Below, in pieces: positions 1 to 64,000 of a DNA stretch of 64,000 bases. Each line of letters begins with the position of its first letter. Within the stretch, counting starts at the first letter, position 1. Under the pieces are notes generated by a model. That model was not told where the DNA came from and searched no databases. It was given only the letters and a program-made list of their open reading frames with translations. The stretch comes from a virus. A program made the position numbers and the translations under genes. The stretch is taken from positions 17,265 to 81,264 of IMG/VR virus record IMGVR_UViG_3300032011_003203; one strand, 5' to 3'.

Positions 1-471
1 GAGTTGATTAGAGTTTTAGATGGAGATACAATCGATTGTTGGATTGATTTGGGTTTCAATTTAAAAGTTAAAAAAAGAATTAGGTATATGGGTATTGATA
101 CTTGGGAAAGTAGAACTCGTGACCTTGAAGAAAAAGCAAAAGGTTTAGAAGCAAAAGCTCGTAATAAAGCATTATTAGAGGCTGGAGTTTTTAAATGTAT
201 TTCACACGGAACTGGTAAGTTCGGTAGAGTGTTAGGTGAAGTTTTTGTATCACCTGAAGTAGTTGGTGAACATATACAAGAGTGTATTGCAAACAACGAC
301 CACGATATTGATTTATCACACGATGGTTGGGTAAGTGTAAATGATATTCTTATTGAAGAAGGTCATGCTTATGATTATCAAGGTGGGAAGAAAAAGGATT
401 TTAAAGCAGAAGCTAAAAAAGAAATAAATGAAGAAAAAGCAAAAGCAGAGGACAACAAAAGAGACATATAA
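1..471 (+). CDS. Staphylococcal-nuclease-like endonuclease, 5' end cut by window
   Basis: The reading frame is open at the first base, so the true start lies upstream. The visible part (about 156 residues) reads as an SNase (thermonuclease) domain. It has VLDGDTID near the start, the RIRYMGIDTWE strand that carries active-site Arg, Asp and Glu in the family, and GKFGRVLGEV with the second active-site Arg. The family cleaves DNA and RNA with calcium. In a lytic phage it could degrade host DNA or salvage nucleotides; that role is inferred. The C-terminus is a Lys/Glu-rich tail. The next small reading frame overlaps its end. Confidence 0.85.
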   Translation, partial: ELIRVLDGDTIDCWIDLGFNLKVKKRIRYMGIDTWESRTRDLEEKAKGLEAKARNKALLEAGVFKCISHGTGKFGRVLGEVFVSPEVVGEHIQECIANNDHDIDLSHDGWVSVNDILIEEGHAYDYQGGKKKDFKAEAKKEINEEKAKAEDNKRDI

Positions 472-538
472 AATTGTTGTACCTTATGCTGTAGAAACAA
501 CAACAATGAGTTATAAACAAATAAGCTGGAGTCGTTAA
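428..538 (+). CDS. Small overlapping ORF, unknown function
   Basis: A 36-residue frame starts with ATG inside the 3' end of the nuclease gene and stops with TAA immediately before the ATG of the thioredoxin gene (TAAATG). The N-terminus is Lys/Gln/Arg-rich. I recognise no family. The exact abutment suggests translational coupling, but the Shine-Dalgarno site is weak, so it may only be a spacer. Confidence 0.4.
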   Translation: MKKKQKQRTTKETYKIVVPYAVETTTMSYKQISWSR

Positions 539-826
539 ATGGAAGAAACACGATTTATATACTTTACTGCAAAATGGTGTGGGCCATGTCAAACATTTAA
601 ACCTATAATGGAAGGTCTTGAACAAGAAGGCTATCCAATATATTTTCAAGATATTGACGATGACCCTATACTTGCAGAATCGTATCAAATTAAATCAGTA
701 CCTACAATTAAAATTGTGCAAGGTGATAAGGTATTAGAAACTATGGTTGGGATACAAGACCCAAACATTATGGTTGGTAAGTTCCAATTATATGCACCAT
801 TAGATTTTGATTCTGATGAGAGTTAA
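539..826 (+). CDS. Thioredoxin-like protein
   Basis: 95 residues, the size of a minimal thioredoxin. The redox motif WCGPC is at residues 13-17 and the conserved cis-proline is in SVPT (Pro55). It would reduce disulfides in the cytoplasm; T4-like phages use such proteins with ribonucleotide reductase or as glutaredoxin substitutes. No reductase gene is in this window, so the partner is unknown. The gene abuts the preceding small frame, and its 3' end overlaps the next gene. Confidence 0.9.
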   Translation: MEETRFIYFTAKWCGPCQTFKPIMEGLEQEGYPIYFQDIDDDPILAESYQIKSVPTIKIVQGDKVLETMVGIQDPNIMVGKFQLYAPLDFDSDES

Positions 827-995
827 AGTAGCATTTGATTATCCTACTATTGAGGGTATGATTTATAAAGATACTATTATAGTATGTGAAGAATCAGAAT
901 TTAATAGTAGGGTACACGATGAAAAAGTAAAAGGTAAGATGGATACTGGTAAGATAGTATGGATACCCAAAAAGTTATTAGCGAGTGGAACATAA
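816..995 (+). CDS. Hypothetical protein, 59 aa
   Basis: I chose the ATG at 816, which overlaps the end of the thioredoxin gene, over a TTG nine bases upstream. The product begins MRVKVAFDYPTIEG and contains a DTIIVCEESEF stretch. No family is recognised. The gene runs on into the next one with an 11-base overlap, so it is part of one polycistronic unit. Confidence 0.65.
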   Translation: MRVKVAFDYPTIEGMIYKDTIIVCEESEFNSRVHDEKVKGKMDTGKIVWIPKKLLASGT

Positions 996-1554
996 AAATT
1001 TAAATAAAGTATTTGTACCATTTATAGAACTACTTAAATCTCACCACCTAATTACATTGCCGTGGATGAGAACACCATACTTTTATTTTGCTGGTGGGTG
1101 TATTCGAGATACATTTGGTAATAGTAATATAAATGATTTTGATTTATATGTAACGCAAGAATCAGATTTAGATAATCTAATCACTATATTAAAAGAACTT
1201 GGATTTGTAGAATTTTATAGAACTGAATTTAGTGCTAAGTATAGATTCTTAAATTCATATGTGGATATTAGTTTGATTAACTTTTACACTCCAGAAGATT
1301 TATTTAAGACCTATGAATATACTATTAATTGTGTAGCATTAGATTCGGATTATAATTTATATTATCATAAAAACTTTTTAAGTGATTTAGAAAAAAGAAC
1401 ATTGGTTAGAGTTGAGCACGAGAATGAATGGTTCAATTCAGATGAGGGTATCTTATCATTATCATACAGAGAAATGAAGTTTTTAAATCGTGGATATACT
1501 ATTGATGATAGTAAGATTGATAAATTAGATATGAAAAAAATTAATATAAAATAG
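985..1554 (+). CDS. Nucleotidyltransferase (poly(A) polymerase head-like)
   Basis: 189 residues from a GTG start that overlaps the previous gene. The segment FAGGCIRD followed by NDFDLYV (residues about 35-56) matches the GG-x9-13-DxD signature of the Pol-beta nucleotidyltransferase fold as found in tRNA CCA-adding and poly(A) polymerase head domains. A third candidate acidic residue lies in YVDISLI. The tRNA-binding domains of true CCA enzymes are missing, so the substrate is unknown. Phage proteins of this kind could act on tRNA or small molecules. Family assignment is fairly sure, function is not. Confidence 0.7.
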   Translation: MEHKNLNKVFVPFIELLKSHHLITLPWMRTPYFYFAGGCIRDTFGNSNINDFDLYVTQESDLDNLITILKELGFVEFYRTEFSAKYRFLNSYVDISLINFYTPEDLFKTYEYTINCVALDSDYNLYYHKNFLSDLEKRTLVRVEHENEWFNSDEGILSLSYREMKFLNRGYTIDDSKIDKLDMKKINIK

Positions 1555-1573
1555 TGGTTTTTAACTATAAACC

Positions 1574-1586
1574 TTATATTTATATA
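1574..1586 (+). promoter_or_regulatory. Candidate late promoter motif
   Basis: TTATATTTATATA lies in the 140-bp gene-free gap before hsp20. The core ATATTTAT recurs before the genes at 3165, 4378, 20694, 32788, 35709, 44653 and 49732. No TTGAC -35 box accompanies it. The leader to the hsp20 start is about 108 bases. Promoter function is inferred. Confidence 0.5.
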
Positions 1587-1694
1587 CAGAAGTAAATTTC
1601 AACGCTCGTAAGAGGTTGATTATAAAGATAGATTATTGATGTCGAAAGAATCAATATTCAGTTAGACAAACAAGTTAACAACAGGAGAAAACAA

Positions 1695-2168
1695 ATGACT
1701 AAAGTTATCTTTAATAAAGGTATTCCTATCATCGATAGGGATAATTTCTTAACACCATTCGATAGATTATTCGACCAAATGGTATCACAACAATTTCCAG
1801 AAATTGAAAAACAAGTAGGGGTAAAACCATATCAAGGTACTGCATATCCAAAAGTAAATGTATATGAGTATGATGATAAGGTTGGTATCCTTGCAGAGAT
1901 TCCAGGTCTTGATAAAAAGGATTTATCAATAGATGTGGAAGAAGGTGTATTAACAATCGCTGGAAACAAACACGGACTGTTTGATGATAAGGGTGCAAAA
2001 GTAATTCGTAAAGAATTAAAACATTCTTCATTCTCAAGACAATTCGAATTGGGTGAATTACTAAATGGAGATAAAATAAAAGCAACATTTAAAGATGGAT
2101 TGCTTTCTATTGATATTCCTAAAGTAGAACCGAAGAAACCGAAAAAAACCGCTGTCAAAATTTCCTAA
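1695..2168 (+). CDS. hsp20: Small heat shock protein (Hsp20/alpha-crystallin)
   Basis: 157 residues. The alpha-crystallin domain spans about residues 50-145, with the characteristic AEIPGLDKKDLSIDVEEGVLTI strand pair and FKDGLLSIDIPK, which is close to the family's A-x-x-x-n-G-v-L motif. The C-terminal tail ends with VKIS, resembling the I-x-I oligomerisation motif. It is an ATP-independent holdase in the cytoplasm. Marine T4-like phages commonly carry hsp20, probably for virion assembly or host stress. AGGAGAA before the ATG is a strong ribosome site. Confidence 0.93.
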   Translation: MTKVIFNKGIPIIDRDNFLTPFDRLFDQMVSQQFPEIEKQVGVKPYQGTAYPKVNVYEYDDKVGILAEIPGLDKKDLSIDVEEGVLTIAGNKHGLFDDKGAKVIRKELKHSSFSRQFELGELLNGDKIKATFKDGLLSIDIPKVEPKKPKKTAVKIS

Positions 2169-2358
2169 TATAATAGATGTAGGAAACGACAGGTATGTTG
2201 TTCTTGGAACGGCAAAGGTTGACTCTGGTTATTCTCCCGAAGAACTCAAGTCTCAGTATGGGTACGCCGATGCCGTTCTAAGGAACGGAGAAGTTTATTA
2301 TATCTGCTATAAAATAATAGAAGCAGAATTTGAAGAATTGAATCAAGAAACAGAATAG
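2152..2358 (+). CDS. Small ORF lacking a normal start codon (probable CTG start)
   Basis: An open frame runs from 2128 to TAG at 2358, in +1 phase to hsp20. It has no ATG, GTG or TTG before the body of the protein. A CTG at 2152 would give a 68-residue product beginning (M)SKFPNIIDVGN; otherwise it would be an extension of Hsp20 by +1 frameshifting around the A-rich run at 2141-2148. The coding look is good (RYVVLGTAKVDSG, YGYADAVLRNGEVYYICYKI), and the codons (ACG, GGC, GCC, CTC, CCC) are more GC-rich than the neighbours. No family is recognised. It could also be a remnant. Confidence 0.5.
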   Translation: MSKFPNIIDVGNDRYVVLGTAKVDSGYSPEELKSQYGYADAVLRNGEVYYICYKIIEAEFEELNQETE

Positions 2359-2375
2359 AGTCGTGATTTCTTGTT

Positions 2376-2560
2376 ACCACTTCGGTGGGTTGTTGTTTTC
2401 GGATATGGAGTGAAAGGTTTGGATGAGCGACCAAACAGAAGTCCTAACTAAAAGGACATAGAGTAATATCAGTTAGGCTGGGTTGTAGACCAGAGGATAT
2501 TGCTTACCAGTAGTCTGGTACAAGTATCACTTTTGATATAGCAATTGTGAGAAGATATTG
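2376..2560 (+). ncRNA. Candidate structured non-coding RNA
   Basis: The 246 bases between 2358 and 2605 have no convincing gene. They hold perfect inverted repeats: CCAC-TTCG-GTGG (2377-2388, a UUCG tetraloop); GTTTGG/CCAAAC (2417-2422, 2431-2436); GTCCT/AGGAC (2441-2445, 2453-2457); CTGG/CCAG (2478-2481, 2490-2493); TACCAG-TAGT-CTGGTA (2505-2520); and TATCA/TGATA (2525-2529, 2534-2538). The last two are enclosed by ATTGC/GCAAT (2499-2503, 2541-2545), and AATATC/GATATT (2465-2470, 2554-2559) could close the whole. No known RNA family is recognised. Confidence 0.45.
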
Positions 2561-2604
2561 AAATAATTGACGACATACTACGCTAATTTGATACTTATTA
2601 CTAT

Positions 2605-3132
2605 ATGAATCTTAAACAGATTAAACAAAGAAAAGTAAGACAGAAACTTGCTTGGTTACAATCCGAATTAGAAGAAACAAAAATCATTTATAAAGATTGT
2701 ATAGAAAAGTTCAATACAGATTTCAGAAATTATCTGATGGGTAATGATGCACCAATTGAGGCTGCACCAAAAATAACCAAAGACCCACTTGATGAAATTC
2801 AATCTGATGTTGATGAGGATACATTTAAACAAGTGTATCGTAAGGTTGCAGGAAAGACACATCCAGATAAGGGTGGGGATTCAGATAAGTTTAAGGTAGC
2901 AAATGAGGCTAATAAAAATAAAGATTTTGGTAAGTTGTTAGATATGGCAGATGAATTAGGAGTTGAAGTTCCTATGGATGATAAGTTAAAATTTCAAATG
3001 GAACAACAAATAAAAGCAGTATCAGATAATATAACCAATATGAAATCCACGATGGCGTGGGTTTGGGTTCACATTGAACCAGATTCAAAAGATAATATGA
3101 AACAATATATTCTACAACAATTGAATATATAA
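2605..3132 (+). CDS. J-domain (DnaJ-like) protein
   Basis: 175 residues. An HPDKGGD motif at residues 86-92, within FKQVYRKVAGKTHPDKGGDSDKF, marks a J domain placed centrally (about residues 70-120) instead of at the N-terminus. Flanking parts are helical and charged, with a likely coiled coil at 1-45. J domains stimulate the ATPase of host DnaK. Together with Hsp20 upstream, it forms a small chaperone pair. The G/F and zinc regions of full DnaJ are absent. Confidence 0.8.
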   Translation: MNLKQIKQRKVRQKLAWLQSELEETKIIYKDCIEKFNTDFRNYLMGNDAPIEAAPKITKDPLDEIQSDVDEDTFKQVYRKVAGKTHPDKGGDSDKFKVANEANKNKDFGKLLDMADELGVEVPMDDKLKFQMEQQIKAVSDNITNMKSTMAWVWVHIEPDSKDNMKQYILQQLNI

Positions 3133-3142
3133 CATATTTATA
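3133..3142 (+). promoter_or_regulatory. Candidate late promoter motif
   Basis: CATATTTATA starts one base after the stop of the J-domain gene and 22 bases before the next ATG. It shares the ATATTTAT core with the other candidate late promoters. Confidence 0.35.
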
Positions 3143-3164
3143 ACTAATACAAAGAGGTCATACT

Positions 3165-3350
3165 ATGAGAAGAAAAAATGAAGTACTCGATAAGATAAAT
3201 TATATCAAAGACGAAGTGGATAGATTACACGAAAGAACACCTGAAGATACAGGTGATGCTCGTTTTGATTTAATCTTACGAATTGTAAGAGGATTAAAAT
3301 CACAGGTAGAGGGTTTAGAAAATCTTGTTGAGTTAGAAGAAGAAGATTAA
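3165..3350 (+). CDS. Hypothetical coiled-coil protein, 61 aa
   Basis: A short acidic, helical protein with heptad-like spacing of Ile, Leu and Val (KINYIKDEVDRLHER, ILRIVRGLKSQVEGLENLVEL). AAAGAGG gives a fair ribosome site. It is followed closely by a membrane protein gene and probably shares its transcript. No family is recognised. Confidence 0.7.
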   Translation: MRRKNEVLDKINYIKDEVDRLHERTPEDTGDARFDLILRIVRGLKSQVEGLENLVELEEED

Positions 3351-3363
3351 ATAGGAGAACACA

Positions 3364-4311
3364 TTGGAACGCTCAAAGAATTTCCATATATGGTTGGGAA
3401 TCTCAGCATTACTTATTGCAGGTAGTGCAGGATTCTTTTCCGTATTTGGACTAAGTAAATTATTTAGTGGTGCAGCATTAAGTGTTGTGGTAATGGCAAG
3501 TGCATTGGAACTTGGTAAATTAGTTACTGCTGCATTCGTATATCGATATTGGAATATGATTAGTTGGTTTCAACGAATATATTTAAGTACCGCAGTAGTA
3601 GTATTAATTGCTATTACATCTGCTGGTATATTTGGTTATCTAAGTAATGCTTATCAAGGAGCGACTGTTGAGTTCGAAAAAGAATCTACTGCTTTATTAT
3701 ATAAGGAAGATAGATTAGACCAGTTAAAAGAGGATAAGATATTTTTAACTGAAGAGTTAGAGGTAGCAATAACAGAACTACCTGATAACTATCTTACAGC
3801 GAAGAGAAAACTTCGTGAGGAATATCAACCACAGATATCAGATATCAATAAACAAATGTTAGATTTAAAAGGTGAGATAGGGGAATTAAAAATTGCCCTG
3901 GTGGAAACTGGAGTGGATGTTGGGCCAGCAATATATCTGGCTCGAACATTCGATACTGATGTAGATTCGGTTGTGAAGTTTTTTATCTTTATTTTAATAT
4001 TTGTCTTTGACCCATTAGCTGTTATGCTTGTTATAGCATTTAATCAAGCGATAATACTTAGGGAAGAAGAAACCCAGCCAAAAAGTGGTAAGCAAAAAAG
4101 CTTGCTTACCAAGAAAGCAAAATCGTGGTGGAAGTTTTGGGAAATGTATGGTGAAGATGGAAAAGAAAAAACTCAAACAGAACATTGGAAAGATATATAC
4201 AATGAACCAATTGAAATAGAACCTGATATTGAGGATATACCAGAGATTGAAGAAGAAAAAACTTCAGAGAAAAAAAGCAGAAACCCGTTAAGAGGTGGAG
4301 TTCGAACATAG
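3364..4311 (+). CDS. Inner-membrane protein with periplasmic/cytoplasmic coiled coil
   Basis: 315 residues from a TTG start with AGGAG seven bases upstream. Hydrophobic segments at about 10-30, 33-55, 70-93 and 205-228 predict four membrane spans. A charged helical, coiled-coil-like stretch (about 100-185) lies between spans 3 and 4, and a long acidic and basic tail follows. Similar four-span coil proteins occur in marine phages without known function. It could alter the host membrane during infection. Not assigned to a family with confidence. Confidence 0.75.
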   Translation: MERSKNFHIWLGISALLIAGSAGFFSVFGLSKLFSGAALSVVVMASALELGKLVTAAFVYRYWNMISWFQRIYLSTAVVVLIAITSAGIFGYLSNAYQGATVEFEKESTALLYKEDRLDQLKEDKIFLTEELEVAITELPDNYLTAKRKLREEYQPQISDINKQMLDLKGEIGELKIALVETGVDVGPAIYLARTFDTDVDSVVKFFIFILIFVFDPLAVMLVIAFNQAIILREEETQPKSGKQKSLLTKKAKSWWKFWEMYGEDGKEKTQTEHWKDIYNEPIEIEPDIEDIPEIEEEKTSEKKSRNPLRGGVRT

Positions 4312-4317
4312 TATATA

Positions 4318-4329
4318 TTATATTTATTA
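4318..4329 (+). promoter_or_regulatory. Candidate late promoter motif
   Basis: TTATATTTATTA sits in the 66-bp gap before phoH. It is followed by AACCCGCGGTTAAC (4334-4347), which contains a short CCGCGG palindrome. A related CCCGCGAGCGG...GGTTAAC stretch follows the same motif near 35655. Confidence 0.5.
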
Positions 4330-4377
4330 GTAAGAACCCGCGGTTAACATTTAATAAACAATAATGGGAGTGTTACT

Positions 4378-5211
4378 ATGAGTAGAAAAGCAAAAGTAGA
4401 AACGATTACAAAGGTTGTATCTAATCAAGAATGTCAAAACAAACGACAAGCTCTATCACAAATGAAACGAATTAGATGGGGTATAGATTTCAAAAATAAT
4501 AACCAAAAGAAATTTTGGGATAATATTGTATCTAATACTATTAATTTTTGTATAGGTCCTGCAGGATGTGGTAAAACATATATTGCAACATATTGGGCAT
4601 TACAACATTTGGTTGATAAACATTCAAAGTATGATGGTATCATTATAACGAAACCTTTAGTTGAGGTTGATGGTGAGAGAATGGGATATTTGCCAGGTAG
4701 TATAGATGAGAAAACAGAACCATTTATGCAATCAGTATATTATAATATGGAACAGATTATTGGTAAACAAAGAATGGAAGTTCTGAGAGCAGCAGGATTG
4801 ATTAAAGTAGTACCTTTAGCATATATGCGTGGTTTAACATTACAGAATAAAATTGTAATGTTAGATGAAGCACAAAACGCAACGATACCACAAATTAAAA
4901 CTTTCTTAACGAGAATTGGAATGGGTTCTAAATATATCGTTAGTGGAGATTTAATGCAAAGTGATTTAAAAGGAAACGGGCCTAATGCATTAGAAGATAG
5001 TATCAGAAGATTTACTGGTCTATATGGTGTAGGGTTTAGTAAGTTTGAAATGACAGATGTTGTTAGACATCCAATTGTTGCAGAACTATTATCAAGATAT
5101 GAAAGTAAATTTACTTTATCTGATAAATCAGCTGAAGTAACATTAAGTGAATGGTTAAATCATCCAACATTTGAACATCCAAAATACTCAAATTATTGGG
5201 ATAAAAATTAA
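4378..5211 (+). CDS. phoH: PhoH-like ATPase
   Basis: 277 residues. The Walker A motif GPAGCGKT is at residues 60-67 and the Walker B motif MLDEAQN at 161-167, with the family pattern of TKPLVE, GYLPGS and GDLMQSDL further along. PhoH-family ATPases are common in marine phages; the role is still unsettled, possibly RNA-related. AATGGGAG before the ATG acts as ribosome site. An RRIRWGI-like lead-in before the P-loop resembles other phage PhoH proteins. Confidence 0.92.
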   Translation: MSRKAKVETITKVVSNQECQNKRQALSQMKRIRWGIDFKNNNQKKFWDNIVSNTINFCIGPAGCGKTYIATYWALQHLVDKHSKYDGIIITKPLVEVDGERMGYLPGSIDEKTEPFMQSVYYNMEQIIGKQRMEVLRAAGLIKVVPLAYMRGLTLQNKIVMLDEAQNATIPQIKTFLTRIGMGSKYIVSGDLMQSDLKGNGPNALEDSIRRFTGLYGVGFSKFEMTDVVRHPIVAELLSRYESKFTLSDKSAEVTLSEWLNHPTFEHPKYSNYWDKN

Positions 5212-5224
5212 TTTAAAAAAACAC

Positions 5225-5254
5225 TTGACTTGTATAGTAAAAAAGCCTTATATT
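5225..5254 (+). promoter_or_regulatory. Sigma70-type promoter
   Basis: The -35 box is TTGACT (5225-5230) and the -10 box TATATT (5249-5254), with an 18-bp spacer. It is preceded by AAAAAACAC. Three other copies of the same design lie at 6123, 12309 and 17628. A start of transcription near 5261 leaves a leader of about 20 bases to the ATG at 5281. It rules out a TTG at 5230 as a start codon. Confidence 0.8.
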
Positions 5255-5280
5255 CATATATGATGAATAAGGAAAAAACA

Positions 5281-5790
5281 ATGAACAAGAAAACAGTCAT
5301 ATTTGATTTAGACGGTACTCTTGCTGATATCGATATTAGGAGAGATAATTCCACTAAAGCAAATGGTAAATTAAATTGGGATATATTCGCTGCACCTGAT
5401 TCTATTCTTCATTGGGATAAACCAAATGAACCAGTAATTAAGATGGCACAAATGTTCCACGCTGATGGATTCAAAATTGTTATCTTTTCAGGTAGGAATG
5501 ATAGAGGTTTCTTCGCCACCAAAGAATGGTTACAGAAACACGATGTACCCTTTGACCTTTTGGTTCTTAGACCAGATAAGTTTCAAGATAAGTCTTGGCC
5601 GATTGCTAATGGTAATCCAGCCACTTTCGATATGAGGTTTATGCCAGATGAGATTCTCAAGAAAGAAATGTTAGATACTTTCGTAGATATCGATGATGTC
5701 TTTCTTGTAGTTGACGATAGAGATAAGGTTGTAAAGATGTGGAGAGATTTAGGATTAAATACTTTTCAAGTTGCTCCAGGAGATTTTTAA
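5281..5790 (+). CDS. HAD-family phosphatase, polynucleotide 3'-phosphatase-like
   Basis: 169 residues. The HAD nucleophile motif DLDGT is at residues 9-13, motif II lies in VIFSGRND, and a late acidic motif is VVDDRDKVV. The layout resembles the phosphatase half of T4 polynucleotide kinase (PseT), without the kinase half. It would remove 3' phosphates from nucleic acid ends or, less likely, act on nucleotides. I chose ATG 5281 because the promoter ends just upstream and AAGGA precedes it. Confidence 0.75.
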   Translation: MNKKTVIFDLDGTLADIDIRRDNSTKANGKLNWDIFAAPDSILHWDKPNEPVIKMAQMFHADGFKIVIFSGRNDRGFFATKEWLQKHDVPFDLLVLRPDKFQDKSWPIANGNPATFDMRFMPDEILKKEMLDTFVDIDDVFLVVDDRDKVVKMWRDLGLNTFQVAPGDF

Positions 5791-5791
5791 G

Positions 5792-5911
5792 TTGAGTGAG
5801 GTAACTAAAAAAGTTTGTCCGCGGTGTAAAAAGAAACATACTGATGAGATGATACAACATCCAAAACATTGTTTCAAATGTGTTTTAGCAATACATTGTG
5901 GAGAAACATAA
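5792..5911 (+). CDS. Small zinc-ribbon-like protein, 39 aa
   Basis: A TTG start lies ten bases after CAGGAG. The product has two CxxC pairs, CPRC (residues 9-12) and CFKC (27-30), plus a later Cys, the pattern of a mini zinc ribbon. It sits between the phosphatase and the next gene, whose start overlaps closely. Function unknown; nucleic acid binding is plausible. Confidence 0.6.
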   Translation: MSEVTKKVCPRCKKKHTDEMIQHPKHCFKCVLAIHCGET

Positions 5912-5912
5912 G

Positions 5913-6113
5913 ATGTGGTATAAGATAAACGCTAAGGACATGTCGACTGGTAAACCAGATGGGATAGTTATTACATTTTCTATTTGGGCTGATGATGAAA
6001 AAAAACTCAATAATATATTAGCTGATAAAAATTGTGTTGATATAAAAATATTAGCATCAACAGAAGAAGAGTGGACACCTGAATGGGCTAAATCGGTTGA
6101 TGAAAATAAATGA
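5913..6113 (+). CDS. Hypothetical protein, 66 aa
   Basis: I chose the ATG at 5913, nine bases after GGAG, over a GTG at 5898. The sequence shows alternating strands (WYKINAKDM, GIVITFSIWADDEKKL) and an acidic, Trp-containing C-terminus. It resembles small single-domain phage proteins but matches no family I know. Confidence 0.65.
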   Translation: MWYKINAKDMSTGKPDGIVITFSIWADDEKKLNNILADKNCVDIKILASTEEEWTPEWAKSVDENK

Positions 6114-6122
6114 AAAAAACAC

Positions 6123-6152
6123 TTGACTCTTTGGCTAGTTTATACTTATATT
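6123..6152 (+). promoter_or_regulatory. Sigma70-type promoter
   Basis: TTGACT (6123-6128), an 18-bp spacer and TATATT (6147-6152), preceded by AAAAAACAC as in the copy at 5225. The start codon of the SWIM gene is only nine bases beyond the -10 box, so its mRNA would be nearly leaderless. The promoter may serve mainly the tRNA and the genes after it. Confidence 0.8.
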
Positions 6153-6160
6153 AAAGGCAT

Positions 6161-6433
6161 ATGAATAATCAAGAATTAATAGATTTGTTAGTAGAAAAAT
6201 TTGATGGTACAATTATCGATGATAATAATTGGGAACACTATTCCATCAAAGGTAAGAAGTATGATATTATGTTTGACCCATCACGAATCGAATGGAGTTG
6301 TGATTGCCCAGCATTTATATATCGTAGAAAATTTAAAAAGAAATATTGTAAACATATTATTGAGATACAGAATAAGAAATTACAACAACGAGTGGCACAA
6401 GCAGAAGGCCGTGCAGGTGCCAGAGTTGGTTAA
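6161..6433 (+). CDS. SWIM-type zinc-finger protein
   Basis: 90 residues. The segment SCDCPAF...YCKHI has the SWIM zinc-finger pattern CxC-xn-CxH (residues about 47-66). SWIM domains bind DNA or protein. The last eight codons overlap the 5' half of tRNA-Cys, so the ancestral stop may have been lost or the tRNA inserted here. Confidence 0.7.
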   Translation: MNNQELIDLLVEKFDGTIIDDNNWEHYSIKGKKYDIMFDPSRIEWSCDCPAFIYRRKFKKKYCKHIIEIQNKKLQQRVAQAEGRAGARVG

Positions 6434-6484
6434 TGGGGTGGATTGCAAATCCATTATTCGCAGGTTCGAATCCTGTCCTGCACT
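6411..6484 (+). tRNA. tRNA-Cys (anticodon GCA)
   Basis: The acceptor stem GTGCAGG (6411-6417) pairs with CCTGCAC (6477-6483), with discriminator T at 6484 as usual for tRNA-Cys. The anticodon stem GTGGA/TCCAT encloses TTGCAAA, with GCA at 6445-6447. The T arm is GCAGG-TTCGAAT-CCTGT. CCA is not encoded in full. It is the only tRNA I see in the window. The phage also makes several cysteine-rich proteins, which might explain keeping it; that link is inference. Confidence 0.93.
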
Positions 6485-6506
6485 CAAAATTTAAATGGAG
6501 ATAGGA

Positions 6507-6731
6507 ATGACTATATCAGAATTGGTAATTCGATTAGAAGAAATCGAAAATGAAACGGATGGTAACCCGAAAGCGTTATGTTCGGAATTGATTGATGATT
6601 TGATAGAGATGGAAATTACTATGGATAAAGAACTAAGGAAATTTGCAAAAGAAAATAAATTTCAATCGGATGATATTATGATGAAGTTAATACTTGAGGG
6701 TATTAAGTCAGGTTCGGTTGGAGATGCGTAA
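6507..6731 (+). CDS. Hypothetical protein, 74 aa
   Basis: I chose ATG 6507, six bases after GGAG, over the in-frame ATG 6495, which overlaps that site. The protein is acidic and helical (SELVIRLEEIENE, LIDDLIEMEITMDKELRKFAKEN). No family is recognised. It is the first gene after the tRNA. Confidence 0.65.
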   Translation: MTISELVIRLEEIENETDGNPKALCSELIDDLIEMEITMDKELRKFAKENKFQSDDIMMKLILEGIKSGSVGDA

Positions 6732-6756
6732 ACAAAAGAAAAAAAAGGAGTTACAA

Positions 6757-7209
6757 ATGGAATCTAATTTTGAAAAGAATGGTGGATACTTTATTGATGG
6801 AGTTGCCTATATGGATTGTAAAATCACAGGTCAACCAGTCAAGAATGTAAGTACCGATGCTACATCCGTTATAGGTGATAGGGCATTGATGGGTAGGTTA
6901 CATAAAATGTTTCCAGAAGAATTTAACAAAGCTACTAAACCAGCATACAAACCAACAGGTCGTCCAGCAGGATGGCATTGGATGGCTGAGTTTGTAGATA
7001 AAGATGGTAATGTATTTCATAAGGGTAAAGAGATGCCTAAGTTAAAGGGTACACTAAAACCTACTAAGGTGAAACCACCTAAGAAGAAAGTGAAACGAAG
7101 AACTCGTGATGAGATATTAGTCGCCAAACATAAAGAGAAACAAGCAGCTCTTAAAAAAGCAGCTAAGAAGCAACAAGATTTTCTTAACCATATAACTGAG
7201 GATAAATAG
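6757..7209 (+). CDS. Hypothetical basic protein, 150 aa
   Basis: AAGGAG six bases before ATG 6757 decides the start. The N-terminal half has YMDCKITGQPVKNV and GRPAGWHWMAEFVDKDGNVFHKG, an AP2- or zinc-like small beta fold seen in other phage proteins of unknown role. The C-terminal half is very rich in Lys and Arg (VKPPKKKVKRRTRDE) and could bind nucleic acid. No firm family. Confidence 0.65.
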   Translation: MESNFEKNGGYFIDGVAYMDCKITGQPVKNVSTDATSVIGDRALMGRLHKMFPEEFNKATKPAYKPTGRPAGWHWMAEFVDKDGNVFHKGKEMPKLKGTLKPTKVKPPKKKVKRRTRDEILVAKHKEKQAALKKAAKKQQDFLNHITEDK

Positions 7210-7211
7210 TT

Positions 7212-7334
7212 ATGAGTAAAAAAACCAAAGGTCAATTTGGCCACTACAAAACTTTCACATTGAAAGATGGAACTAAATTTAAAGCAAAGGATGAATCCGA
7301 TGCTAAACTTTATAAAAAAAAGGTAGGTGAGTAG
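7212..7334 (+). CDS. Small basic protein, 40 aa
   Basis: The ATG lies two bases after the preceding stop. The product, starting MSKKTKGQFGHYKTF, is basic and ends at TAG, which overlaps the GTG start of the next gene. No family is recognised. Position and spacing inside the operon support it. Confidence 0.55.
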   Translation: MSKKTKGQFGHYKTFTLKDGTKFKAKDESDAKLYKKKVGE

Positions 7335-7528
7335 TGGGTAAGTTAGATACAATAGTAGATTCAGTAACTACCGCAGGTGATACTGATGATGGTTTTAAAG
7401 TGAGTGAGGTACTCAAAGGTGATACACGCTTAAAAGGTGAATCCTATGAGGATTTCAAGATTCGTAGGAAAGCTGAAAAGGGTTTAGTAAGAGATTATCT
7501 CAAAGGGAGATTTATACCTAATAAATGA
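7334..7528 (+). CDS. Hypothetical protein, 64 aa
   Basis: GTG start in the TAGTG overlap with the previous gene; the 3' end overlaps the deformylase start (ATGA). The product has a LKGESYEDFKIRRKAEKGLVRDYLKGRF stretch typical of small phage proteins that co-occur with structural or host-takeover genes, but the role is unknown. Confidence 0.6.
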   Translation: MGKLDTIVDSVTTAGDTDDGFKVSEVLKGDTRLKGESYEDFKIRRKAEKGLVRDYLKGRFIPNK

Positions 7529-8151
7529 GACAAGTAATTAATTGTTTAAAACACGATAATCCAGTTATTAATAAAAAACTAAGAGAGGTTTCAGTTGAAG
7601 AGGGAATGGCTATTGCAACAGAACTATTTCAAATACTTAACCAAAGAGGGGACGGCATTGGGTTGGCAGCTAATCAAGTGGGAATTGATGCACAAGTGGC
7701 CGTTGTCAATGTTCGTGAACCTTTGGTTCTCATTAATCCAAAAATTATCTCAAAAGAAAATGAGTTAGATTTTTACGAGGGATGTTTATCTTATAAAGGC
7801 AAGGGTGTTCATACTAAACGATATGAAACAATACATGTCCAAACTGCACAAGAAGAGAGTGGTTGGATATTTAGTGGAACACCTAATGCAAGTGAGGGTA
7901 AAGGTAGTTGGGAAAAAAATGATAAGGATGAACAAGAATTAAGATTGTTAGAAACCATATGTGTTCAACACGAGATTGACCACTTGATGGGTAAAACAAT
8001 ATTTGATAGGGAATATAAACCAAAACCTATTATTAGTGAAAAGAAATTTGGAAGAAACGAACTTGTTACAATAAAAAGAAATGATGCCGTTAAGGTATTA
8101 AAGTACAAGAAAGCAAAATCATTTTTAGATGATGGTTGGGCAATTAATTAG
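7525..8151 (+). CDS. def: Peptide deformylase
   Basis: 208 residues with all three deformylase motifs: GIGLAANQ (44-51), EGCLS (85-89, metal-binding Cys87) and HEIDH (149-153, two metal His and catalytic Glu). It removes the N-formyl group from new proteins. Cyanophages and other marine phages carry such genes. Between motifs 2 and 3 there is an insertion of about 20 residues (ESGWIFSGTPNASEGKG region) relative to bacterial Def, and a C-terminal extension of about 45 residues follows. Confidence 0.93.
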   Translation: MRQVINCLKHDNPVINKKLREVSVEEGMAIATELFQILNQRGDGIGLAANQVGIDAQVAVVNVREPLVLINPKIISKENELDFYEGCLSYKGKGVHTKRYETIHVQTAQEESGWIFSGTPNASEGKGSWEKNDKDEQELRLLETICVQHEIDHLMGKTIFDREYKPKPIISEKKFGRNELVTIKRNDAVKVLKYKKAKSFLDDGWAIN

Positions 8152-8167
8152 TTATGGAGAAAATAAT

Positions 8168-8449
8168 ATGAGATTAAACTTATATAACAGATTCCTAAAA
8201 TTTATGGGACACAAAGTTCCAGTTTGGGTAATCTTAGTAATAATGAATTTCTATTGGTTAACTACTTCAGTATATGATGTGGTAATTCAAAAAGGTTTTC
8301 AGATGGCAATAAACCAAATGGAGAACGGAGAATTAACAGTCTTAGAGGGAAGAGTTACACCAAGTGGGAGATTAAAAAGAATAGAGGAATTTTTAGGAAT
8401 GCCTCGTAATGTACAAACAGATAAACCAATCATAAGGAAGAAAAAGTAA
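8168..8449 (+). CDS. Small single-span membrane protein
   Basis: 93 residues from ATG 8168 with GGAG upstream. Residues about 18-38 (VWVILVIMNFYWLTTSVY) form one membrane span; the rest is polar with a basic C-terminus. TAATG overlap with the next gene. Function unknown. Confidence 0.65.
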   Translation: MRLNLYNRFLKFMGHKVPVWVILVIMNFYWLTTSVYDVVIQKGFQMAINQMENGELTVLEGRVTPSGRLKRIEEFLGMPRNVQTDKPIIRKKK

Positions 8450-8691
8450 TGGCAGGATTCAGAGGTAGACCAAGTAATAAAAGACCAATAGTAGAAGCAA
8501 TCAGAAGAAAATGTGTTGGTTGTGGTAAGATTAAGGAAGTTAAATTTAAGAAGTATTGGATTCCATCTTTTACTTTAGAAAAGGATATTCCAGCTTACAG
8601 CAAGAATGGTCCGAAGAAAGAACGATTAGAACGCAAGGGTGCGACAGTTAAGTACTATTGTGAGTATGATTGTTATCAAGAGAATAGGTAA
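8449..8691 (+). CDS. Small Cys-rich protein, possible zinc finger
   Basis: 80 residues. CVGC near residue 22 and CEYDC near the C-terminus give four cysteines that could bind one zinc. The sequence between is basic. Start and stop both overlap neighbours by one base (TAATG). No family is recognised. Confidence 0.6.
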   Translation: MAGFRGRPSNKRPIVEAIRRKCVGCGKIKEVKFKKYWIPSFTLEKDIPAYSKNGPKKERLERKGATVKYYCEYDCYQENR

Positions 8692-8864
8692 TGTCTAAAA
8701 AGAAATCTATATACGATTCAGGAACTACCAAAGGTTCAGCACCAAGAACATCAAACAAAAAGAAGTATGATGAAAATTGGGAAAAAATCTTTGGTAAGAA
8801 GAAAGATAAAAAAGAACCAAGTCCAAATGAATATGGGGATGATGATTATGCAACACCTGATTAG
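8691..8864 (+). CDS. Small polar protein, 57 aa
   Basis: Starts at the TAATG junction with the previous gene. The product is Lys- and Asp-rich (MSKKKSIYDSGTTKG, NWEKIFGKKK) and ends YATPD. Low complexity and no family; supported by operon spacing only. Confidence 0.5.
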   Translation: MSKKKSIYDSGTTKGSAPRTSNKKKYDENWEKIFGKKKDKKEPSPNEYGDDDYATPD

Positions 8865-8979
8865 AAAAATACTTTGGTATTTGGGAAATTTGAAGCATAT
8901 ATATTTTATGTATCAATACAAGAAACACTTAAAAATGAGAATTGAAAAAAATAACTTTGGAAGAAATGAAGAATGGTAA
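8848..8979 (+). CDS. Small ORF, 43 aa
   Basis: An ATG overlaps the end of the preceding gene by 17 bases and the stop overlaps the start of uvsE by seven. The product is Tyr/Lys-rich with a HIYFMYQYKK stretch. No ribosome site better than GGGGATG. It fills the gap between two genes, which is the main support. Confidence 0.45.
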   Translation: MQHLIRKILWYLGNLKHIYFMYQYKKHLKMRIEKNNFGRNEEW

Positions 8980-9926
8980 ATAATAAAATCGGTTATGCGT
9001 GTATCAATATGCAACTTAGTTATCCTACTAAGTATGGTAATAAACCAAAAGGTACACAACCTATCACAACAAATCGTAGTATGATTAAAAGAACCTTTAC
9101 AGAGAAAGGTGTTGATTATGCTTCAGAACTTATCCTACAAAATGTAAAAGATTTAAACTCAATCATTAATTGGAATATATTAAATGGTTACGATTTCTAT
9201 CGTATGAGTAGTGATATCACGCCTTGGAAAACTGAGTATGAATGGAGTGACCTAAAAGATATTACAGAAATCAAACAATGGTTACATTCTGCTGGTACAC
9301 TCGCAACTACTCACGGAATTAGATTAACAACACATCCAGGCCCTTTCAATGTATTGGTTTCACCACACGAGCATGTAGTGGATAATTGTGTAAAGGACTT
9401 AACAATACACGGAGATGTTATGGATATGATGGGATTATCTCGTACACCATACAATAAAATTAATATACATCTTGGTGGTGTCTATGGTGATAAACAATCT
9501 GCTATGGATAGATTTTGTAAAAACTTTTCTAAGTTACCAATGAGTGTACAAACAAGATTGACTGTCGAGAACGACGACAAGGCATCAATGTATTCAGTAA
9601 AGGAGTTATACGATGGAATATACAAACGAATTAATATCCCTATTGTGTTTGATTATCATCACCACAGATTTTGTGATGGTGGTTTATCGGAACAAGAAGC
9701 GTTAGAATTGGCAATGTCTACTTGGGGAGATATCAAACCAGCAGTTCACTATTCTGAATCAAGAAGTATTGAACAAGAGGATACAAAAATTCGACCACAG
9801 GCACATTCAGATTATGTGTATGATTATATCGATACATATGGTAATGGTGTTGATATTATGGTTGAGGCAAAAGCTAAAGAGTTAGCAGTAAACAAATATA
9901 AACAAATACACATAAAGGAGTTATAG
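8973..9926 (+). CDS. uvsE: UV damage endonuclease UvsE/UvdE
   Basis: 317 residues, the usual size. TIM-barrel UvdE landmarks appear in order: YRMSSD (about 74-79), TTHPGPFNVL, the HLGGVYGDK strand, TVENDDK and VFDYHHH, which carry metal-binding His, Asp and Glu residues in the family. It nicks DNA 5' of UV photoproducts and abasic sites. A repair role fits a virus of sunlit water, although the family is not limited to such habitats. Confidence 0.92.
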   Translation: MVNNKIGYACINMQLSYPTKYGNKPKGTQPITTNRSMIKRTFTEKGVDYASELILQNVKDLNSIINWNILNGYDFYRMSSDITPWKTEYEWSDLKDITEIKQWLHSAGTLATTHGIRLTTHPGPFNVLVSPHEHVVDNCVKDLTIHGDVMDMMGLSRTPYNKINIHLGGVYGDKQSAMDRFCKNFSKLPMSVQTRLTVENDDKASMYSVKELYDGIYKRINIPIVFDYHHHRFCDGGLSEQEALELAMSTWGDIKPAVHYSESRSIEQEDTKIRPQAHSDYVYDYIDTYGNGVDIMVEAKAKELAVNKYKQIHIKEL

Positions 9927-10130
9927 ATGTATTATGAAGTACAAGTAGTATTTACTGAGGAAATAGCAACAAAGAATAGCGTACGAGAAAAGAAAACTCG
10001 TAGAGCATTTTTAGTTGAGTGTGATTCAGTATCAGTAGCAGAAGCAAAGGTTAATGAGGATTTAAAAGATTCACCTTATCCATTTGAAGTTAAAGTGGCA
10101 AAAGAATCTAAGATAGTTGGAGTAATATAA
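9927..10130 (+). CDS. Hypothetical protein, DUF4494-like
   Basis: 67 residues with AAGGAG upstream. The pattern MYYEVQVVFTEE...KKTRRAFLVECDSVSVAEAKVNEDL...FEVK resembles the small DUF4494 proteins found in Bacteroidota and their phages. The match is from memory and modest. Role unknown. Confidence 0.5.
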   Translation: MYYEVQVVFTEEIATKNSVREKKTRRAFLVECDSVSVAEAKVNEDLKDSPYPFEVKVAKESKIVGVI

Positions 10131-10264
10131 TGACATTTTTAGAAGCATGTGAACTTCTTACTGAGATTCTTGTTGGTAAAAAAACCAAGAAGAAGAACAG
10201 AAAAACTGGTAGAAGAACTGAAACAAAAACCAGAAGAAGATACACAAGGAGAAAGAGTAAATGA
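10130..10264 (+). CDS. Small basic protein, 44 aa
   Basis: Starts in the TAATG overlap and ends in an ATGA overlap with the next gene. After a short helix (MTFLEACELLTEILVG) the rest is almost wholly Lys, Arg and Thr, suggesting nucleic acid binding. No family. Confidence 0.5.
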   Translation: MTFLEACELLTEILVGKKTKKKNRKTGRRTETKTRRRYTRRKSK

Positions 10265-10410
10265 GTTATCGTGATGTTGAAACTCTTTTAGATATAATTG
10301 GAACTATACTACATCTTACTGCAGGTGGTATCTTACTATACTTTATGTATCAGTTCTCTGAGGGAATGAGTGCATGGGTTGAGTTGGATAGGATGGTACG
10401 AGGATGGTAG
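10261..10410 (+). CDS. Small membrane protein, 49 aa
   Basis: One hydrophobic helix (about residues 10-31, LDIIGTILHLTAGGILLYFMY). ATGA overlap upstream, and a seven-base overlap with the next gene downstream. Possibly a small holin or membrane anchor; nothing decides this. Confidence 0.5.
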   Translation: MSYRDVETLLDIIGTILHLTAGGILLYFMYQFSEGMSAWVELDRMVRGW

Positions 10411-10985
10411 TACAGAGTTTATTAAGTGGATTAGTTTTCTTCACATCATTTGCTATGAGAACACCAAACGATGATAGTATCACTAAGGATGATTATGAAA
10501 TAACATTCGGATTTAAAAACGAACAGATGTATTTTAAACGAGATTGGGAACGAGAGTTAGGACAGAGATATGTGGATGATGAAATATGGTTTGAATGGAA
10601 ACCAAAAAACTTTTATCTCAAACCACAATATGTAAATAAAACTTCTCGTGATTTACAATATGGTAAAACTGATATTCGTTATCGTAGTGGAGATTACTCA
10701 ATTGGATATACTGGTTTGTATGCTGATAAAGCATTTGAAAGTGGTTTATCTCTTGGTGTAAGTAAGAAGAAAGAAATCAATCACACTTTATCTTTAGAGG
10801 CAAAGTGGGATGGATATATTTTCAGAAGTGATATTACAGGCGAGAGTAGATTCGATATGGAAGATTATGCAAAGATTAACTATAAGATAAATGAACACTT
10901 AACACTAACCAATATATTTGATTATAATAATGTAAAGGGTAAAAAATATTATAAATTTAAAGTAGGATTAGAGTACGAATTATAG
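10404..10985 (+). CDS. Putative small outer-membrane beta-barrel protein
   Basis: 193 residues. The N-terminus (QSLLSGLVFFTSFA) looks like a short signal peptide. The rest consists of alternating polar/apolar strands (IRYRSGDYSIGYTGLYADK, SGLSLGVSKKKE, LSLEAKWDGYIF) and ends in YKFKVGLEYEL, a typical last strand of an outer-membrane barrel. An eight-strand barrel is plausible. A virus-coded outer-membrane protein could mask the receptor against superinfection; that is inference. Confidence 0.55.
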   Translation: MVVQSLLSGLVFFTSFAMRTPNDDSITKDDYEITFGFKNEQMYFKRDWERELGQRYVDDEIWFEWKPKNFYLKPQYVNKTSRDLQYGKTDIRYRSGDYSIGYTGLYADKAFESGLSLGVSKKKEINHTLSLEAKWDGYIFRSDITGESRFDMEDYAKINYKINEHLTLTNIFDYNNVKGKKYYKFKVGLEYEL

Positions 10986-11027
10986 TACTTACTCATACTT
11001 ATAATAATAATTTAAGGAGACATTATA

Positions 11028-11177
11028 ATGTCATTAGCGGAAATTAAAGAGAAATTAGAAAAAGCTTATAACGATGAAGATTGGAATGTCGTTGAAGAAA
11101 TTCTCGAAACATTATCATACGAGGTAGAATTAAATGACCCGTATGGGTATGAAGATGATGATGATGAAATTGATTAA
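11028..11177 (+). CDS. Small acidic protein, 49 aa
   Basis: TTTAAGGAGA eight bases before the ATG is among the best ribosome sites here. The product is acidic and helical (LAEIKEKLEKAYNDEDWNVVEEILETL) and ends in an Asp run. It stops three bases before the tmRNA gene. No family is recognised. Confidence 0.65.
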   Translation: MSLAEIKEKLEKAYNDEDWNVVEEILETLSYEVELNDPYGYEDDDDEID

Positions 11178-11180
11178 TAT

Positions 11181-11528
11181 GGGGCTGCTTGGTATCGACA
11201 GGTGCTGTTTCGTATTTGAGTGCAACGGAGTTTGAGCAAGACTCGCTACAAAAGGTTCATCTTGATTAATTGGCAATACTGCTAATTACGCTTACGCTTA
11301 ATGTGTAAGGCTCGTTCCAAGACTCAGATATTGGGTAACGGGTTCATAAATCTGAAAAGAACTCACTTTAGTTAGAGGGAAGTTAGTGATTAAAGAAACT
11401 ACCAGTTTTCAAGAGCTGTATATAACTTGACAAAGGTTGATGATAACTAAAATTTGGAATCATCTAAAGTTGTGAACGACTTGATATGATAGGTAGACTG
11501 GACGGGGGTTCGACTCCCCCCAGCTCCA
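11181..11528 (+). ncRNA. ssrA: tmRNA (transfer-messenger RNA)
   Basis: The 5' end GGGGCTG pairs with 3' CAGCTCC (11521-11527) with the typical third-position G-U pair; the discriminator is A (11528). The T arm ACGGGGGTTCGACTCCCCC precedes it. The tag frame begins with GGC at 11272 and ends at TAA 11299-11301, reading GNTANYAYA. This compares with ANDENYALAA of E. coli. The length of 348 bases is normal. The resume position is inferred by analogy. tmRNA rescues stalled ribosomes and marks the product for proteolysis. Phage-borne copies are rare. Confidence 0.95.
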
Positions 11529-11532
11529 CAAT

Positions 11533-12312
11533 ATGAAAAAAATACAAATAGAATATTATATAACACTTAATTGTAATTTAGATTGTATTGCGTGTTCTTC
11601 ATTTTCACCATTGGTAAAAAAGAAAACACCACATATAGATTTTGAATATATTAAAAAAGATTTTAAAAAATTATATAAAGTAACAGAAGATGGAGAGAGA
11701 ATATCAGTATTAGTTTTGATGGGTGGAGAACCATTATTGCATCCAAACATAAATCAGATTATTCAATACTTTAGTGAGTTGGGAGTTTCATTGAGAATAG
11801 TTACAAACGGAATATTAATACCAGCAATGGATGATGAGTTCTTTAAGTTGGTTCGTAAATATTCAGTAGAAGTGATTGTATCTATTTATAAAGTATTAAA
11901 ATATGAAAAGGTATTTACAACATTAGATAGTAACAATATACCTTATAGATTATATGACCAAAAAGGAACTTTTGGACATAAGTATCTACATAATGAAAAG
12001 AGAACTCATATAATGGATTGTTGGTATAGAGATAATGTTCATATATTAAAAGATAATAAAATATATACTTGTTCAGAAACTGCATTCTTTAATATATTTG
12101 ATGCAAAATTTAAAGGATTACATAAGTTAAAAATAACTAACGATGATTATATAGATTTGGATGATGTAGAAACTTTTGAAGAGTTGATGAAGTTAAGAAG
12201 TACATCTGTGCCACCACTATGTTACAATTGTGATGGTAGTGAAAAAAGCAAAACAGAATGGGTTCGTTCAGATGGTTCAATAGAAGAATGGTTAAATATA
12301 AAAAGTACTTGA
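11533..12312 (+). CDS. Radical SAM protein
   Basis: 259 residues. C14-x3-C18-x2-C21 is the [4Fe-4S]-binding motif of radical SAM enzymes, followed by MGGEPLLHP (about 64-72), the family's GGEP strand, and IVTNGIL. Further cysteines (MDCWYRD, YTCSE, LCYNCDG) suggest an auxiliary cluster as in SPASM/twitch proteins. The substrate is unknown: peptide modification and base modification are both possible. It lies directly behind the tmRNA, and the next promoter starts inside its last codons. Confidence 0.85.
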   Translation: MKKIQIEYYITLNCNLDCIACSSFSPLVKKKTPHIDFEYIKKDFKKLYKVTEDGERISVLVLMGGEPLLHPNINQIIQYFSELGVSLRIVTNGILIPAMDDEFFKLVRKYSVEVIVSIYKVLKYEKVFTTLDSNNIPYRLYDQKGTFGHKYLHNEKRTHIMDCWYRDNVHILKDNKIYTCSETAFFNIFDAKFKGLHKLKITNDDYIDLDDVETFEELMKLRSTSVPPLCYNCDGSEKSKTEWVRSDGSIEEWLNIKST

Positions 12313-12338
12313 CATTAATAGTAAAAAAGTCGTATATT
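12309..12338 (+). promoter_or_regulatory. Sigma70-type promoter
   Basis: TTGACA (12309-12314), an 18-bp spacer and TATATT (12333-12338). The TAGTAAAAAAG spacer core is shared with the copy at 5225. It drives the 12373-17618 cluster. Confidence 0.8.
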
Positions 12339-12372
12339 CAAACAATAAACTTAACAGAGGCATAGAAATAAA

Positions 12373-12969
12373 ATGAATTTTAATAATATAGCTCGATATT
12401 TATATACGAGTGTGAAAGATGATTCATATGAATCAATTATGGAAAACATAAGAACATATTTTGGAATTGCGTTTATGGCAATCGTTATCTTTAATGGTTT
12501 CGTATGGACAAAGATTTTTGACAATTACAAGAGTTTTCACCAAGAAACATTGGTGAATTTGACGGACGAAAATAAGAAACTAAAAGAGTTAGTTTCTGAA
12601 CATAACCTTGAGGGGATGAATGTGACAGTAACGATGTATCATCCAGTTTCGCAGCAAACAGACTCCACACCGAACATTCTCGCGGATGGAACGCGAATTA
12701 GGATACACAAAGCTAGTGAGTATCGATACATAGCGGTTAGTAGGAATCTTTTAAAGCGATATGGTGGATGGTTGAATTACGGAGATTTCATTTTACTTAA
12801 AGGTACGGATGGCAAAGATGGTATGTACCAAGTAAGAGATACAATGAACCCAAGATTTGTAAATAGAATAGACATATTGGAATCACCAGGTACTAAACCA
12901 TATAAGTTTGATGTAGCACAAATTTCTCGTTTGCCAGAAGAAAGTCTTGTAACATATAATAATAATTAA
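12373..12969 (+). CDS. Membrane-anchored 3D-domain protein (putative cell-wall enzyme)
   Basis: 198 residues. One membrane span at about 29-48, a short coiled linker, then a 3D-like double-psi beta-barrel (about 83-178): TMYHP, ADGTRIR, NYGDFILL and VRDTMN...RIDI carry the Asp residues of the family. Such domains occur in lytic transglycosylases of the MltA type and in cell-wall proteins. A periplasmic peptidoglycan role, perhaps in lysis, is inferred. It is the first gene behind the 12309 promoter. Confidence 0.65.
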   Translation: MNFNNIARYLYTSVKDDSYESIMENIRTYFGIAFMAIVIFNGFVWTKIFDNYKSFHQETLVNLTDENKKLKELVSEHNLEGMNVTVTMYHPVSQQTDSTPNILADGTRIRIHKASEYRYIAVSRNLLKRYGGWLNYGDFILLKGTDGKDGMYQVRDTMNPRFVNRIDILESPGTKPYKFDVAQISRLPEESLVTYNNN

Positions 12970-12990
12970 AAAATAACAAATAGAGTATAG

Positions 12991-14610
12991 ATGAAAAAAT
13001 GGTTTTATGAGAGAAGTAAATTCTCTGAGTTTAAATCGAATACGACTTATCATAAGTTGTTAAAGATGTCAGTAGAAGAGTTTAATGATTGGGCACGATT
13101 ACTTAGACAAGAAGTTACTACTCAATGGGATGAATACGGAACACCACCCGTAATCGGTAAAGATGAAGATGGTATCATTAAGAAATTCAAAAAACTAAAA
13201 GACAATCCTTGTGATTATTTAATTGAAGATAATACTGGTGATGATGAATCACTTGGTATAATTAAGAACTTCAATAAAGATGCGAGTAGTGTTAATCAGT
13301 TCTTTCCAACAATGTTAAAAACAAAAATCAGTATTGGTGCATCAGCCGATAATGGTTTATCTATCTATGACCACTTTGGTGACCCAGAGTTAGAAGATAA
13401 GTTTGTTCACATTATGCGTAGAGCAGTAAAGAAAGATTCTATGTATAGTTGGAGTAGAAGTATCGTAACTAAGAAAGATGAGAATCCTTTTTGGAATGGT
13501 GAGACTGGTAAAGAATTTATTAAGAATGTTTATGATGGTAAAGTTTCTATTGGTAAATATTCAGATACAAGATTTGTACTTGCAAGAGTAAAGAAAAGTA
13601 CAGTCGGTAATTATGGTACTATGAATGAAGAGTTTAAAGGACACGGAAATGTTTATTTAACTGCAGAGGAAGTACAAGATTGTAAGGATAGTGGTTATTT
13701 AAATGATACACAATTAAGTAACATACCAGATATAGTTTCATCTGAAACAAGTAAGACTGGTAAAGTAACTGAGTTCTTATATCTAATTAGACACTATGAT
13801 AAAACTATTGGAATCTTTCCAAAGATATTACAAGTGTTTAGATTAGCGTGTGGACAACCTGCAGTAAACTTTCCACCACTAACAGCAAAACTTTTGTATG
13901 AAAAATTTACAGACCATATAGATAATCAAGAACAAACATTTCATATCTATGACCCATCAAGTGGTTGGGGTGGTAGAATTTTAGGAGCAATGAGTTCTCG
14001 TAAGAATATACACTATGTTGGTACAGACCCTAATCCAGATAATTTAGGTAGATATCAAGCAGTTGCTGATTTCTATAATAATAATTGTGTTGATGATTTC
14101 TCTGAAAACTTTAATAAGTTTTTTGATGTAGAAAAACAATCAAACACATATGAAGTATTTAGTGATGGTAGTGAATTAATATCTAACAATCCAGCATTTC
14201 AAAAATATAAAGGTAAGTTGGATGTAGTATTTACATCACCACCATATTTTAATCGTGAACAATATTCTCAAGATGAGAACCAGTCGTTCAAGGCCTATGG
14301 TGAGTATCAAGACTGGAGAGATAACTTCTTAGAACCCACATTACGAACCGCTTACGAGTATCTAAAGAATGATAGATATATCCTTTGGAACATCGCAAGT
14401 ATCAAAATAGGTGCAAATACTTATTATGATTTAGAGGGTGATAGTAGAAAAATCTTAGAAGAACTTGGGTGTGAATATAAAGGTAAATTAAAAATGTTAA
14501 TGACAAGAATGATTGGGTTAGACCCATCTAAGACTGGAATTTTAAATTCAGTACAACACGATAATAATGTGTATAAGTTTGAACCAATATTTGTGTACTA
14601 TAAAAGATGA
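12991..14610 (+). CDS. DNA methyltransferase (adenine or N4-cytosine type)
   Basis: 539 residues. SAM-binding motif I is IYDPSSGWGGRILG (Asp321) and the catalytic motif is TSPPYF (415-420), as in amino-methyltransferases acting on exocyclic amines. The first 300 residues are not typical of a minimal methyltransferase and may select the target. No restriction enzyme is adjacent. The next gene, a thymidylate-synthase-fold enzyme, overlaps by ATGA, so the two products are probably made together; protection of phage DNA or a compound base modification is inferred. Confidence 0.8.
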   Translation: MKKWFYERSKFSEFKSNTTYHKLLKMSVEEFNDWARLLRQEVTTQWDEYGTPPVIGKDEDGIIKKFKKLKDNPCDYLIEDNTGDDESLGIIKNFNKDASSVNQFFPTMLKTKISIGASADNGLSIYDHFGDPELEDKFVHIMRRAVKKDSMYSWSRSIVTKKDENPFWNGETGKEFIKNVYDGKVSIGKYSDTRFVLARVKKSTVGNYGTMNEEFKGHGNVYLTAEEVQDCKDSGYLNDTQLSNIPDIVSSETSKTGKVTEFLYLIRHYDKTIGIFPKILQVFRLACGQPAVNFPPLTAKLLYEKFTDHIDNQEQTFHIYDPSSGWGGRILGAMSSRKNIHYVGTDPNPDNLGRYQAVADFYNNNCVDDFSENFNKFFDVEKQSNTYEVFSDGSELISNNPAFQKYKGKLDVVFTSPPYFNREQYSQDENQSFKAYGEYQDWRDNFLEPTLRTAYEYLKNDRYILWNIASIKIGANTYYDLEGDSRKILEELGCEYKGKLKMLMTRMIGLDPSKTGILNSVQHDNNVYKFEPIFVYYKR

Positions 14611-15293
14611 TAGTAATTAAAGCAAACTCACCAACAGATGCTTGGATAAAATCACACGAGTATCTTTTAGAAAATGGTAACAAAGATGTGATGAATGAAA
14701 GTATTAATATGTCGGTAGAGATAGAAGATAACTTTGATACAGAACCTAAGTTCGATGGATTGTTTAGAGAAATCTTTGGTGATGATAGAATAGATTATGC
14801 AAGTTCAGTTACATTTGTTAAACCAACAGAACATCCTTTTATGGATGAATTACAATTCCAACAAAATGATACTAAAGTAAAGTGGAACAAAACTTATTGG
14901 GGTAGAATGATTAATTGGGATAATAGTTTCAATCAAATAGAACAAGTTATAAAAAGATTAAAAGAACATAAGAATAGTAAAACAATTGCAATGAGTATCT
15001 ACGACCCGAAATCAGATGGTAGAAAAACAATGAGTGGAATGCCTTGTTTATTATCAATAGATTTAAAACCAAGAAAAGATGGATTGTATTTAACAGCATT
15101 CTTTCGTAGTATGAGAATTAGTAAGAGTGGTTATGCTGATTGGGTTGCGTTGTGTGAGATGGCAAAGTTCTTATGTGAACAAGCAGATTTAAAATTAAAA
15201 AGAGTTACAACAATTGGTGGTTCAGTTCATCTTGGTGATATGAATAACGAAAAGAAAAATGTCAAGGAGTTACTTAGTGTGTGGAATAGTTAG
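14607..15293 (+). CDS. Thymidylate-synthase-fold enzyme (possible pyrimidine hydroxymethylase)
   Basis: 228 residues. GMPCLLSIDLKPR puts the catalytic Cys at 147, then LTAFFRSMRISKSGYADWVALCEMAKFL matches the RS-D...N region of thymidylate synthase, and TIGGSVHLGDMNN matches its dH-Y-N part. The pattern diverges from cellular ThyA: GYADWVA replaces LPFNIAS. Phages use such paralogues to make hydroxymethylated or otherwise modified pyrimidines. The exact product is unknown. ATGA overlap upstream, and asnB starts inside its 3' end. Confidence 0.75.
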   Translation: MIVIKANSPTDAWIKSHEYLLENGNKDVMNESINMSVEIEDNFDTEPKFDGLFREIFGDDRIDYASSVTFVKPTEHPFMDELQFQQNDTKVKWNKTYWGRMINWDNSFNQIEQVIKRLKEHKNSKTIAMSIYDPKSDGRKTMSGMPCLLSIDLKPRKDGLYLTAFFRSMRISKSGYADWVALCEMAKFLCEQADLKLKRVTTIGGSVHLGDMNNEKKNVKELLSVWNS

Positions 15294-16782
15294 TACGGTC
15301 AATCATAGTGATGAAGTTGTACACGATATGTTACTTCAAATTGAACACAGAGGTAGGGATAATCGAGAGATTTTTGAGAGTGGTAATGTTCACCTGGGCC
15401 ACAATAGATTAAGTATAAATGATGTGAGTGAAGCAGGAAATCAGCCATTTGTTTGGAATGATTATGCACTTGTAGTTAATGGTGAGATATGGAACTATCC
15501 ACAATTAAGAAAAGAATATGAAGAACGAGGTTATACATTTTTTAGTAATAGTGATTCAGAAATAATTTTATATCTATACAAAGAAAATGAATTAAAAAGA
15601 TTAGAGGGTATGTTTAGTTTTGTATTGCATGATACCTTAACTAATGAGTTAGTTGTATCGAGAGATTGGGTTGGTAAGATTCCATTATACATTTATAACA
15701 ATGATACAAATATTTTAATTGCATCTGAAATGAAATCAATATTAAAAATATTACCACAAGCAGAATGTAAGTTTGTTCCAAAAAATTCAGTAGTTAGAAT
15801 AAATACAATTACTGGTTCAGTACATATTGATAAAGATTACTATTTTACTTGGACACCATTTGAGGATAAAGAGTTTGACCAAGATGAGGTTAACAAAAAA
15901 ACTTATGAGTTGTTAGATACTGCAGTAGAGAAAAGATTATTAAGTGATGTTAAGGTTGCAACTTGTTTAAGTGGTGGTATTGATTCAAGTGTAATTACTT
16001 ATTTGTTAAGTAAGAAAGTACCTGATATCGTATCTTATACAGTCAAGTTCGATGAGGATTCAAGAGATTTAATGTTTGCAAGAATGGTTGCAGAACATAT
16101 CAATGTACCATTGGTTGAGGTTGAGATACCAAGAGACCCAGAAGAATTAAAAAGAAAATTTTTAGAAACAATAAAGGTTATAGAATATCCATCAACAGTC
16201 CAAATGGAAGTTGGTATTCTACAAAGTTATGTTGCCGAGAAAATGGCAGAGGATGGTGTTAAGGTTGCGTTTAGTGGTGAGGGTTCTGATGAATCGTATG
16301 GTTCATATGGTACATTCAGAATGTTCAGTAAGAAACCAGATTGGAGTGATGTACGAAAGAAATTATTTGAGAAACAATACTATGGTAATTTACTTCGTGG
16401 GAATAATATCTTTATGAATTATGGAACAATAGAATTAAGATGTCCATTCTTTGATTTAGATTTTTTAGATTACACTACTAACCTTACACAACCAGTATTA
16501 GATAATAGTGGAAACCAATGGAAGAAACCACTTGCTGAAGCATTTCGTGGACACTTACCAGATGAGGTATGTGACCAAGAGAAACGAGCATTTCAAAAAG
16601 GAACAAACTTCAAAGAGTATATAGAAGATGTAATTCTAAATGATACAGATATAAATTTTAAAAATAGAAAAAAACTATTTCATTGTATCGGAGATAACTT
16701 TGAAAGAATATTTGGTTTCAAACATAAAGGTATGAGAGATACTTTATCTGGCACTGAAAATGGATTTGGGAAATGGATATAA
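15277..16782 (+). CDS. asnB: Asparagine synthase (glutamine-hydrolysing)-like amidotransferase
   Basis: 501 residues. Start GTG 15277 is chosen because it makes Cys residue 2 (CGIV), the N-terminal nucleophile of class II amidotransferases, and AAGGAG lies seven bases upstream. HRGRD, LGHNRLSIND and NGEIWN belong to the glutaminase domain. SGGIDS (232-237) is the PP-loop of the synthetase domain, and FSGEGSDE follows. It is somewhat shorter than E. coli AsnB. In this cluster it could amidate a modified base instead of aspartate; either is possible. Confidence 0.88.
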   Translation: MCGIVSTVNHSDEVVHDMLLQIEHRGRDNREIFESGNVHLGHNRLSINDVSEAGNQPFVWNDYALVVNGEIWNYPQLRKEYEERGYTFFSNSDSEIILYLYKENELKRLEGMFSFVLHDTLTNELVVSRDWVGKIPLYIYNNDTNILIASEMKSILKILPQAECKFVPKNSVVRINTITGSVHIDKDYYFTWTPFEDKEFDQDEVNKKTYELLDTAVEKRLLSDVKVATCLSGGIDSSVITYLLSKKVPDIVSYTVKFDEDSRDLMFARMVAEHINVPLVEVEIPRDPEELKRKFLETIKVIEYPSTVQMEVGILQSYVAEKMAEDGVKVAFSGEGSDESYGSYGTFRMFSKKPDWSDVRKKLFEKQYYGNLLRGNNIFMNYGTIELRCPFFDLDFLDYTTNLTQPVLDNSGNQWKKPLAEAFRGHLPDEVCDQEKRAFQKGTNFKEYIEDVILNDTDINFKNRKKLFHCIGDNFERIFGFKHKGMRDTLSGTENGFGKWI

Positions 16783-17618
16783 TACAAACACCAATAGAAA
16801 CTTATACATTAAATGGTATCGATGTTGATGTCAAGAGAGATGATTTAGTTGGTGATGGAGTTAACTTTCCACGATGGGCAAAGATAGAGGGTATAAGAAA
16901 AATATTAGAGAGTGATGATATTGATAAATCAAAACCACTAACTCACTTATCAGTTTATGGAAGTTGGACTGGATGGACATTAAGTAAGTTGTGTAAAGAG
17001 TATGGTATAGAATTTATTTCTGCTTATCCAGATACACAAAAGTTTCCACAAGTATTGTTAGAACGAGTAGAGGGTAATGGTGGTAAGTTACATCCGATGA
17101 GACCTAATATGATGGCGTTTATGCAAAACAAATTAAACACACAAGCAAAAGAAAATGGTTGGCAACAATTACCATACGCATTCAATCATCCCGCATACAT
17201 TAGTTATATGGGGGCAAGAATGAGAGAAGTTTTAAAAGATAGGGAATATGATAACCTTGTTGTTAGTATTGGTAGTGGTGTTACTGCAAGTGGATTAATA
17301 AAAGAATTTTTAGAGTACGGAGATGATTGGTGGAAGTTAAATAACGAATCAAGAAAAGTTTATTCTATTACGATGAGTGCATTCTCATCAACAAAAAAGA
17401 TTTTAAATGAGAATCACGCTGGTGATTTGAAAAATATAATACTCGAAAAATCACCATATGCATTTGATGATATGATGGATGATTATAAAGTACCATTTGA
17501 TTGTAATGAATTTTGGGACAAGAAACAATGGTATTGGTTAGAGGATAATATACAGAAACTTAAAGGGAAAACTTTATTTTGGAACATTGGTGGTTCTTAT
17601 TTAAATTCAATAAAATAA
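16773..17618 (+). CDS. PLP-dependent (tryptophan synthase beta-fold) enzyme-like protein
   Basis: 281 residues. VKRDDLVGDG...RWAKIEGI resembles the start of ACC deaminase/D-cysteine desulfhydrase proteins, where a Lys binds PLP. SVYGSWTGWTLSKLCKEYGI replaces the substrate loop, and SIGSGVTASGLI matches the phosphate-binding glycine loop. FWNIGGSYLN near the end matches the last family motif. The substrate is unknown. It overlaps asnB by ten bases, so it belongs to the same operon. Confidence 0.65.
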   Translation: MDIIQTPIETYTLNGIDVDVKRDDLVGDGVNFPRWAKIEGIRKILESDDIDKSKPLTHLSVYGSWTGWTLSKLCKEYGIEFISAYPDTQKFPQVLLERVEGNGGKLHPMRPNMMAFMQNKLNTQAKENGWQQLPYAFNHPAYISYMGARMREVLKDREYDNLVVSIGSGVTASGLIKEFLEYGDDWWKLNNESRKVYSITMSAFSSTKKILNENHAGDLKNIILEKSPYAFDDMMDDYKVPFDCNEFWDKKQWYWLEDNIQKLKGKTLFWNIGGSYLNSIK

Positions 17619-17627
17619 AAAAAACAC

Positions 17628-17657
17628 TTGACTTGTATAGGCAAAAAGCCTTATATT
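17628..17657 (+). promoter_or_regulatory. Sigma70-type promoter
   Basis: TTGACT (17628-17633), an 18-bp spacer and TATATT (17652-17657), preceded by AAAAAACAC and almost identical over its length to the copy at 5225. It drives the operon from 17691 to 20261. Confidence 0.82.
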
Positions 17658-17690
17658 ATGGTCATATTAAATTGGAGATTTAGAAACAAT

Positions 17691-18464
17691 ATGAAAAGTT
17701 TATCAGCAGAAAAAATACAAGAGAACTATAAAACTCTTCGAAATATTATTACGATGACTTTCTCTGGTGAGAGACTAGAGAAATTAAATAAGATGTATGA
17801 TTATTTTGAAGATAGAATGATGTTAGCACCAGCAAGTGCAAAAGAACATTATCACAATGCTATGGTGGGTGGATATGTAGAGCATGTTTTACACATTGTA
17901 GATTTTTCACAATCAGTAAAAAAGTTGTGGGAAGAAAAGGGAGCAGACATTAACTTCACGGATGAAGAATTAATCTTTGCTGCATTACATCACGATTTAG
18001 GTAAGGTAGGTAATTTAGAACACGATTACTATATACCAAATGAATCAGATTGGCATCGTAAGAATCAAGGTAAGATTTATACACATAATCCAGAGTTACC
18101 TTATATGACAGTAACAGATAGAGCATTTTATTTATTACAACACTTCCAAATACCTTTAACAGAAAATGAATATATGGGATTGATGTTAACAGATGGAATG
18201 TATGAAGATGCAAATAAAAAATATTTAATGACCTTCTTACCAGAGACTGGATTGAGAAGTCATATATCACGAATACTACACCAAGCAGATATGATGGCAA
18301 CATTTATCGAATCGGATGAGTGGAAGCGTGGAGATAAAAAAGAGACTAAACGAGTTCTTAAATCAGTAGGTAATATCAAAGATGCCGTTAAGTCAGAAGT
18401 AGAAACTAAACTCACGGGTGAATCACCAAAAGATTTATTTAATGAGTTATTTGGAGATAAGTAA
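17691..18464 (+). CDS. HD-domain phosphohydrolase
   Basis: 257 residues. The HD motif HHDLGK is at 100-105, with upstream histidines at YHNAMVGGYVEHVLHI (His54 and His65 region) and a later HQADMMA. HD proteins hydrolyse phosphoesters in nucleotides or RNA. In phages they can cut dNTPs or signal nucleotides. ATG 17691 is chosen since upstream in-frame codons lie inside the promoter, and TTGGAG is the ribosome site. Confidence 0.8.
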   Translation: MKSLSAEKIQENYKTLRNIITMTFSGERLEKLNKMYDYFEDRMMLAPASAKEHYHNAMVGGYVEHVLHIVDFSQSVKKLWEEKGADINFTDEELIFAALHHDLGKVGNLEHDYYIPNESDWHRKNQGKIYTHNPELPYMTVTDRAFYLLQHFQIPLTENEYMGLMLTDGMYEDANKKYLMTFLPETGLRSHISRILHQADMMATFIESDEWKRGDKKETKRVLKSVGNIKDAVKSEVETKLTGESPKDLFNELFGDK

Positions 18465-18724
18465 TGATATTAGAAATATTTGCAGTAGTATGTTTTATAT
18501 TAAGTTTTACACTTGCGTGGACTTCATATAATCAAATACAAAAAGTAGAAAGATTAGAAGAGTGGGTTGAGAACTTCTCAGCTCAAATCATTCTAACACA
18601 ACGAACACTTGATGAATTAGATTCAGAGGGTAAGTTCAAATCCGATGATGAAATCGGAACAGTCTTTACAGCAATTAAAGACACTGTCAATGATTTAAAC
18701 AAAATAACAGAAGAGGATATATAA
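18464..18724 (+). CDS. Small membrane protein with coiled coil
   Basis: 86 residues. A single N-terminal membrane span (about 2-22) is followed by an acidic coiled coil (VERLEEWVENFSAQIILTQ). TAATG overlaps on both sides join the HD gene and the sigma factor gene. Unknown function; topology resembles small phage anchors. Confidence 0.6.
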   Translation: MILEIFAVVCFILSFTLAWTSYNQIQKVERLEEWVENFSAQIILTQRTLDELDSEGKFKSDDEIGTVFTAIKDTVNDLNKITEEDI

Positions 18725-19446
18725 TGCCAAGAAAAGCAAAAAAGGGTTCACCACGATATTACTTTCATCAAGGAACTGAAGATGCAATCATTCGCTTGAA
18801 TAAAGAAACTCGTGCTCATATGAAAGAACGAATTTATAATGAACATATTCGTACACCATTTGAGAAACTTGCTGAGAATATAATTCATACATTTAAGTTT
18901 TATTACTTTGATGTTCCAAGTGAGGATGTTAAACACGAAGTGGTTTCATTCTTATATATGAATATTCACAAATTTGCTGAGGGTAAGGGAAAGGCATTTA
19001 GTTATTTCAGTATTGTTGCTAAGAACTATTTGATTCTACACAACAACAATAATTACAAGAAGATGAAACAACACGATAGTGAGGATGTGATGGATTATAA
19101 AAGAGACCCAGTCACAGAACTTCGTGGTAAAGAATCTCGTAGTATGAAGATGGAGTACATCGAACAACTTGCTGATTATTGGAGAAATAATTTAACTACA
19201 GTCTTTAAACGAAAGAAAGATTTGGATGTTGCTAATTCGGTAGTAGAGTTAATTGATATGAGACATAATATCGATAACTTTAATAAGAAAGCATTATACA
19301 TTCTTATTCGTGAAATGACTGGTTCTAATACACAACACATAACTCGTGTAATTAATGTGATGAAGAAACATCATAACAATTTACACAAGGCATATTTAAC
19401 TACTGGCTCGGTTGATACTAAACGAACTGGTAGTTGGTTTGAGTGA
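18724..19446 (+). CDS. gp55: Late sigma factor, T4 gp55-like
   Basis: 240 residues, basic. FYYFDVPSEDVKHEVVSFLYMNIHKF and GKGKAFSYFSIVAKNYLILHNNNNYKKMKQH match the region-2-like core of T4-type gp55 proteins, which bind host RNA polymerase and read late promoters of TATAAATA type. The C-terminal half is longer than in T4 (185 residues). The recurrent ATATTTAT motif in front of structural operons is the likely target, by inference. Assignment is from motif likeness. Confidence 0.72.
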   Translation: MPRKAKKGSPRYYFHQGTEDAIIRLNKETRAHMKERIYNEHIRTPFEKLAENIIHTFKFYYFDVPSEDVKHEVVSFLYMNIHKFAEGKGKAFSYFSIVAKNYLILHNNNNYKKMKQHDSEDVMDYKRDPVTELRGKESRSMKMEYIEQLADYWRNNLTTVFKRKKDLDVANSVVELIDMRHNIDNFNKKALYILIREMTGSNTQHITRVINVMKKHHNNLHKAYLTTGSVDTKRTGSWFE

Positions 19447-20261
19447 AGTTATATCAACAAGATTGGAATTATCGGAAAAACAATACCGATAAATATCCAG
19501 AGTTAAAAGCTATTACATCATATCCAAATTCTTTTTGGTTAACAAGGAATCCTAAGAAACCAAAACTTGGTAGAAAGTTAACTCATAGTATTCGAAGATT
19601 GTGTAGAAGAGCACATCCAGCTCAACCAGTTATAGTTTTATATGCTATACCTGGTAGAGATATGGGTGGACATTCAAAGGGTGGTTTAACAGAAAAACAA
19701 TATCTAAAATATGTTGGTGATATTGCTTTAGGTATTGGAAATTTTAAACCAATAATTATTTTTGAACCAGATGCAATTCCACATATGAGAAAGATGAATT
19801 TCTTTCAACGAACTAATCGTACAAGGTTGATTAAAAAAGCTTTAGGTTTATTATCAAATACCAATGCACAAGTATATCTTGATATTGGACATCCAAATTG
19901 GTTAAAGAAAACAGATGCTGCAACTTATCTTAATTTATTTAACAAAGGTGATATAAAGGGTTTTTCTATTAATGTGAGTAATTTCGTAACAACAGATAAG
20001 TGTTTACGATATGGTGATAAAATATCTGAAGAAACAAATTTAAATTATGTTATAGATACATCAAGAAATGGTAACGAGGTTTGGGAAACATTCAATCCAC
20101 AAGATATGAAACTTGGTGAAGAACCTACTATCAGAACTAATTCAAGAAAGTGTGATGCTTATCTTTGGATTAAAACACCAGGTGAAAGTGATGGTGCTGT
20201 AAATGGTTGGCCTAAAGCTGGTAGATTTAATGCTAAAAAAACCTTATCTCTTATAAATTAA
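19443..20261 (+). CDS. Glycoside hydrolase family 6 (cellulase-like)
   Basis: 272 residues from a GTG overlapping the sigma gene stop (GTGA). GH6 landmarks in order: VLYAIPGRD (Asp73), FEPDAI (Asp110, expected acid), DIGHPNWL (147-154), INVSNF (176-181), DTSRNG (205-210) and WIKTPGESDG (242-251, Asp250, expected base region). The family cleaves beta-1,4-glucans. No signal peptide or binding module is seen, so it would act after lysis or as a virion part. A cellulose-like exopolysaccharide of the host is the likely substrate, by inference. Confidence 0.85.
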   Translation: MKLYQQDWNYRKNNTDKYPELKAITSYPNSFWLTRNPKKPKLGRKLTHSIRRLCRRAHPAQPVIVLYAIPGRDMGGHSKGGLTEKQYLKYVGDIALGIGNFKPIIIFEPDAIPHMRKMNFFQRTNRTRLIKKALGLLSNTNAQVYLDIGHPNWLKKTDAATYLNLFNKGDIKGFSINVSNFVTTDKCLRYGDKISEETNLNYVIDTSRNGNEVWETFNPQDMKLGEEPTIRTNSRKCDAYLWIKTPGESDGAVNGWPKAGRFNAKKTLSLIN

Positions 20262-20294
20262 AAAGGGGGAACTCGGATAAGCTCCCCCTTTATT
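20262..20294. terminator. Bidirectional rho-independent terminator
   Basis: AAAGGGGGA (20262-20270) pairs with TCCCCCTTT (20283-20291), with T-rich flanks on both strands. It starts right at the end of the GH6 gene and lies 22 bases from the end of the convergent minus-strand gene, so it can stop both transcripts. Confidence 0.9.
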
Positions 20295-20312
20295 TAGTCA
20301 TCCGATATAGTA

Positions 20313-20534
20313 CTACTTACGGAATAAACCCACCAACACCAATAATGCGACTAATCCAGCGAAACCAGATTCGCCGAAATTATTAATAATTGCTGTTAGG
20401 TTACCAATAACATTAACGCCGAAGATACCGCTTCCGAATATAATTTCAGAAACCGCACCAATGGCTACCAGCGATAACATCAGTTGAGCTAAGTCATCTG
20501 CGTATCCTTTTACGAGTGTTATGATTTCCTTCAT
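20313..20534 (-). CDS. Small two-span membrane protein (holin candidate)
   Basis: 73 residues on the minus strand. Two hydrophobic segments (about 16-42 and 56-71), short charged ends (MKEIITLVKGYADD and LFRK), and many Gly and Ala residues. CGGGAG lies nine bases before the ATG, which supports a true gene. Size and topology fit small holins, but other membrane roles are possible. It converges on the plus-strand operon at the terminator. TATAAATA, the T4 late consensus, is present upstream on this strand (within 20625-20642). Confidence 0.7.
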   Translation of the reverse strand: MKEIITLVKGYADDLAQLMLSLVAIGAVSEIIFGSGIFGVNVIGNLTAIINNFGESGFAGLVALLVLVGLFRK

Positions 20535-20624
20535 ATGGTTATATCTCCCGTTAGTTAATCAATTTAGTCGGAGTTTTATTTACCGACAAATAATAACTAT
20601 TGTATATATTAGGAAAAATTGATT

Positions 20625-20642
20625 CATATATATTTATATACA
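20625..20642. promoter_or_regulatory. Candidate divergent promoter region
   Basis: CATATATATTTATATACA reads ATATTTATATA on the plus strand and TATAAATA on the minus strand. It lies between the divergent minus-strand membrane gene and the structural operon, so it may serve either. Confidence 0.45.
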
Positions 20643-20661
20643 CCAATTTTTTAAGAATTTG

Positions 20662-20671
20662 ATATTTATTA
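20662..20671 (+). promoter_or_regulatory. Candidate late promoter motif
   Basis: ATATTTATTA ends 22 bases before the first gene of the structural operon. It has the same core as the motifs before 4378 and 35709. Confidence 0.45.
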
Positions 20672-20693
20672 TTGTAACAATATAGGTAAAATT

Positions 20694-21074
20694 ATGGCGA
20701 TAGATTTCGAAGTTTTCGAGGGTAAAACCTTATCAGATGTATTTAAGGACATTTATGATAACTCAAACAAGAACAAGACTCAGTTAGAAGTACTGATGAA
20801 AGAGGTGGTTGGGTTTATCAAGGATGGCGATACGGCCGTACAAATAATTCCTATGTTGAAAGAGTATTTAGAAATCAATGTAAAGAATGATGAACAACTT
20901 GTTAAGTTGGCAACCATTGTACAGAGAATGGCAACTGCTGGTAATAAGGGTGATGATGATGATAACTTTATGTTGAGTGATAGAGAAAAAGAACAATTAA
21001 TGAATAACATTCAAAGCACGGTCGAAGAACTTCAAGACCATTCGGATAACATAACTGCAAAATTAGATAGCTAA
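20694..21074 (+). CDS. Hypothetical structural-operon protein, 126 aa
   Basis: First gene of the tail operon. It is acidic and mostly helical (MLKEYLEINVKNDEQLVKLATIVQRM) with an Asp run (GDDDDNFMLS). Its place directly before baseplate genes suggests a baseplate or chaperone role. No family recalled with certainty. Confidence 0.7.
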   Translation: MAIDFEVFEGKTLSDVFKDIYDNSNKNKTQLEVLMKEVVGFIKDGDTAVQIIPMLKEYLEINVKNDEQLVKLATIVQRMATAGNKGDDDDNFMLSDREKEQLMNNIQSTVEELQDHSDNITAKLDS

Positions 21075-22207
21075 TGTCATACAATATCAAACCTAAAAGT
21101 GGAACTAAATCTGGTCCAATAACGGGTAATAGAGTACAAAATGTTGAATCTACATTAAGATTAATAAAAGAAATATCAGATGAACCTGGTCAGTTTTATG
21201 AATTAGAACCTTTAGAAGTATTAGAGGTACATTTAGATGATACAAAAAACTCTTTCCCACAAGGAAGTGATGGGCCTGATTATACTTATCTTGGTGGAGT
21301 TAAGGGTAGGTTAGTAATTTCAGAGACTGGAAAAAACATTGATAAGTTAAGTGATTACAAACCATTAAATCCAAATATACAAACTACACCAGTGATTGGT
21401 GAAATTGTAATTGGTGTAAAATATCTTGGACAATTATTCTATACAACACAAGTAAATTTTTTTGGTAATCCCAATTTTAATACACAACACGGATTAAGTA
21501 AAGGTAAATCAAAAGATACTTTAGTATCTGATAATATCGATACTGCAAACGAACAAGATGATACAGGTGTAAAAGTTGGTTACTATTTAGAACCAACGCA
21601 AGATGTAAGAAGATTATTACCACAAGAGGGTGATGTTTTAATTGAGGGTAGGTTTGGAAACACTATTAGAATTGGTAGTGATATAAAAAATGATAATCAA
21701 GATTCACCAAATATTATTTTAAATGCTGGACAATCAAAAGATGATTTTCCAAATCCAAAACAACCAGTAGAAGAAAAAATTGATACAGATGGTTCGAGTG
21801 TTTACATAACCACAAATCAACCATTAACATTTACACCTGGTATAGAAAGTAAATTATCACCACCACCATATGAGGGAAAAAATATATTACTTAGTTCAGA
21901 TAGAATTATTTTTAATACAAAGAATGGTGGGGATATAGTTTTTGGTAGTAATAATAATATTTCTATTTGTGCACCAAAGGAAGTTGTGATAGAAGCAGAT
22001 ACTACCAAGATAGGAAGTGTTGAAGCATCAGAACCATTAGTGTTAGGTGCGATATTAGAAAGTAAGTTAAATGATATACTAACATTAATTGAGACTGGTT
22101 TGTTAGCACCGACAGGGCCAGTAGTAGTTGGACCTGGTGCAGGATTATTAGCTAGTTTAAAATCAACACTCTCACAAATAAAGAGTCCTAAGAATTTGGT
22201 AGAGTAA
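21074..22207 (+). CDS. Baseplate hub/spike-like structural protein
   Basis: 377 residues. Position before gp25 and gp6, plus GDVLIEGRFGNTIRIGSD (about 195-212) and beta-rich repeats such as GGDIVFGSNNNISICAPKEVVIEADTT, resemble the OB-fold to beta-helix transition of gp5-type spike proteins in marine T4-like phages. No lysozyme domain is visible. TAATG overlap with the gene before. The assignment is by pattern and place. Confidence 0.55.
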   Translation: MSYNIKPKSGTKSGPITGNRVQNVESTLRLIKEISDEPGQFYELEPLEVLEVHLDDTKNSFPQGSDGPDYTYLGGVKGRLVISETGKNIDKLSDYKPLNPNIQTTPVIGEIVIGVKYLGQLFYTTQVNFFGNPNFNTQHGLSKGKSKDTLVSDNIDTANEQDDTGVKVGYYLEPTQDVRRLLPQEGDVLIEGRFGNTIRIGSDIKNDNQDSPNIILNAGQSKDDFPNPKQPVEEKIDTDGSSVYITTNQPLTFTPGIESKLSPPPYEGKNILLSSDRIIFNTKNGGDIVFGSNNNISICAPKEVVIEADTTKIGSVEASEPLVLGAILESKLNDILTLIETGLLAPTGPVVVGPGAGLLASLKSTLSQIKSPKNLVE

Positions 22208-22479
22208 TGAAGAATGATACTATTAAAGTTATCTTGAGTACGATAACTGCTTTAGGTGGTATTGGTGGGACATATAAAACTATGGAAAATAGAGTTTCAG
22301 ATTTAGAAAATAAATTACAAGCACAAGAAGAGTATTTAAGAATTGAACTTCAAGTAGAGAAGTTACGACAAGAAGAACTTATCAATGAGATGAAACATAA
22401 AAATAAAATGGATTCACTTACATTTGATATGGCAATGAAGCAACAAGAATATTTAATAAAATTAAGTCAAATGGAATAG
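22207..22479 (+). CDS. Small membrane-anchored coiled-coil protein
   Basis: 90 residues. A weak N-terminal hydrophobic helix (IKVILSTITALGGIGGTY) is followed by a long coiled coil (MENRVSDLENKLQAQEEYL...). Its topology could be that of a spanin or tail-associated anchor. Unknown function. Confidence 0.55.
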   Translation: MKNDTIKVILSTITALGGIGGTYKTMENRVSDLENKLQAQEEYLRIELQVEKLRQEELINEMKHKNKMDSLTFDMAMKQQEYLIKLSQME

Positions 22480-22494
22480 TTTTTAGAGGAAATT

Positions 22495-22947
22495 ATGAGT
22501 TGGGATATATTTAAAGCTGAGTATAAAAAGGGTTTAGATGCAGGAGATGATATGGCAAAAGTAATTGCTGAATCATATGATAAGTGTATTAAACTTGGAA
22601 TGACTGTAGGAGCAGCACCACCCGCACCATTAGCAAGTGGTAATGTTGCAGCATTAGAAGCAATGTTAAAAATTGCTTTTAAATCTTACGGAGTAACACC
22701 ATTTCCACTACAACTCGATACAGGTTTAAAATTGTATTGGTTGGGTGGAGTTACTGCAGCAGGAGCGACTGTAATAGTTCCAGGAATAACTGCAGCATAT
22801 GTTCCTTTGGGAGCAGCAAATAAAGATGTTGATGATTTTGTAGAACAATTAATAAAAAGTTTTAAAACGCACTTAGGTCAGGTGAGTGGACTGTTTCCAG
22901 CAGCACCATCACCTTTACCATTTGCAGGTTATAATGTACCAGGATAA
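22495..22947 (+). CDS. Hypothetical virion protein, 150 aa
   Basis: GAGGAAATT before the ATG. Ala/Pro/Gly-rich with GVTPFPLQLDTGLKLYWLGG and an apolar middle. It lies between baseplate genes; likely a structural or assembly protein. No family identified. Confidence 0.6.
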   Translation: MSWDIFKAEYKKGLDAGDDMAKVIAESYDKCIKLGMTVGAAPPAPLASGNVAALEAMLKIAFKSYGVTPFPLQLDTGLKLYWLGGVTAAGATVIVPGITAAYVPLGAANKDVDDFVEQLIKSFKTHLGQVSGLFPAAPSPLPFAGYNVPG

Positions 22948-22958
22948 AGGAGTTAGAA

Positions 22959-23447
22959 ATGACTAAAAAGCAATTAGTAAAAATAATACAAGAAGTAGTA
23001 CGAATAGAAGTACAAAAAGAGGTCAAACAGATATTTATTAATGAGGGAATAAATAGCTTAAAGACTAAAAGAAGTACTACTCTCAAATCAACCGCACCAA
23101 TCGCGAAGAAAAAGGTTCGAAAAATCGTAAAGAAGAAACCAGTTGTTAAACAATATACATCTAATGAATCTCTAAATAGTATTCTTAATGAAACTGCTAA
23201 TATGGAAACGGATGAATATCCAACAATGGGTGGAGGAGCTTTTGATTCAAGTAGAGCAGCAGAACTATTAGGATATGCAGATGCTGGATTTGGTGGTGAT
23301 AAAGAAACTGCAAGAAAAGTTGCAGCGGTACAAACAATGAAAGAAGCTGGAGTTAGTTCAGACCAAGTACCTGAGAGTGTAGTAGATGCCCTAACAAAAG
23401 ATTATAGTGCTTTAATGAAACACGATAAGATGAAGAGTAAAAGATAA
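22959..23447 (+). CDS. Hypothetical basic protein, 162 aa
   Basis: AAAGGAG upstream. A helical N-terminus (KQLVKIIQEVVRIEVQKEVKQIF), a Lys-rich linker (KKKVRKIVKKKP) and an acidic C-terminal domain with EYPTMGGGAFDSSRAAELLGYADAG. Similar two-part proteins sit beside gp25 in other marine T4-like phages. Role unknown. Confidence 0.6.
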   Translation: MTKKQLVKIIQEVVRIEVQKEVKQIFINEGINSLKTKRSTTLKSTAPIAKKKVRKIVKKKPVVKQYTSNESLNSILNETANMETDEYPTMGGGAFDSSRAAELLGYADAGFGGDKETARKVAAVQTMKEAGVSSDQVPESVVDALTKDYSALMKHDKMKSKR

Positions 23448-23899
23448 TGCCTGAAAATGTCAACCTAACGAATAATCCATCTGTCCAACAGATTAATGAG
23501 GATGAAGATTCTTTCTTCGGTTGTACATTTCCATTAACTTATCAAGGTGATAATGTAGGATTTTTTCCAAGAGCAAAAACAGTCAAGGAACAAGCATTTT
23601 CAAATATAAAAAATCTTTTATTAACTATGAAAGGTGAGCGAGTTGGTCAACCAGATTTTGGTAGTAATTTACCAGCATTAATATTTGAACAAGTTGGGCC
23701 AGAATTAAGTGATAGTATTGAAGAAACTATACACGAAGCATTAGAACAATGGTTACCTTATATAAAAGCACAAAATGTTTTTGTGGTACAAGATGAAGCA
23801 AACCCAAACCAAATAGTAGTTACATTAGAATTTATTGTGACAGTTGATGACCCAGATTCACCTGAAACAATAACTTTTAATTTTAACGCAGGAGAGTAA
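23447..23899 (+). CDS. gp25: Baseplate wedge protein gp25-like
   Basis: 150 residues. FFPRAKTVKEQAFSNIKNLLLTMKGERVGQPDFGSNLP contains the conserved GER-x-x-x-P-x-F-G core of the gp25/GpW (lysozyme-like fold) family, here GERVGQPDFG. It forms the wedge core with gp6 and gp53 in T4. TAATG overlap before, gp6 after, the standard order in contractile-tail phages. Confidence 0.92.
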   Translation: MPENVNLTNNPSVQQINEDEDSFFGCTFPLTYQGDNVGFFPRAKTVKEQAFSNIKNLLLTMKGERVGQPDFGSNLPALIFEQVGPELSDSIEETIHEALEQWLPYIKAQNVFVVQDEANPNQIVVTLEFIVTVDDPDSPETITFNFNAGE

Positions 23900-23900
23900 A

Positions 23901-25871
23901 ATGGCTAATGATGTAGATTATGGTCTAAATAAGAAAAAAGAAAAAAGAGATATTAGATATATTGGTAGAGAGTTTTCTACTATTAGAGCTAATCTATTAG
24001 AATACGCCAAATCATATTATCCTACAGCATACAATGATTTTAACGAATCATCACCAGGTATGATGTTTATTGAAATGGCAAGTTATGTTGGGGATACTTT
24101 ATCATTTTATATCGACACTCAATACAGAGAAACCTTATTACACGCTGCAGAAGAAACAAAGAATATTTATAAAATTGCACAATCATTTGGATATAAACCA
24201 AAACTATCTCATCCAGCATCAGTACTTAGTGAGATAACAATTGAAGTACCAGCAGAAGATGATGGTACAAGTGTAACACCTGATTTAGATTATGCATTAA
24301 TGGTAAATGCAGATAGTATATTTTCATCCAAAAGTGGAAGAACTTTTAGATTATTAGATGATGTTAATTTTAAAACATCATCATCACTTGATTCACGAGT
24401 AGAAAAAATATCACAATATGATTCAGATACACCAACACACTTTACATTAACTAAAAAATGTTTATTAGAATCTGGTACAAAAACTACTGAGAATTTTACA
24501 TTCGGTGCAGGAATTAAATTTGACAAAGTTATTTTAAGTAAAGAAAAGGTAATACAAATTTTAAGTGTTGTTGATGATGATGGAAATACTTGGTACGAAG
24601 TTCCTTTCTTAGCACAAGATACAGTCTTTGCATCAACCGAAAATAATGCAACAACCACACCTGATGTATCTGCTAATGCAGCAGATGCACCTTATATGTT
24701 GAAGTTAATTAAAACTGCAAATAGATTTACAACCTACACGAGAAGTGATGGTAAATCAGAATTACGATTTGGTGCAGGAACATCAACAAATGCAGATGAA
24801 GAAATAATTCCAAATCCAGATAATGTTGGTTCATCATTAGGAACTGGTGTTAGTAAACTTGATGCATCATTTGACCCAAGTAATTTTTTAAAAACAAAAG
24901 CATTTGGACAAGCACCAAGTAATATTACATTAACTATAACTTACACATATGGTGGAGCAATAGAAGATAATATTCTTACTAATGAATTAAAAAATAATGA
25001 TAGTCTTTCCACTACATTAAATGAAGAGGGATTAGATTCTGATAAAGTTGGTGAAACAAAAGATAGTATTAGTATTACAAACAAAGAACCTGCTACTGGT
25101 GGAAGTGGTGGAGAATCACCTGAAGAAATTAGACAAAATGCTTTAGCATATTTTAATTCACAAAATAGAGCAGTTACTAAAGAGGATTATATTACAAGAG
25201 TTTATTCATTACCACAAAAGTATGGTAACATTGCTAAAGTACATATTGTACAAGATGAACAATTAGAACAAAATACACAGACAATTATAAAAGATGGTAA
25301 GATTAAAAAAGAAAAAAATATAACAACAATACCCAATCCATTAGCATTGAATATGTATGTGTTGGGTTATGATAGAACTAAAAAATTAGTTGCATTAAAT
25401 GATGCGGTTAAACAAAACCTTAGAGTTTATTTATCTCAATACAGAGTATTAACAGATGCAATAAATATTAAAGATGGTTACACAATTAATATTGGGTGTA
25501 GATTCTCAATCATAACTCAGAGAGGACATAACAAAAATGCAGTTTTACTTAAATGTATTGATGCGGTAAAGAATCATTTTGATATAACTAAATGGCAAAT
25601 CAATCAACCAATAATTTTAAGTGATATTGCTTATGTGATATCTTTAGTTGATGGTGTAGCAAGTGTTGTTCCACCTGAAGATGATAATCCACAGAAACAA
25701 ATGGTTGTTGTTGAGAATAAGTGGAGAACTGAGAGTGGATATAGTGGACATGTCTATGATTTACAATCTGCAACAAAAGATGGAATTATTTACTCATCAC
25801 TTGACCCAAGTATATTTGAACTTAAATACCCGAACTTAGATATCGAGGGTAGAGTAGTAGGAGACATTTAA
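23901..25871 (+). CDS. gp6: Baseplate wedge protein gp6-like (baseplate J)
   Basis: 656 residues, close to T4 gp6 (660). N-terminal DIRYIGREFSTIRANLLEYAKSYYPTAYNDFNESSPGMMFIEMASYVGDTLSFYIDTQ-type region (positions about 17-76) is typical of the family. The middle has a NRAVTKEDYITRVYSLPQKYGNIAKV baseplate-J segment. It builds the iris-like ring around the baseplate. GGAGAG upstream. Confidence 0.9.
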   Translation: MANDVDYGLNKKKEKRDIRYIGREFSTIRANLLEYAKSYYPTAYNDFNESSPGMMFIEMASYVGDTLSFYIDTQYRETLLHAAEETKNIYKIAQSFGYKPKLSHPASVLSEITIEVPAEDDGTSVTPDLDYALMVNADSIFSSKSGRTFRLLDDVNFKTSSSLDSRVEKISQYDSDTPTHFTLTKKCLLESGTKTTENFTFGAGIKFDKVILSKEKVIQILSVVDDDGNTWYEVPFLAQDTVFASTENNATTTPDVSANAADAPYMLKLIKTANRFTTYTRSDGKSELRFGAGTSTNADEEIIPNPDNVGSSLGTGVSKLDASFDPSNFLKTKAFGQAPSNITLTITYTYGGAIEDNILTNELKNNDSLSTTLNEEGLDSDKVGETKDSISITNKEPATGGSGGESPEEIRQNALAYFNSQNRAVTKEDYITRVYSLPQKYGNIAKVHIVQDEQLEQNTQTIIKDGKIKKEKNITTIPNPLALNMYVLGYDRTKKLVALNDAVKQNLRVYLSQYRVLTDAINIKDGYTINIGCRFSIITQRGHNKNAVLLKCIDAVKNHFDITKWQINQPIILSDIAYVISLVDGVASVVPPEDDNPQKQMVVVENKWRTESGYSGHVYDLQSATKDGIIYSSLDPSIFELKYPNLDIEGRVVGDI

Positions 25872-27049
25872 TGTTTTATTTTGAATACCCAACAACAGAC
25901 ACAACAATTTATGAAGGTAGTATTACATCATCAATCAATACAGGTTTAGATGAAATATTAGAGGTTTCAAAAAATGTTAACTCTTCAGGCACTACAATTA
26001 GTGTATCAAGAGCATTATTAAAATTTGATTATAGTTATATCTCATCATCAGTACAAAGTGGAATTATTCCAAGTGATGCAAAGTATTATTTAAATCTATA
26101 TGATGCTAGTTCTACAGAACTTGCGATAGAACAAACTTTAGAAACATATATGATTAGTGGAAGTTGGAATGGTGGAACTGGTACAATCGATAGAGACCCA
26201 GCATTAAGTGATGGGGCAAGTTGGAAGTATCGTGATAATGATACTGATAAAACAGAATGGGTAAGTGGTAGTACTACACAAGGTGGTACTTGGTACACTT
26301 CAAGTTTAGATAGTTCATATAATATTTCATCATCATTTAATTTAGTTTACGAAACAAGAGATATAAGAATGGATGTAACCGATTTAGTTAAGAATCATAT
26401 CTATTCCAGTTCAGTATTTCCAAACAATGGATTTATTGTAAAAAGAAATAATACTGCAACCAGTCAAAGTTTACATTCTATATTTGACCCCACAACCGCA
26501 ACTGGTTCTGCAGAGGGTAATTCAACACCACTTGGTAATTTGAAATTCTTTTCAAGAGAAACCCACACTATCTTTCCGCCAAAGTTAGAAGTAGAGTGGG
26601 ATGATTCAACTTGGAACACAGGCAGTTTAAGTGAATTAAGTTCAACAGATTTAGAGAGGTTGACTGTTTATTTTCAAAATATGAAACCAGAATACAAAGA
26701 AAAATCAAAAGTAAAATTTAGAGTAGTGGGTAGAGAATTATATCCAACACGAGGATTTGAAACTACACCAGCAGCATTAACAATCAAAACACTACCAAGT
26801 GGTAGTAGAACTATAGAACAAGGAACTTACTATTCAATAAAAGATGCACATACAGAAGATGTGATAATACCATTTAGTACAGGTTCAATTGTTAGTTGTG
26901 ATTCAAGTGGTAATTACTTTAATGTGTGGATGAATGGGTTTCAACCTGAAAGATTCTACAGATTTGAAATTAAAGTTGTTAGTGGTAGTGGAGTAGACCA
27001 AACTTCTATGATATATGATGATGATTATGAATTTAAAGTGGTGAGGTAA
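25871..27049 (+). CDS. DNRLRE-like virion structural protein
   Basis: 392 residues. Ser- and Thr-rich beta protein: RALLKFDYSYI, IRMDVTDLVKNHI and NNGFIVKRN recall the DNRLRE domain found in surface and adhesion proteins, here within a baseplate operon. The second half (about 255-392) is a separate beta domain. It overlaps gp6 by one base. Likely a peripheral baseplate or fibre-attachment protein. Confidence 0.55.
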   Translation: MFYFEYPTTDTTIYEGSITSSINTGLDEILEVSKNVNSSGTTISVSRALLKFDYSYISSSVQSGIIPSDAKYYLNLYDASSTELAIEQTLETYMISGSWNGGTGTIDRDPALSDGASWKYRDNDTDKTEWVSGSTTQGGTWYTSSLDSSYNISSSFNLVYETRDIRMDVTDLVKNHIYSSSVFPNNGFIVKRNNTATSQSLHSIFDPTTATGSAEGNSTPLGNLKFFSRETHTIFPPKLEVEWDDSTWNTGSLSELSSTDLERLTVYFQNMKPEYKEKSKVKFRVVGRELYPTRGFETTPAALTIKTLPSGSRTIEQGTYYSIKDAHTEDVIIPFSTGSIVSCDSSGNYFNVWMNGFQPERFYRFEIKVVSGSGVDQTSMIYDDDYEFKVVR

Positions 27050-27050
27050 A

Positions 27051-27677
27051 ATGCCATTAACTTACGAACAAGCAAAGAAAAAAGATTTTTATCGTAATAT
27101 TCAAGATGCAGATGAACGAAAACATTTAAAAGCACTTGAAGAAGAAAAGAACAGAGCCGCAATAAGTGGTTCTGCACTTGATGCATTAAATCCATTACGA
27201 GATGAAAATGGTTTCTTATTATCTTACGAGGACCCAAAGAATCCAGGTGAAACTTTAACAGAAGAATATCAATATGTTCGAATTGGCGTTGAACAAAAAG
27301 CATCTATAACAGCAGATGTTATACGACACTTTGGTGATGATTTACAATTCTTAGAACTTATGCCAAAAGAGATTGAAGAAGCCACAACAACACAAGAAGA
27401 ATTAAATCAACTTAAAAAAGATTTACAAGGTAAAATAGAAGAACAAGATTTATTAAATCAAGAATTAGATATAACAGGTAAAAAATTACAAAATACTATT
27501 GCAATTCAAAATGAACAAGAAATACCATTTCCGAATTTAGATGAAGAAACAGAACAACTTCAAGCAGATAGAGATGCTGCAAGAGAAAAGATTGCAAAAA
27601 TATTTGGTAAAGGTAAACTTGCAAAAAAGATAGCAGATAAAGTAGCAAAAGAAATCAAAAAAACTACTGGAGAGTAA
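27051..27677 (+). CDS. Hypothetical coiled-coil structural protein, 208 aa
   Basis: Helical and highly charged; a long coiled coil covers about residues 110-205 (EELNQLKKDLQGKIEEQDLLNQELD). It lies between two large tail proteins and abuts both. Possibly a scaffold, trimerisation or chaperone partner. No family. Confidence 0.6.
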   Translation: MPLTYEQAKKKDFYRNIQDADERKHLKALEEEKNRAAISGSALDALNPLRDENGFLLSYEDPKNPGETLTEEYQYVRIGVEQKASITADVIRHFGDDLQFLELMPKEIEEATTTQEELNQLKKDLQGKIEEQDLLNQELDITGKKLQNTIAIQNEQEIPFPNLDEETEQLQADRDAAREKIAKIFGKGKLAKKIADKVAKEIKKTTGE

Positions 27678-27680
27678 TGA

Positions 27681-30600
27681 ATGTTACAATATGGTTTAAC
27701 AGATAAAGACAGAGAACAATTAGAATATCCTAAACAATTGTATAGTGGTTTTGGTAGAGATGCTAATGACTTCATACATTTCTATGTCTATGATATGGAG
27801 GATAATTTATTAGAAGATGATATCCTAAAACCAGGTGATGTTTTATTCAGAGACGATAATACTATTGATTTAGATATTGGTGGACACGTCAGAGATTTAG
27901 GTTATGAAGAAGGTCAATTTAAAGTTAAGTATCTTTTTCTTAGACGATTAGCTGGTAAAAAAGAAACCATTATGGTGAACGATGAGGGATTCATCAATAT
28001 GGGAAAAATTTCTACTAAAGTTATTAATGGTAAGACAAGATATTTTAAAGGTGGAATGAAACCTACTAACCAAACATTAGAAGAAGTATTTCCAAAAGAA
28101 ATGAAGTATGTGGTGAAAGAAGTATCACCATCAAAGAATGAAGTAAAAGTAGATGTCCAATTAATTAATAATGTTTCTTATCGTAAAAACTTTGCTGGTA
28201 TAAATAAAGATTTTGTTTATGTACCAAAAAGAATTGGTGGTGCAAATGCAGGAACAGTCAGATGGGATAAAACTGATGGTAATGTTTTAATAATGACACC
28301 AGGTGTTGGTGAACGAGGATTTACAGATGCAATGGTTGGTGGTGAAGTTGTTGTTAAGGGTATGTATGAATACACTTTAACAGAAACTAAAATGGTAGAG
28401 ACACTTGTTAGAAAAGAAACAGAAGTTTTAATTAATAGACCTACGAAAAGCATACCACCAAGACCAGATGAAAAGAAAGAGTTCTTTGATGATATTGTAA
28501 AAACTACAGTCGATAAAGAACCTGTCGGAGTAAAAGAAATATTAGAAAAGACACCAGGCCCAGACCAAGATTATGATGATTATAGAGATAGGGATGATTA
28601 TGGAAGTGTTTGTTTTACTGGTGATACAAAAATTAAATTAAGTAACAATCGTACCATTCCAATTAAAATGATGAGACCTGGTATGAAAGTTAAAACCGAA
28701 CAAGGTTATGCAAAAGTATTAAAGGTAGTTAAAGATAACAGACCTTACGGAGATAAATTAGTTCGTTATAAAAATCTTACCACTACAGACCATCACCCGA
28801 TTAAACATCAAGGTAAATGGTATTTAGCAAATGAAGTTGGTACAGAATTTAAAGCTGAGGCATTAGATGTTTGGAATCTAATACTGGACAAACACCACAC
28901 TATCATTGCTAACAATATAACATCTGCAACACTTGGTAAGTGGAATAGTATTGAACATTTCTTAGGTGTTAGAGATAGAAGAATTAATATGTTGAGGGTT
29001 GCAGAAGATTTTGAAGATACTGGTGGAGGTGGTGGTTCATATGTACCACCAGCAGACCCATCACCATCAGACTCAGTAATAGAAGAGATAATGACTGAGG
29101 TAGGAGATAATATACAAACAGATGATGAGGTTGTTGATGAAAGAGGATATGCAAAAGGATTAGAACCTACTAATGAATATATTGTTGATAGGAGACCAAA
29201 AGCTTTTACAAAAGAAATAATTGAAGATTTTGCTACTGATGAAGATTCAATAGCAAAATATAAAACAGTCGTTACATTTGATACTGAATTAGTTCCAATT
29301 GATGTATTTAAACAAGTACCAGTTGATTATGTTGGTAAGGTTGTTGAAATTTTAGATTTCGATAGAATACGAGTTGATACATCTTACGAAGAGGGAGCAA
29401 ACAAATCAGACCATAGTGGGCCAGATAGATTCAATGATATCTTTACAGATTCATTTGTAACATATAGAAAAAACAAGATAACAAGATTAAATACTTATAT
29501 GGTTACTAAAGAGGGATATCATTTATGTATTAATATGTTAGATGCCCCAACACAAACTTTACCTGATAGTGATAAAAAATTACCAATAAGAGATGTAGCA
29601 GATAGAACTGCTCGTTATGTTAAAACTTATAAACCATTACCAGATACAATTGAACAAAATGATTTAGTTTATTTCGTAGAAGAAAAAATGGAGCCATACG
29701 AAGATATGGTTAAGATAACTAAATTTGTAGAAGAGGACCCCGTAGCATTATTTTTAAGAGTTCCAAATTTAAATTCAACAACCAATCCAATTAATTTTAG
29801 AAGTACTAATTTTAAAAAGTATGATGATTTAATTGGAACTGATACTTCAGTTCAAGATGATATAACGAATCACATACACTCAAGTAGTTTATTAGATGTA
29901 CAATTGGGTATTGATTATTCCATACGAACTGATGCACTTGGTAGTGATAGAACTGATTATGGATTTGGAAACTTTGTTAATTTTGGTGGAGCGGAAAATA
30001 GAATAAGAAACTTTAAAAAGAAGATAAAATTAATTGAGGGTTATAAAACTGATTCACATGCATTGATAAATATTACATCATCTGCAGATACTCGTGCAAA
30101 TATTAATATGAGAAAACGAGAAGTTATAAATAGTTTTGACCCATATGAAAATTATCTATATACAGTCTCATCAAGTTATGCAACAAGTTCTCTTGGTGAG
30201 TTCTATGATGCATCTTGGCCTAAGACAAGTGGTTCAAGAGAAGATGGCACAAACTTTATATTAGAACATACAAGTGGTTCAACATTTACTACTTGGTTTG
30301 ATACTTGGACTGGATACGCAAAAGATTTCGATACATACAATCAGAATAGATTGGTAAATAATTTACCACTGCATGTAGCAAGTGATACTGAGAATAAAGT
30401 ATTCTTAGATTTTATGGATATGACAGGACAACAATTTGATGAGATATGGGGATACATAAGACACTTTACAGATATCAATGAACGAAGTAATAAATTATCA
30501 GAGGGTATCTCTAAAGATATAGTTCGTGAAGTTGCAAAGAGTATGGGTTTTGAAGTTGATAGTGGAAATGATTTAGTTATTTTACCAGAATACTTATTAG

Positions 30601-32717
30601 GTAAAACAGCAGATGGTCAAGATAAATACGAATCACCACAAGAAGCCGTAACCGAAGAAATATGGAAAAGAATTTTAGCTAATATGCCATTCTTTATGAA
30701 GAACAAAGGTAACCAACGAGCAATGAAAGGTTTGATAAATTGTTATGGTATTCCAAGTTCTATTTTAAGAATTAGAGAATATGGTGGACCAGATTTAAAT
30801 GATAGAGTTAGTCACGAAATAAAAAGAAAGTTTAGTTACGCTGCTGATTTTAAATCAAGTGAGTATTTACAATTTCCTTGGCAAGATGATAGTACAAGTG
30901 GAATCAAACCAGAAACTTTAGAATTTAGATTTAGAGCACCAACATCAAAGGATATGACATTAGTTCAAAAGGGTGTTGGTAATCATAGTTTTGCAATTCA
31001 AATACAAGATAATGGATTAACTGATGCTTATGGTAAATTAAAATTTAGTGTATCTGCATCAACAGGTATTCAATTTATGACATCATCACTACAACCATAT
31101 TATAATAATGATATGTGGAGTGTGATGTTAACACGAGTATCACAAAGTGGGTTAGATTTAACTGCAGATGGAAATGCACAAGATATAACATATCAGTTAA
31201 CATCAAAACAATATGATGCTACAAGACAAGTTATTTTATATCAAACAAGTGAAAGTGTAAATATAGATGGAAATGCTTCAGCAGGAGCAGCGTTTAATAA
31301 ATCAGTACACGATGATGGTACATTTTATATAGGTGGTAACGGAGAGTTTGGTACAAGATTTAGTGGTTCAATGCAAGAGTTTAGATTGTGGAGTGAACCA
31401 TTATCACAAAGTGTATTTGATAATCATGTCCAAGCACCAAAGAGTTATAATGGTAATACAACAAGTTCTGCATATGATAATTTAATATTTAGATTACCAT
31501 TAAATGATAATACTGATTTAAATACTTTACCAGAATCACTTGATGATAAATCTTACACTACAAGTTATTTTCCAAGTGCGAGTGCAGTTGGATTTAGTGG
31601 TAATCCATTTAGAAGTTTAGTAGACCAAGAAAAACTAAGAGTTCCAAATGTAGGACCGTCTCGTAGAAATGCAACAAAGATTAGAACTGAGGCAACAAAA
31701 CTAACTGGTAACTTATCTTCTAATATTAGAGTTGAAGCATCATCGTTAGATTTTGCACCAATAGATAGTAATAAACTTGGAGTATTCTTCTCACCTACAG
31801 ATGTAGTAAATGAAGATATAATGTATTCATTAGCAGATATAAATCTTGATAATGAAATTGGAGACCCAAGAGACCAATATTCTGATTACTATCGTGGATT
31901 AGATAGAGTACAAAGAGATTATTGGAAAAAATATAATCGTTCAAATAACTTTTGGGATTATATGAGAATTATAGAATTTTTTGATGGTAGTATATGGAAA
32001 CAATTAAGAGCAATGATTCCAGCAAGAACAAATGCAACACTTGGTTTATTAATAGAACCAAATATTTTAGAACGAAGTAAACAAGTTGTAGGAAAAATAC
32101 CAGAGTTTGAAAATACATATTATGAAAATGCTGGACACTTTGCAGATGGAATACAATTATCAAGTAGATTAAGTAGTTCCGATTCACCAAATCCATATTC
32201 ACTATCTGGAGAATATCCAGTATATGAAAGTGAAATAATATTATACACAATGGATAGTGGTTCGGTTGGAATATTAGGAAATCCAACATTGAACAAAATA
32301 GATGAGATAGACCCACGAACACCATTCTTATCATTATACGCAACAGCAAGTATTACATTTGGTGATATAGATACAACATTTGAAGAGACAGTTCAACCCT
32401 TTATAACTGCTTCTCGTTTATCAGAACACAACGATATTAAAGTTCCTTACTATACGAGTTCATTATCAGATTCGATAGCAAAAGGATATGGATATCACAC
32501 AGAATTTAATGGAAACTATCAATTTAGTGCATCATTCGAGAGAAGTTCATTTACAAGTGTAGCACTCGATTCTTCACTATTTAGATTGTTTTATAAAGGT
32601 AGTAATTTAACAAAAGATAACACAATAGATGGACTAGACCCAGTCGAAATAACAATTACCACACCTACTAAGTTGGTAACACAAGAACCTGGTGATTCTA
32701 AGTTAAAAGTTGAGTAA
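27681..32717 (+). CDS. Very large baseplate/tail protein with internal Hint and LamG-like domains
   Basis: 1678 residues. Residues 1-300 form a beta-rich N-part. A Hint domain sits at about 311-419 (see its own entry), followed by a Gly-rich hinge (TGGGGGSYVPP). Residues about 900-1060 (FLDFMDMTGQQFDEIWGYIRHFTD...KNKGNQRAMKGLINCYGIP) match large baseplate proteins of marine T4-like phages. About 1062-1255 is a concanavalin/LamG-like sandwich (DGTFYIGGNGEFGTRFSGSMQEFRLW). It is likely a host-facing baseplate protein that is processed at the Hint. GGAGAGTAATGA upstream. Confidence 0.75.
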   Translation: MLQYGLTDKDREQLEYPKQLYSGFGRDANDFIHFYVYDMEDNLLEDDILKPGDVLFRDDNTIDLDIGGHVRDLGYEEGQFKVKYLFLRRLAGKKETIMVNDEGFINMGKISTKVINGKTRYFKGGMKPTNQTLEEVFPKEMKYVVKEVSPSKNEVKVDVQLINNVSYRKNFAGINKDFVYVPKRIGGANAGTVRWDKTDGNVLIMTPGVGERGFTDAMVGGEVVVKGMYEYTLTETKMVETLVRKETEVLINRPTKSIPPRPDEKKEFFDDIVKTTVDKEPVGVKEILEKTPGPDQDYDDYRDRDDYGSVCFTGDTKIKLSNNRTIPIKMMRPGMKVKTEQGYAKVLKVVKDNRPYGDKLVRYKNLTTTDHHPIKHQGKWYLANEVGTEFKAEALDVWNLILDKHHTIIANNITSATLGKWNSIEHFLGVRDRRINMLRVAEDFEDTGGGGGSYVPPADPSPSDSVIEEIMTEVGDNIQTDDEVVDERGYAKGLEPTNEYIVDRRPKAFTKEIIEDFATDEDSIAKYKTVVTFDTELVPIDVFKQVPVDYVGKVVEILDFDRIRVDTSYEEGANKSDHSGPDRFNDIFTDSFVTYRKNKITRLNTYMVTKEGYHLCINMLDAPTQTLPDSDKKLPIRDVADRTARYVKTYKPLPDTIEQNDLVYFVEEKMEPYEDMVKITKFVEEDPVALFLRVPNLNSTTNPINFRSTNFKKYDDLIGTDTSVQDDITNHIHSSSLLDVQLGIDYSIRTDALGSDRTDYGFGNFVNFGGAENRIRNFKKKIKLIEGYKTDSHALINITSSADTRANINMRKREVINSFDPYENYLYTVSSSYATSSLGEFYDASWPKTSGSREDGTNFILEHTSGSTFTTWFDTWTGYAKDFDTYNQNRLVNNLPLHVASDTENKVFLDFMDMTGQQFDEIWGYIRHFTDINERSNKLSEGISKDIVREVAKSMGFEVDSGNDLVILPEYLLGKTADGQDKYESPQEAVTEEIWKRILANMPFFMKNKGNQRAMKGLINCYGIPSSILRIREYGGPDLNDRVSHEIKRKFSYAADFKSSEYLQFPWQDDSTSGIKPETLEFRFRAPTSKDMTLVQKGVGNHSFAIQIQDNGLTDAYGKLKFSVSASTGIQFMTSSLQPYYNNDMWSVMLTRVSQSGLDLTADGNAQDITYQLTSKQYDATRQVILYQTSESVNIDGNASAGAAFNKSVHDDGTFYIGGNGEFGTRFSGSMQEFRLWSEPLSQSVFDNHVQAPKSYNGNTTSSAYDNLIFRLPLNDNTDLNTLPESLDDKSYTTSYFPSASAVGFSGNPFRSLVDQEKLRVPNVGPSRRNATKIRTEATKLTGNLSSNIRVEASSLDFAPIDSNKLGVFFSPTDVVNEDIMYSLADINLDNEIGDPRDQYSDYYRGLDRVQRDYWKKYNRSNNFWDYMRIIEFFDGSIWKQLRAMIPARTNATLGLLIEPNILERSKQVVGKIPEFENTYYENAGHFADGIQLSSRLSSSDSPNPYSLSGEYPVYESEIILYTMDSGSVGILGNPTLNKIDEIDPRTPFLSLYATASITFGDIDTTFEETVQPFITASRLSEHNDIKVPYYTSSLSDSIAKGYGYHTEFNGNYQFSASFERSSFTSVALDSSLFRLFYKGSNLTKDNTIDGLDPVEITITTPTKLVTQEPGDSKLKVE
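28611..28937 (+). other. Hint (intein/hedgehog-type autoprocessing) domain
   Basis: Within the preceding protein, Cys311 begins CFTGDTKIKL, the block A of Hint domains. TTTDHHPIKH (367-376) is the block B Thr-x-x-His segment, and LDKHHTIIANNI (402-413) matches block F/G. The C-terminal His-Asn followed by Cys/Ser/Thr of splicing inteins is not clear (ANNITS instead), so cleavage or ester transfer at Cys311 is more likely than clean splicing. Confidence 0.75.
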
Positions 32718-32730
32718 AAACTTTGGATTC

Positions 32731-32744
32731 TTATATTTATATAA
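32731..32744 (+). promoter_or_regulatory. Candidate late promoter motif
   Basis: TTATATTTATATAA lies in the 70-bp gap before the 32788 gene. It is nearly identical to the motif before hsp20 at 1574. Confidence 0.5.
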
Positions 32745-32787
32745 TGAACGCAATCCATCTTAGTTCAAATCAATAGGAGTAAAAACA

Positions 32788-33555
32788 ATGGGATTTTTAA
32801 ATAACACAAGCGTAACCGTCGATGCCGTTCTTACGAAGAAAGGTCGAGAATTACTCGCAAGAGGTCAAGACGAGTTCAAAATAACGAAATTTGCTTTAGC
32901 AGACGATGAAGTAGATTATCGTTTATGGGATACAGCTCATCCTAATGGGTCTAATTATTACGGAGCAGTAATAGAAAACATGCCGTTATTAGAAGCATTT
33001 GTAGATGAGAACCAAATATTAAGATATAAATTAGTATCTCTTCCAAAGAATACTGCAAAACTTCCAATCTTGGAAGTTCCATCACCATCATTGGTTTTTA
33101 ATGGACCTGGTATTACACAGACCATTACACCAAATACAAGAAATGGTAGTGATGCAGAAGCAGGATATAGTTTCGTATTACACGATGCTACTATCGCTAA
33201 CTTAACACCAGTAATTGTTAAGAAGAAAAAGAAGAAGATGAAAGCTAAGGGTAAGAAGAAATTCTTTAAATTAGGTGCAGCACAAAAGTTAGGTGCAGCA
33301 GCATTAATGGAAGAATTTGATTTTATTCAAAAAGAAGATATAGATGATTTACAAGTCAACACTGGTGCAACAACACCAGTATTCCTAAACGAAGAAGAGA
33401 GAAAGCGTTCAATCACTCTACAAGGTAGGTCAGTAAATCTTGTATCTCGTTCAGTAACAGCAGATACTTCAACCAACATAACGGTCGTGGGATTATCAAC
33501 AGGTGCAACATTTAATGTAGCAGTTACGATAAAAGCCGACCAAAGTACATTATAG
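32788..33555 (+). CDS. Virion structural protein
   Basis: 255 residues. The N-terminus (MGFLNNTSVTVDAVLTKKGRELLARG...FKITKFALADDEVDYRLWD) is a widespread tail/neck-region protein type in marine T4-like phages, known to me as an uncharacterised structural protein. A Lys run (KKKKKKMKAKGKKKFFKL, about 146-163) splits it from a C-terminal beta domain. AGGAG upstream. Confidence 0.65.
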   Translation: MGFLNNTSVTVDAVLTKKGRELLARGQDEFKITKFALADDEVDYRLWDTAHPNGSNYYGAVIENMPLLEAFVDENQILRYKLVSLPKNTAKLPILEVPSPSLVFNGPGITQTITPNTRNGSDAEAGYSFVLHDATIANLTPVIVKKKKKKMKAKGKKKFFKLGAAQKLGAAALMEEFDFIQKEDIDDLQVNTGATTPVFLNEEERKRSITLQGRSVNLVSRSVTADTSTNITVVGLSTGATFNVAVTIKADQSTL

Positions 33556-33564
33556 GAGTAAGAG

Positions 33565-34575
33565 ATGTCAGTATTTACAAGATTCGATTTTTCAAATGAT
33601 GTAGTGGAGAACCAAAGAGTAAAAATCTCAAGTGGTATCTTTAGTGGTGGAAGTGGAACTTTAACTTCTTTCTTTACTGCATCTTCACAAGGACAGGTAA
33701 CTGGTTCACATTTATCTATTTATCATCAAGACCCTGCAACAAGTGCAGCAACTGCTGAGATACAATTCTCATTAGGATATGCACACTTCAATGGAAGTGG
33801 TTCTGCTGGTAATACTACAAAATTAACTACGGGTGGACAAGATTCTAAAGCAATGTATAGACAATTTTCTAATGTGTTGTTACCACCATTAACAGAAAAG
33901 TTTTCTTTTACAAGTGCACCATCTGCATCTGATGATTTCTACTTTATTACTTTTAATAGAGCAAGAATGAGAGAAAAGATTGACCCAGGTAATTGGGAAT
34001 TAAAAGTTGGTACAACACACTTGATAGATGATAGTGGTGCTACAAATAATCCAACTGTCAATGAGGGTGGTAGAGTTTACAATGTTGTTACTGGTTCATT
34101 AGAGACTGGTACAGGAGTTGTAAATACTGCTGCAACATCACAGACAGGTGGTTCGATTGGTTCATTTTTTCCAGATTTAGGAATCATATTATTAAATGCA
34201 ACTCATATGGATGATATTGCTGGAATGGCTACTGCAAGAAGTGCAGATGCGTTTGATGATAATCCTAAAAAGTTTTTTAATAAAATTGTAACTGGTGGAA
34301 AGTTTCAAGTAAGAAGAGAAGAGGAGATTAATTCTACTAATTTCTTTTGTAGGGTTAATAACAAAAAGTATAACTTTAGTGCTAATCCAACATTCTTTAC
34401 TGGTTCAGATGGTTCATTAACAAACTCAACATTCTTTAAAGACCCTAAAGTGTACATTACACAAGTAGGACTTTATAATGATGATAATGAATTGTTAGCA
34501 GTTGCAAAATTGAGTAAACCAATATTAAAATCATATTCAAGAGAAGCTATAATAAAAGTAAAACTTGATTTTTAG
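33565..34575 (+). CDS. Virion structural protein, paralogue A
   Basis: 336 residues, Ser/Thr/Gly-rich beta protein. Its last 40 residues (YITQVGLYNDDNELLAVAKL...) match those of the following gene, so the two are paralogues. TAGGAG upstream. Position downstream of the large baseplate protein suggests fibre connection or baseplate decoration. Confidence 0.65.
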   Translation: MSVFTRFDFSNDVVENQRVKISSGIFSGGSGTLTSFFTASSQGQVTGSHLSIYHQDPATSAATAEIQFSLGYAHFNGSGSAGNTTKLTTGGQDSKAMYRQFSNVLLPPLTEKFSFTSAPSASDDFYFITFNRARMREKIDPGNWELKVGTTHLIDDSGATNNPTVNEGGRVYNVVTGSLETGTGVVNTAATSQTGGSIGSFFPDLGIILLNATHMDDIAGMATARSADAFDDNPKKFFNKIVTGGKFQVRREEEINSTNFFCRVNNKKYNFSANPTFFTGSDGSLTNSTFFKDPKVYITQVGLYNDDNELLAVAKLSKPILKSYSREAIIKVKLDF

Positions 34576-34584
34576 GGGTAAGTA

Positions 34585-35592
34585 ATGTTAAAGAACATTG
34601 ACCCATCAGATAAGTCAATCAGACCTTTTAAAGTATTTAAAGATTTCACTCTTACTAATATTAGTAGTGGGAGTGGACATCTTGTTTTAAAAGCAGTTAG
34701 TGGTTCTATTCATAATTTTATGACTGGTTCAGCTGCATCACAAAGTTTTGGAAAATATGTTCCTGCAAGTGGTGGATTTGAATTTGGTACATACTACGAT
34801 ATTCCAAATTACTTTATGATTAAGAATGCGTATTATGAAAATGATGAACCACTTAGAACTTTCGGTAGTAACAATTATACAAAAACAAAAAAAGTATTAC
34901 ACGGAAGTGCAAGAGTATTCACAATACCAAGAAACTTATTTGGTGAAAAAGTAAAACCTGGTAGTATCCAAATGGATGTAACTACTGGTGGAATCACTTA
35001 TGATTTACGAGATGATGGTGATGGTAATATTTACGATTACAATTACTCATCAAGTTTTGCAGCTTACAAATCAAGTTCTTTTGATTATGATAAAGCAGAT
35101 GCAAACGGAAGTGGTTCACAAGTAGGAAATGCTTTTTATGAGCATGGTGTGATAGTAATCACAGATACGGGTTCATTATCAAATGCTGGAACTGATACTG
35201 GTCACGATTTAAAATATAAATCTACTCAAACAATTTATGAGTATGAATATGTAGTTACTTTAGAACCTAATGAATATAATGCTACAACAAATATAAGTTC
35301 AACATTTGAACGAAGTGGTAGTATTTCAGTAGGTAAAGGTAGTAACAATATATCACAATTTTTTCCACCTGGTTCAGACCCATCTGGACAAGGGACTGGG
35401 AGTTATAAAGAAGAATATAATGCAGCAACAAAGTATGAGGGATTCGTAACACATTCAGCGTTCGAACCTTATCTAACAACAGTCGGTTTGTATAATGATA
35501 GTAATGAGTTATTGGTGGTTGGTAAATTAGCTAAACCAGTCAAATTATCAAAAGAAACACAAACTTCGATAGTTGTTAGATTTGATGTATAA
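34585..35592 (+). CDS. Virion structural protein, paralogue B
   Basis: 335 residues. It shares length, Ser/Gly-rich composition and the C-terminal block YLTTVGLYNDSNELLVVGKL with the gene before it. The middle differs, which suggests divergence after a tandem duplication. AGGGGTAAGTA precedes the ATG. It ends the tail operon before a new promoter region. Confidence 0.65.
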   Translation: MLKNIDPSDKSIRPFKVFKDFTLTNISSGSGHLVLKAVSGSIHNFMTGSAASQSFGKYVPASGGFEFGTYYDIPNYFMIKNAYYENDEPLRTFGSNNYTKTKKVLHGSARVFTIPRNLFGEKVKPGSIQMDVTTGGITYDLRDDGDGNIYDYNYSSSFAAYKSSSFDYDKADANGSGSQVGNAFYEHGVIVITDTGSLSNAGTDTGHDLKYKSTQTIYEYEYVVTLEPNEYNATTNISSTFERSGSISVGKGSNNISQFFPPGSDPSGQGTGSYKEEYNAATKYEGFVTHSAFEPYLTTVGLYNDSNELLVVGKLAKPVKLSKETQTSIVVRFDV

Positions 35593-35604
35593 TTTGTAAA
35601 TATA

Positions 35605-35616
35605 TTATATTTATTA
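35605..35616 (+). promoter_or_regulatory. Candidate late promoter motif
   Basis: TTATATTTATTA opens the 116-bp gap before the envelope-module operon. It is identical to the 12-base motif before phoH (4318). Confidence 0.5.
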
Positions 35617-35635
35617 TTGGAACGAAGAGTTCCAA
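35617..35635 (+). promoter_or_regulatory. Stem-loop, leader hairpin or terminator
   Basis: TTGGAAC-GAAGA-GTTCCAA forms a perfect 7-bp stem followed by AATTT. It comes directly after the promoter motif, so it could form a 5' leader hairpin, or terminate the tail operon upstream. A CCGC-GAG-CGG-type hairpin lies further on in the same leader (35654-35663). Confidence 0.5.
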
Positions 35636-35708
35636 AATTTAATCCGTAGCATACCCGCGAGCGGAAGGTTAACATAGAGATAGAATAACAACATATAAGG
35701 AATTTTAA

Positions 35709-38342
35709 ATGTCCAATTATTTAAAATCTTTGGTTCTATTATTGGTACTTTCCCTATCGTGGGCACAAGAGCCGATAATCCGAATCAAACAAACAGGCGA
35801 ATATAATTTACCAAAAACTTGGTGGAGAGAATCGGAAACTTTCCAACTACAAACATACCTTGCAGATGATAAAGATAATCCTGCATTGTATAACAATAAC
35901 TTTGATGCATTTAGAGATAGTGTGATGACAATGGAAGTTACACTTGATGATAATGGTGCAGATATAACAGCATTTAGATTAGATATAGTTTTTGACAATG
36001 ATTTAATTGATTGGGACCACGATGATACAGAAGTATTAAAGGGTTCTCACTTATCAAGTGCAACAGAGGGAGATTCAACTGCAGGAGCAGATTACTCATA
36101 TGAAGTTGTACACTATTCTAATGTAGGATATATTGATTCACTTCAAACTGCAGATGGTGAAATATCTGAAAACAATAATAGATATGATTGGTTAAGAATC
36201 ACTATGGTATCACACAATGGAAATACTTTTGAATTTGGTGGTGGTGATGGTGTACAAAAACAATTAATAAAATTAAATTTTAAAATAGAAGATGTAGTAG
36301 ATAATTTTTCACCACAATCGTTTAGAGTTCCAACATTATACAATGGTGGTTTTGGGTACTACACATACGCTTCAGATGATTATCTTTTAGATTACAAGGT
36401 TTACATCGATGGTAATTGGGGAACGGAAGAAACTGATGATGGTGGTGCTCGTGGAGATATCACACTACATCCAAAACTTTTAGATGTTGAGGGATTCTTT
36501 AGATACGCACAAAGAAATGGTACTAATGATGATAGAACTTATCCTTATTGGAAAGTTGTATTTGAACTTGACCAAAGTAATCCAGGTAGTGTTTCTAATT
36601 GGTATAACATTGAGGATATAGATGATGAGACAAGTAATACTGATGAAACCACTACTGATGATGTTATCGGTGATGGAACATCTACATTTTGGTTTGATGA
36701 CCAAGGAACTACTGCAGCACAAACTTTACCAGGTGAGGGTTTCTTAGGAATTAGTTATTATGATTCTACATTTGTTGATGATAGAGGATATTTTAATATT
36801 CAATTACCAAGAAATAATTACTATCGTGTATCGTTTTATCCACCAGATGCAGATGATGATATAGGTACACATACACAATACGAACTTGATAGATATGCAA
36901 TTACAAATATTAATGATGCTATTGCTGCATTTAATTTTCAAAGTAACAAATGGAAATCAGTAACAGGTGTTGATACTTTAGATGCAGTTGAATATTTTAT
37001 TGGTGATGTTGATGGTGATGATGTATTTCAATTAAATGATGCTTATTTCTTATGGGCATATACTTCAGGTATATTTGAAAACTATACACACTTAAATGGA
37101 AACTCATATGAGAATTGGAGTACGATTGATACATTAAAAGAAAATGGTAATCCATTTCCATATGAATGGTATGAAGATTTAGGAGCACAGAAATACGAAT
37201 TTACAGTCTTTGAGGATGATGATTTTGACCAATCCGAAGAATTAAATTTTGGAGTAATAGAAGTTACTAATCCATTGATGAATACAATTCAGACTGGGTT
37301 AGATACTTTGGGTGTAACATTAGGTGCAGGTAACTCTACATATGGTAGTGATGCTAATCCAGATTTAACTTTACCTGATTGGGGATATTTCTTTACAGGA
37401 GATATTAATAATACTGGTACTAAAGTACAAGAACCAGGTAATGATGCAGATGGGTATATAGATGTAAATGGAACAACATTCTATCGTTGGGGTAACGGAA
37501 GTGCACCAGGTACTTGGGCAAATAAAATTGCTACTCAAACTCCAGATGTATTTTTCTCAATGCCAGCAGATTCAACTGTCAGAGTACAAAGTGGTGACCA
37601 AATAGAAGTACCATTTTATATTACACCAGACCAATTAAAAAATATTGATGTTGCTGGATTTGAGTTCGAGGTGTTATTCAATACCAATCAGTTAACATTT
37701 ATTGATATGAAAACAGATGTTCTTCCAGGCCCGTGGTTTACTTATGTAAATGTACACGAACCTGATGATATAGGGTATCAGAAAGTATCGTTTGGTGGTA
37801 TGGATTATTCACCAGGTAATGCACCACAACAATATTGGATTAATGAACCTATGATTGCATTGAATATGATTTTCCAAGCAGATTTTCCTGATTCAGAGTG
37901 GACTGAAGCAGATGTACAATTTGTTGGTAAAGGTGTAGCTGGTAATCCAAGTGGTCAAGATTTATTAGTAAATAAACAAGATGGTAAAATATTAGTATGG
38001 AATAAGTATTGGGCATTCGGTGGTGGAGAACCAGATGATGATGAGATAACTTATAACTATCCTAATCCATTTAATGAAACTACAAAGTTCCAATTTTATG
38101 TAGATGAGTTAACTGATGTTAAAATCTACATCTTAAATTCAATGGGACAGTATATTGGTAAATTATTAGATGAACCAGTTTCACAAGGTATTCATACATT
38201 TGATTTTAGTAACACACCAGGTGCGTGGTTACCAGAAGAAAGTGTTTATCAAGAGCATAAAGTATTAGAACCAGGTGTTTATATATTTGTTCTTGAAACA
38301 GATAAGAGAATTAAAGCTAACAAATTCACGGTCGTGAAGTAG
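35709..38342 (+). CDS. Secreted protein with T9SS C-terminal sorting domain
   Basis: 877 residues. Residues 1-19 form a signal peptide (LVLLLVLSLSWA, cut before QEP). Cohesin-like beta sandwiches are suggested at about 70-220 and 610-755. A dockerin-like calcium loop (DVDGDDVFQLND, 433-444) lies between. The last 98 residues begin YNYPNPFNETTKFQFYV and end GVYIFVLETDKRIKANKFTVVK-like, the type A sorting domain that directs proteins through T9SS to the cell surface. Such a domain in a phage is unusual. The next gene is a PorV-like partner. Start has AAGGAAT. Confidence 0.85.
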   Translation: MSNYLKSLVLLLVLSLSWAQEPIIRIKQTGEYNLPKTWWRESETFQLQTYLADDKDNPALYNNNFDAFRDSVMTMEVTLDDNGADITAFRLDIVFDNDLIDWDHDDTEVLKGSHLSSATEGDSTAGADYSYEVVHYSNVGYIDSLQTADGEISENNNRYDWLRITMVSHNGNTFEFGGGDGVQKQLIKLNFKIEDVVDNFSPQSFRVPTLYNGGFGYYTYASDDYLLDYKVYIDGNWGTEETDDGGARGDITLHPKLLDVEGFFRYAQRNGTNDDRTYPYWKVVFELDQSNPGSVSNWYNIEDIDDETSNTDETTTDDVIGDGTSTFWFDDQGTTAAQTLPGEGFLGISYYDSTFVDDRGYFNIQLPRNNYYRVSFYPPDADDDIGTHTQYELDRYAITNINDAIAAFNFQSNKWKSVTGVDTLDAVEYFIGDVDGDDVFQLNDAYFLWAYTSGIFENYTHLNGNSYENWSTIDTLKENGNPFPYEWYEDLGAQKYEFTVFEDDDFDQSEELNFGVIEVTNPLMNTIQTGLDTLGVTLGAGNSTYGSDANPDLTLPDWGYFFTGDINNTGTKVQEPGNDADGYIDVNGTTFYRWGNGSAPGTWANKIATQTPDVFFSMPADSTVRVQSGDQIEVPFYITPDQLKNIDVAGFEFEVLFNTNQLTFIDMKTDVLPGPWFTYVNVHEPDDIGYQKVSFGGMDYSPGNAPQQYWINEPMIALNMIFQADFPDSEWTEADVQFVGKGVAGNPSGQDLLVNKQDGKILVWNKYWAFGGGEPDDDEITYNYPNPFNETTKFQFYVDELTDVKIYILNSMGQYIGKLLDEPVSQGIHTFDFSNTPGAWLPEESVYQEHKVLEPGVYIFVLETDKRIKANKFTVVK

Positions 38343-38348
38343 GAAAAG

Positions 38349-39218
38349 ATGATGAAAAAAATATTATTAAGTTTACTATTAATCAGTTCTTTATTTGGAC
38401 AAGTTAATAGAATATTAACATTATCACCAACAGCAGAAGAAGCAAGTTTAGGAAACCAATCATTGGCATTTCATAATCCTGCTCGTGCGTATTTTGATAC
38501 AGATAGTTTAGTTGATTTAAGCTTTACACGAGTAAATTGGTTAACTAATATTACAGATGATATGGGATATAACTATGTTGGTGCTGGATATAAAAATTTA
38601 ACATTTAGTTTACTATACTTTGATTATGGTGAACAAAATGTTGCAGATATAAATGGAACTATATCAGGACAATTTAGTCCTAACTCACTTGTTGCATATG
38701 TTGGGTGGGGTACTAAATTAGAACACAAAAGAAAAAAAGTAGAAAACATTGCTATTGGTTTTGGTGGTAAAATTGTTAACCATACATTACATACCGATAA
38801 GGCAACTGGTATACTTGTAGATGCTGGAGTACACTTTAAGAATCTATGGAGTAGAGTTGATTTAGATTTAGCAATTCAAAACTTTGGATATCAACCAAAA
38901 TTTAATGATTGGAAAACAGAAGTACCTACAAGTGTTAATGTAGGGTTTTCAGTACCAGTAAAAGATTTTAGATTTTACAACCAATGGAATTTGTATGATG
39001 GATATCATACACACGGTCAAGGGTTAAAATATCAATACAAGAATTTAATGGATTTTAACATTGGATACTTTAATGATGTAACTCACGAACTAAATTATTC
39101 TTCAGTTGGTTTAGGATTTAAAGTAGATAGTTACAGAGTAGGGGTTGGGTACATCAATGGTGATGAAACCTTTCCTTTAAGTAATACATTTCAGTTAACC
39201 ATAAATGTGGAGATATAA
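38349..39218 (+). CDS. PorV/PorQ-like outer-membrane beta-barrel protein
   Basis: 289 residues. Signal peptide 1-18 (ILLSLLLISSLFG). TAEEASLGNQSLAFHNPARAYFD corresponds to the G-x-x-x-x-G...NPA start of PorV/PorQ (UPF0164) proteins, followed by about 14 amphipathic strands, and the end FQLTINVEI fits a barrel. In T9SS, PorV takes cargo from the translocon to the attachment complex. Here it follows the cargo gene by six bases. Family likeness is moderate; the pairing strengthens it. Confidence 0.68.
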   Translation: MMKKILLSLLLISSLFGQVNRILTLSPTAEEASLGNQSLAFHNPARAYFDTDSLVDLSFTRVNWLTNITDDMGYNYVGAGYKNLTFSLLYFDYGEQNVADINGTISGQFSPNSLVAYVGWGTKLEHKRKKVENIAIGFGGKIVNHTLHTDKATGILVDAGVHFKNLWSRVDLDLAIQNFGYQPKFNDWKTEVPTSVNVGFSVPVKDFRFYNQWNLYDGYHTHGQGLKYQYKNLMDFNIGYFNDVTHELNYSSVGLGFKVDSYRVGVGYINGDETFPLSNTFQLTINVEI

Positions 39219-39219
39219 A

Positions 39220-39279
39220 ATGTGTGAGTGTAAACAATGTGAATGTGAGAGTTGTAATTGCTCTTGCTGTGAATGTTAA
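39220..39279 (+). CDS. Tiny cysteine-rich peptide, 19 aa
   Basis: Nine of 19 residues are Cys, in the pattern CxCxxCxCxxCxCxCCxC from residue 2. GTGGAG lies eight bases before the ATG, which is one base after the previous stop; the next gene has its own AGGAG just beyond. Composition is that of a metallothionein-like metal-binding peptide. A calculation of codon statistics is useless at this length, so evidence is spacing and pattern. Confidence 0.6.
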   Translation: MCECKQCECESCNCSCCEC

Positions 39280-39294
39280 AAATAGGAGTTAGTT

Positions 39295-39705
39295 ATGGCA
39301 AAAGACATAGTAGATGCAGAGAATCTCGTTGAAGAGATTAAAGGAAAAAAGTTTGGATTATCGATTAATAACATTGTTGCTATTGTTACTTTTCTTTCTA
39401 CCGCTATTGCTGGTTGGTATAGTTTTACTGCCCGCATTGATTCGTTGGAAGAAGTAGTTACAGGTTTTGCAGATGCAAGTGATATAGAAATCGTAACCGA
39501 AAAATTCAATAAGTATGATGAGATATTTGCAGGGTACGATGAGGACCTGGTATATCTTCGTGATAAAGTTGATAAACTAAAAAGTCCAAAAATTAAATCT
39601 TACGATGGTGATATTATCAAACTTGAAAATGAGATTGATAAATTAAATGGTGAGATTAAACGATTGGAAAAACTACTGAAAGACCCGTTATCGGATTTCA
39701 GATAA
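39295..39705 (+). CDS. Membrane-anchored coiled-coil protein
   Basis: 136 residues. A membrane span at about 23-44 (INNIVAIVTFLSTAIAGWYSF) is followed by coiled coils (IDSLEEVV, KLENEIDKLNGEIKRLEKLL). Topology is N-in, C-out, like an inner-membrane spanin subunit, and an outer-membrane lipoprotein follows immediately. TAGGAG upstream. The spanin idea is inference. Confidence 0.6.
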   Translation: MAKDIVDAENLVEEIKGKKFGLSINNIVAIVTFLSTAIAGWYSFTARIDSLEEVVTGFADASDIEIVTEKFNKYDEIFAGYDEDLVYLRDKVDKLKSPKIKSYDGDIIKLENEIDKLNGEIKRLEKLLKDPLSDFR

Positions 39706-39718
39706 ATAGGAGAAAAAA

Positions 39719-40360
39719 ATGAACAAGATATTCTCAATATTGTTACTAATAGGTTTATACGGGTGTGCTGCATCAGTATCTACCGAACAATATGTTGGTG
39801 AGTATGAAAAGCAGAAATCATTGGATGAGGTAGAAATTACCAAAGTTGATGGATTAAAAATAGTAGAGTTAAAAATTAATAAAGAACTCGAAGAAAGATA
39901 TCCAGAACTTGCAGAAAAAAGGGTTGCATTTGGTCTTACACAAGAAATGGAAAATGTGGCATCTTATACAGGAAGATTCAATTTGATAGAGGCCGACAGA
40001 GATAATCAATTAATGATGTTGAATGATTTAAAAGCAAACAACGCTAAAATTGATGTTGCCAAATATTGGGGATATGTTACCATTTATGATTTTGCAGTAA
40101 ACCTTACTGAAGATATCAAGGGTGGTAAAATAGTAACAAGTAATGAAACTATTATTGGTATCCAGGTTAAATTGGTTAACTTAGAGAACACTCAATATGT
40201 AGTGGGTAGTGGTCAAGGAAGAGCCAAAACCATAGGACAAGGATTTTTAAAAAATCCTAATATGGAATTTAACCAAAGTTCTTTGAGTTCCGCTGGTAAC
40301 AAAGCAATGGAAACTGCTGTTGTTAATGTTATTAGAGCGATTGAAAGAAAGGGTTGGTAA
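39719..40360 (+). CDS. Lipoprotein with CsgG-like fold
   Basis: 213 residues. A lipobox LYGC puts the lipidated Cys at 16. The body (FGLTQEMENVASYTGRFNLIEADRDN..., VTIYDFAVNLTED, ETIIGIQVKLVNLENTQYVVGSGQGRAKT, GNKAMETAVVNVIRAI) follows the CsgG/curli-assembly-like order of helices and strands. CsgG makes an outer-membrane secretion pore in curli systems. Match is by pattern; other LPP20- or TolB-N-like folds are possible. AGGAG upstream. Confidence 0.6.
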   Translation: MNKIFSILLLIGLYGCAASVSTEQYVGEYEKQKSLDEVEITKVDGLKIVELKINKELEERYPELAEKRVAFGLTQEMENVASYTGRFNLIEADRDNQLMMLNDLKANNAKIDVAKYWGYVTIYDFAVNLTEDIKGGKIVTSNETIIGIQVKLVNLENTQYVVGSGQGRAKTIGQGFLKNPNMEFNQSSLSSAGNKAMETAVVNVIRAIERKGW

Positions 40361-40369
40361 AAGAAATGA

Positions 40370-41362
40370 ATGTGGCAGAAATTATTATATATAGTATTAC
40401 TATGTAGTTCGGTTTCTGCCCAGTCTTTCTTTTATAGTTATATTGACCCTTGTAATCAAACTACTATAAGGGAATCATATACTCTACAAGAGGATGGTGG
40501 TGGATTTCAAGTTACATATTATAATAGAACAAGATACTTTACATTTGAACAAGTTTTAAATGGAGAGTTAGAATCTTGGGCAGAATCGGTTTATAATGAT
40601 TTTGAAGATTTGTTTCCTTGTGCTGTTAGGGTTGCAGAAGAAGTGTTATCTTCGGTGATTGCAAGTAGTGCTGCATCACAATTCAGTAAAACTGATGATA
40701 TATCAGTAGACCCACAACAAGTAAATTATGCGATACAGAGTACCACACGAGATTCGTTAAGTGGTAAGTGGATTACTTCATTTAATAGTGTTTACACAAA
40801 AGAAAGTTTTGATGGTAGTAGACGACACGATGGTAATCTAAATTTTACAGATGATTTAAGAAAGGGTTCGTTAACATACGGACAAGGATTTAAATTTAAG
40901 GCTAAGAAACAAAATGTACAATGGAATGGTACTGCATTAGCTTTTGAAACATTCGAGGGGTGGGATTGGTTAGCTTCGGTATCCTACGCAAAATCCCTTG
41001 ATAAACCTTTATCAGAAGCGATTGTATTGACAGGAACTTACGGAATGGTTAGTGATAATGGATTTGCTAATATCAATTTAGTATATGGTATGACATATCC
41101 ATTTCAATTTCGTAATGCGGATTTAACAATAAGTAATTATGTTGCTTACACATTGATGAGATATTACGAGGGTAATAATCGAGGTGAACGATATTTATTA
41201 CTAAGAAGTCCAATAATAATGTTTCCAACCATTTCGGTGGATTGGAAGTTGGGACAAGCATTCAAATTGAATCTTGGTTTCTCAATGGGTTTAAATACAG
41301 TCGTGAATGATTACGGCGAACGAAGTAGAACATATAGTTTATTATTTGGAACTTACTTTTAA
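40370..41362 (+). CDS. Secreted beta-rich (outer-membrane) protein
   Basis: 330 residues. Signal peptide 1-17 (LLYIVLLCSSVSA, cut before QSF). A Cys pair (DPCNQ, FPCAV) may form a disulfide. From about 130 onwards amphipathic strands repeat and the protein ends YSLLFGTYF, with the C-terminal Phe usual for outer-membrane barrels. It lies between two CsgG-like genes, so the three products may form one complex. Confidence 0.6.
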   Translation: MWQKLLYIVLLCSSVSAQSFFYSYIDPCNQTTIRESYTLQEDGGGFQVTYYNRTRYFTFEQVLNGELESWAESVYNDFEDLFPCAVRVAEEVLSSVIASSAASQFSKTDDISVDPQQVNYAIQSTTRDSLSGKWITSFNSVYTKESFDGSRRHDGNLNFTDDLRKGSLTYGQGFKFKAKKQNVQWNGTALAFETFEGWDWLASVSYAKSLDKPLSEAIVLTGTYGMVSDNGFANINLVYGMTYPFQFRNADLTISNYVAYTLMRYYEGNNRGERYLLLRSPIIMFPTISVDWKLGQAFKLNLGFSMGLNTVVNDYGERSRTYSLLFGTYF

Positions 41363-41372
41363 GGAGAAGAAA

Positions 41373-41894
41373 ATGAAAAAATTCTTAATTGGATTTTTAT
41401 TAATTAGTGGTTTAATGAGTCAAGGTTTACCAGAACCATCAATAGTTGGTGAGGGTAATCTGAAGAGACCTACTTTGAGAATATCAGAGTTTGTAAGTGT
41501 TTCTGATAAAGTAGTAGTTGAGGATGAAAGAATAACATTCGGTATTCGTCAATTATTACAAGAATCATTTTCAGATACACGATATATTTTAACTGATGAT
41601 AATAATGCAGATTTTGTAGCATCAGTAGAGGTAGTGTATCTTGGTAAACCTAATGAGGCATTTAGTATTGTAGGATTATTTAATCGTAGAAGTACTAAAA
41701 CAGAAGTTAGGTTAATGGTAAATATGGAAAACACCAAATCAGGTAATATTAAATCATCAAGGGGTGAGGGTGAAATTTCAACAACAATTACAGCTACAGG
41801 ATTACAAATCTCTGATGATGTACCATTCAACAAAACAGAGTTGGGTGGAGCAGTTAGAAAAGCTATTGATGATGCAATTTCCACACTCGAATAA
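41373..41894 (+). CDS. Secreted CsgG-like protein, second copy
   Basis: 173 residues from ATG 41373 with AAGGAG seven bases before. Signal peptide 1-16 (FLIGFLLISGLMS) with no lipobox. FGIRQLLQESFSDTRYILTDDNNADFVASVEVVYLG..., LMVNMENTKSGNIKSSRGEG and LGGAVRKAIDDAISTLE parallel the 39719 lipoprotein. It is a shorter, non-lipidated relative. Confidence 0.6.
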   Translation: MKKFLIGFLLISGLMSQGLPEPSIVGEGNLKRPTLRISEFVSVSDKVVVEDERITFGIRQLLQESFSDTRYILTDDNNADFVASVEVVYLGKPNEAFSIVGLFNRRSTKTEVRLMVNMENTKSGNIKSSRGEGEISTTITATGLQISDDVPFNKTELGGAVRKAIDDAISTLE

Positions 41895-42628
41895 TGATTA
41901 GAAAAGATACGATTCTTGGTGTTGTAATAAACATCTTGATTGTACTTGCTGTTGTGGGTACACGATATTATTACGCCAAACAAGAAATGGATTTTCTAAC
42001 CAAAGATTCAGATAGACAGGAAGAATTAATAACTGTCAACAAAGTTGAGATAGATACTTTAAATCAGGAGGTTGAGTATTTGAGGGAATTATCAAATGAC
42101 CAACATAATGAACTTCAAGATTTACAAGTAAAATATTACGAACAAGTAAAATGGAATACCGAGTACAATCAGAAAATTAAAAATTTGAAAGATGACCTCG
42201 ATAGTCTTGGAATAGAATTGGGATTAGCATATATGAATACAATTCCATTTCAGTTTGAGTTCGGTTCACAAGATGCTTATATGAAAGTGTTTGGTGGAAT
42301 GGGATATAAATTACAGAATAACGCAATAGTAGATTCAGAAACTAATGTTGGGTTTGATGGTAGATTACAATTTGGTGCACCTTTGGTTGACCAAGTTGGT
42401 AAACACGAATACCTTGTGTATAACGATGATAGAATTTGGGAATCAGGTGGTAATAGTGTTTATATGAGTGGTGGTGATGGACAACGAATAAAAGTTAAAC
42501 CACCAAGAAACCAAATTAGTGTTGGACCATTTGTTGGAGTTCAATACGATAAGAGTACTGGATTAACAGAACCCGTAATTGGGTTCGGTGTAACTTATAA
42601 TGCACTAAAAATATGGGATTGGAAATAA
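41894..42628 (+). CDS. Membrane-anchored coiled-coil protein with beta C-domain (spanin-like)
   Basis: 244 residues. A membrane span at about 8-26, a periplasmic coiled coil (about 30-105, VNKVEIDTLNQEVEYLRELS), then a beta domain ending ISVGPFVGVQYDKSTG...VIGFGVTYNALKIW. The anchor-coil-barrel end is found in proteins of Bacteroidota phages (DUF6808-like), suspected to bridge the two membranes as spanins. The ATG overlaps the preceding stop by one base (TAATG). Confidence 0.6.
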   Translation: MIRKDTILGVVINILIVLAVVGTRYYYAKQEMDFLTKDSDRQEELITVNKVEIDTLNQEVEYLRELSNDQHNELQDLQVKYYEQVKWNTEYNQKIKNLKDDLDSLGIELGLAYMNTIPFQFEFGSQDAYMKVFGGMGYKLQNNAIVDSETNVGFDGRLQFGAPLVDQVGKHEYLVYNDDRIWESGGNSVYMSGGDGQRIKVKPPRNQISVGPFVGVQYDKSTGLTEPVIGFGVTYNALKIWDWK

Positions 42629-42629
42629 A

Positions 42630-42917
42630 ATGGCTTTTATAATAGCAGAACCTTGTGTGGGAACTTGTGATACAGCTTGTGTAGATGTATGTCCAGTAGA
42701 TTGTATTCACGGCCCAATTGATAAGGATGGGTTAGGAGCAGAAGTACCTGGATTAGATACATTAGATGGGAAACAATTATACATTGACCCAGAAGAATGT
42801 ATTGATTGTGGTGCTTGTGAACCTGAGTGTCCAGTTGAAGCTATATTTGATGAAGATATGTTACCAGATGAATGGAAAGAATATATCGATATTAATGCAA
42901 ACTTTTTTAAAGATTAG
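42630..42917 (+). CDS. 7Fe ferredoxin
   Basis: 95 residues. C9-x7-C17-x3-C21-Pro and C57-x2-C60-x2-C63-x3-C67-Pro match the FdxA-type [3Fe-4S][4Fe-4S] ferredoxin; C13 and C25 are additional. It carries electrons in the cytoplasm. The radical SAM protein at 11533 could use it, as could host enzymes. It lies one base after the spanin-like gene in a late-type operon, an unusual place. Confidence 0.9.
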   Translation: MAFIIAEPCVGTCDTACVDVCPVDCIHGPIDKDGLGAEVPGLDTLDGKQLYIDPEECIDCGACEPECPVEAIFDEDMLPDEWKEYIDINANFFKD

Positions 42918-42926
42918 GAGACTTTA

Positions 42927-43283
42927 ATGCCTATTGATAAAACAATAAAAAAGATGAAAGATGTAGTTAGTAAAGATGTTAAAGATAATATGGCTGCATC
43001 TCGTCAAGAGCAACAACATTGGATTAATAAAGAATTAGTTGGTATTATAAAATACCGACAACAAAAAAAGTGGCAAGTAAGTTTAATCATAATGGTGATA
43101 TTTATGGTTGTACTACTTCTGATGATTTATTTCATTGGATTGGGTAGAGATTTAATGCCAGAATGGAAAGAAATCCTACTACTTATGTTAGGTGGGTTTA
43201 TTGCGAGTTTTAGTAAAGTTGTTGATTTCTGGTTTAATAATCAAGAAAACGATAATAAATTATTGGAACACGCCGATGATTAA
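42927..43283 (+). CDS. Two-span membrane protein, holin candidate
   Basis: 118 residues. Membrane spans at about 50-72 and 80-100 (VSLIIMVIFMVVLLLMIYFIGLG, EILLLMLGGFIASFSKVV), a charged N-terminus and an acidic C-terminal tail. Two-span proteins of this size next to spanin-like genes are often holins. TAGGAGACTTTA upstream. Confidence 0.6.
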   Translation: MPIDKTIKKMKDVVSKDVKDNMAASRQEQQHWINKELVGIIKYRQQKKWQVSLIIMVIFMVVLLLMIYFIGLGRDLMPEWKEILLLMLGGFIASFSKVVDFWFNNQENDNKLLEHADD

Positions 43284-43295
43284 TGAAAGGGTAAA

Positions 43296-43436
43296 ATGCC
43301 AAATAGAAATGCAAAAAACAGAAAACAATTGAAACAAAAACTAAACGCAAAATGGAAAAAAGAAGGTAGAACAGCTAACCAACACAAAAAGTGGAAAGCA
43401 AAACAACCTAAGAATCAAAACCAATGGGGTAGATAA
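43296..43436 (+). CDS. Small very basic protein, 46 aa
   Basis: Starts 13 bases after the holin-like gene and ends in a TAATG overlap. Almost half of the residues are Lys, Arg or Asn (MPNRNAKNRKQLKQK...). It probably binds nucleic acid or is packaged with DNA; unproven. No family. Confidence 0.55.
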   Translation: MPNRNAKNRKQLKQKLNAKWKKEGRTANQHKKWKAKQPKNQNQWGR

Positions 43437-44047
43437 TGATTAAATTAAAAGAGTTGATTGAATTACAATCTATGGTTTATACAGAAACTATAAAACCAAA
43501 ACACAAAAAAAGGTTTACAAGACCTACACCAAGTTTTCACGAGAATCTTGTAATGCCAAAATATCAACCACCATCAAATGATAGTTCTACTACATTAGAT
43601 GAAATTAAGTATTTAAGTTCAATAAAACCAAATAAGGATAAAGTTTTAAAATTTGATAAAGTTAAAGAAACATTTAAACCTTATGCAGAAGAACTTGGTA
43701 TATATGAGTATATTAAAAAAATAGAACACGAATCAGTAAAGTTTATTATGAAATTAAAATATGAGTATAATAGACCAAGACCTTATCAAATTGCTGAGTT
43801 CTATGGTATTGATTTAAATGGTACGGAAACTAATAGTATGAAAACACCATCATTTCCAAGTGGACATGCAATACAAGGATATTTAATTGCTGATATATTA
43901 AGTAAACATAATCCAAGTAATACTGAAATGTATCAAAAGATAGGTGAAGATATTGCACATTCAAGAATAATTGGAAAAGCACATTATCCATCTGATAAGA
44001 AATATGGAAAGAAAGTTGCTAAAGCATTATTCAAAGGATTAAAATGA
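43436..44047 (+). CDS. PAP2-superfamily phosphatase
   Basis: 203 residues. All three acid-phosphatase motifs appear: KYEYNRPRP (about 108-116), PSGH (141-144) and SRIIGKAHYPSD (K-RP, PSGH, SR-x5-H-x3-D). No signal peptide or membrane spans are seen. Class A-like PAP2 enzymes cleave phosphate from lipids, nucleotides or sugars. A soluble phage member could act on membrane lipids after lysis or on nucleotides; unknown. ATGA overlap with the next gene. Confidence 0.85.
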   Translation: MIKLKELIELQSMVYTETIKPKHKKRFTRPTPSFHENLVMPKYQPPSNDSSTTLDEIKYLSSIKPNKDKVLKFDKVKETFKPYAEELGIYEYIKKIEHESVKFIMKLKYEYNRPRPYQIAEFYGIDLNGTETNSMKTPSFPSGHAIQGYLIADILSKHNPSNTEMYQKIGEDIAHSRIIGKAHYPSDKKYGKKVAKALFKGLK

Positions 44048-44439
44048 TTCCTAAATTAACACCAATACATCTATTGATGGAACGAGTGGATTTACTATTT
44101 GTGGCATCTGAATTAGTAAAATACTATAGATTAAAATCTAAAGTAAAGTTTGGTACTTATGGTAAAGATGAGGGTGGATATAATTGGGATACTGATACTA
44201 TCAATCTAAAAAAATATTATCCAAAGGTTTCTGAATTTATTATTACTATCTTACACGAAATACACCATGCAAAACAAGTAAACAAAATGGGTATAAAAAA
44301 GTTTATGAAGAAATATAATCAAGCTGGAAATATGGCTGATTTGTATGGTAAAGATAGATATCTACATAATAAGTGGGAAAAGAAAGCAGAGAATTGGGCT
44401 CAACAAGAATATCGTAAAAAATGGAAAAATAAATTCTAA
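44044..44439 (+). CDS. HExxH zinc-peptidase-like protein
   Basis: 131 residues. ILHEIHHAKQ (about residues 76-85) holds the HExxH zinc site; the preceding DTINLKKYYP and a later Glu-rich helix (KWEKKAENWAQQEY) resemble SprT- or ImmA-like metallopeptidases, where the third ligand is a Glu. Substrate unknown. ATGA overlap with the PAP2 gene. It ends the operon. Confidence 0.65.
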   Translation: MIPKLTPIHLLMERVDLLFVASELVKYYRLKSKVKFGTYGKDEGGYNWDTDTINLKKYYPKVSEFIITILHEIHHAKQVNKMGIKKFMKKYNQAGNMADLYGKDRYLHNKWEKKAENWAQQEYRKKWKNKF

Positions 44440-44577
44440 TTTAAGCTTTTTTCTGGATATATATTAATAACAATTGTTATGTTAACATTAAAGGTTCTAA
44501 GAAAAATCACAACCTTATTTTTCTCTGAAATTATTACGCCCAATTAAAAAATAAAAATTACATTCTGAGAGATTTAT

Positions 44578-44590
44578 AATATATTTATTA
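44578..44590 (+). promoter_or_regulatory. Candidate late promoter motif in AT-rich gap
   Basis: AATATATTTATTA lies 62 bases before the nuclease gene. The whole gap 44440-44652 (213 bases) is very AT-rich, has AAGCTTTTTT and AAAGCTTTTAAA elements and several ATAACTAATA repeats, and no gene. It could also contain a terminator or a replication origin; nothing decides. Confidence 0.4.
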
Positions 44591-44652
44591 ATAACTAATA
44601 ATTAAAAGCTTTTAAATAATATAACTAATAACTTTAACTTAGGTTTTATAAT

Positions 44653-44985
44653 ATGAAAACTCGTTCAGCAAAGAACAAAGGCAAACGCCTACAAAATTCA
44701 GTAAGAGAACTTCTTCTCGAAACATTCACAGATTTAGAACCAGATGATATTAAATCCACTACTATGGGAGAGAGTGGAGAGGATATTCAGTTATCACCTG
44801 CAGCCCGTAAACTTATACCATACTCATTCGAGTGTAAGAATCACGAAAAATTAAATATATGGAGTGCCTTAGAACAAGCAGAGGAATACTCACATAAAGG
44901 AACACCAGTTGTGGTGTTTAAAAGAAACAGGTCAAAGACCTACGCAGTAATAGAATTAAAGGAATTTGTAGAACTTATTAAATGA
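44653..44985 (+). CDS. PD-(D/E)xK nuclease-like protein
   Basis: 110 residues. A Lys/Arg-rich start is followed by MGESGEDIQLS and YSFECKN (about 58-64), the G-E-D...E-x-K core of small PD-(D/E)xK nucleases related to Holliday junction resolvases. VVVFKRNRSKTYAVIEL gives later strands. Located in front of primase and recombination genes, it may cut branched DNA. ATGA overlap downstream. Confidence 0.7.
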   Translation: MKTRSAKNKGKRLQNSVRELLLETFTDLEPDDIKSTTMGESGEDIQLSPAARKLIPYSFECKNHEKLNIWSALEQAEEYSHKGTPVVVFKRNRSKTYAVIELKEFVELIK

Positions 44986-45206
44986 GTGTAATAATTAAGT
45001 TAGAAGATGGTACAGAAATAGATGATACTTTTGTAACGAGTGTTGATAGCATTATGATATTAAAAGATATGATAGGTGATGATAAAGTATTTGATGAGAA
45101 TCAAAAAATATCTGAGTATGGAATGAAAAAATTAAAAAGGTTACAAAAAAAGTGGTGTAGGGAAAATCAACACAAGAATTGGAATAATAAAGATTTTATA
45201 AAATGA
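44982..45206 (+). CDS. Hypothetical protein, 74 aa
   Basis: Overlaps both neighbours by four bases (ATGA). The start MSVIIKLEDGTEIDD suggests a small beta-grasp-like piece, and the C-terminus is basic and Trp-rich (KKWCRENQHKNWNNKD). No family. Its position suggests a replication accessory role. Confidence 0.6.
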   Translation: MSVIIKLEDGTEIDDTFVTSVDSIMILKDMIGDDKVFDENQKISEYGMKKLKRLQKKWCRENQHKNWNNKDFIK

Positions 45207-46126
45207 GTCAATTAGTTATAAACATCTTAGATAAAGCATTAAAATCTAAGGGTACAAAGTTAAAGAAAACAAATGAGTATATGTATTGGTCACCATTTGT
45301 TTCACATCATAAACAAAAATTACAAGTCAATATAGAGACTGGAAAATGGCATTGTTGGGTAAGTAATCAAGGTGGACATAATCTCTTCCAATTACTTAAA
45401 CAAGTAAATGCCAATCGTACATTATACAAAGAATTAAGTGATGCTACTGGTAGTACATATTATCAAAAGAAAGATGATAAGAAAGAAATTGCGGTAACCT
45501 TACCTAAAGAGTGTAAACCATTATGGAATGGTGGTGATTCAGTACAGAAGTTACACGCTCTTAAATTTGTTATGGAGAGAGGATTATCTTTTGATGATAT
45601 TATCAGATATAACTTAGGGTATTGTTTAAGTGGTACATATCAGAATAGAATCATTATACCATCATATGATAGTGATGGACAATTAAATTATTTCGTTGGT
45701 AGGGATTTTTATAAAGGCGGTATGAAATATAAGAATCCACCCGTTCAAAAGGATATCATCGGTTTCGACCTATATGTTAATTGGGATGAACCGATTATAC
45801 TTTGTGAGGGGGTATTTGATGCAATGGCCATTAAAAACAATTCAATCCCACTATTCGGAAAAACAATTTTACCTAAACTTTACAATAAAATAGTCGAAAA
45901 GCGAGTCAAACAGGTATTTATTTCATTAGACGATGATGCTTTCAAGTCGTCTTTGGAAATAATATCTAAACTGATGGCGTTGGATATCGATGTGAGGTTT
46001 GTAAAGTTACAAGGTAAAGACCCAAGTGATTTAGGTTATTTGCAAATGATTGACCAGGTGTTGTTGTCTAAAGAAGTTAATTTTAAAGAATTGATGAGGA
46101 TGAAAATCTATGGCAACAAGAGATGA
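45203..46126 (+). CDS. gp61: DNA primase, gp61-like (TOPRIM)
   Basis: 307 residues. The N-terminal WSPFVSHHKQKLQVNIETGKWHCW...GGHNLFQLLK part (about 28-68) corresponds to a zinc-less primase N-domain. NRIIIPSYD and VGRDF follow. The TOPRIM core is IILCEGVFDAMA (about 197-208, Glu) and FISLDDDAF (Asp residues). It makes RNA primers for lagging-strand synthesis with the phage helicase, which lies outside the window. Confidence 0.82.
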   Translation: MSQLVINILDKALKSKGTKLKKTNEYMYWSPFVSHHKQKLQVNIETGKWHCWVSNQGGHNLFQLLKQVNANRTLYKELSDATGSTYYQKKDDKKEIAVTLPKECKPLWNGGDSVQKLHALKFVMERGLSFDDIIRYNLGYCLSGTYQNRIIIPSYDSDGQLNYFVGRDFYKGGMKYKNPPVQKDIIGFDLYVNWDEPIILCEGVFDAMAIKNNSIPLFGKTILPKLYNKIVEKRVKQVFISLDDDAFKSSLEIISKLMALDIDVRFVKLQGKDPSDLGYLQMIDQVLLSKEVNFKELMRMKIYGNKR

Positions 46127-46319
46127 AATATGGAAATTTGGTGATGGACACCACAGAGTGCATATAACAAGTTTAAAAGCGTATGAAAAAATAAAATCGT
46201 TTTTGGGAATTACAGAAGATAGTTATTATAAGAAAAATGGCAAAGTATTCGCATGGGATGTTACTTGTGAAAATAAAAAGTTACCACGCGTTAAAAAGAT
46301 ACTAAAGGAGTATTCTTGA
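46110..46319 (+). CDS. Hypothetical protein, 69 aa
   Basis: Starts inside the primase gene and ends inside the start of the recombination nuclease gene. Contains HHRVHITSLKAYEKIKSFLGITED and a Trp-bearing strand (VFAWDVTC). It could be a small DNA-binding accessory. No family known to me. Confidence 0.6.
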   Translation: MATRDEIWKFGDGHHRVHITSLKAYEKIKSFLGITEDSYYKKNGKVFAWDVTCENKKLPRVKKILKEYS

Positions 46320-49300
46320 TTCAAGAAAAAGTTAAAGTTCCCTTTCGTAAATTAAAGCATATACACCATATTTCCGACATACAAATTAGGAACTTGAAAA
46401 GACACAGAGAGTACGAAGAAGTATTCAATGGGTTGTATGAGGAAGTAAAAAAGAATCCAAATAATGCGGTTGCATATATTGGTGGTGATATTGCTCATTC
46501 TAAATGTGAGATGTCACCAGAATTGATAGACCAATTGTCAAGGTTATTTAAAAACCTTGCAGATATTGTACCTACAATTATTATCGCTGGTAATCACGAT
46601 TGTAATTTAAATAATCTAAATAGAATGGATTGTTTAACACCAATCGTAGAAAATCTAAATCATCCAAATCTACACTACCTAAAACGAACAGGTGTTTATA
46701 CATTTGCAGATACTGATTTTATAGTGTGGGATGTTTGGGATAAAGAAGAAGATTATATTAAAGCAAAAGATGTTCCAGGTGATAGAAACAAAGTTGTATT
46801 ATTTCACGGAACAGTCGATAGGAGTGAAACTGATTTAGGTTTCAAACTACCAAGTAAAGTAAAGATGAGTATGTTCAAAGGATATGATTTAGGATTACTT
46901 GGAGATATACACAAACGACAACATCTTAATAAAGAAGAAACTATATCTTATTGTGGTTCATTAGTACAGCAAAATCACGGAGAGGATATAGGTAAGGGTT
47001 ATTTACTTTGGGATGTTCCTGCCCGCAAATCGGAGTATATAGAGATACATAATGATTATGGTTATTATACTATTAATATTGATGATGGTAAGTTACCAGA
47101 TTTAAGTGATTTACCAAATAAACCACGAGTTCGTGTACGAGTAAGTAATACGAAACCTGCTCAATTAAAACGATTAATGACTAAAGTTCAAAAGATGGCT
47201 AAGATTCAAGAATCAGTTATCACAAGAGTAGACGGATTATCAACAGATAAGATTCGTGATAATAAAGTTAACATTGGTGATGTATCTAATGTTGGTTATC
47301 AGTTTGATTTAATTAGTGAGTATTTAAAGAACAATTATATTGTTGATGATAATACTATGATTAAGATTAAAAAAGTACTTACTGATTTAAACGCGGTTGT
47401 ACCAGAAGCTGATATACAAAGAAATGTACATTGGAAGTTAAAGAGATTTGAATTTAGTAATCTATTCAGTTATGGTGAAGATAATGTAGTTGATTTCACT
47501 AAATTAAATGGTATGATTGGATTGTTTGCTCCAAACGCAAGTGGTAAATCAGCACTATTAGATGCATTATGTTTTAACTTATTTGATTTAAGTTCTCGTA
47601 CATTTAAAGCAGATAACATTATTAATAAAGCAAAAACTACATTACATTGTAAAGTTAATTTTGAGATAGATGGTATAGATTATTTTATTGAGAAAAAAGG
47701 TAAAAAGAATCTAAGGACTGGACATGTCAAAGTTGATATAGATTTTTGGATGGTAGATGACACAGGTGAAAGTATATCATTAAATGGAGACCAAAGAAGA
47801 ACCACACAAAATAACATCAAACGAGTTATTGGTAACTACGAGGATTTTATTTTAACATCTATGAGTTCACAGAATAACTCTACAGTCTTTATTGATAAAA
47901 CTCAAAAGGAAAGAAAAGAGTTGTTATCTCAATTTATGGGATTAAAGATATTTGATACTTTATGGCAACAAGCATCTGAGGATATTAAAGAAGTAAATAC
48001 ACTACTTAATGATTTTAAAAAAGCAGATTATGATAGTGAGTTAGCAAAGATAACTGATGATTTAATTCTACTTGAATCTAAAGAAAAAGATTTTAAGAAA
48101 GATGAGAAAGAATTAAAGAAATCAATCAAAGATATAATGAATAGTATTAAACAAGAAACTCTAAGATTAAAACCAGTTGATACTACACTTAAACCAATTA
48201 AAACATTGGAAGATGAACACTCTAAGTTAACAACATTACGAGACAATGTCAAGGAAAAACTTAACGAACTTTCAACCGAACAATATGATTTTGAAAAAGC
48301 AGTAAAAGAGATTGAGAATAAGATTGTAATATACCAACAAGATGGTGTAGAAGAAAAGTATTATCAATTAGAAAAGTTAGAAGAAGAACGAGATTTATTT
48401 CAAATAGAATTAGATAAATTAAAATCTGAAGTACGAGTTAAATTAGATAAGATTGATAAACTTGGTAATTTGACACACGATGAGGATTGTGAACATTGTA
48501 TGAGTAATCCATTTACATTGGATGCTATTGAAACTAAAACAAATCTTGATAAAGATAAACTTCTTGCACAACAATATGTTCAGAAAAAACAATTGATGGA
48601 AGATGAGATACAGAAACAATTTAAGGTTCGTGCGTTTAAAAAAGATTTAGATGAATTAGAAGGTAAGTTAAGTGAAAAACAAAGATATCAAGAAAACATT
48701 ATATCTAATATAAATCTTATAAAAGAAAAACAGAAGAATATAACTACTCAGTTTAATCTTATTACAAGTGATATTGAGAAATCAAAAGCTCAAGAAAAAA
48801 ATGTAGTGTTTAATGAACAGATTGCACAAGCAATTGACCACCTACAAAACAACAATGATGATTTAGATTATCAGTTAGATATGGTTAGTAAGAAATTAAC
48901 TTCCATTCACGGAGATATAAAAGTTCTTAAAACTAAAGAAAATCAAATCAACACTAATATAGATAAAGTAGAAGAACTTGAGGGAGACCATCAAGCATAT
49001 CAATACTTACTTGAGGCAATCAAACGAGATGGTGTACCATATGATTTGATTAGTAAATCATTACCAACAGTCGAGGGTGCAGTAAATGATATTCTTGCAC
49101 AGATAGTTGATTTTAGTATTGTGTTTAATATGGATGGTAAACAAATAGATACTCACATTGTTTATGATGATGATAGAGTATGGCCTTTAGAGTTATCAAG
49201 TGGTATGGAACGATTCATTAGTTCACTTGCAATAAGAGTTGGTTTAATGAATGTAAGTAATCTACCAAGAAGTAACTTCCTTGCTATTGATGAGGGATGG

Positions 49301-49477
49301 GGAACGATGGATAATGAAAACTTAAATTCAGTTTCACAATTGTTTCAATATTTGAAATCAGAATTTCAATTCTCATTGGTTGTTTCTCATATAGAATCTA
49401 TGAGAGATTTTGTTGATACTTTATTAGAAATTAAAAAGGTTAATGGAAGTTCATCCGTTAGGTTTAGTAGAGATTGA
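46316..49477 (+). CDS. gp47-gp46: Fused Mre11-Rad50 (gp47-gp46) recombination nuclease
   Basis: 1053 residues from TTG 46316, five bases after AAGGAG. Residues 1-330 are Mre11-like: HISDIQIR, GGDIAHS, AGNHDCN, LFHGTVD and GDIHKRQHL phosphoesterase motifs. From about 370 it is Rad50-like: Walker A APNASGKS (405-412), long coiled coils with zinc-hook CEHC (725-728), ELSSGMERF signature and LAIDEGWGTMD Walker B. T4 has two genes, 47 and 46; here one chain holds both. It resects DNA ends in recombination-dependent replication. Confidence 0.92.
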   Translation: MIQEKVKVPFRKLKHIHHISDIQIRNLKRHREYEEVFNGLYEEVKKNPNNAVAYIGGDIAHSKCEMSPELIDQLSRLFKNLADIVPTIIIAGNHDCNLNNLNRMDCLTPIVENLNHPNLHYLKRTGVYTFADTDFIVWDVWDKEEDYIKAKDVPGDRNKVVLFHGTVDRSETDLGFKLPSKVKMSMFKGYDLGLLGDIHKRQHLNKEETISYCGSLVQQNHGEDIGKGYLLWDVPARKSEYIEIHNDYGYYTINIDDGKLPDLSDLPNKPRVRVRVSNTKPAQLKRLMTKVQKMAKIQESVITRVDGLSTDKIRDNKVNIGDVSNVGYQFDLISEYLKNNYIVDDNTMIKIKKVLTDLNAVVPEADIQRNVHWKLKRFEFSNLFSYGEDNVVDFTKLNGMIGLFAPNASGKSALLDALCFNLFDLSSRTFKADNIINKAKTTLHCKVNFEIDGIDYFIEKKGKKNLRTGHVKVDIDFWMVDDTGESISLNGDQRRTTQNNIKRVIGNYEDFILTSMSSQNNSTVFIDKTQKERKELLSQFMGLKIFDTLWQQASEDIKEVNTLLNDFKKADYDSELAKITDDLILLESKEKDFKKDEKELKKSIKDIMNSIKQETLRLKPVDTTLKPIKTLEDEHSKLTTLRDNVKEKLNELSTEQYDFEKAVKEIENKIVIYQQDGVEEKYYQLEKLEEERDLFQIELDKLKSEVRVKLDKIDKLGNLTHDEDCEHCMSNPFTLDAIETKTNLDKDKLLAQQYVQKKQLMEDEIQKQFKVRAFKKDLDELEGKLSEKQRYQENIISNINLIKEKQKNITTQFNLITSDIEKSKAQEKNVVFNEQIAQAIDHLQNNNDDLDYQLDMVSKKLTSIHGDIKVLKTKENQINTNIDKVEELEGDHQAYQYLLEAIKRDGVPYDLISKSLPTVEGAVNDILAQIVDFSIVFNMDGKQIDTHIVYDDDRVWPLELSSGMERFISSLAIRVGLMNVSNLPRSNFLAIDEGWGTMDNENLNSVSQLFQYLKSEFQFSLVVSHIESMRDFVDTLLEIKKVNGSSSVRFSRD

Positions 49478-49627
49478 TGGCATTTTAGCCTTTGGTGGTA
49501 AACCACCTTTCATCTTACCTAATGTTTGATTTATAAAAGAAGAACAATTAGTTCTATTCTCTTTGCAGTAATATTTCAACCATTCCATAACATCTTCATC
49601 TAATGTAAAGTTATATCTTTTTTTCAT
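49451..49627 (-). CDS. Ribbon-helix-helix-like DNA-binding protein
   Basis: 58 residues on the minus strand from ATG 49627, with AAGGTAAG upstream. KKRYNFTLDEDVMEWLKYYCKEN...SSFINQTLGKM follows the beta-helix-helix plan of CopG/Arc repressors. Its end overlaps the fused nuclease gene by 27 bases in convergent order. A GGTGG-TAAA-CCACC stem (49494-49507) with T-rich tail, inside this gene, could end the plus-strand transcript. It may repress its own or a neighbouring late promoter. Confidence 0.65.
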   Translation of the reverse strand: MKKRYNFTLDEDVMEWLKYYCKENRTNCSSFINQTLGKMKGGLPPKAKMPSISTKPNG

Positions 49628-49686
49628 AATTATACTTACCTTATACACACTTTATATATATAAATAAGTATCATTATTTTAAATTT

Positions 49687-49700
49687 TAATATTTATATAA
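49687..49700 (+). promoter_or_regulatory. Candidate late promoter motif
   Basis: TAATATTTATATAA lies 31 bases before the giant fibre gene. It has the same ATATTTAT core as the other motifs. Confidence 0.5.
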
Positions 49701-49731
49701 GAATACTTTTATAACGGAGTAGAACATTTAA

Positions 49732-52700
49732 ATGGCAATCTTAAAAAGAATCAACAAATATCAAGGTTTAAAAGATATAGATATTCTTGTAGAAGAGGTT
49801 GGGTTAACTTCCCAATACTTCCAAGTTTACGATTTTCCAGACCAAGTACCACAAGGTAAATCATCATTCTTAGTTGCAGGTTCACCTTTCTTAGCAGACA
49901 ATGTAGAACTTAAAGTTGAAATTATAGATGCAGGTGGAAACACAGTCTATACTGAAGCAATAACAGATTATCTTGAGGGGAACGCACGTCGTGTATCAGT
50001 AGAGGTATATGATGATGTTGTACCTGGTGATGGTTTTATGTATATAGTAGGTGAACTCAAACCTAACTATAAACAAATATCTGGCTTAGAAGCAAATCAA
50101 GATAATATAACCGATACTCAAATAATAGACCCGGCAAGTTTTGGGCCTGGACTTGGTGCGGGTAATATACCCGATGAATTTATAGAACAAGTTAATGCAC
50201 AGAATGCTCAAGATGTGCCAGAAGAATTTCAAGGTGTTTATAATGTACGATATGTAAGACCAGTATTTATTAATGCTGCATTACCTAATTCACAACCAAT
50301 CTTTTTTTACCAACAACCAAGAATAACAGTCACGGAAGTTGTTAAACCTTTTATAGAACAATTAGCACCAAGTGGTTCAGTCGTATTAAGTGGTAGTATA
50401 GAAGCTAATCCCGCACCTGATTTGGCACCATTACCAGCACCAATAGACCCACCACCAGGTTTTCCAAAAAATCCCGCAGCAGAGGGATTGGGTAAAATTG
50501 GTCAGATAAACGAAATATTTAAATCAAGTAAAAAAGCAAAAGCTAATCCATTTAGAAATTCTGGTTTTAGGTCAAGGGGGAGATTAATACGAAGAGCATC
50601 ACCTGAACAAGATAGATTCTCAATGAAAATACACGCACTTGAAGAATCAAATGAAACCACAAAGGATAAAGCATCAAGTGCATTAGTAGGTGCAACTCTT
50701 AAAATTAAATCACCAAAGATTGATTTAGTTAAATTTCCTGCAGCTGATTTTGATATACCCGAAGTATTTGAAACAAGTGTTAAAAAAGTTTTAAATGAAG
50801 AAACAATTGTACCAGTAGATGATTTTTACATTACAAGAAAAGATACAAAAGAACAGATACCAGTACCTATTATAGCAGATGAAGTTGCTGGTGGTGGACA
50901 ATCTGAAGTTACAATGTCTTATACACCTTTTCCTGAACAATCACTTAGTGCAACACACAATCGTTCTTTTGCAGATATAACAGTCGCAAACCTAAGAACC
51001 TTTAGTGGTGATGTGTATAAAACAAAAATTTATGGTAAGAGTCAAGGTTCACTTGGAGATTTTGAATTATTACACGAGGGTACAATTGAATCACCACAAA
51101 CATTAATAGACCCATTTAGTCCAGATGGATTTTTAAATATTGGTTATTTCCACACACAGAGTATAGTGGATAGTTATTGGTTAGTAAGTGGTGGTGCTGT
51201 TACAAGAGATGATACCAAAATATTAGATGGTGTTCAAATTAGTGGTTCTAATTATGGTGTAAGTGATTCGGTTGAGTTTACAACATCAGGTAGTTTTTCA
51301 TTAGAAAAAGGTGTACCTTATTCCATTACATTTAATGCACATTATTTTAAAGAAGATAAAGTAAAATCAGATGGTAGTGTAGGAAAAGATTTTGAATTAG
51401 ATGTATTGGTAGATGAGGCAGCATTAATAGGTGGTTCGTTAGATGGTAAATACCAATCGGTTGGTAAAGTAGATTTAGATGGGTTAACTGAATTTGAAGG
51501 TACAATTCCAGGCATTTACACAACATTTTTAACACCAAGTGATGTAGGACCAACTCTTAAATTAAAATTTAAATTAAATTCTGGTAGAGCAATTATTAAT
51601 GATATAGTTGTTCGTCCACATGCAGAAACAAACTTTAATCCAGATTTCTTTAGGGTGGTATTACCAATGGCATATCCATTACCTAAACAGCCAGATTTGT
51701 ATGATTTCTTAGTTGAGTTCTATGATGTAAATAATAATATTGCAGAAACATTCACGATAGGACAAAATATAGAATTTACAGGTGCACCATTAAATATTGA
51801 TGGTGAGGATAACCTACTTAGTGGTTCGATGTTTATTGGTTCTGCACAAGGTAGTGGTTTTGAAATGGCGGGTGTATCATCTGCGTTTCTAAGGTCTATT
51901 GGATATAATGGATTTGATAAAACAATTGCAGAAAACAAGGGTGGATTTTTACTCTTTAGTGGTTCAATTGGGGATAGATTAACTGCAAGTGAAGCATATG
52001 AGGGTGTTGGATTAGAGATTGTAGATGCCCATACTTCACAAGATAGATATTTAAAATTCAGAACAAATCCAAGTACATTTGAAGTTGTTACCGACCAGTT
52101 CTTTTTAGGACAAGCTGGTAATTCTTTTGTTAGTGGTGCAAATGGTAACATAGAAATATTTTCATCAGGTACTACAACACTAAGTGGTAGTAATGTTGAT
52201 ATACTTACACCTAATTTTTATCTTGGTGGTGATAGTAATTTTATAAGTGGTAGTGGTGGAAACATAGAAATATTTAATAGTGGTACTACAACATTAAGTG
52301 GTAGTGCAGTTGATATTTTAACACCATCATTTTTCTTAGGTGGACAAAGTGCATTTGTAAGTGGTAGTGGTGGTAATGTAGAAATAAGTTCAAGTAATTT
52401 TCATTTAACTGCAGGTGGTGATGTAACGATGAGTGGTACAATTACTGCAACTGCGGGTAATATTGGAGATTTCCAAATTATAGATGGTCAGATTAGTGGT
52501 AGTAATATCACAATGAATGCAACCAATTCCACAATATTTAAAACAGACCAAGGACCTGGTTCTGATAGTGGAGAATCTTTTAGACAATTAAAAGATGAGT
52601 ATTATATTGATTTTACACCAGAGGATGAAAGTCCTGATAATTTCCATGTCAAGTTCGGACCAAACTTTTCGGTAGATAAAGATGGTGTACTTTTTGCAAG

Positions 52701-55700
52701 TGGTGCAAGATTTGAGGGTAGTATTACAGCATCACAAGGTTTGATTGGTGGATTCACTACAGATAGTAGTTCTTTCCATAGTGCACACATATTCATAAGT
52801 GGTTCACCAGCAGTTGGTGGAGCACCAAACGATAGAAATATGTTCATCTCATCTTCAAATTTCAATGTAAAAGAAGATGGTAGTATCACAGGTTCAAGTG
52901 CAAGATTTGATGGTAACACGGATATAAGTGGAACAACCACAATCGGTGGAAACTTGACTGTAGATGGAACTGGTACGATTGCATCATTTGGATTAACAGA
53001 AACAGCAATCTCAAGTTCTAATGATAATTTAATTTTAAAATCAACTGGTGAGATAACCGCATCAGCAGCAAAGATTTCTGGTGATAGTGTTGATATAGAT
53101 GTTTCACAATTTGAATTGGATGCAACTGATGTAGCAATATCATCACAACACGCATCAATGAGTTTAGGACACGATGCAGATACAAATGGTGGTGTACGAT
53201 TAGTTGGAACTAATGGTGGTAGTATTGTAATGGGAGATAACCTACCTGCAAACTTATCTGATAATGGTATCTTTATGAGTGGTAGTGGAGATTTTAATTT
53301 TCAAGGTGATACATCTAACTTTATTAGAAAGATAGGAACTGCAGTTACAATCGCATCTGAAACATTTGGATTAGATGCTGGTTCACTTATTATCAGTAGT
53401 TCAATGGATAGTGGAAAGGGAGTTATACGATTAGGTACAAGTGGTGGACCAAACTCACCAACAAGTACAACCGCAGGAATCTATATGGATGGTGGTGGTG
53501 CATTAAATGTAGTTGGAAACTCTACAAACTTTTTACGAACAGATGAGGGTTCATTAACAGTCAATACCGATACCTTAGATTTAAAAACAAGTACATTAAG
53601 AGTATCATCATCTAATGGTGGAGTAATTGCTTTAGGTGAAACCATACCACAAAAACTTGAAGCAGCTGGATTATTTTTAAGTGGTAGTGGACAATTTAGT
53701 TTTTACTCATCATCAAGGGGACACATAGTATTTGATGGTACAGATTTTAAAATAGCATCAGAAAATTTAACAATTGATACATCAACACTTGATATCAATA
53801 CTGCAGGTGGTGGTAATATCGCACTTGGTAGTGGTTCACCATCATTAACTGCAGCAGGTATTTTCCTAAGTGGTAGTGGTGATTTCAATTTTATGAAAGA
53901 TGCCAATAACTTTATACGACAAAGTGGTGGTACATTCCAAATAAAAGCTGATACATTTGATTTAGCAACTTCAACATTAATAATTGATTCAGCAGCAAAT
54001 AATGGAAAGATTGCTTTAGGTGCAACACCTAACACAAGTGTGGGTGGGACTAATAAAGGTATCTATATGGATGGTACTGGTGATTTCTTAGTAAGAGGGG
54101 ATGGTAATAACTTCTTTAAATTTGATGCAAGTGGAGCTTCGATAGAAATAAAATCAGATACATTTGATTTAGCAACAACCACATTGATATTAGATAGTTC
54201 AACAAATAGTGGTAAGTTAGCTTTAGGACAAACACCACCATCTGCACATAATAGTGGTAATGGTATATATTTTGATGGAACGGCTAAGTTCTTAATTGGT
54301 AGTGCAAGTGGAGACCATTTACAATATGATGGTGATAACTTTGATATTAAAGTTGGTTCATTAGAATTAGATGCAAGTAACATTGAGATTAGTTCAACCA
54401 ACGCATCTATGTCATTAGGAGAGGGTAACATAATACTCGATGGTGCTAATAATAAAATTAAAGTTGGTAAAACTTCTAATAAACAAGTTGAGATAGTTGG
54501 TTCATCCACACAAGGATATATTGCAACAGGTAAAACAAGTGCAACATCAACTACTGCAGGATTTTGGTTAGCAAACAACAACACAGACACAGAATTTCAT
54601 GTCGGTAATTCTTCTAATTTCTTAAAATTTGATGGTGGAGATTTCTCGATTGCATCAGACCAATTAGAAGTATCTGCTTCAACATTACAAATATCTACAG
54701 CAAATGTTTCTATGAGTTTAGGACATTCAAATGATGACCCATTTGGTACATTGATAATGAAAGGTGGTAGTACACCAACATTTGCAATGGGTAGAGGTGC
54801 AGTTAGTATGAGTTTAAATTCTGGTAGTGGTATCTTCTTTGATGGAGATGGTAACTTCAGAATGGGTGATGATGATGGTAGTTTATCAATGCAAAATGGT
54901 AACTTTAGTATTACAGGTTCTGATGTTGATATTAATGTAACTGATTTAAATATTACTTCGACTGGATTTAGATTATCATCCACAAATGCTTCGATGTCAT
55001 TAGGTACAAATGACCAATTATTTATGCACGCAAATAGTTCAAGTCCATTCCTTAGTGTTGGACAATCTACAAAAGGTTACGGACAGACAGGAACTTTCTT
55101 AGGATTTGTAAATTCAGTATCAAGACCACGAGTTTCTTTTGTGGGAAGTGCTGGACATTTTAAATTTGATACTGGTTTAGATATACAAACAGATACATTC
55201 GAACTTGATGCAAATAGTGGTGATTTACAAATATCAAGTGCTCATAAATCAATGTCATTAAATGATGGAACTATTGTATTTGATGGACCAAACAAAAAAA
55301 TAACAGTCGGTACAAGTAATGCTGTTACTATTCAAGGTGGTAGTACAGATAACTTTATTGCAATGGGTAGTAAAACTAATTTTGGTGATGAGGGAAGTGG
55401 TACTGCTGGGATATTAATCGGAATGGATTCATCAAATCCACAAGCAGAATTTGTAAAGAGTTCTACAGAATATATTATTTTTGATAATGGCGTAGATATG
55501 AAAACACTCAATTTTGAGTTGGATGCAAATGGTGGAGATTTACAAATATCATCTGCACATAAATCTATGAGTTTGGGTGGTGAAGTTAAATTAGATGGAA
55601 CAAACACAAAGATAGAAGTTGGTTCAAGTAATAAAATTACTATTCAAGGTGGAAGTACTGATAACTTTATCACTATGGGTAGTAAAACAAGTTTCACACA

Positions 55701-58700
55701 CGAGGGTAGTGGAACTGCAGGTATATTAATTGGAATGGATGGAAGTAATCCACAAGCAGAATTTGTAAAGAGTGCAACTGATTACTTTATATTCGATGAT
55801 GGTTTAGATATTAAAACTACTAAACTTGAATTAGATGCTGGTTCACTACAATTATCCAATACACAAAATTCTATGAGTTTAAGTCCTGATGGAAGTAATC
55901 CTATCAGAATGGTTGGTGATGGTACAGATGCATTTATTACAATGGGTAGTAAAGCAAGTTTTGGTAATGAGGGTAGTGGAACTGCTGGTATTATTATCGG
56001 TATGGATGGTGCTAATCCACAAGCAGAGTTTGTTAAAAACTCTACAAATTATTTTATATTCGATGATGGTATTGATATTAAAACCGATACATTCAAACTC
56101 GATACAACAAATCTCGATATAGATTCATCAACCAGTAGGATTCAAATTCATAATGGTAGTAATGAAGTTGTAAGATTAGGAGAGATAAGTGATAGTGCAT
56201 CAGATTTATATGGATTAAAGATTTATGATGGAAGTGGAACTGCATCAAGTAATACACTTGTAAAACTTGGTGGAGAGGGTAACACAATTGCTGGTTGGAC
56301 AATCAGTAATACTGCACTAACGGGTGGTAATATGATTATCCGTCAAGATGGTACAATTGAATCTGCAGGATTTGCAAGTAATGTTGCTGGAAGTGGATTT
56401 AGATTAACTGCAGCACAAGGTGGATTTTTAGAAGTAGAAAATGCTAAGATTCGTGGAACATTAGCAACTGCAGTATTTGAAAAAGAAAGTGTAAATGCGG
56501 TTGGTGGACAATTATATGTAGCAAACTCTACAGTCTTAACATCAAGTGCATTTAATCCAAATGGAATACATACTGCAGCACAAACCACAATGTCAGTTGA
56601 AAATGTTACTGGTTTTGCTAGTGGTGAAATTTTATCTTTAAAGAGAGTATCTAATACAGGTTTCTCTACTGAATATGTAAAGGTTGCAAGTTCATCAAGA
56701 ACTGATACATCAAGTGATACAAATTTTTCTGGAGAACTTTATGTTTCTCGTGGATTAGGAAATGGTGTAGCAGGAGATAGTGGTTCATTGGGAGAATCAC
56801 CTGGTGCAGCACAAGCATATAGTGGTTCACAAGTAATAGTTTCTACTGGTAAATTAAATACTGGTTACATAAGATTAAACGCAAATCCAAATGATGAAAC
56901 AACACCATATATGGATATTGTTGAAAGAACAGGTAGTAACATTTATGATGTACAATTAAAAGCTCGTTTAGGAGATTTAAGTGGATTAAGTAGTGGATTA
57001 CTATTTGGTGAAACAGACCCAGGTTTTGGATTATTTACGGAAAATGTATTCTTGAAAGGAGCAATCACTGCAACTACTGGTTCGATAACTGGTCAGTTAT
57101 TTGTAAACACAACCGATTCAGAAAGATTAATTTTAGGTGTTGATATAAGTGGTACTAACGATGGTTTACATATAAATGATAATAACTATTGGTACACGAC
57201 TGGTGCATTAAAAGTTGGTTCATCAAATTATTATTTACAAAATGATTCAAGTGGTAATTTAACACTAAGACCAAAAGAACTTGATATTAGAGTTGGTAGT
57301 GTTGATTTTGAATTATCATCTACACAACAATCTATGTCATTTGCAGATAAAGATATTTTAATAAAGAAAGATGGAAGTGATGCAAGTATTACAGTCGGTG
57401 GAACTACAAGTAAACAAATTACAATTAAGGGTAGTAATACTCAAGGATATATCGCAAGTGGTAAAACATCTGCTGCTTCATTAACAGAGGGATTTTGGAT
57501 TGCTAATAACAATACGGATGCGGAGTTCCATATTGGTGATGGTACAAGTGCAATTAAATTTGATGATAATCAATTACACATAACTTCTTCAAAATTTGAA
57601 CTTGATGTTAATGAGGGTGATTTACAAATATCATCACAACATAAATCAGCATCATATGGAAATAAAGCAATTGTAATTGATGGTTCGAAAGCATTGATTA
57701 GTGTTGGTACTACTGCAAACAAACAAATTTTTATAAGTGGTAGTACATCTCAAGGTTTAATTTATAGTGGTAAAACATCTGCTGCTTCTACAACAGAGGG
57801 ATTTTGGTTAGCAAACAATAACCAAGATATAGAATTTGTAGTTGGAGATGCAACAGATTTTATAAAGTTTGATGATAACGCATTATCATTATCTACAAGA
57901 ACTTTTGAATTAAATGCAGGTGATGGTGATTTACAAATATCAAGTGGACACACATCAATGTCATTAGCAGATGATATGATTTTATTAAAAGCAGCAGGTA
58001 ATGCAGGAAGTATTCAAGTAGGACAACATTCATCAAATAATATTATGATAACTGGTAGTACTACTGCTGGTGTTATAAAGAGTGGTAAATCAAGTGTTAA
58101 TGATTTAACTTCAGGTTTCTACATAGCAAATGATGCTGGTACAGAACAATTCCATATTGGGGATGGTACTAATGCATTAAAATATGATGGAAGTAATCTA
58201 CACATAACTGCATCACAAGTAAATTTAACTGGTGAGGGTGTAACTATAGATGTAAGCACATTTGAATTAGAAGCAGCAAATGTAGAGATATCATCTGGTC
58301 AAGCTTCAATGAGTGTTGGTTATGATGATAATCTTGCAGGTGGTATAAACATCGCAGGTGGAGCAACATCTACTATTGGGTTTGGAAGTAAAGCATCACC
58401 ACGAATGAAATTATCAAGTACCGCAACTGATTCATTTTTACAAATTGGTTCACCAACATTTGCTAATCCTGCACAAAGTGGTATTCTGATTGGTAGTGAT
58501 GGTGGAACTGCTGAATTTCACATTTATAATGCTGCAAATAAAAAGATTTCATTTGATGGTAGTGATTTTGATATAAGAACTACAAAACTTTATTTAGAAA
58601 CCACAGGTTTAAAACTAAGTGGTGATAGTGGAACTGGTACAAGTAATTACTTAGCATTAGGTTCTGCAACAAGTGCAACTGCTGGAAGTGGTATTTGGTT

Positions 58701-61700
58701 AGATGGTGGTGGAAACGCAAGATTTGGTACTGCAACCAATAGTGATAATTTTATATACTTTAATGGAAGTACACTACAAATTAAAGCAGATGATATTGAT
58801 ATTTCATCTACTGCATTTAATTTAAATGCTAATGGTGGTGATTTAATAATTTCAAGTTCAGACCATCGTATTTCATTAGCAAATGAAAATATTATATTAG
58901 ATGGTACTTCGACTGGATTTATGTCAATAGGAACTGTCACAGGTGTTACAGATACAGGTGGAAGTAACAAAGGATTTTATGCAGAGGGTGATGGAGATTT
59001 CATAACTAAAGCAGCTGCAAATAAATATATACAATTCAATGGTGGTGATTTAGATATTAAAACAGGTATCTTCAAACTTGATACCGCAAAACTCGATATT
59101 GATTCATCCGCTGGTGGAAGTGGTAGTATTGCATTAGGTGCAACACCACCAACACAATACAATAGTGGAACAGGTTTCTTTGTAGATGGTGCTGGTAAAT
59201 TCCTATTAGGAAATTCAGGTGGTAACAAAGTTCAATTCGATGGAAGTACATTGACCGTTGCTGGTACGATTAATATTATTAGTGGTGATTTGGCAGGTGT
59301 AACTTCCAATACAATTAGTGGTTCATATCCACCAGCATCTGCTTCACAAGATTTAGGTTTTGCAACACAAGTTGTGTTGGATTCTGATGGTATGAGTTTA
59401 AAGAATGCTGATGCAAGTAAAACATTAGCAACTTATGGAAAAACAGCAAAAATATTTGATGGTTTAAATTCCAACACTTATGTAGAGGTTGGTGGTAAAG
59501 GAATAACACAAGTTAGTGGAAGTGTAACGGGTAGTTTATTAACCAATGGAGTGATGAGTTTATTTGGTGCTGGTGCAGAAAAAGCAGTATTCAGTAGTAC
59601 AGGTTCATTATTCAGAGGTGATGCACAAAACACATTCACAAGAGTAGATTCAAATGGATTAACAATTGTGGATAACGGAAGTGTACAAGGTACATTCACT
59701 AATGGTACAATTAATCTTTATGGAAACAATGGTACGGATAGAAAAGTAACGATTGATTCAGATGGATTCAAGGCTTATTATGATTCAAATAATTACATAA
59801 ATGTAAATTCATCCACGATGGACATATATGCGGGTAGTAGTACTGCTGCAGCATCATTTGGAACGACTGTTACACTTCGTGGAAATAATAGTGATGCTGA
59901 TAAGATTACTATTAATAGTGGTGGAATTAAAATAACTGAGGGTAGTGCAACAATTGCAACCTTTGGTAGTAACATACATTTAAATGATGGACAAATATAT
60001 GTAGGGGTTACAGGTTCAAGTGGAGATTGGTTAGAGATTGATTCAAGTGGAATTGACATTATGAGAAATAATGTTAGTGTTGGACAATGGCAAGATTCTG
60101 CATTACGATTAGGAAAAGTATCAAACGAGCATGTTACAATCAATGATGCGGGTATGAAAGTAATGGATGGAACTACTCTGAAAGCACATTTTGGTAGTGA
60201 CATACACTTAAATGATGGGCAGATATATGTTGGTGTAACTGGTTCTGATTGGTTAGAAATTGATTCAACATCTATTGATATCAACAGAAACAATGTAAGT
60301 GTTGGTCAGTTCACAGATTCAGCTATGAGAATAGGGCGATTATCAAATGAGCATGTCATAGTCAATGATTCGGGTATGAAAGTAATGGATGGAACTACAT
60401 TGAAGGCACACTTCGGAAGTGATATCCATTTAAATGATGGGCAAATATATGTGGGAGTTACAGGTTCTGATTGGTTGGAGATTGATTCAACATCTATTGA
60501 TATATTTAGAAATAATACAAGTGTAATCAATCTAACAGATTCAGACTTTAGAATTGGTGCAGTTGCCAAAGACCATACCATCATCAATAATAGTGGTTTG
60601 AAAGTTATGGATGGTACTGCAATGAGAGCAACATTTGGAGCTGATGCTCACATTAATGGTGGGACTATTTATGTTGGTGTAACTGGTTCAAGTGGGGATT
60701 GGGTAGAGATTGATTCTAGCGGAATTGATATTATGAGAAATAATGTTAGTACTGCTAAATTTGAAGATTCTACAATTACATTAGCACCAAACACAGGTGC
60801 AGCAACAGATGATGCAGTTGTTATTTCATCAACTAATGGTGTAAAAATTTATGATAATAGTACAGACTATGTACATCTGGCTTCAGATGGTATGAGTGTT
60901 TATGCTGGACATGCAAGTAATAAATCAGCACACTTTGGTAGTACTATTTCATTATACTCAGATGGAGCGTTAGGTTCTCATAATAGAACTCTACACATAA
61001 CAGACCACGGAATAAATATTGGACAAAATACAACTGGTCCATCAGGTGCAAATACACCAAGTGCAATTATTAATAATGTAAGTATTACGGGTGCGGGTGT
61101 AAGAGTTTATGGAGATGCTACCAATACTTACGCAGATGTAGGTTCTTCTGGTTTAGATATTGTTAAAACTGGAACTAATGTTGCGAACTTTGGTGCTACG
61201 GTCAGAGTTGGTGAAGATGATAATGCCAAATCTGCATTTAGAGTTGATGGAAGTGGTAATGTTACAGTCGGAACTGGAAACACAACAAACTTTCAAGTAT
61301 TCGCAGATGGAACAGTCAGTTCATCAAACGCTATATTTGCTAAAGGTAAAATTACAGATGCTACAGCGGTTGAGGGTCTTATACAAGGATTTGTTAATAT
61401 GAAGTACACATCATCAAATGCTTCTGCAGTAGCACACACTGCATATGATTGGTATTCATCACTTGTTAAAGACAGTGCAGCTGGTGCATATACACAATAT
61501 GATAATCAATATCTAATTGATATTGGTGGTGGTTTTTCTTCAACACATAGTACAAGAGCAATTGCAGTTAACTTTATGAGATTTGATTCATCTTTTTGGA
61601 ATGATAAAGCAATTGGACATATTAGATTTCCAAGAACAGGTACTGATGCACATTTTGGTAGTGCACAAGTGTTTTTCGAGGGTGGTTCAGGTGGAGCACC

Positions 61701-62721
61701 ATACATCAATGATGCTTCCGATTTTGGTGGTAATAAATATGTATATAATAGTTCAACGCCTGCTTGGGAACAAGTTTGGTTAGATAATTTCCACATTCAT
61801 GTCGACACTGAAGATTTTGCAAAACCATTTTATCAATCTAATACCATCGGTGGAAATTCTTATGGTAATTCTTGGAGAATAACAAGTGGTATGAGAGTTA
61901 TGTTTGTAGCAAACACTTTAGATTGGAAAGTAATGCCAAACATTCAAAAGTTTGAAGGTATTAGACCTAAATTTTATAGTGGATTAAATGTAGGAAACAC
62001 CAATACAGCACACGCAACTTATGAATTATATGTTGCAGGTGATATTGGAGCAACTGGTAATGTTACAGCATATGCTGACTATGTTTGTGATGATTGTGGT
62101 TGGCATCACGCTGCAAAACCACTTGATAATATATGTCCAAGTTGTGGTGGAACAAATGTTAACTATCACGATGATGTAGCATTATTAAAACAAATTATTG
62201 ATACTACTGCAGCACATCCTACTGATATGGAGAAACAATATCAAGCATATGAAAAACTTGCAAAACTTGGGGTGATAGACATAAATATAGATAATCAAGA
62301 TGATAGGTTAGGACTAAGAGAAAAGGATATACAAGTTACTCATAATTTACATGCGTTAAACAATTATTTAATATCAGGTTTAGTTCAAGAACGAAAAAGA
62401 ACTGAGGGATTGGAAGATAGAATTGAAAAGATGGAAACAATTATTAAAACTTTTGGTGGTGAACCAGGTAAAGGAGTTGCCCACAATTTTAAAGATGGGA
62501 AGATTCAACCTTTTAATGGTGATTATTCAAAAGATGATGGTAGGGTTATTAAAATGATAAGAAATAAGGGTGTTAAGGTTTATCATAATTTTAATAAAAT
62601 GAAAGAAAGATATTGGAAGTGGGGACAAAAAGACGATATAATGAAAGAAGATTACAAACAAAATAAAGATGGTAGTGTAAACACAAAAAAACAACCAAAA
62701 CCAAAAATAACGGAGTTATAA
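49732..62721 (+). CDS. Giant tail fibre protein, 4329 aa
   Basis: Residues 1-300 are the probable attachment part with Pro-rich linkers. About 800-3700 is built from repeats: strand-turn units such as TFELDA..LQISS..KSMSL, GSGDF.F and GKTSA.ST.GFW.ANNN.DTEFH, as expected for a long trimeric beta-helix fibre. DNA-level repeats are listed apart. Near the end, CDDC (4119-4122) and CPSC (4135-4138) form a zinc-ribbon-like module, followed by a coiled-coil tail (QERKRTEGLEDRIEKMETII) that probably trimerises. It is the longest gene here and the likely host-recognition fibre. Confidence 0.85.
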   Translation: MAILKRINKYQGLKDIDILVEEVGLTSQYFQVYDFPDQVPQGKSSFLVAGSPFLADNVELKVEIIDAGGNTVYTEAITDYLEGNARRVSVEVYDDVVPGDGFMYIVGELKPNYKQISGLEANQDNITDTQIIDPASFGPGLGAGNIPDEFIEQVNAQNAQDVPEEFQGVYNVRYVRPVFINAALPNSQPIFFYQQPRITVTEVVKPFIEQLAPSGSVVLSGSIEANPAPDLAPLPAPIDPPPGFPKNPAAEGLGKIGQINEIFKSSKKAKANPFRNSGFRSRGRLIRRASPEQDRFSMKIHALEESNETTKDKASSALVGATLKIKSPKIDLVKFPAADFDIPEVFETSVKKVLNEETIVPVDDFYITRKDTKEQIPVPIIADEVAGGGQSEVTMSYTPFPEQSLSATHNRSFADITVANLRTFSGDVYKTKIYGKSQGSLGDFELLHEGTIESPQTLIDPFSPDGFLNIGYFHTQSIVDSYWLVSGGAVTRDDTKILDGVQISGSNYGVSDSVEFTTSGSFSLEKGVPYSITFNAHYFKEDKVKSDGSVGKDFELDVLVDEAALIGGSLDGKYQSVGKVDLDGLTEFEGTIPGIYTTFLTPSDVGPTLKLKFKLNSGRAIINDIVVRPHAETNFNPDFFRVVLPMAYPLPKQPDLYDFLVEFYDVNNNIAETFTIGQNIEFTGAPLNIDGEDNLLSGSMFIGSAQGSGFEMAGVSSAFLRSIGYNGFDKTIAENKGGFLLFSGSIGDRLTASEAYEGVGLEIVDAHTSQDRYLKFRTNPSTFEVVTDQFFLGQAGNSFVSGANGNIEIFSSGTTTLSGSNVDILTPNFYLGGDSNFISGSGGNIEIFNSGTTTLSGSAVDILTPSFFLGGQSAFVSGSGGNVEISSSNFHLTAGGDVTMSGTITATAGNIGDFQIIDGQISGSNITMNATNSTIFKTDQGPGSDSGESFRQLKDEYYIDFTPEDESPDNFHVKFGPNFSVDKDGVLFASGARFEGSITASQGLIGGFTTDSSSFHSAHIFISGSPAVGGAPNDRNMFISSSNFNVKEDGSITGSSARFDGNTDISGTTTIGGNLTVDGTGTIASFGLTETAISSSNDNLILKSTGEITASAAKISGDSVDIDVSQFELDATDVAISSQHASMSLGHDADTNGGVRLVGTNGGSIVMGDNLPANLSDNGIFMSGSGDFNFQGDTSNFIRKIGTAVTIASETFGLDAGSLIISSSMDSGKGVIRLGTSGGPNSPTSTTAGIYMDGGGALNVVGNSTNFLRTDEGSLTVNTDTLDLKTSTLRVSSSNGGVIALGETIPQKLEAAGLFLSGSGQFSFYSSSRGHIVFDGTDFKIASENLTIDTSTLDINTAGGGNIALGSGSPSLTAAGIFLSGSGDFNFMKDANNFIRQSGGTFQIKADTFDLATSTLIIDSAANNGKIALGATPNTSVGGTNKGIYMDGTGDFLVRGDGNNFFKFDASGASIEIKSDTFDLATTTLILDSSTNSGKLALGQTPPSAHNSGNGIYFDGTAKFLIGSASGDHLQYDGDNFDIKVGSLELDASNIEISSTNASMSLGEGNIILDGANNKIKVGKTSNKQVEIVGSSTQGYIATGKTSATSTTAGFWLANNNTDTEFHVGNSSNFLKFDGGDFSIASDQLEVSASTLQISTANVSMSLGHSNDDPFGTLIMKGGSTPTFAMGRGAVSMSLNSGSGIFFDGDGNFRMGDDDGSLSMQNGNFSITGSDVDINVTDLNITSTGFRLSSTNASMSLGTNDQLFMHANSSSPFLSVGQSTKGYGQTGTFLGFVNSVSRPRVSFVGSAGHFKFDTGLDIQTDTFELDANSGDLQISSAHKSMSLNDGTIVFDGPNKKITVGTSNAVTIQGGSTDNFIAMGSKTNFGDEGSGTAGILIGMDSSNPQAEFVKSSTEYIIFDNGVDMKTLNFELDANGGDLQISSAHKSMSLGGEVKLDGTNTKIEVGSSNKITIQGGSTDNFITMGSKTSFTHEGSGTAGILIGMDGSNPQAEFVKSATDYFIFDDGLDIKTTKLELDAGSLQLSNTQNSMSLSPDGSNPIRMVGDGTDAFITMGSKASFGNEGSGTAGIIIGMDGANPQAEFVKNSTNYFIFDDGIDIKTDTFKLDTTNLDIDSSTSRIQIHNGSNEVVRLGEISDSASDLYGLKIYDGSGTASSNTLVKLGGEGNTIAGWTISNTALTGGNMIIRQDGTIESAGFASNVAGSGFRLTAAQGGFLEVENAKIRGTLATAVFEKESVNAVGGQLYVANSTVLTSSAFNPNGIHTAAQTTMSVENVTGFASGEILSLKRVSNTGFSTEYVKVASSSRTDTSSDTNFSGELYVSRGLGNGVAGDSGSLGESPGAAQAYSGSQVIVSTGKLNTGYIRLNANPNDETTPYMDIVERTGSNIYDVQLKARLGDLSGLSSGLLFGETDPGFGLFTENVFLKGAITATTGSITGQLFVNTTDSERLILGVDISGTNDGLHINDNNYWYTTGALKVGSSNYYLQNDSSGNLTLRPKELDIRVGSVDFELSSTQQSMSFADKDILIKKDGSDASITVGGTTSKQITIKGSNTQGYIASGKTSAASLTEGFWIANNNTDAEFHIGDGTSAIKFDDNQLHITSSKFELDVNEGDLQISSQHKSASYGNKAIVIDGSKALISVGTTANKQIFISGSTSQGLIYSGKTSAASTTEGFWLANNNQDIEFVVGDATDFIKFDDNALSLSTRTFELNAGDGDLQISSGHTSMSLADDMILLKAAGNAGSIQVGQHSSNNIMITGSTTAGVIKSGKSSVNDLTSGFYIANDAGTEQFHIGDGTNALKYDGSNLHITASQVNLTGEGVTIDVSTFELEAANVEISSGQASMSVGYDDNLAGGINIAGGATSTIGFGSKASPRMKLSSTATDSFLQIGSPTFANPAQSGILIGSDGGTAEFHIYNAANKKISFDGSDFDIRTTKLYLETTGLKLSGDSGTGTSNYLALGSATSATAGSGIWLDGGGNARFGTATNSDNFIYFNGSTLQIKADDIDISSTAFNLNANGGDLIISSSDHRISLANENIILDGTSTGFMSIGTVTGVTDTGGSNKGFYAEGDGDFITKAAANKYIQFNGGDLDIKTGIFKLDTAKLDIDSSAGGSGSIALGATPPTQYNSGTGFFVDGAGKFLLGNSGGNKVQFDGSTLTVAGTINIISGDLAGVTSNTISGSYPPASASQDLGFATQVVLDSDGMSLKNADASKTLATYGKTAKIFDGLNSNTYVEVGGKGITQVSGSVTGSLLTNGVMSLFGAGAEKAVFSSTGSLFRGDAQNTFTRVDSNGLTIVDNGSVQGTFTNGTINLYGNNGTDRKVTIDSDGFKAYYDSNNYINVNSSTMDIYAGSSTAAASFGTTVTLRGNNSDADKITINSGGIKITEGSATIATFGSNIHLNDGQIYVGVTGSSGDWLEIDSSGIDIMRNNVSVGQWQDSALRLGKVSNEHVTINDAGMKVMDGTTLKAHFGSDIHLNDGQIYVGVTGSDWLEIDSTSIDINRNNVSVGQFTDSAMRIGRLSNEHVIVNDSGMKVMDGTTLKAHFGSDIHLNDGQIYVGVTGSDWLEIDSTSIDIFRNNTSVINLTDSDFRIGAVAKDHTIINNSGLKVMDGTAMRATFGADAHINGGTIYVGVTGSSGDWVEIDSSGIDIMRNNVSTAKFEDSTITLAPNTGAATDDAVVISSTNGVKIYDNSTDYVHLASDGMSVYAGHASNKSAHFGSTISLYSDGALGSHNRTLHITDHGINIGQNTTGPSGANTPSAIINNVSITGAGVRVYGDATNTYADVGSSGLDIVKTGTNVANFGATVRVGEDDNAKSAFRVDGSGNVTVGTGNTTNFQVFADGTVSSSNAIFAKGKITDATAVEGLIQGFVNMKYTSSNASAVAHTAYDWYSSLVKDSAAGAYTQYDNQYLIDIGGGFSSTHSTRAIAVNFMRFDSSFWNDKAIGHIRFPRTGTDAHFGSAQVFFEGGSGGAPYINDASDFGGNKYVYNSSTPAWEQVWLDNFHIHVDTEDFAKPFYQSNTIGGNSYGNSWRITSGMRVMFVANTLDWKVMPNIQKFEGIRPKFYSGLNVGNTNTAHATYELYVAGDIGATGNVTAYADYVCDDCGWHHAAKPLDNICPSCGGTNVNYHDDVALLKQIIDTTAAHPTDMEKQYQAYEKLAKLGVIDINIDNQDDRLGLREKDIQVTHNLHALNNYLISGLVQERKRTEGLEDRIEKMETIIKTFGGEPGKGVAHNFKDGKIQPFNGDYSKDDGRVIKMIRNKGVKVYHNFNKMKERYWKWGQKDDIMKEDYKQNKDGSVNTKKQPKPKITEL
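52078..52404 (+). repeat. Tandem 114-bp coding repeats in fibre gene
   Basis: Units of 38 codons start near 52078, at 52192 and at 52306. The two full ones read VDILTPxFxLGG, then GSGGNIEIFNSGTTTLSGS. The first unit is diverged at its start and the third at its end. They code for successive beta-helix turns. Confidence 0.8.
55201..56100 (+). repeat. Long near-tandem coding repeats in fibre gene
   Basis: Three units with TIQGGSTDNFI.MGSK, then EGSGTAGILIGMD and NPQAEFVK, followed by a TFELDA strand block. Matching points of the first two (55330 and 55642) are 312 bp apart, which is 104 codons. The third is shorter at its front. Confidence 0.75.
59926..60839 (+). repeat. Four tandem 222-228-bp coding repeats in fibre gene
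   Basis: Units begin at 59926, 60154, 60376 and 60598. The middle two are 222 bp (74 codons) apart; the first is 228 because of two extra codons (SSGDW for SDW). Each reads KVMDGTTLKAHFGSDIHLN, DGQIYVGVTGS, DWLEIDS and ends in an NEH.I.N.SG stretch. High identity points to recent duplication. Confidence 0.85.
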
Positions 62722-62722
62722 T

Positions 62723-63151
62723 ATGAGTACAAAGTTTATATATGAAGCTGATATTAATTTAAATATTTTAAATGATACAATACAAGGTGGTGAAATTCAT
62801 TATAAATTTCACGAAGATGTTGATGGTTGGTATTATGATGAAATGAAATGGAAAGGTGGACAATTTAAAATTGACCTTAATGTAAATAAAAATACAACAA
62901 ATCTTAGACATGTATATGATTGGATAAATCTACCTTTATCACAATCAAATTGGTATAATGATTTTGTAAAAACTAATTATAATTTAGCTACTGGTTCATT
63001 TACAATTAAATCACAAGAACCAGATGATTTTAATTCAAGTCTTTTTAAAACCCACGGCGGTGCATTTCCATCAATGTCTACATCACCATATAGTGGACGA
63101 TGGGGATTTGGTTTTGGTAGTGGTTCATTTTCAGTAGTGGAGTATCCATAA
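62723..63151 (+). CDS. Hypothetical structural protein, 142 aa
   Basis: Starts two bases after the fibre gene. Mostly beta (FIYEADINLNIL, GGEIHYKFHEDVDGWYYDEMKW) with a Gly/Ser-rich end (RWGFGFGSGSFS). Its place suggests a fibre-associated or assembly protein. TAATG overlap with the next gene. No family. Confidence 0.65.
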   Translation: MSTKFIYEADINLNILNDTIQGGEIHYKFHEDVDGWYYDEMKWKGGQFKIDLNVNKNTTNLRHVYDWINLPLSQSNWYNDFVKTNYNLATGSFTIKSQEPDDFNSSLFKTHGGAFPSMSTSPYSGRWGFGFGSGSFSVVEYP

Positions 63152-64000
63152 TGGCAAGAAGTAGTGGAGAAGCTTTGGGTTTGGGACAATTAGGTTATGC
63201 AACAGGCCATAATGCTAATTCAACAACATCAACATCAATGAATACAGTCTCTGGTGGTACTTCAACAGTCTCAATAGATGATTTTGGAATAGATAGTCTT
63301 GATGTAATTGGTGTCGAGGATACAACACCAGATGAGGGTAGTACGATGGCAGTTACTCTTGGGTTTGATGGTAAGGGTAGTTTATTTTTAACCAAGATAG
63401 GTAATCAAACTCGAAACTTTACTTGGGGTGGAACTGCAGGTGGTAGTTATGCAAGTGCAGATTATTCAGCACAATGGACTGCTCCTTCAGTAACTTCTAA
63501 TGCTGCAGGAAATTTAAGTTGTACATTTCACGATGGATTTAATGACCATGTCACAAATTATAATTCTGCACAGACAGTTAACATTACTGTCCAAGAAACA
63601 GGTGGGGGTGGTACTGGTGGTGGTGGTAGTTGTTTTATAGCTGGTACGGAAATATTAATGAGTGATAATACTTGGAAACGAATCGAAACCATAACATTCG
63701 ATGATGTTGTTAAATCAGTTCAAATTCCAACATTACCTGATGCTGATGAATATGCAGTTTATGCTACTTGGCAAGCAACTACACTTAATAATATGGTGAG
63801 TTCATCTGCAGAGGTAGTGTTGAATCAAGGAGATTATTACTATGACCACTATGAAATAATTGATGCAGAAAATAATGTTATAAAAGCAACACACGAACAC
63901 CCGTTATTAATTCAAAGATATCACGATGAAGTAGATGTTGATGGTACAAGTAGAATGATTTATAGATGGGTAAGGGTTCGTGAATTATTAGCAAGTGATA
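63151..64000 (+). CDS. Structural protein with Hint domain, 3' end cut by window
   Basis: 283 codons are visible and the frame stays open at the window edge. Residues 1-150 are a Ser/Thr-rich part with an immunoglobulin-like look (about 60-145, VTLGFDGKGSLFLTKIG). A GGGGTGGGGS linker leads to Cys161, which opens a Hint domain: CFIAGTEILMSDNTWKRIE (block A), then THEHPLLIQR (block B, His residues). The rest of the Hint domain lies beyond. It is the second Hint protein of this phage and probably autoprocesses at Cys161. TAATG overlap with the previous gene. Confidence 0.75.
   Translation, partial: MARSSGEALGLGQLGYATGHNANSTTSTSMNTVSGGTSTVSIDDFGIDSLDVIGVEDTTPDEGSTMAVTLGFDGKGSLFLTKIGNQTRNFTWGGTAGGSYASADYSAQWTAPSVTSNAAGNLSCTFHDGFNDHVTNYNSAQTVNITVQETGGGGTGGGGSCFIAGTEILMSDNTWKRIETITFDDVVKSVQIPTLPDADEYAVYATWQATTLNNMVSSSAEVVLNQGDYYYDHYEIIDAENNVIKATHEHPLLIQRYHDEVDVDGTSRMIYRWVRVRELLASD

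Follow-up and report, generated by a model that had tools for sequence, protein, structure and literature searches.

Genes at the locus

The window, that is, the whole stretch of 64,000 nt analysed here, spans positions 17,265–81,264 of the IMG/VR record IMGVR_UViG_3300032011_003203 and ends where the 81,264-bp record ends. Its last open reading frame (63151–63999, plus strand) is still open at this edge, leaving a visible fragment of 283 aa that follows a giant fibre gene and carries most of a Hint domain; a second, different Hint lies further upstream:

28608–28937, plus strand: Vint-type Hint, residues 310–419 of a 1678-aa protein encoded at 27681–32717 (PF14623, E=6.3e-19)
49732–62721, plus strand: giant repetitive fibre of 4329 aa, upstream of the Hint gene
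62723–63151, plus strand: 142-aa ORF of no clear family, separating the fibre gene from the Hint gene
63151–63597, plus strand: N-terminal domain of the Hint protein (residues 1–149), a predicted seven-stranded beta-sandwich common to most of the family
63601–63630, plus strand: Gly-rich linker GGGGTGGGGS (residues 151–160), evident in the sequence and predicted to be disordered
63631–64000, plus strand: 5' part of a Hint domain resembling bacterial intein-like (BIL) type A domains (residues 161–283 of 161–331), the remainder lying past the record end

The missing portion could be read from the IMG/VR contig L002, which matches window positions 57151–64000 at 99.91 % identity over 6,850 bp and reaches the window's last base. 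The full protein comprises 335 aa, its Hint portion being completed at L002:6481–7005, and closes with IAHN followed by EVGK (C-terminal end ...NVEVTDSYIVRWGDKMVIAHN followed by EVGK; over blocks F and G, ...FYSLNVEVTDSYIVRWGDKMVIAHN followed by EVGK). A sequence-only reading had proposed that Cys161, placed after GGGGTGGGGS, opens a Hint domain containing THEHPLL. This is borne out by the sequence itself, by invariance across 70 relatives, and by the Hint fold recovered with AlphaFold and Foldseek; beyond position 64000, where the proposal could have failed for want of C-terminal Hint blocks, both F and G are present. Block A Cys161 is encoded at 63631–63633, while block B (T247-H-E-H250) forms the start of THEHPLL (residues 247–253, 63889–63909). 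Pfam returns a suggestive match to Hom_end_hint for the window protein (E=0.009–0.011, below cut-off).

In the AlphaFold model, pLDDT lies near 90 for the greater part of the Hint domain and drops below 50 at linker residues 152–158, directly ahead of the putative cleavage site between Ser160 and Cys161. The strands of the N-terminal domain were placed at residues 49–148; this domain has conserved residues of its own (A2) and is matched at E=8e-30 by a profile built from the N-terminal domains of other groups, whereas the Foldseek list for the model is dominated by Hint and does not fix its nearest fold. GenBank phages searched with the window protein gave no match, and searches with relatives matched in the Hint half only. 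Gene context and relatives also support the earlier designation as a structural protein, making the window's last gene a probable virion protein gene.

Conservation and class of the Hint domain

Scans with the window protein and a five-member alignment retrieved more than 80 viral loci, at which the relatives share about 27–41 % identity with the window protein. Among 70 distinct relatives, none departs from Cys161, Asp172, His250, His330, or Asn331, and 67 keep Thr247. The residue after Asn331 (+1) is Lys, followed by Gly, in about 60 of these 70 and Thr in one; Cys or Ser never occurs. In the window member, read through L002, +1 is Glu and the Hint ends four residues (EVGK) before the stop codon. 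Two architectures exist among the relatives, with either a tail of 4–21 aa or a domain of about 100–145 aa, mostly Fn3-like, after the Asn.

BIL domains (6y75/6tmm, 2lwy) rank first by both profile and fold, before inteins and Hedgehog: the best Foldseek match is BIL2 6y75 (E=4e-10), and profile matches in the PDB include the Tetrahymena BIL2 domain (7e-8) and a Clostridium BIL domain (3e-7). The NCBIfam intein N-terminal model also matches the closest complete relative, above cut-off. BIL type A domains are defined by a conserved His-Asn and by cleavage instead of ligation (PMC7765530; PMC7664689). With type A representatives (Clostridium thermocellum BIL 2lwy; Tetrahymena BUBL1 BIL2 6y75/6tmm), the phage domain shares an endonuclease-free Hint fold, the block A Cys, the block B TxxH, the terminal His-Asn, and the absence of a +1 Cys or Ser that could serve as splicing nucleophile. 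Unlike them, it lies beside fibre or tail genes, is frequently C-terminal or close to it, carries Lys-Gly after the Asn, and is tied to a GT4-like glycosyltransferase (GT) gene. Type A domains typically occur in variable, non-conserved bacterial proteins, whereas those described here reside on phage contigs in conserved gene order, a mismatch of distribution and not of chemistry. We therefore regard the window Hint as BIL-A-like, its chemistry being predicted from the invariant Cys, His, and His-Asn and the lack of a +1 Cys or Ser.

Three other assignments were considered and rejected. An intein does not fit, as +1 is Glu and the Hint stands four residues before the stop codon instead of being inserted inside a conserved host protein. 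The Hedgehog Hog domain (1at0; fold match E=2e-5) likewise places a C-terminal Hint behind an N-terminal domain to be released; the window protein, however, retains His-Asn and has only four residues after Asn331, with no sterol-recognition region. The pretoxin HINT family (PF07591) stays below cut-off in the relatives and is absent in the window protein, and no domain follows the Hint.

A glycosyltransferase partner

Beyond anything in the earlier reading is a strict link between these Hint genes and a single GT gene, which directly adjoins 86 of 88 Hint copies, the other two lying at contig ends. To avoid circularity, a fresh scan was run with the GT's own profile, and a Hint neighbour was found for 80 of 80 GT genes (downstream only in 69, on both sides in 11). 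Both samples share contigs and contain related phages, so these counts of loci are not independent events. In L002, the gene after the Hint overlaps its stop codon and starts as a glycosyltransferase before the contig end cuts it, so that ~127 aa from the start of the GT of the window phage can be read. The same Hint/GT pair occurs in LR756508, an uncultured phage genome of 484 kb.

The modelled GT (pTM 0.85) adopts a GT-B fold resembling GT4 enzymes (Foldseek match 6eji, 1.8e-10) and contains the EX7E motif as EPFGYSIF[EQ] (A3), the second Glu at times being Gln; Pfam gave no match. The enzyme probably glycosylates part of the Hint proteins or an attached or partner fibre, although the linkage denotes a shared pathway and does not identify the Hint protein as acceptor. 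Literature searches, with subscription papers out of reach, yielded Hint domains and inteins in phage terminases and no Hint/GT virion module, and the gene pair thus seems undescribed.

Cassette organisation and N-terminal variety

A tree of 49 Hint domains, in which long branches leave the deepest joins unsure, resolves three sets that track gene position. Hint-1 proteins, including that of the window, are encoded upstream of the GT (split 80/86), and Hint-2 proteins downstream of it, the copy of L003 being set apart; an Fn3 set (support 100/99) likewise lies downstream of the GT, before a T4-like tail sheath gene. The window gene occupies the upstream position in a Hint-1/GT/Hint-2 cassette. 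Since locus L009 has the order fibre (related to that of the window), Hint-1, GT, Hint-2, the GT and a Hint-2 gene are predicted to follow right after window position 64000; a search for sequence extending past L002 returned that contig and relatives, and no Hint-2 belonging to the window phage itself.

What stands in front of Hint-1 at this locus varies, with at least three N-terminal parts that are unrelated to one another. The window protein and L003 have the Ig-like domain; L034, L052, L074, L080, and L086 have a stretch rich in Gly; and in L004, the Hint follows a giant protein part of >1,200 aa. The Hint is thus a portable module. One N-terminal domain was also found without a Hint, ending near the expected Hint start. 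Conserved as well as portable, the BIL-like Hint recurs across a large number of environmental phages and is strictly coupled to a single GT. Two divergent cases were seen as well: at L056:1741-2979, a Hint in the Hint-1 position ends in VHSET, with His-Ser replacing His-Asn, and at L034:8322-9014, a third Hint-like ORF lies at the locus edge outside the cassette (Intein_splicing E=5e-5, below cut-off).

A second Hint of another type

The expectation that this phage encodes two Hint-bearing proteins holds true, the second being the Vint domain within the protein at 27681–32717. Characterised by Cys311, DHHP, and HTIIANN, it barely matches the profile of the window Hint family, and searching the 81-kb record in six frames with this profile revealed no second member of that family; GenBank phages gave no match to the window region containing the Vint. 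Both domains belong to the Hint superfamily and start with Cys. The Vint (PF14623), however, sits internally rather than C-terminally in a probable tail protein, ends in ANN and not in HN, thus lacking the terminal His-Asn, and falls into a separate subfamily. The phage therefore carries two different Hint types, Vint and BIL-A-like, and not two uses of one module. That Hint processing recurs in this virion type, as had been suggested, is supported by relatives with one to three such genes at the locus.

Proposed mechanism and alternatives

We consider it probable (roughly 0.68) that the gene encodes a two-domain precursor from which BIL-A-like cleavage frees the N-terminal domain, as the Hint-1 component of a Hint-1/GT/Hint-2 cassette whose GT probably glycosylates the Hint proteins or the fibre. 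The precursor would consist of an Ig-like beta-sandwich virion domain, the flexible Gly linker, and the C-terminal Hint with His-Asn and four further residues. Aided by block B Thr247 and His250, Cys161 would attack the Ser160-Cys161 bond, and the resulting N-S acyl shift would place a thioester on the N-terminal domain; Asn331, assisted by His330, would cyclise and cut off the tail. Water or some other nucleophile would then, for the most part, open the thioester, so that the mature N-terminal domain comes free without intein-type splicing. Cleavage is expected over such splicing because +1 is never Cys or Ser and only a short tail or an Fn3-like domain follows. The likeliest outcome is thus that the N-terminal virion domain is set free, while which bond is cut, and when, is not given by the conserved active site alone. 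Autocleavage, virion location, and the target of glycosylation are what we infer from the comparisons above. As a counterpoint, it is unclear what benefit there would be in keeping His-Asn before a tail of four residues. Of the two uses named by the sequence-only reading, self-cleavage appears well supported by residue conservation; crosslinking is a possibility.

Such crosslinking, in which an amine or hydroxyl of another virion component would resolve the thioester and leave the N-terminal domain covalently attached to the particle, seems rather unlikely to us. The invariant Cys161, the absence of a +1 Cys or Ser for splicing, the flexible linker ahead of the thioester, the differing N-terminal parts on one Hint clade, and a best fold match to a BIL domain from the Tetrahymena BUBL locus would all suit it. 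No acceptor has been identified, however, the protein ends four residues past the Hint with no Hedgehog-like sterol-recognition region, and hydrolysis requires nothing more. Comparable transfers are the attachment of cholesterol by Hedgehog and the BIL-ubiquitin proteins of ciliates. A bolder and more doubtful version would turn the cassette into a conjugation system for virion proteins, in which Hint thioesters transfer virion domains onto an acceptor made or primed by the partner GT; this acceptor might, just as speculatively, be a glycan or a glycosylated fibre. If true, it would be a phage analogue of Hedgehog- or BUBL-type ligation.

Splicing without a side-chain nucleophile is improbable as well. 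Here, cyclisation of the Asn would free the +1 amine to attack the thioester, and the N-terminal domain would gain the tail (EVGK in the window protein, KGxx elsewhere) or the Fn3-like domain. It would explain why His-Asn persists in 70 of 70 relatives even before tails of 4–9 aa and why Lys-Gly follows in about 60 of them. A BIL domain has also been reported to ligate without nucleophilic side chains, to judge from the title of Aranko 2013 as cited in PMC7664689. Yet, BIL domains mostly yield cleavage products (PMC7664689), and the window's EVGK deviates from KG. That the Hint has lost catalysis and is kept as a stable structural domain is very improbable. In its favour are weak Pfam scores and Ser309, which falls, when block F is aligned by hand, where inteins usually have Asp; against it, all catalytic positions are unchanged across 70 diverged members, a pattern difficult to account for without catalysis.

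The chemistry of BIL domains is known, but to our knowledge few roles have been assigned to them. Through the Hint/GT pairing, self-cleavage becomes connected with the assembly or decoration of virions, which hints at a new route by which virion proteins may be processed or decorated; two or three genes would suffice to test the role. Natural Hint domains without a +1 nucleophile may also serve as protein-engineering tools.

Occurrence and further observations

By profile, the same Hint family extends to Phage NCTB, Erwinia phage Y3, and relatives (PHROG 38766), whose genes lie among tail and fibre genes and are annotated as intein-domain or virion structural proteins; their N-terminal parts are unmatched by the N-domain profile, and no GT partner was found in NCTB/Y3-type records. 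Among reference genomes, the one real source was a Flavobacteriales MAG with two contigs carrying both Hint and GT genes, probably phage contamination; a Pelagibius Hint from the same search proved unrelated.

The C-terminal part of the 4329-aa fibre (window 62200–62721) contains VTAYADYVCDDCGWHHAAKPLDNICPSCGG, a zinc-ribbon-like CxxC...CxxC. At the corresponding place, the related L003 fibre has an apparent intramolecular-chaperone end (ITAYSDIRDKENIE...), the start of which seems to be lacking in the window fibre. Downstream of Hint-2 in L003, L004, L034, and L038 are genes resembling fusions of a Glyco_transf_7 galactosyltransferase-like part with a Laminin_G/ConA-like lectin (Pfam support from L034), which together with a nearby Methyltransf_24 gene look like a sugar-modification cluster beside virion genes. 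Finally, an asparagine-synthase-type amidotransferase (Pfam) and a carbamoyltransferase-like gene (recognised by eye) occur in the same phage, at window 15259–16782 and L006:1010-2509, which suggests further glycan or small-molecule modification.
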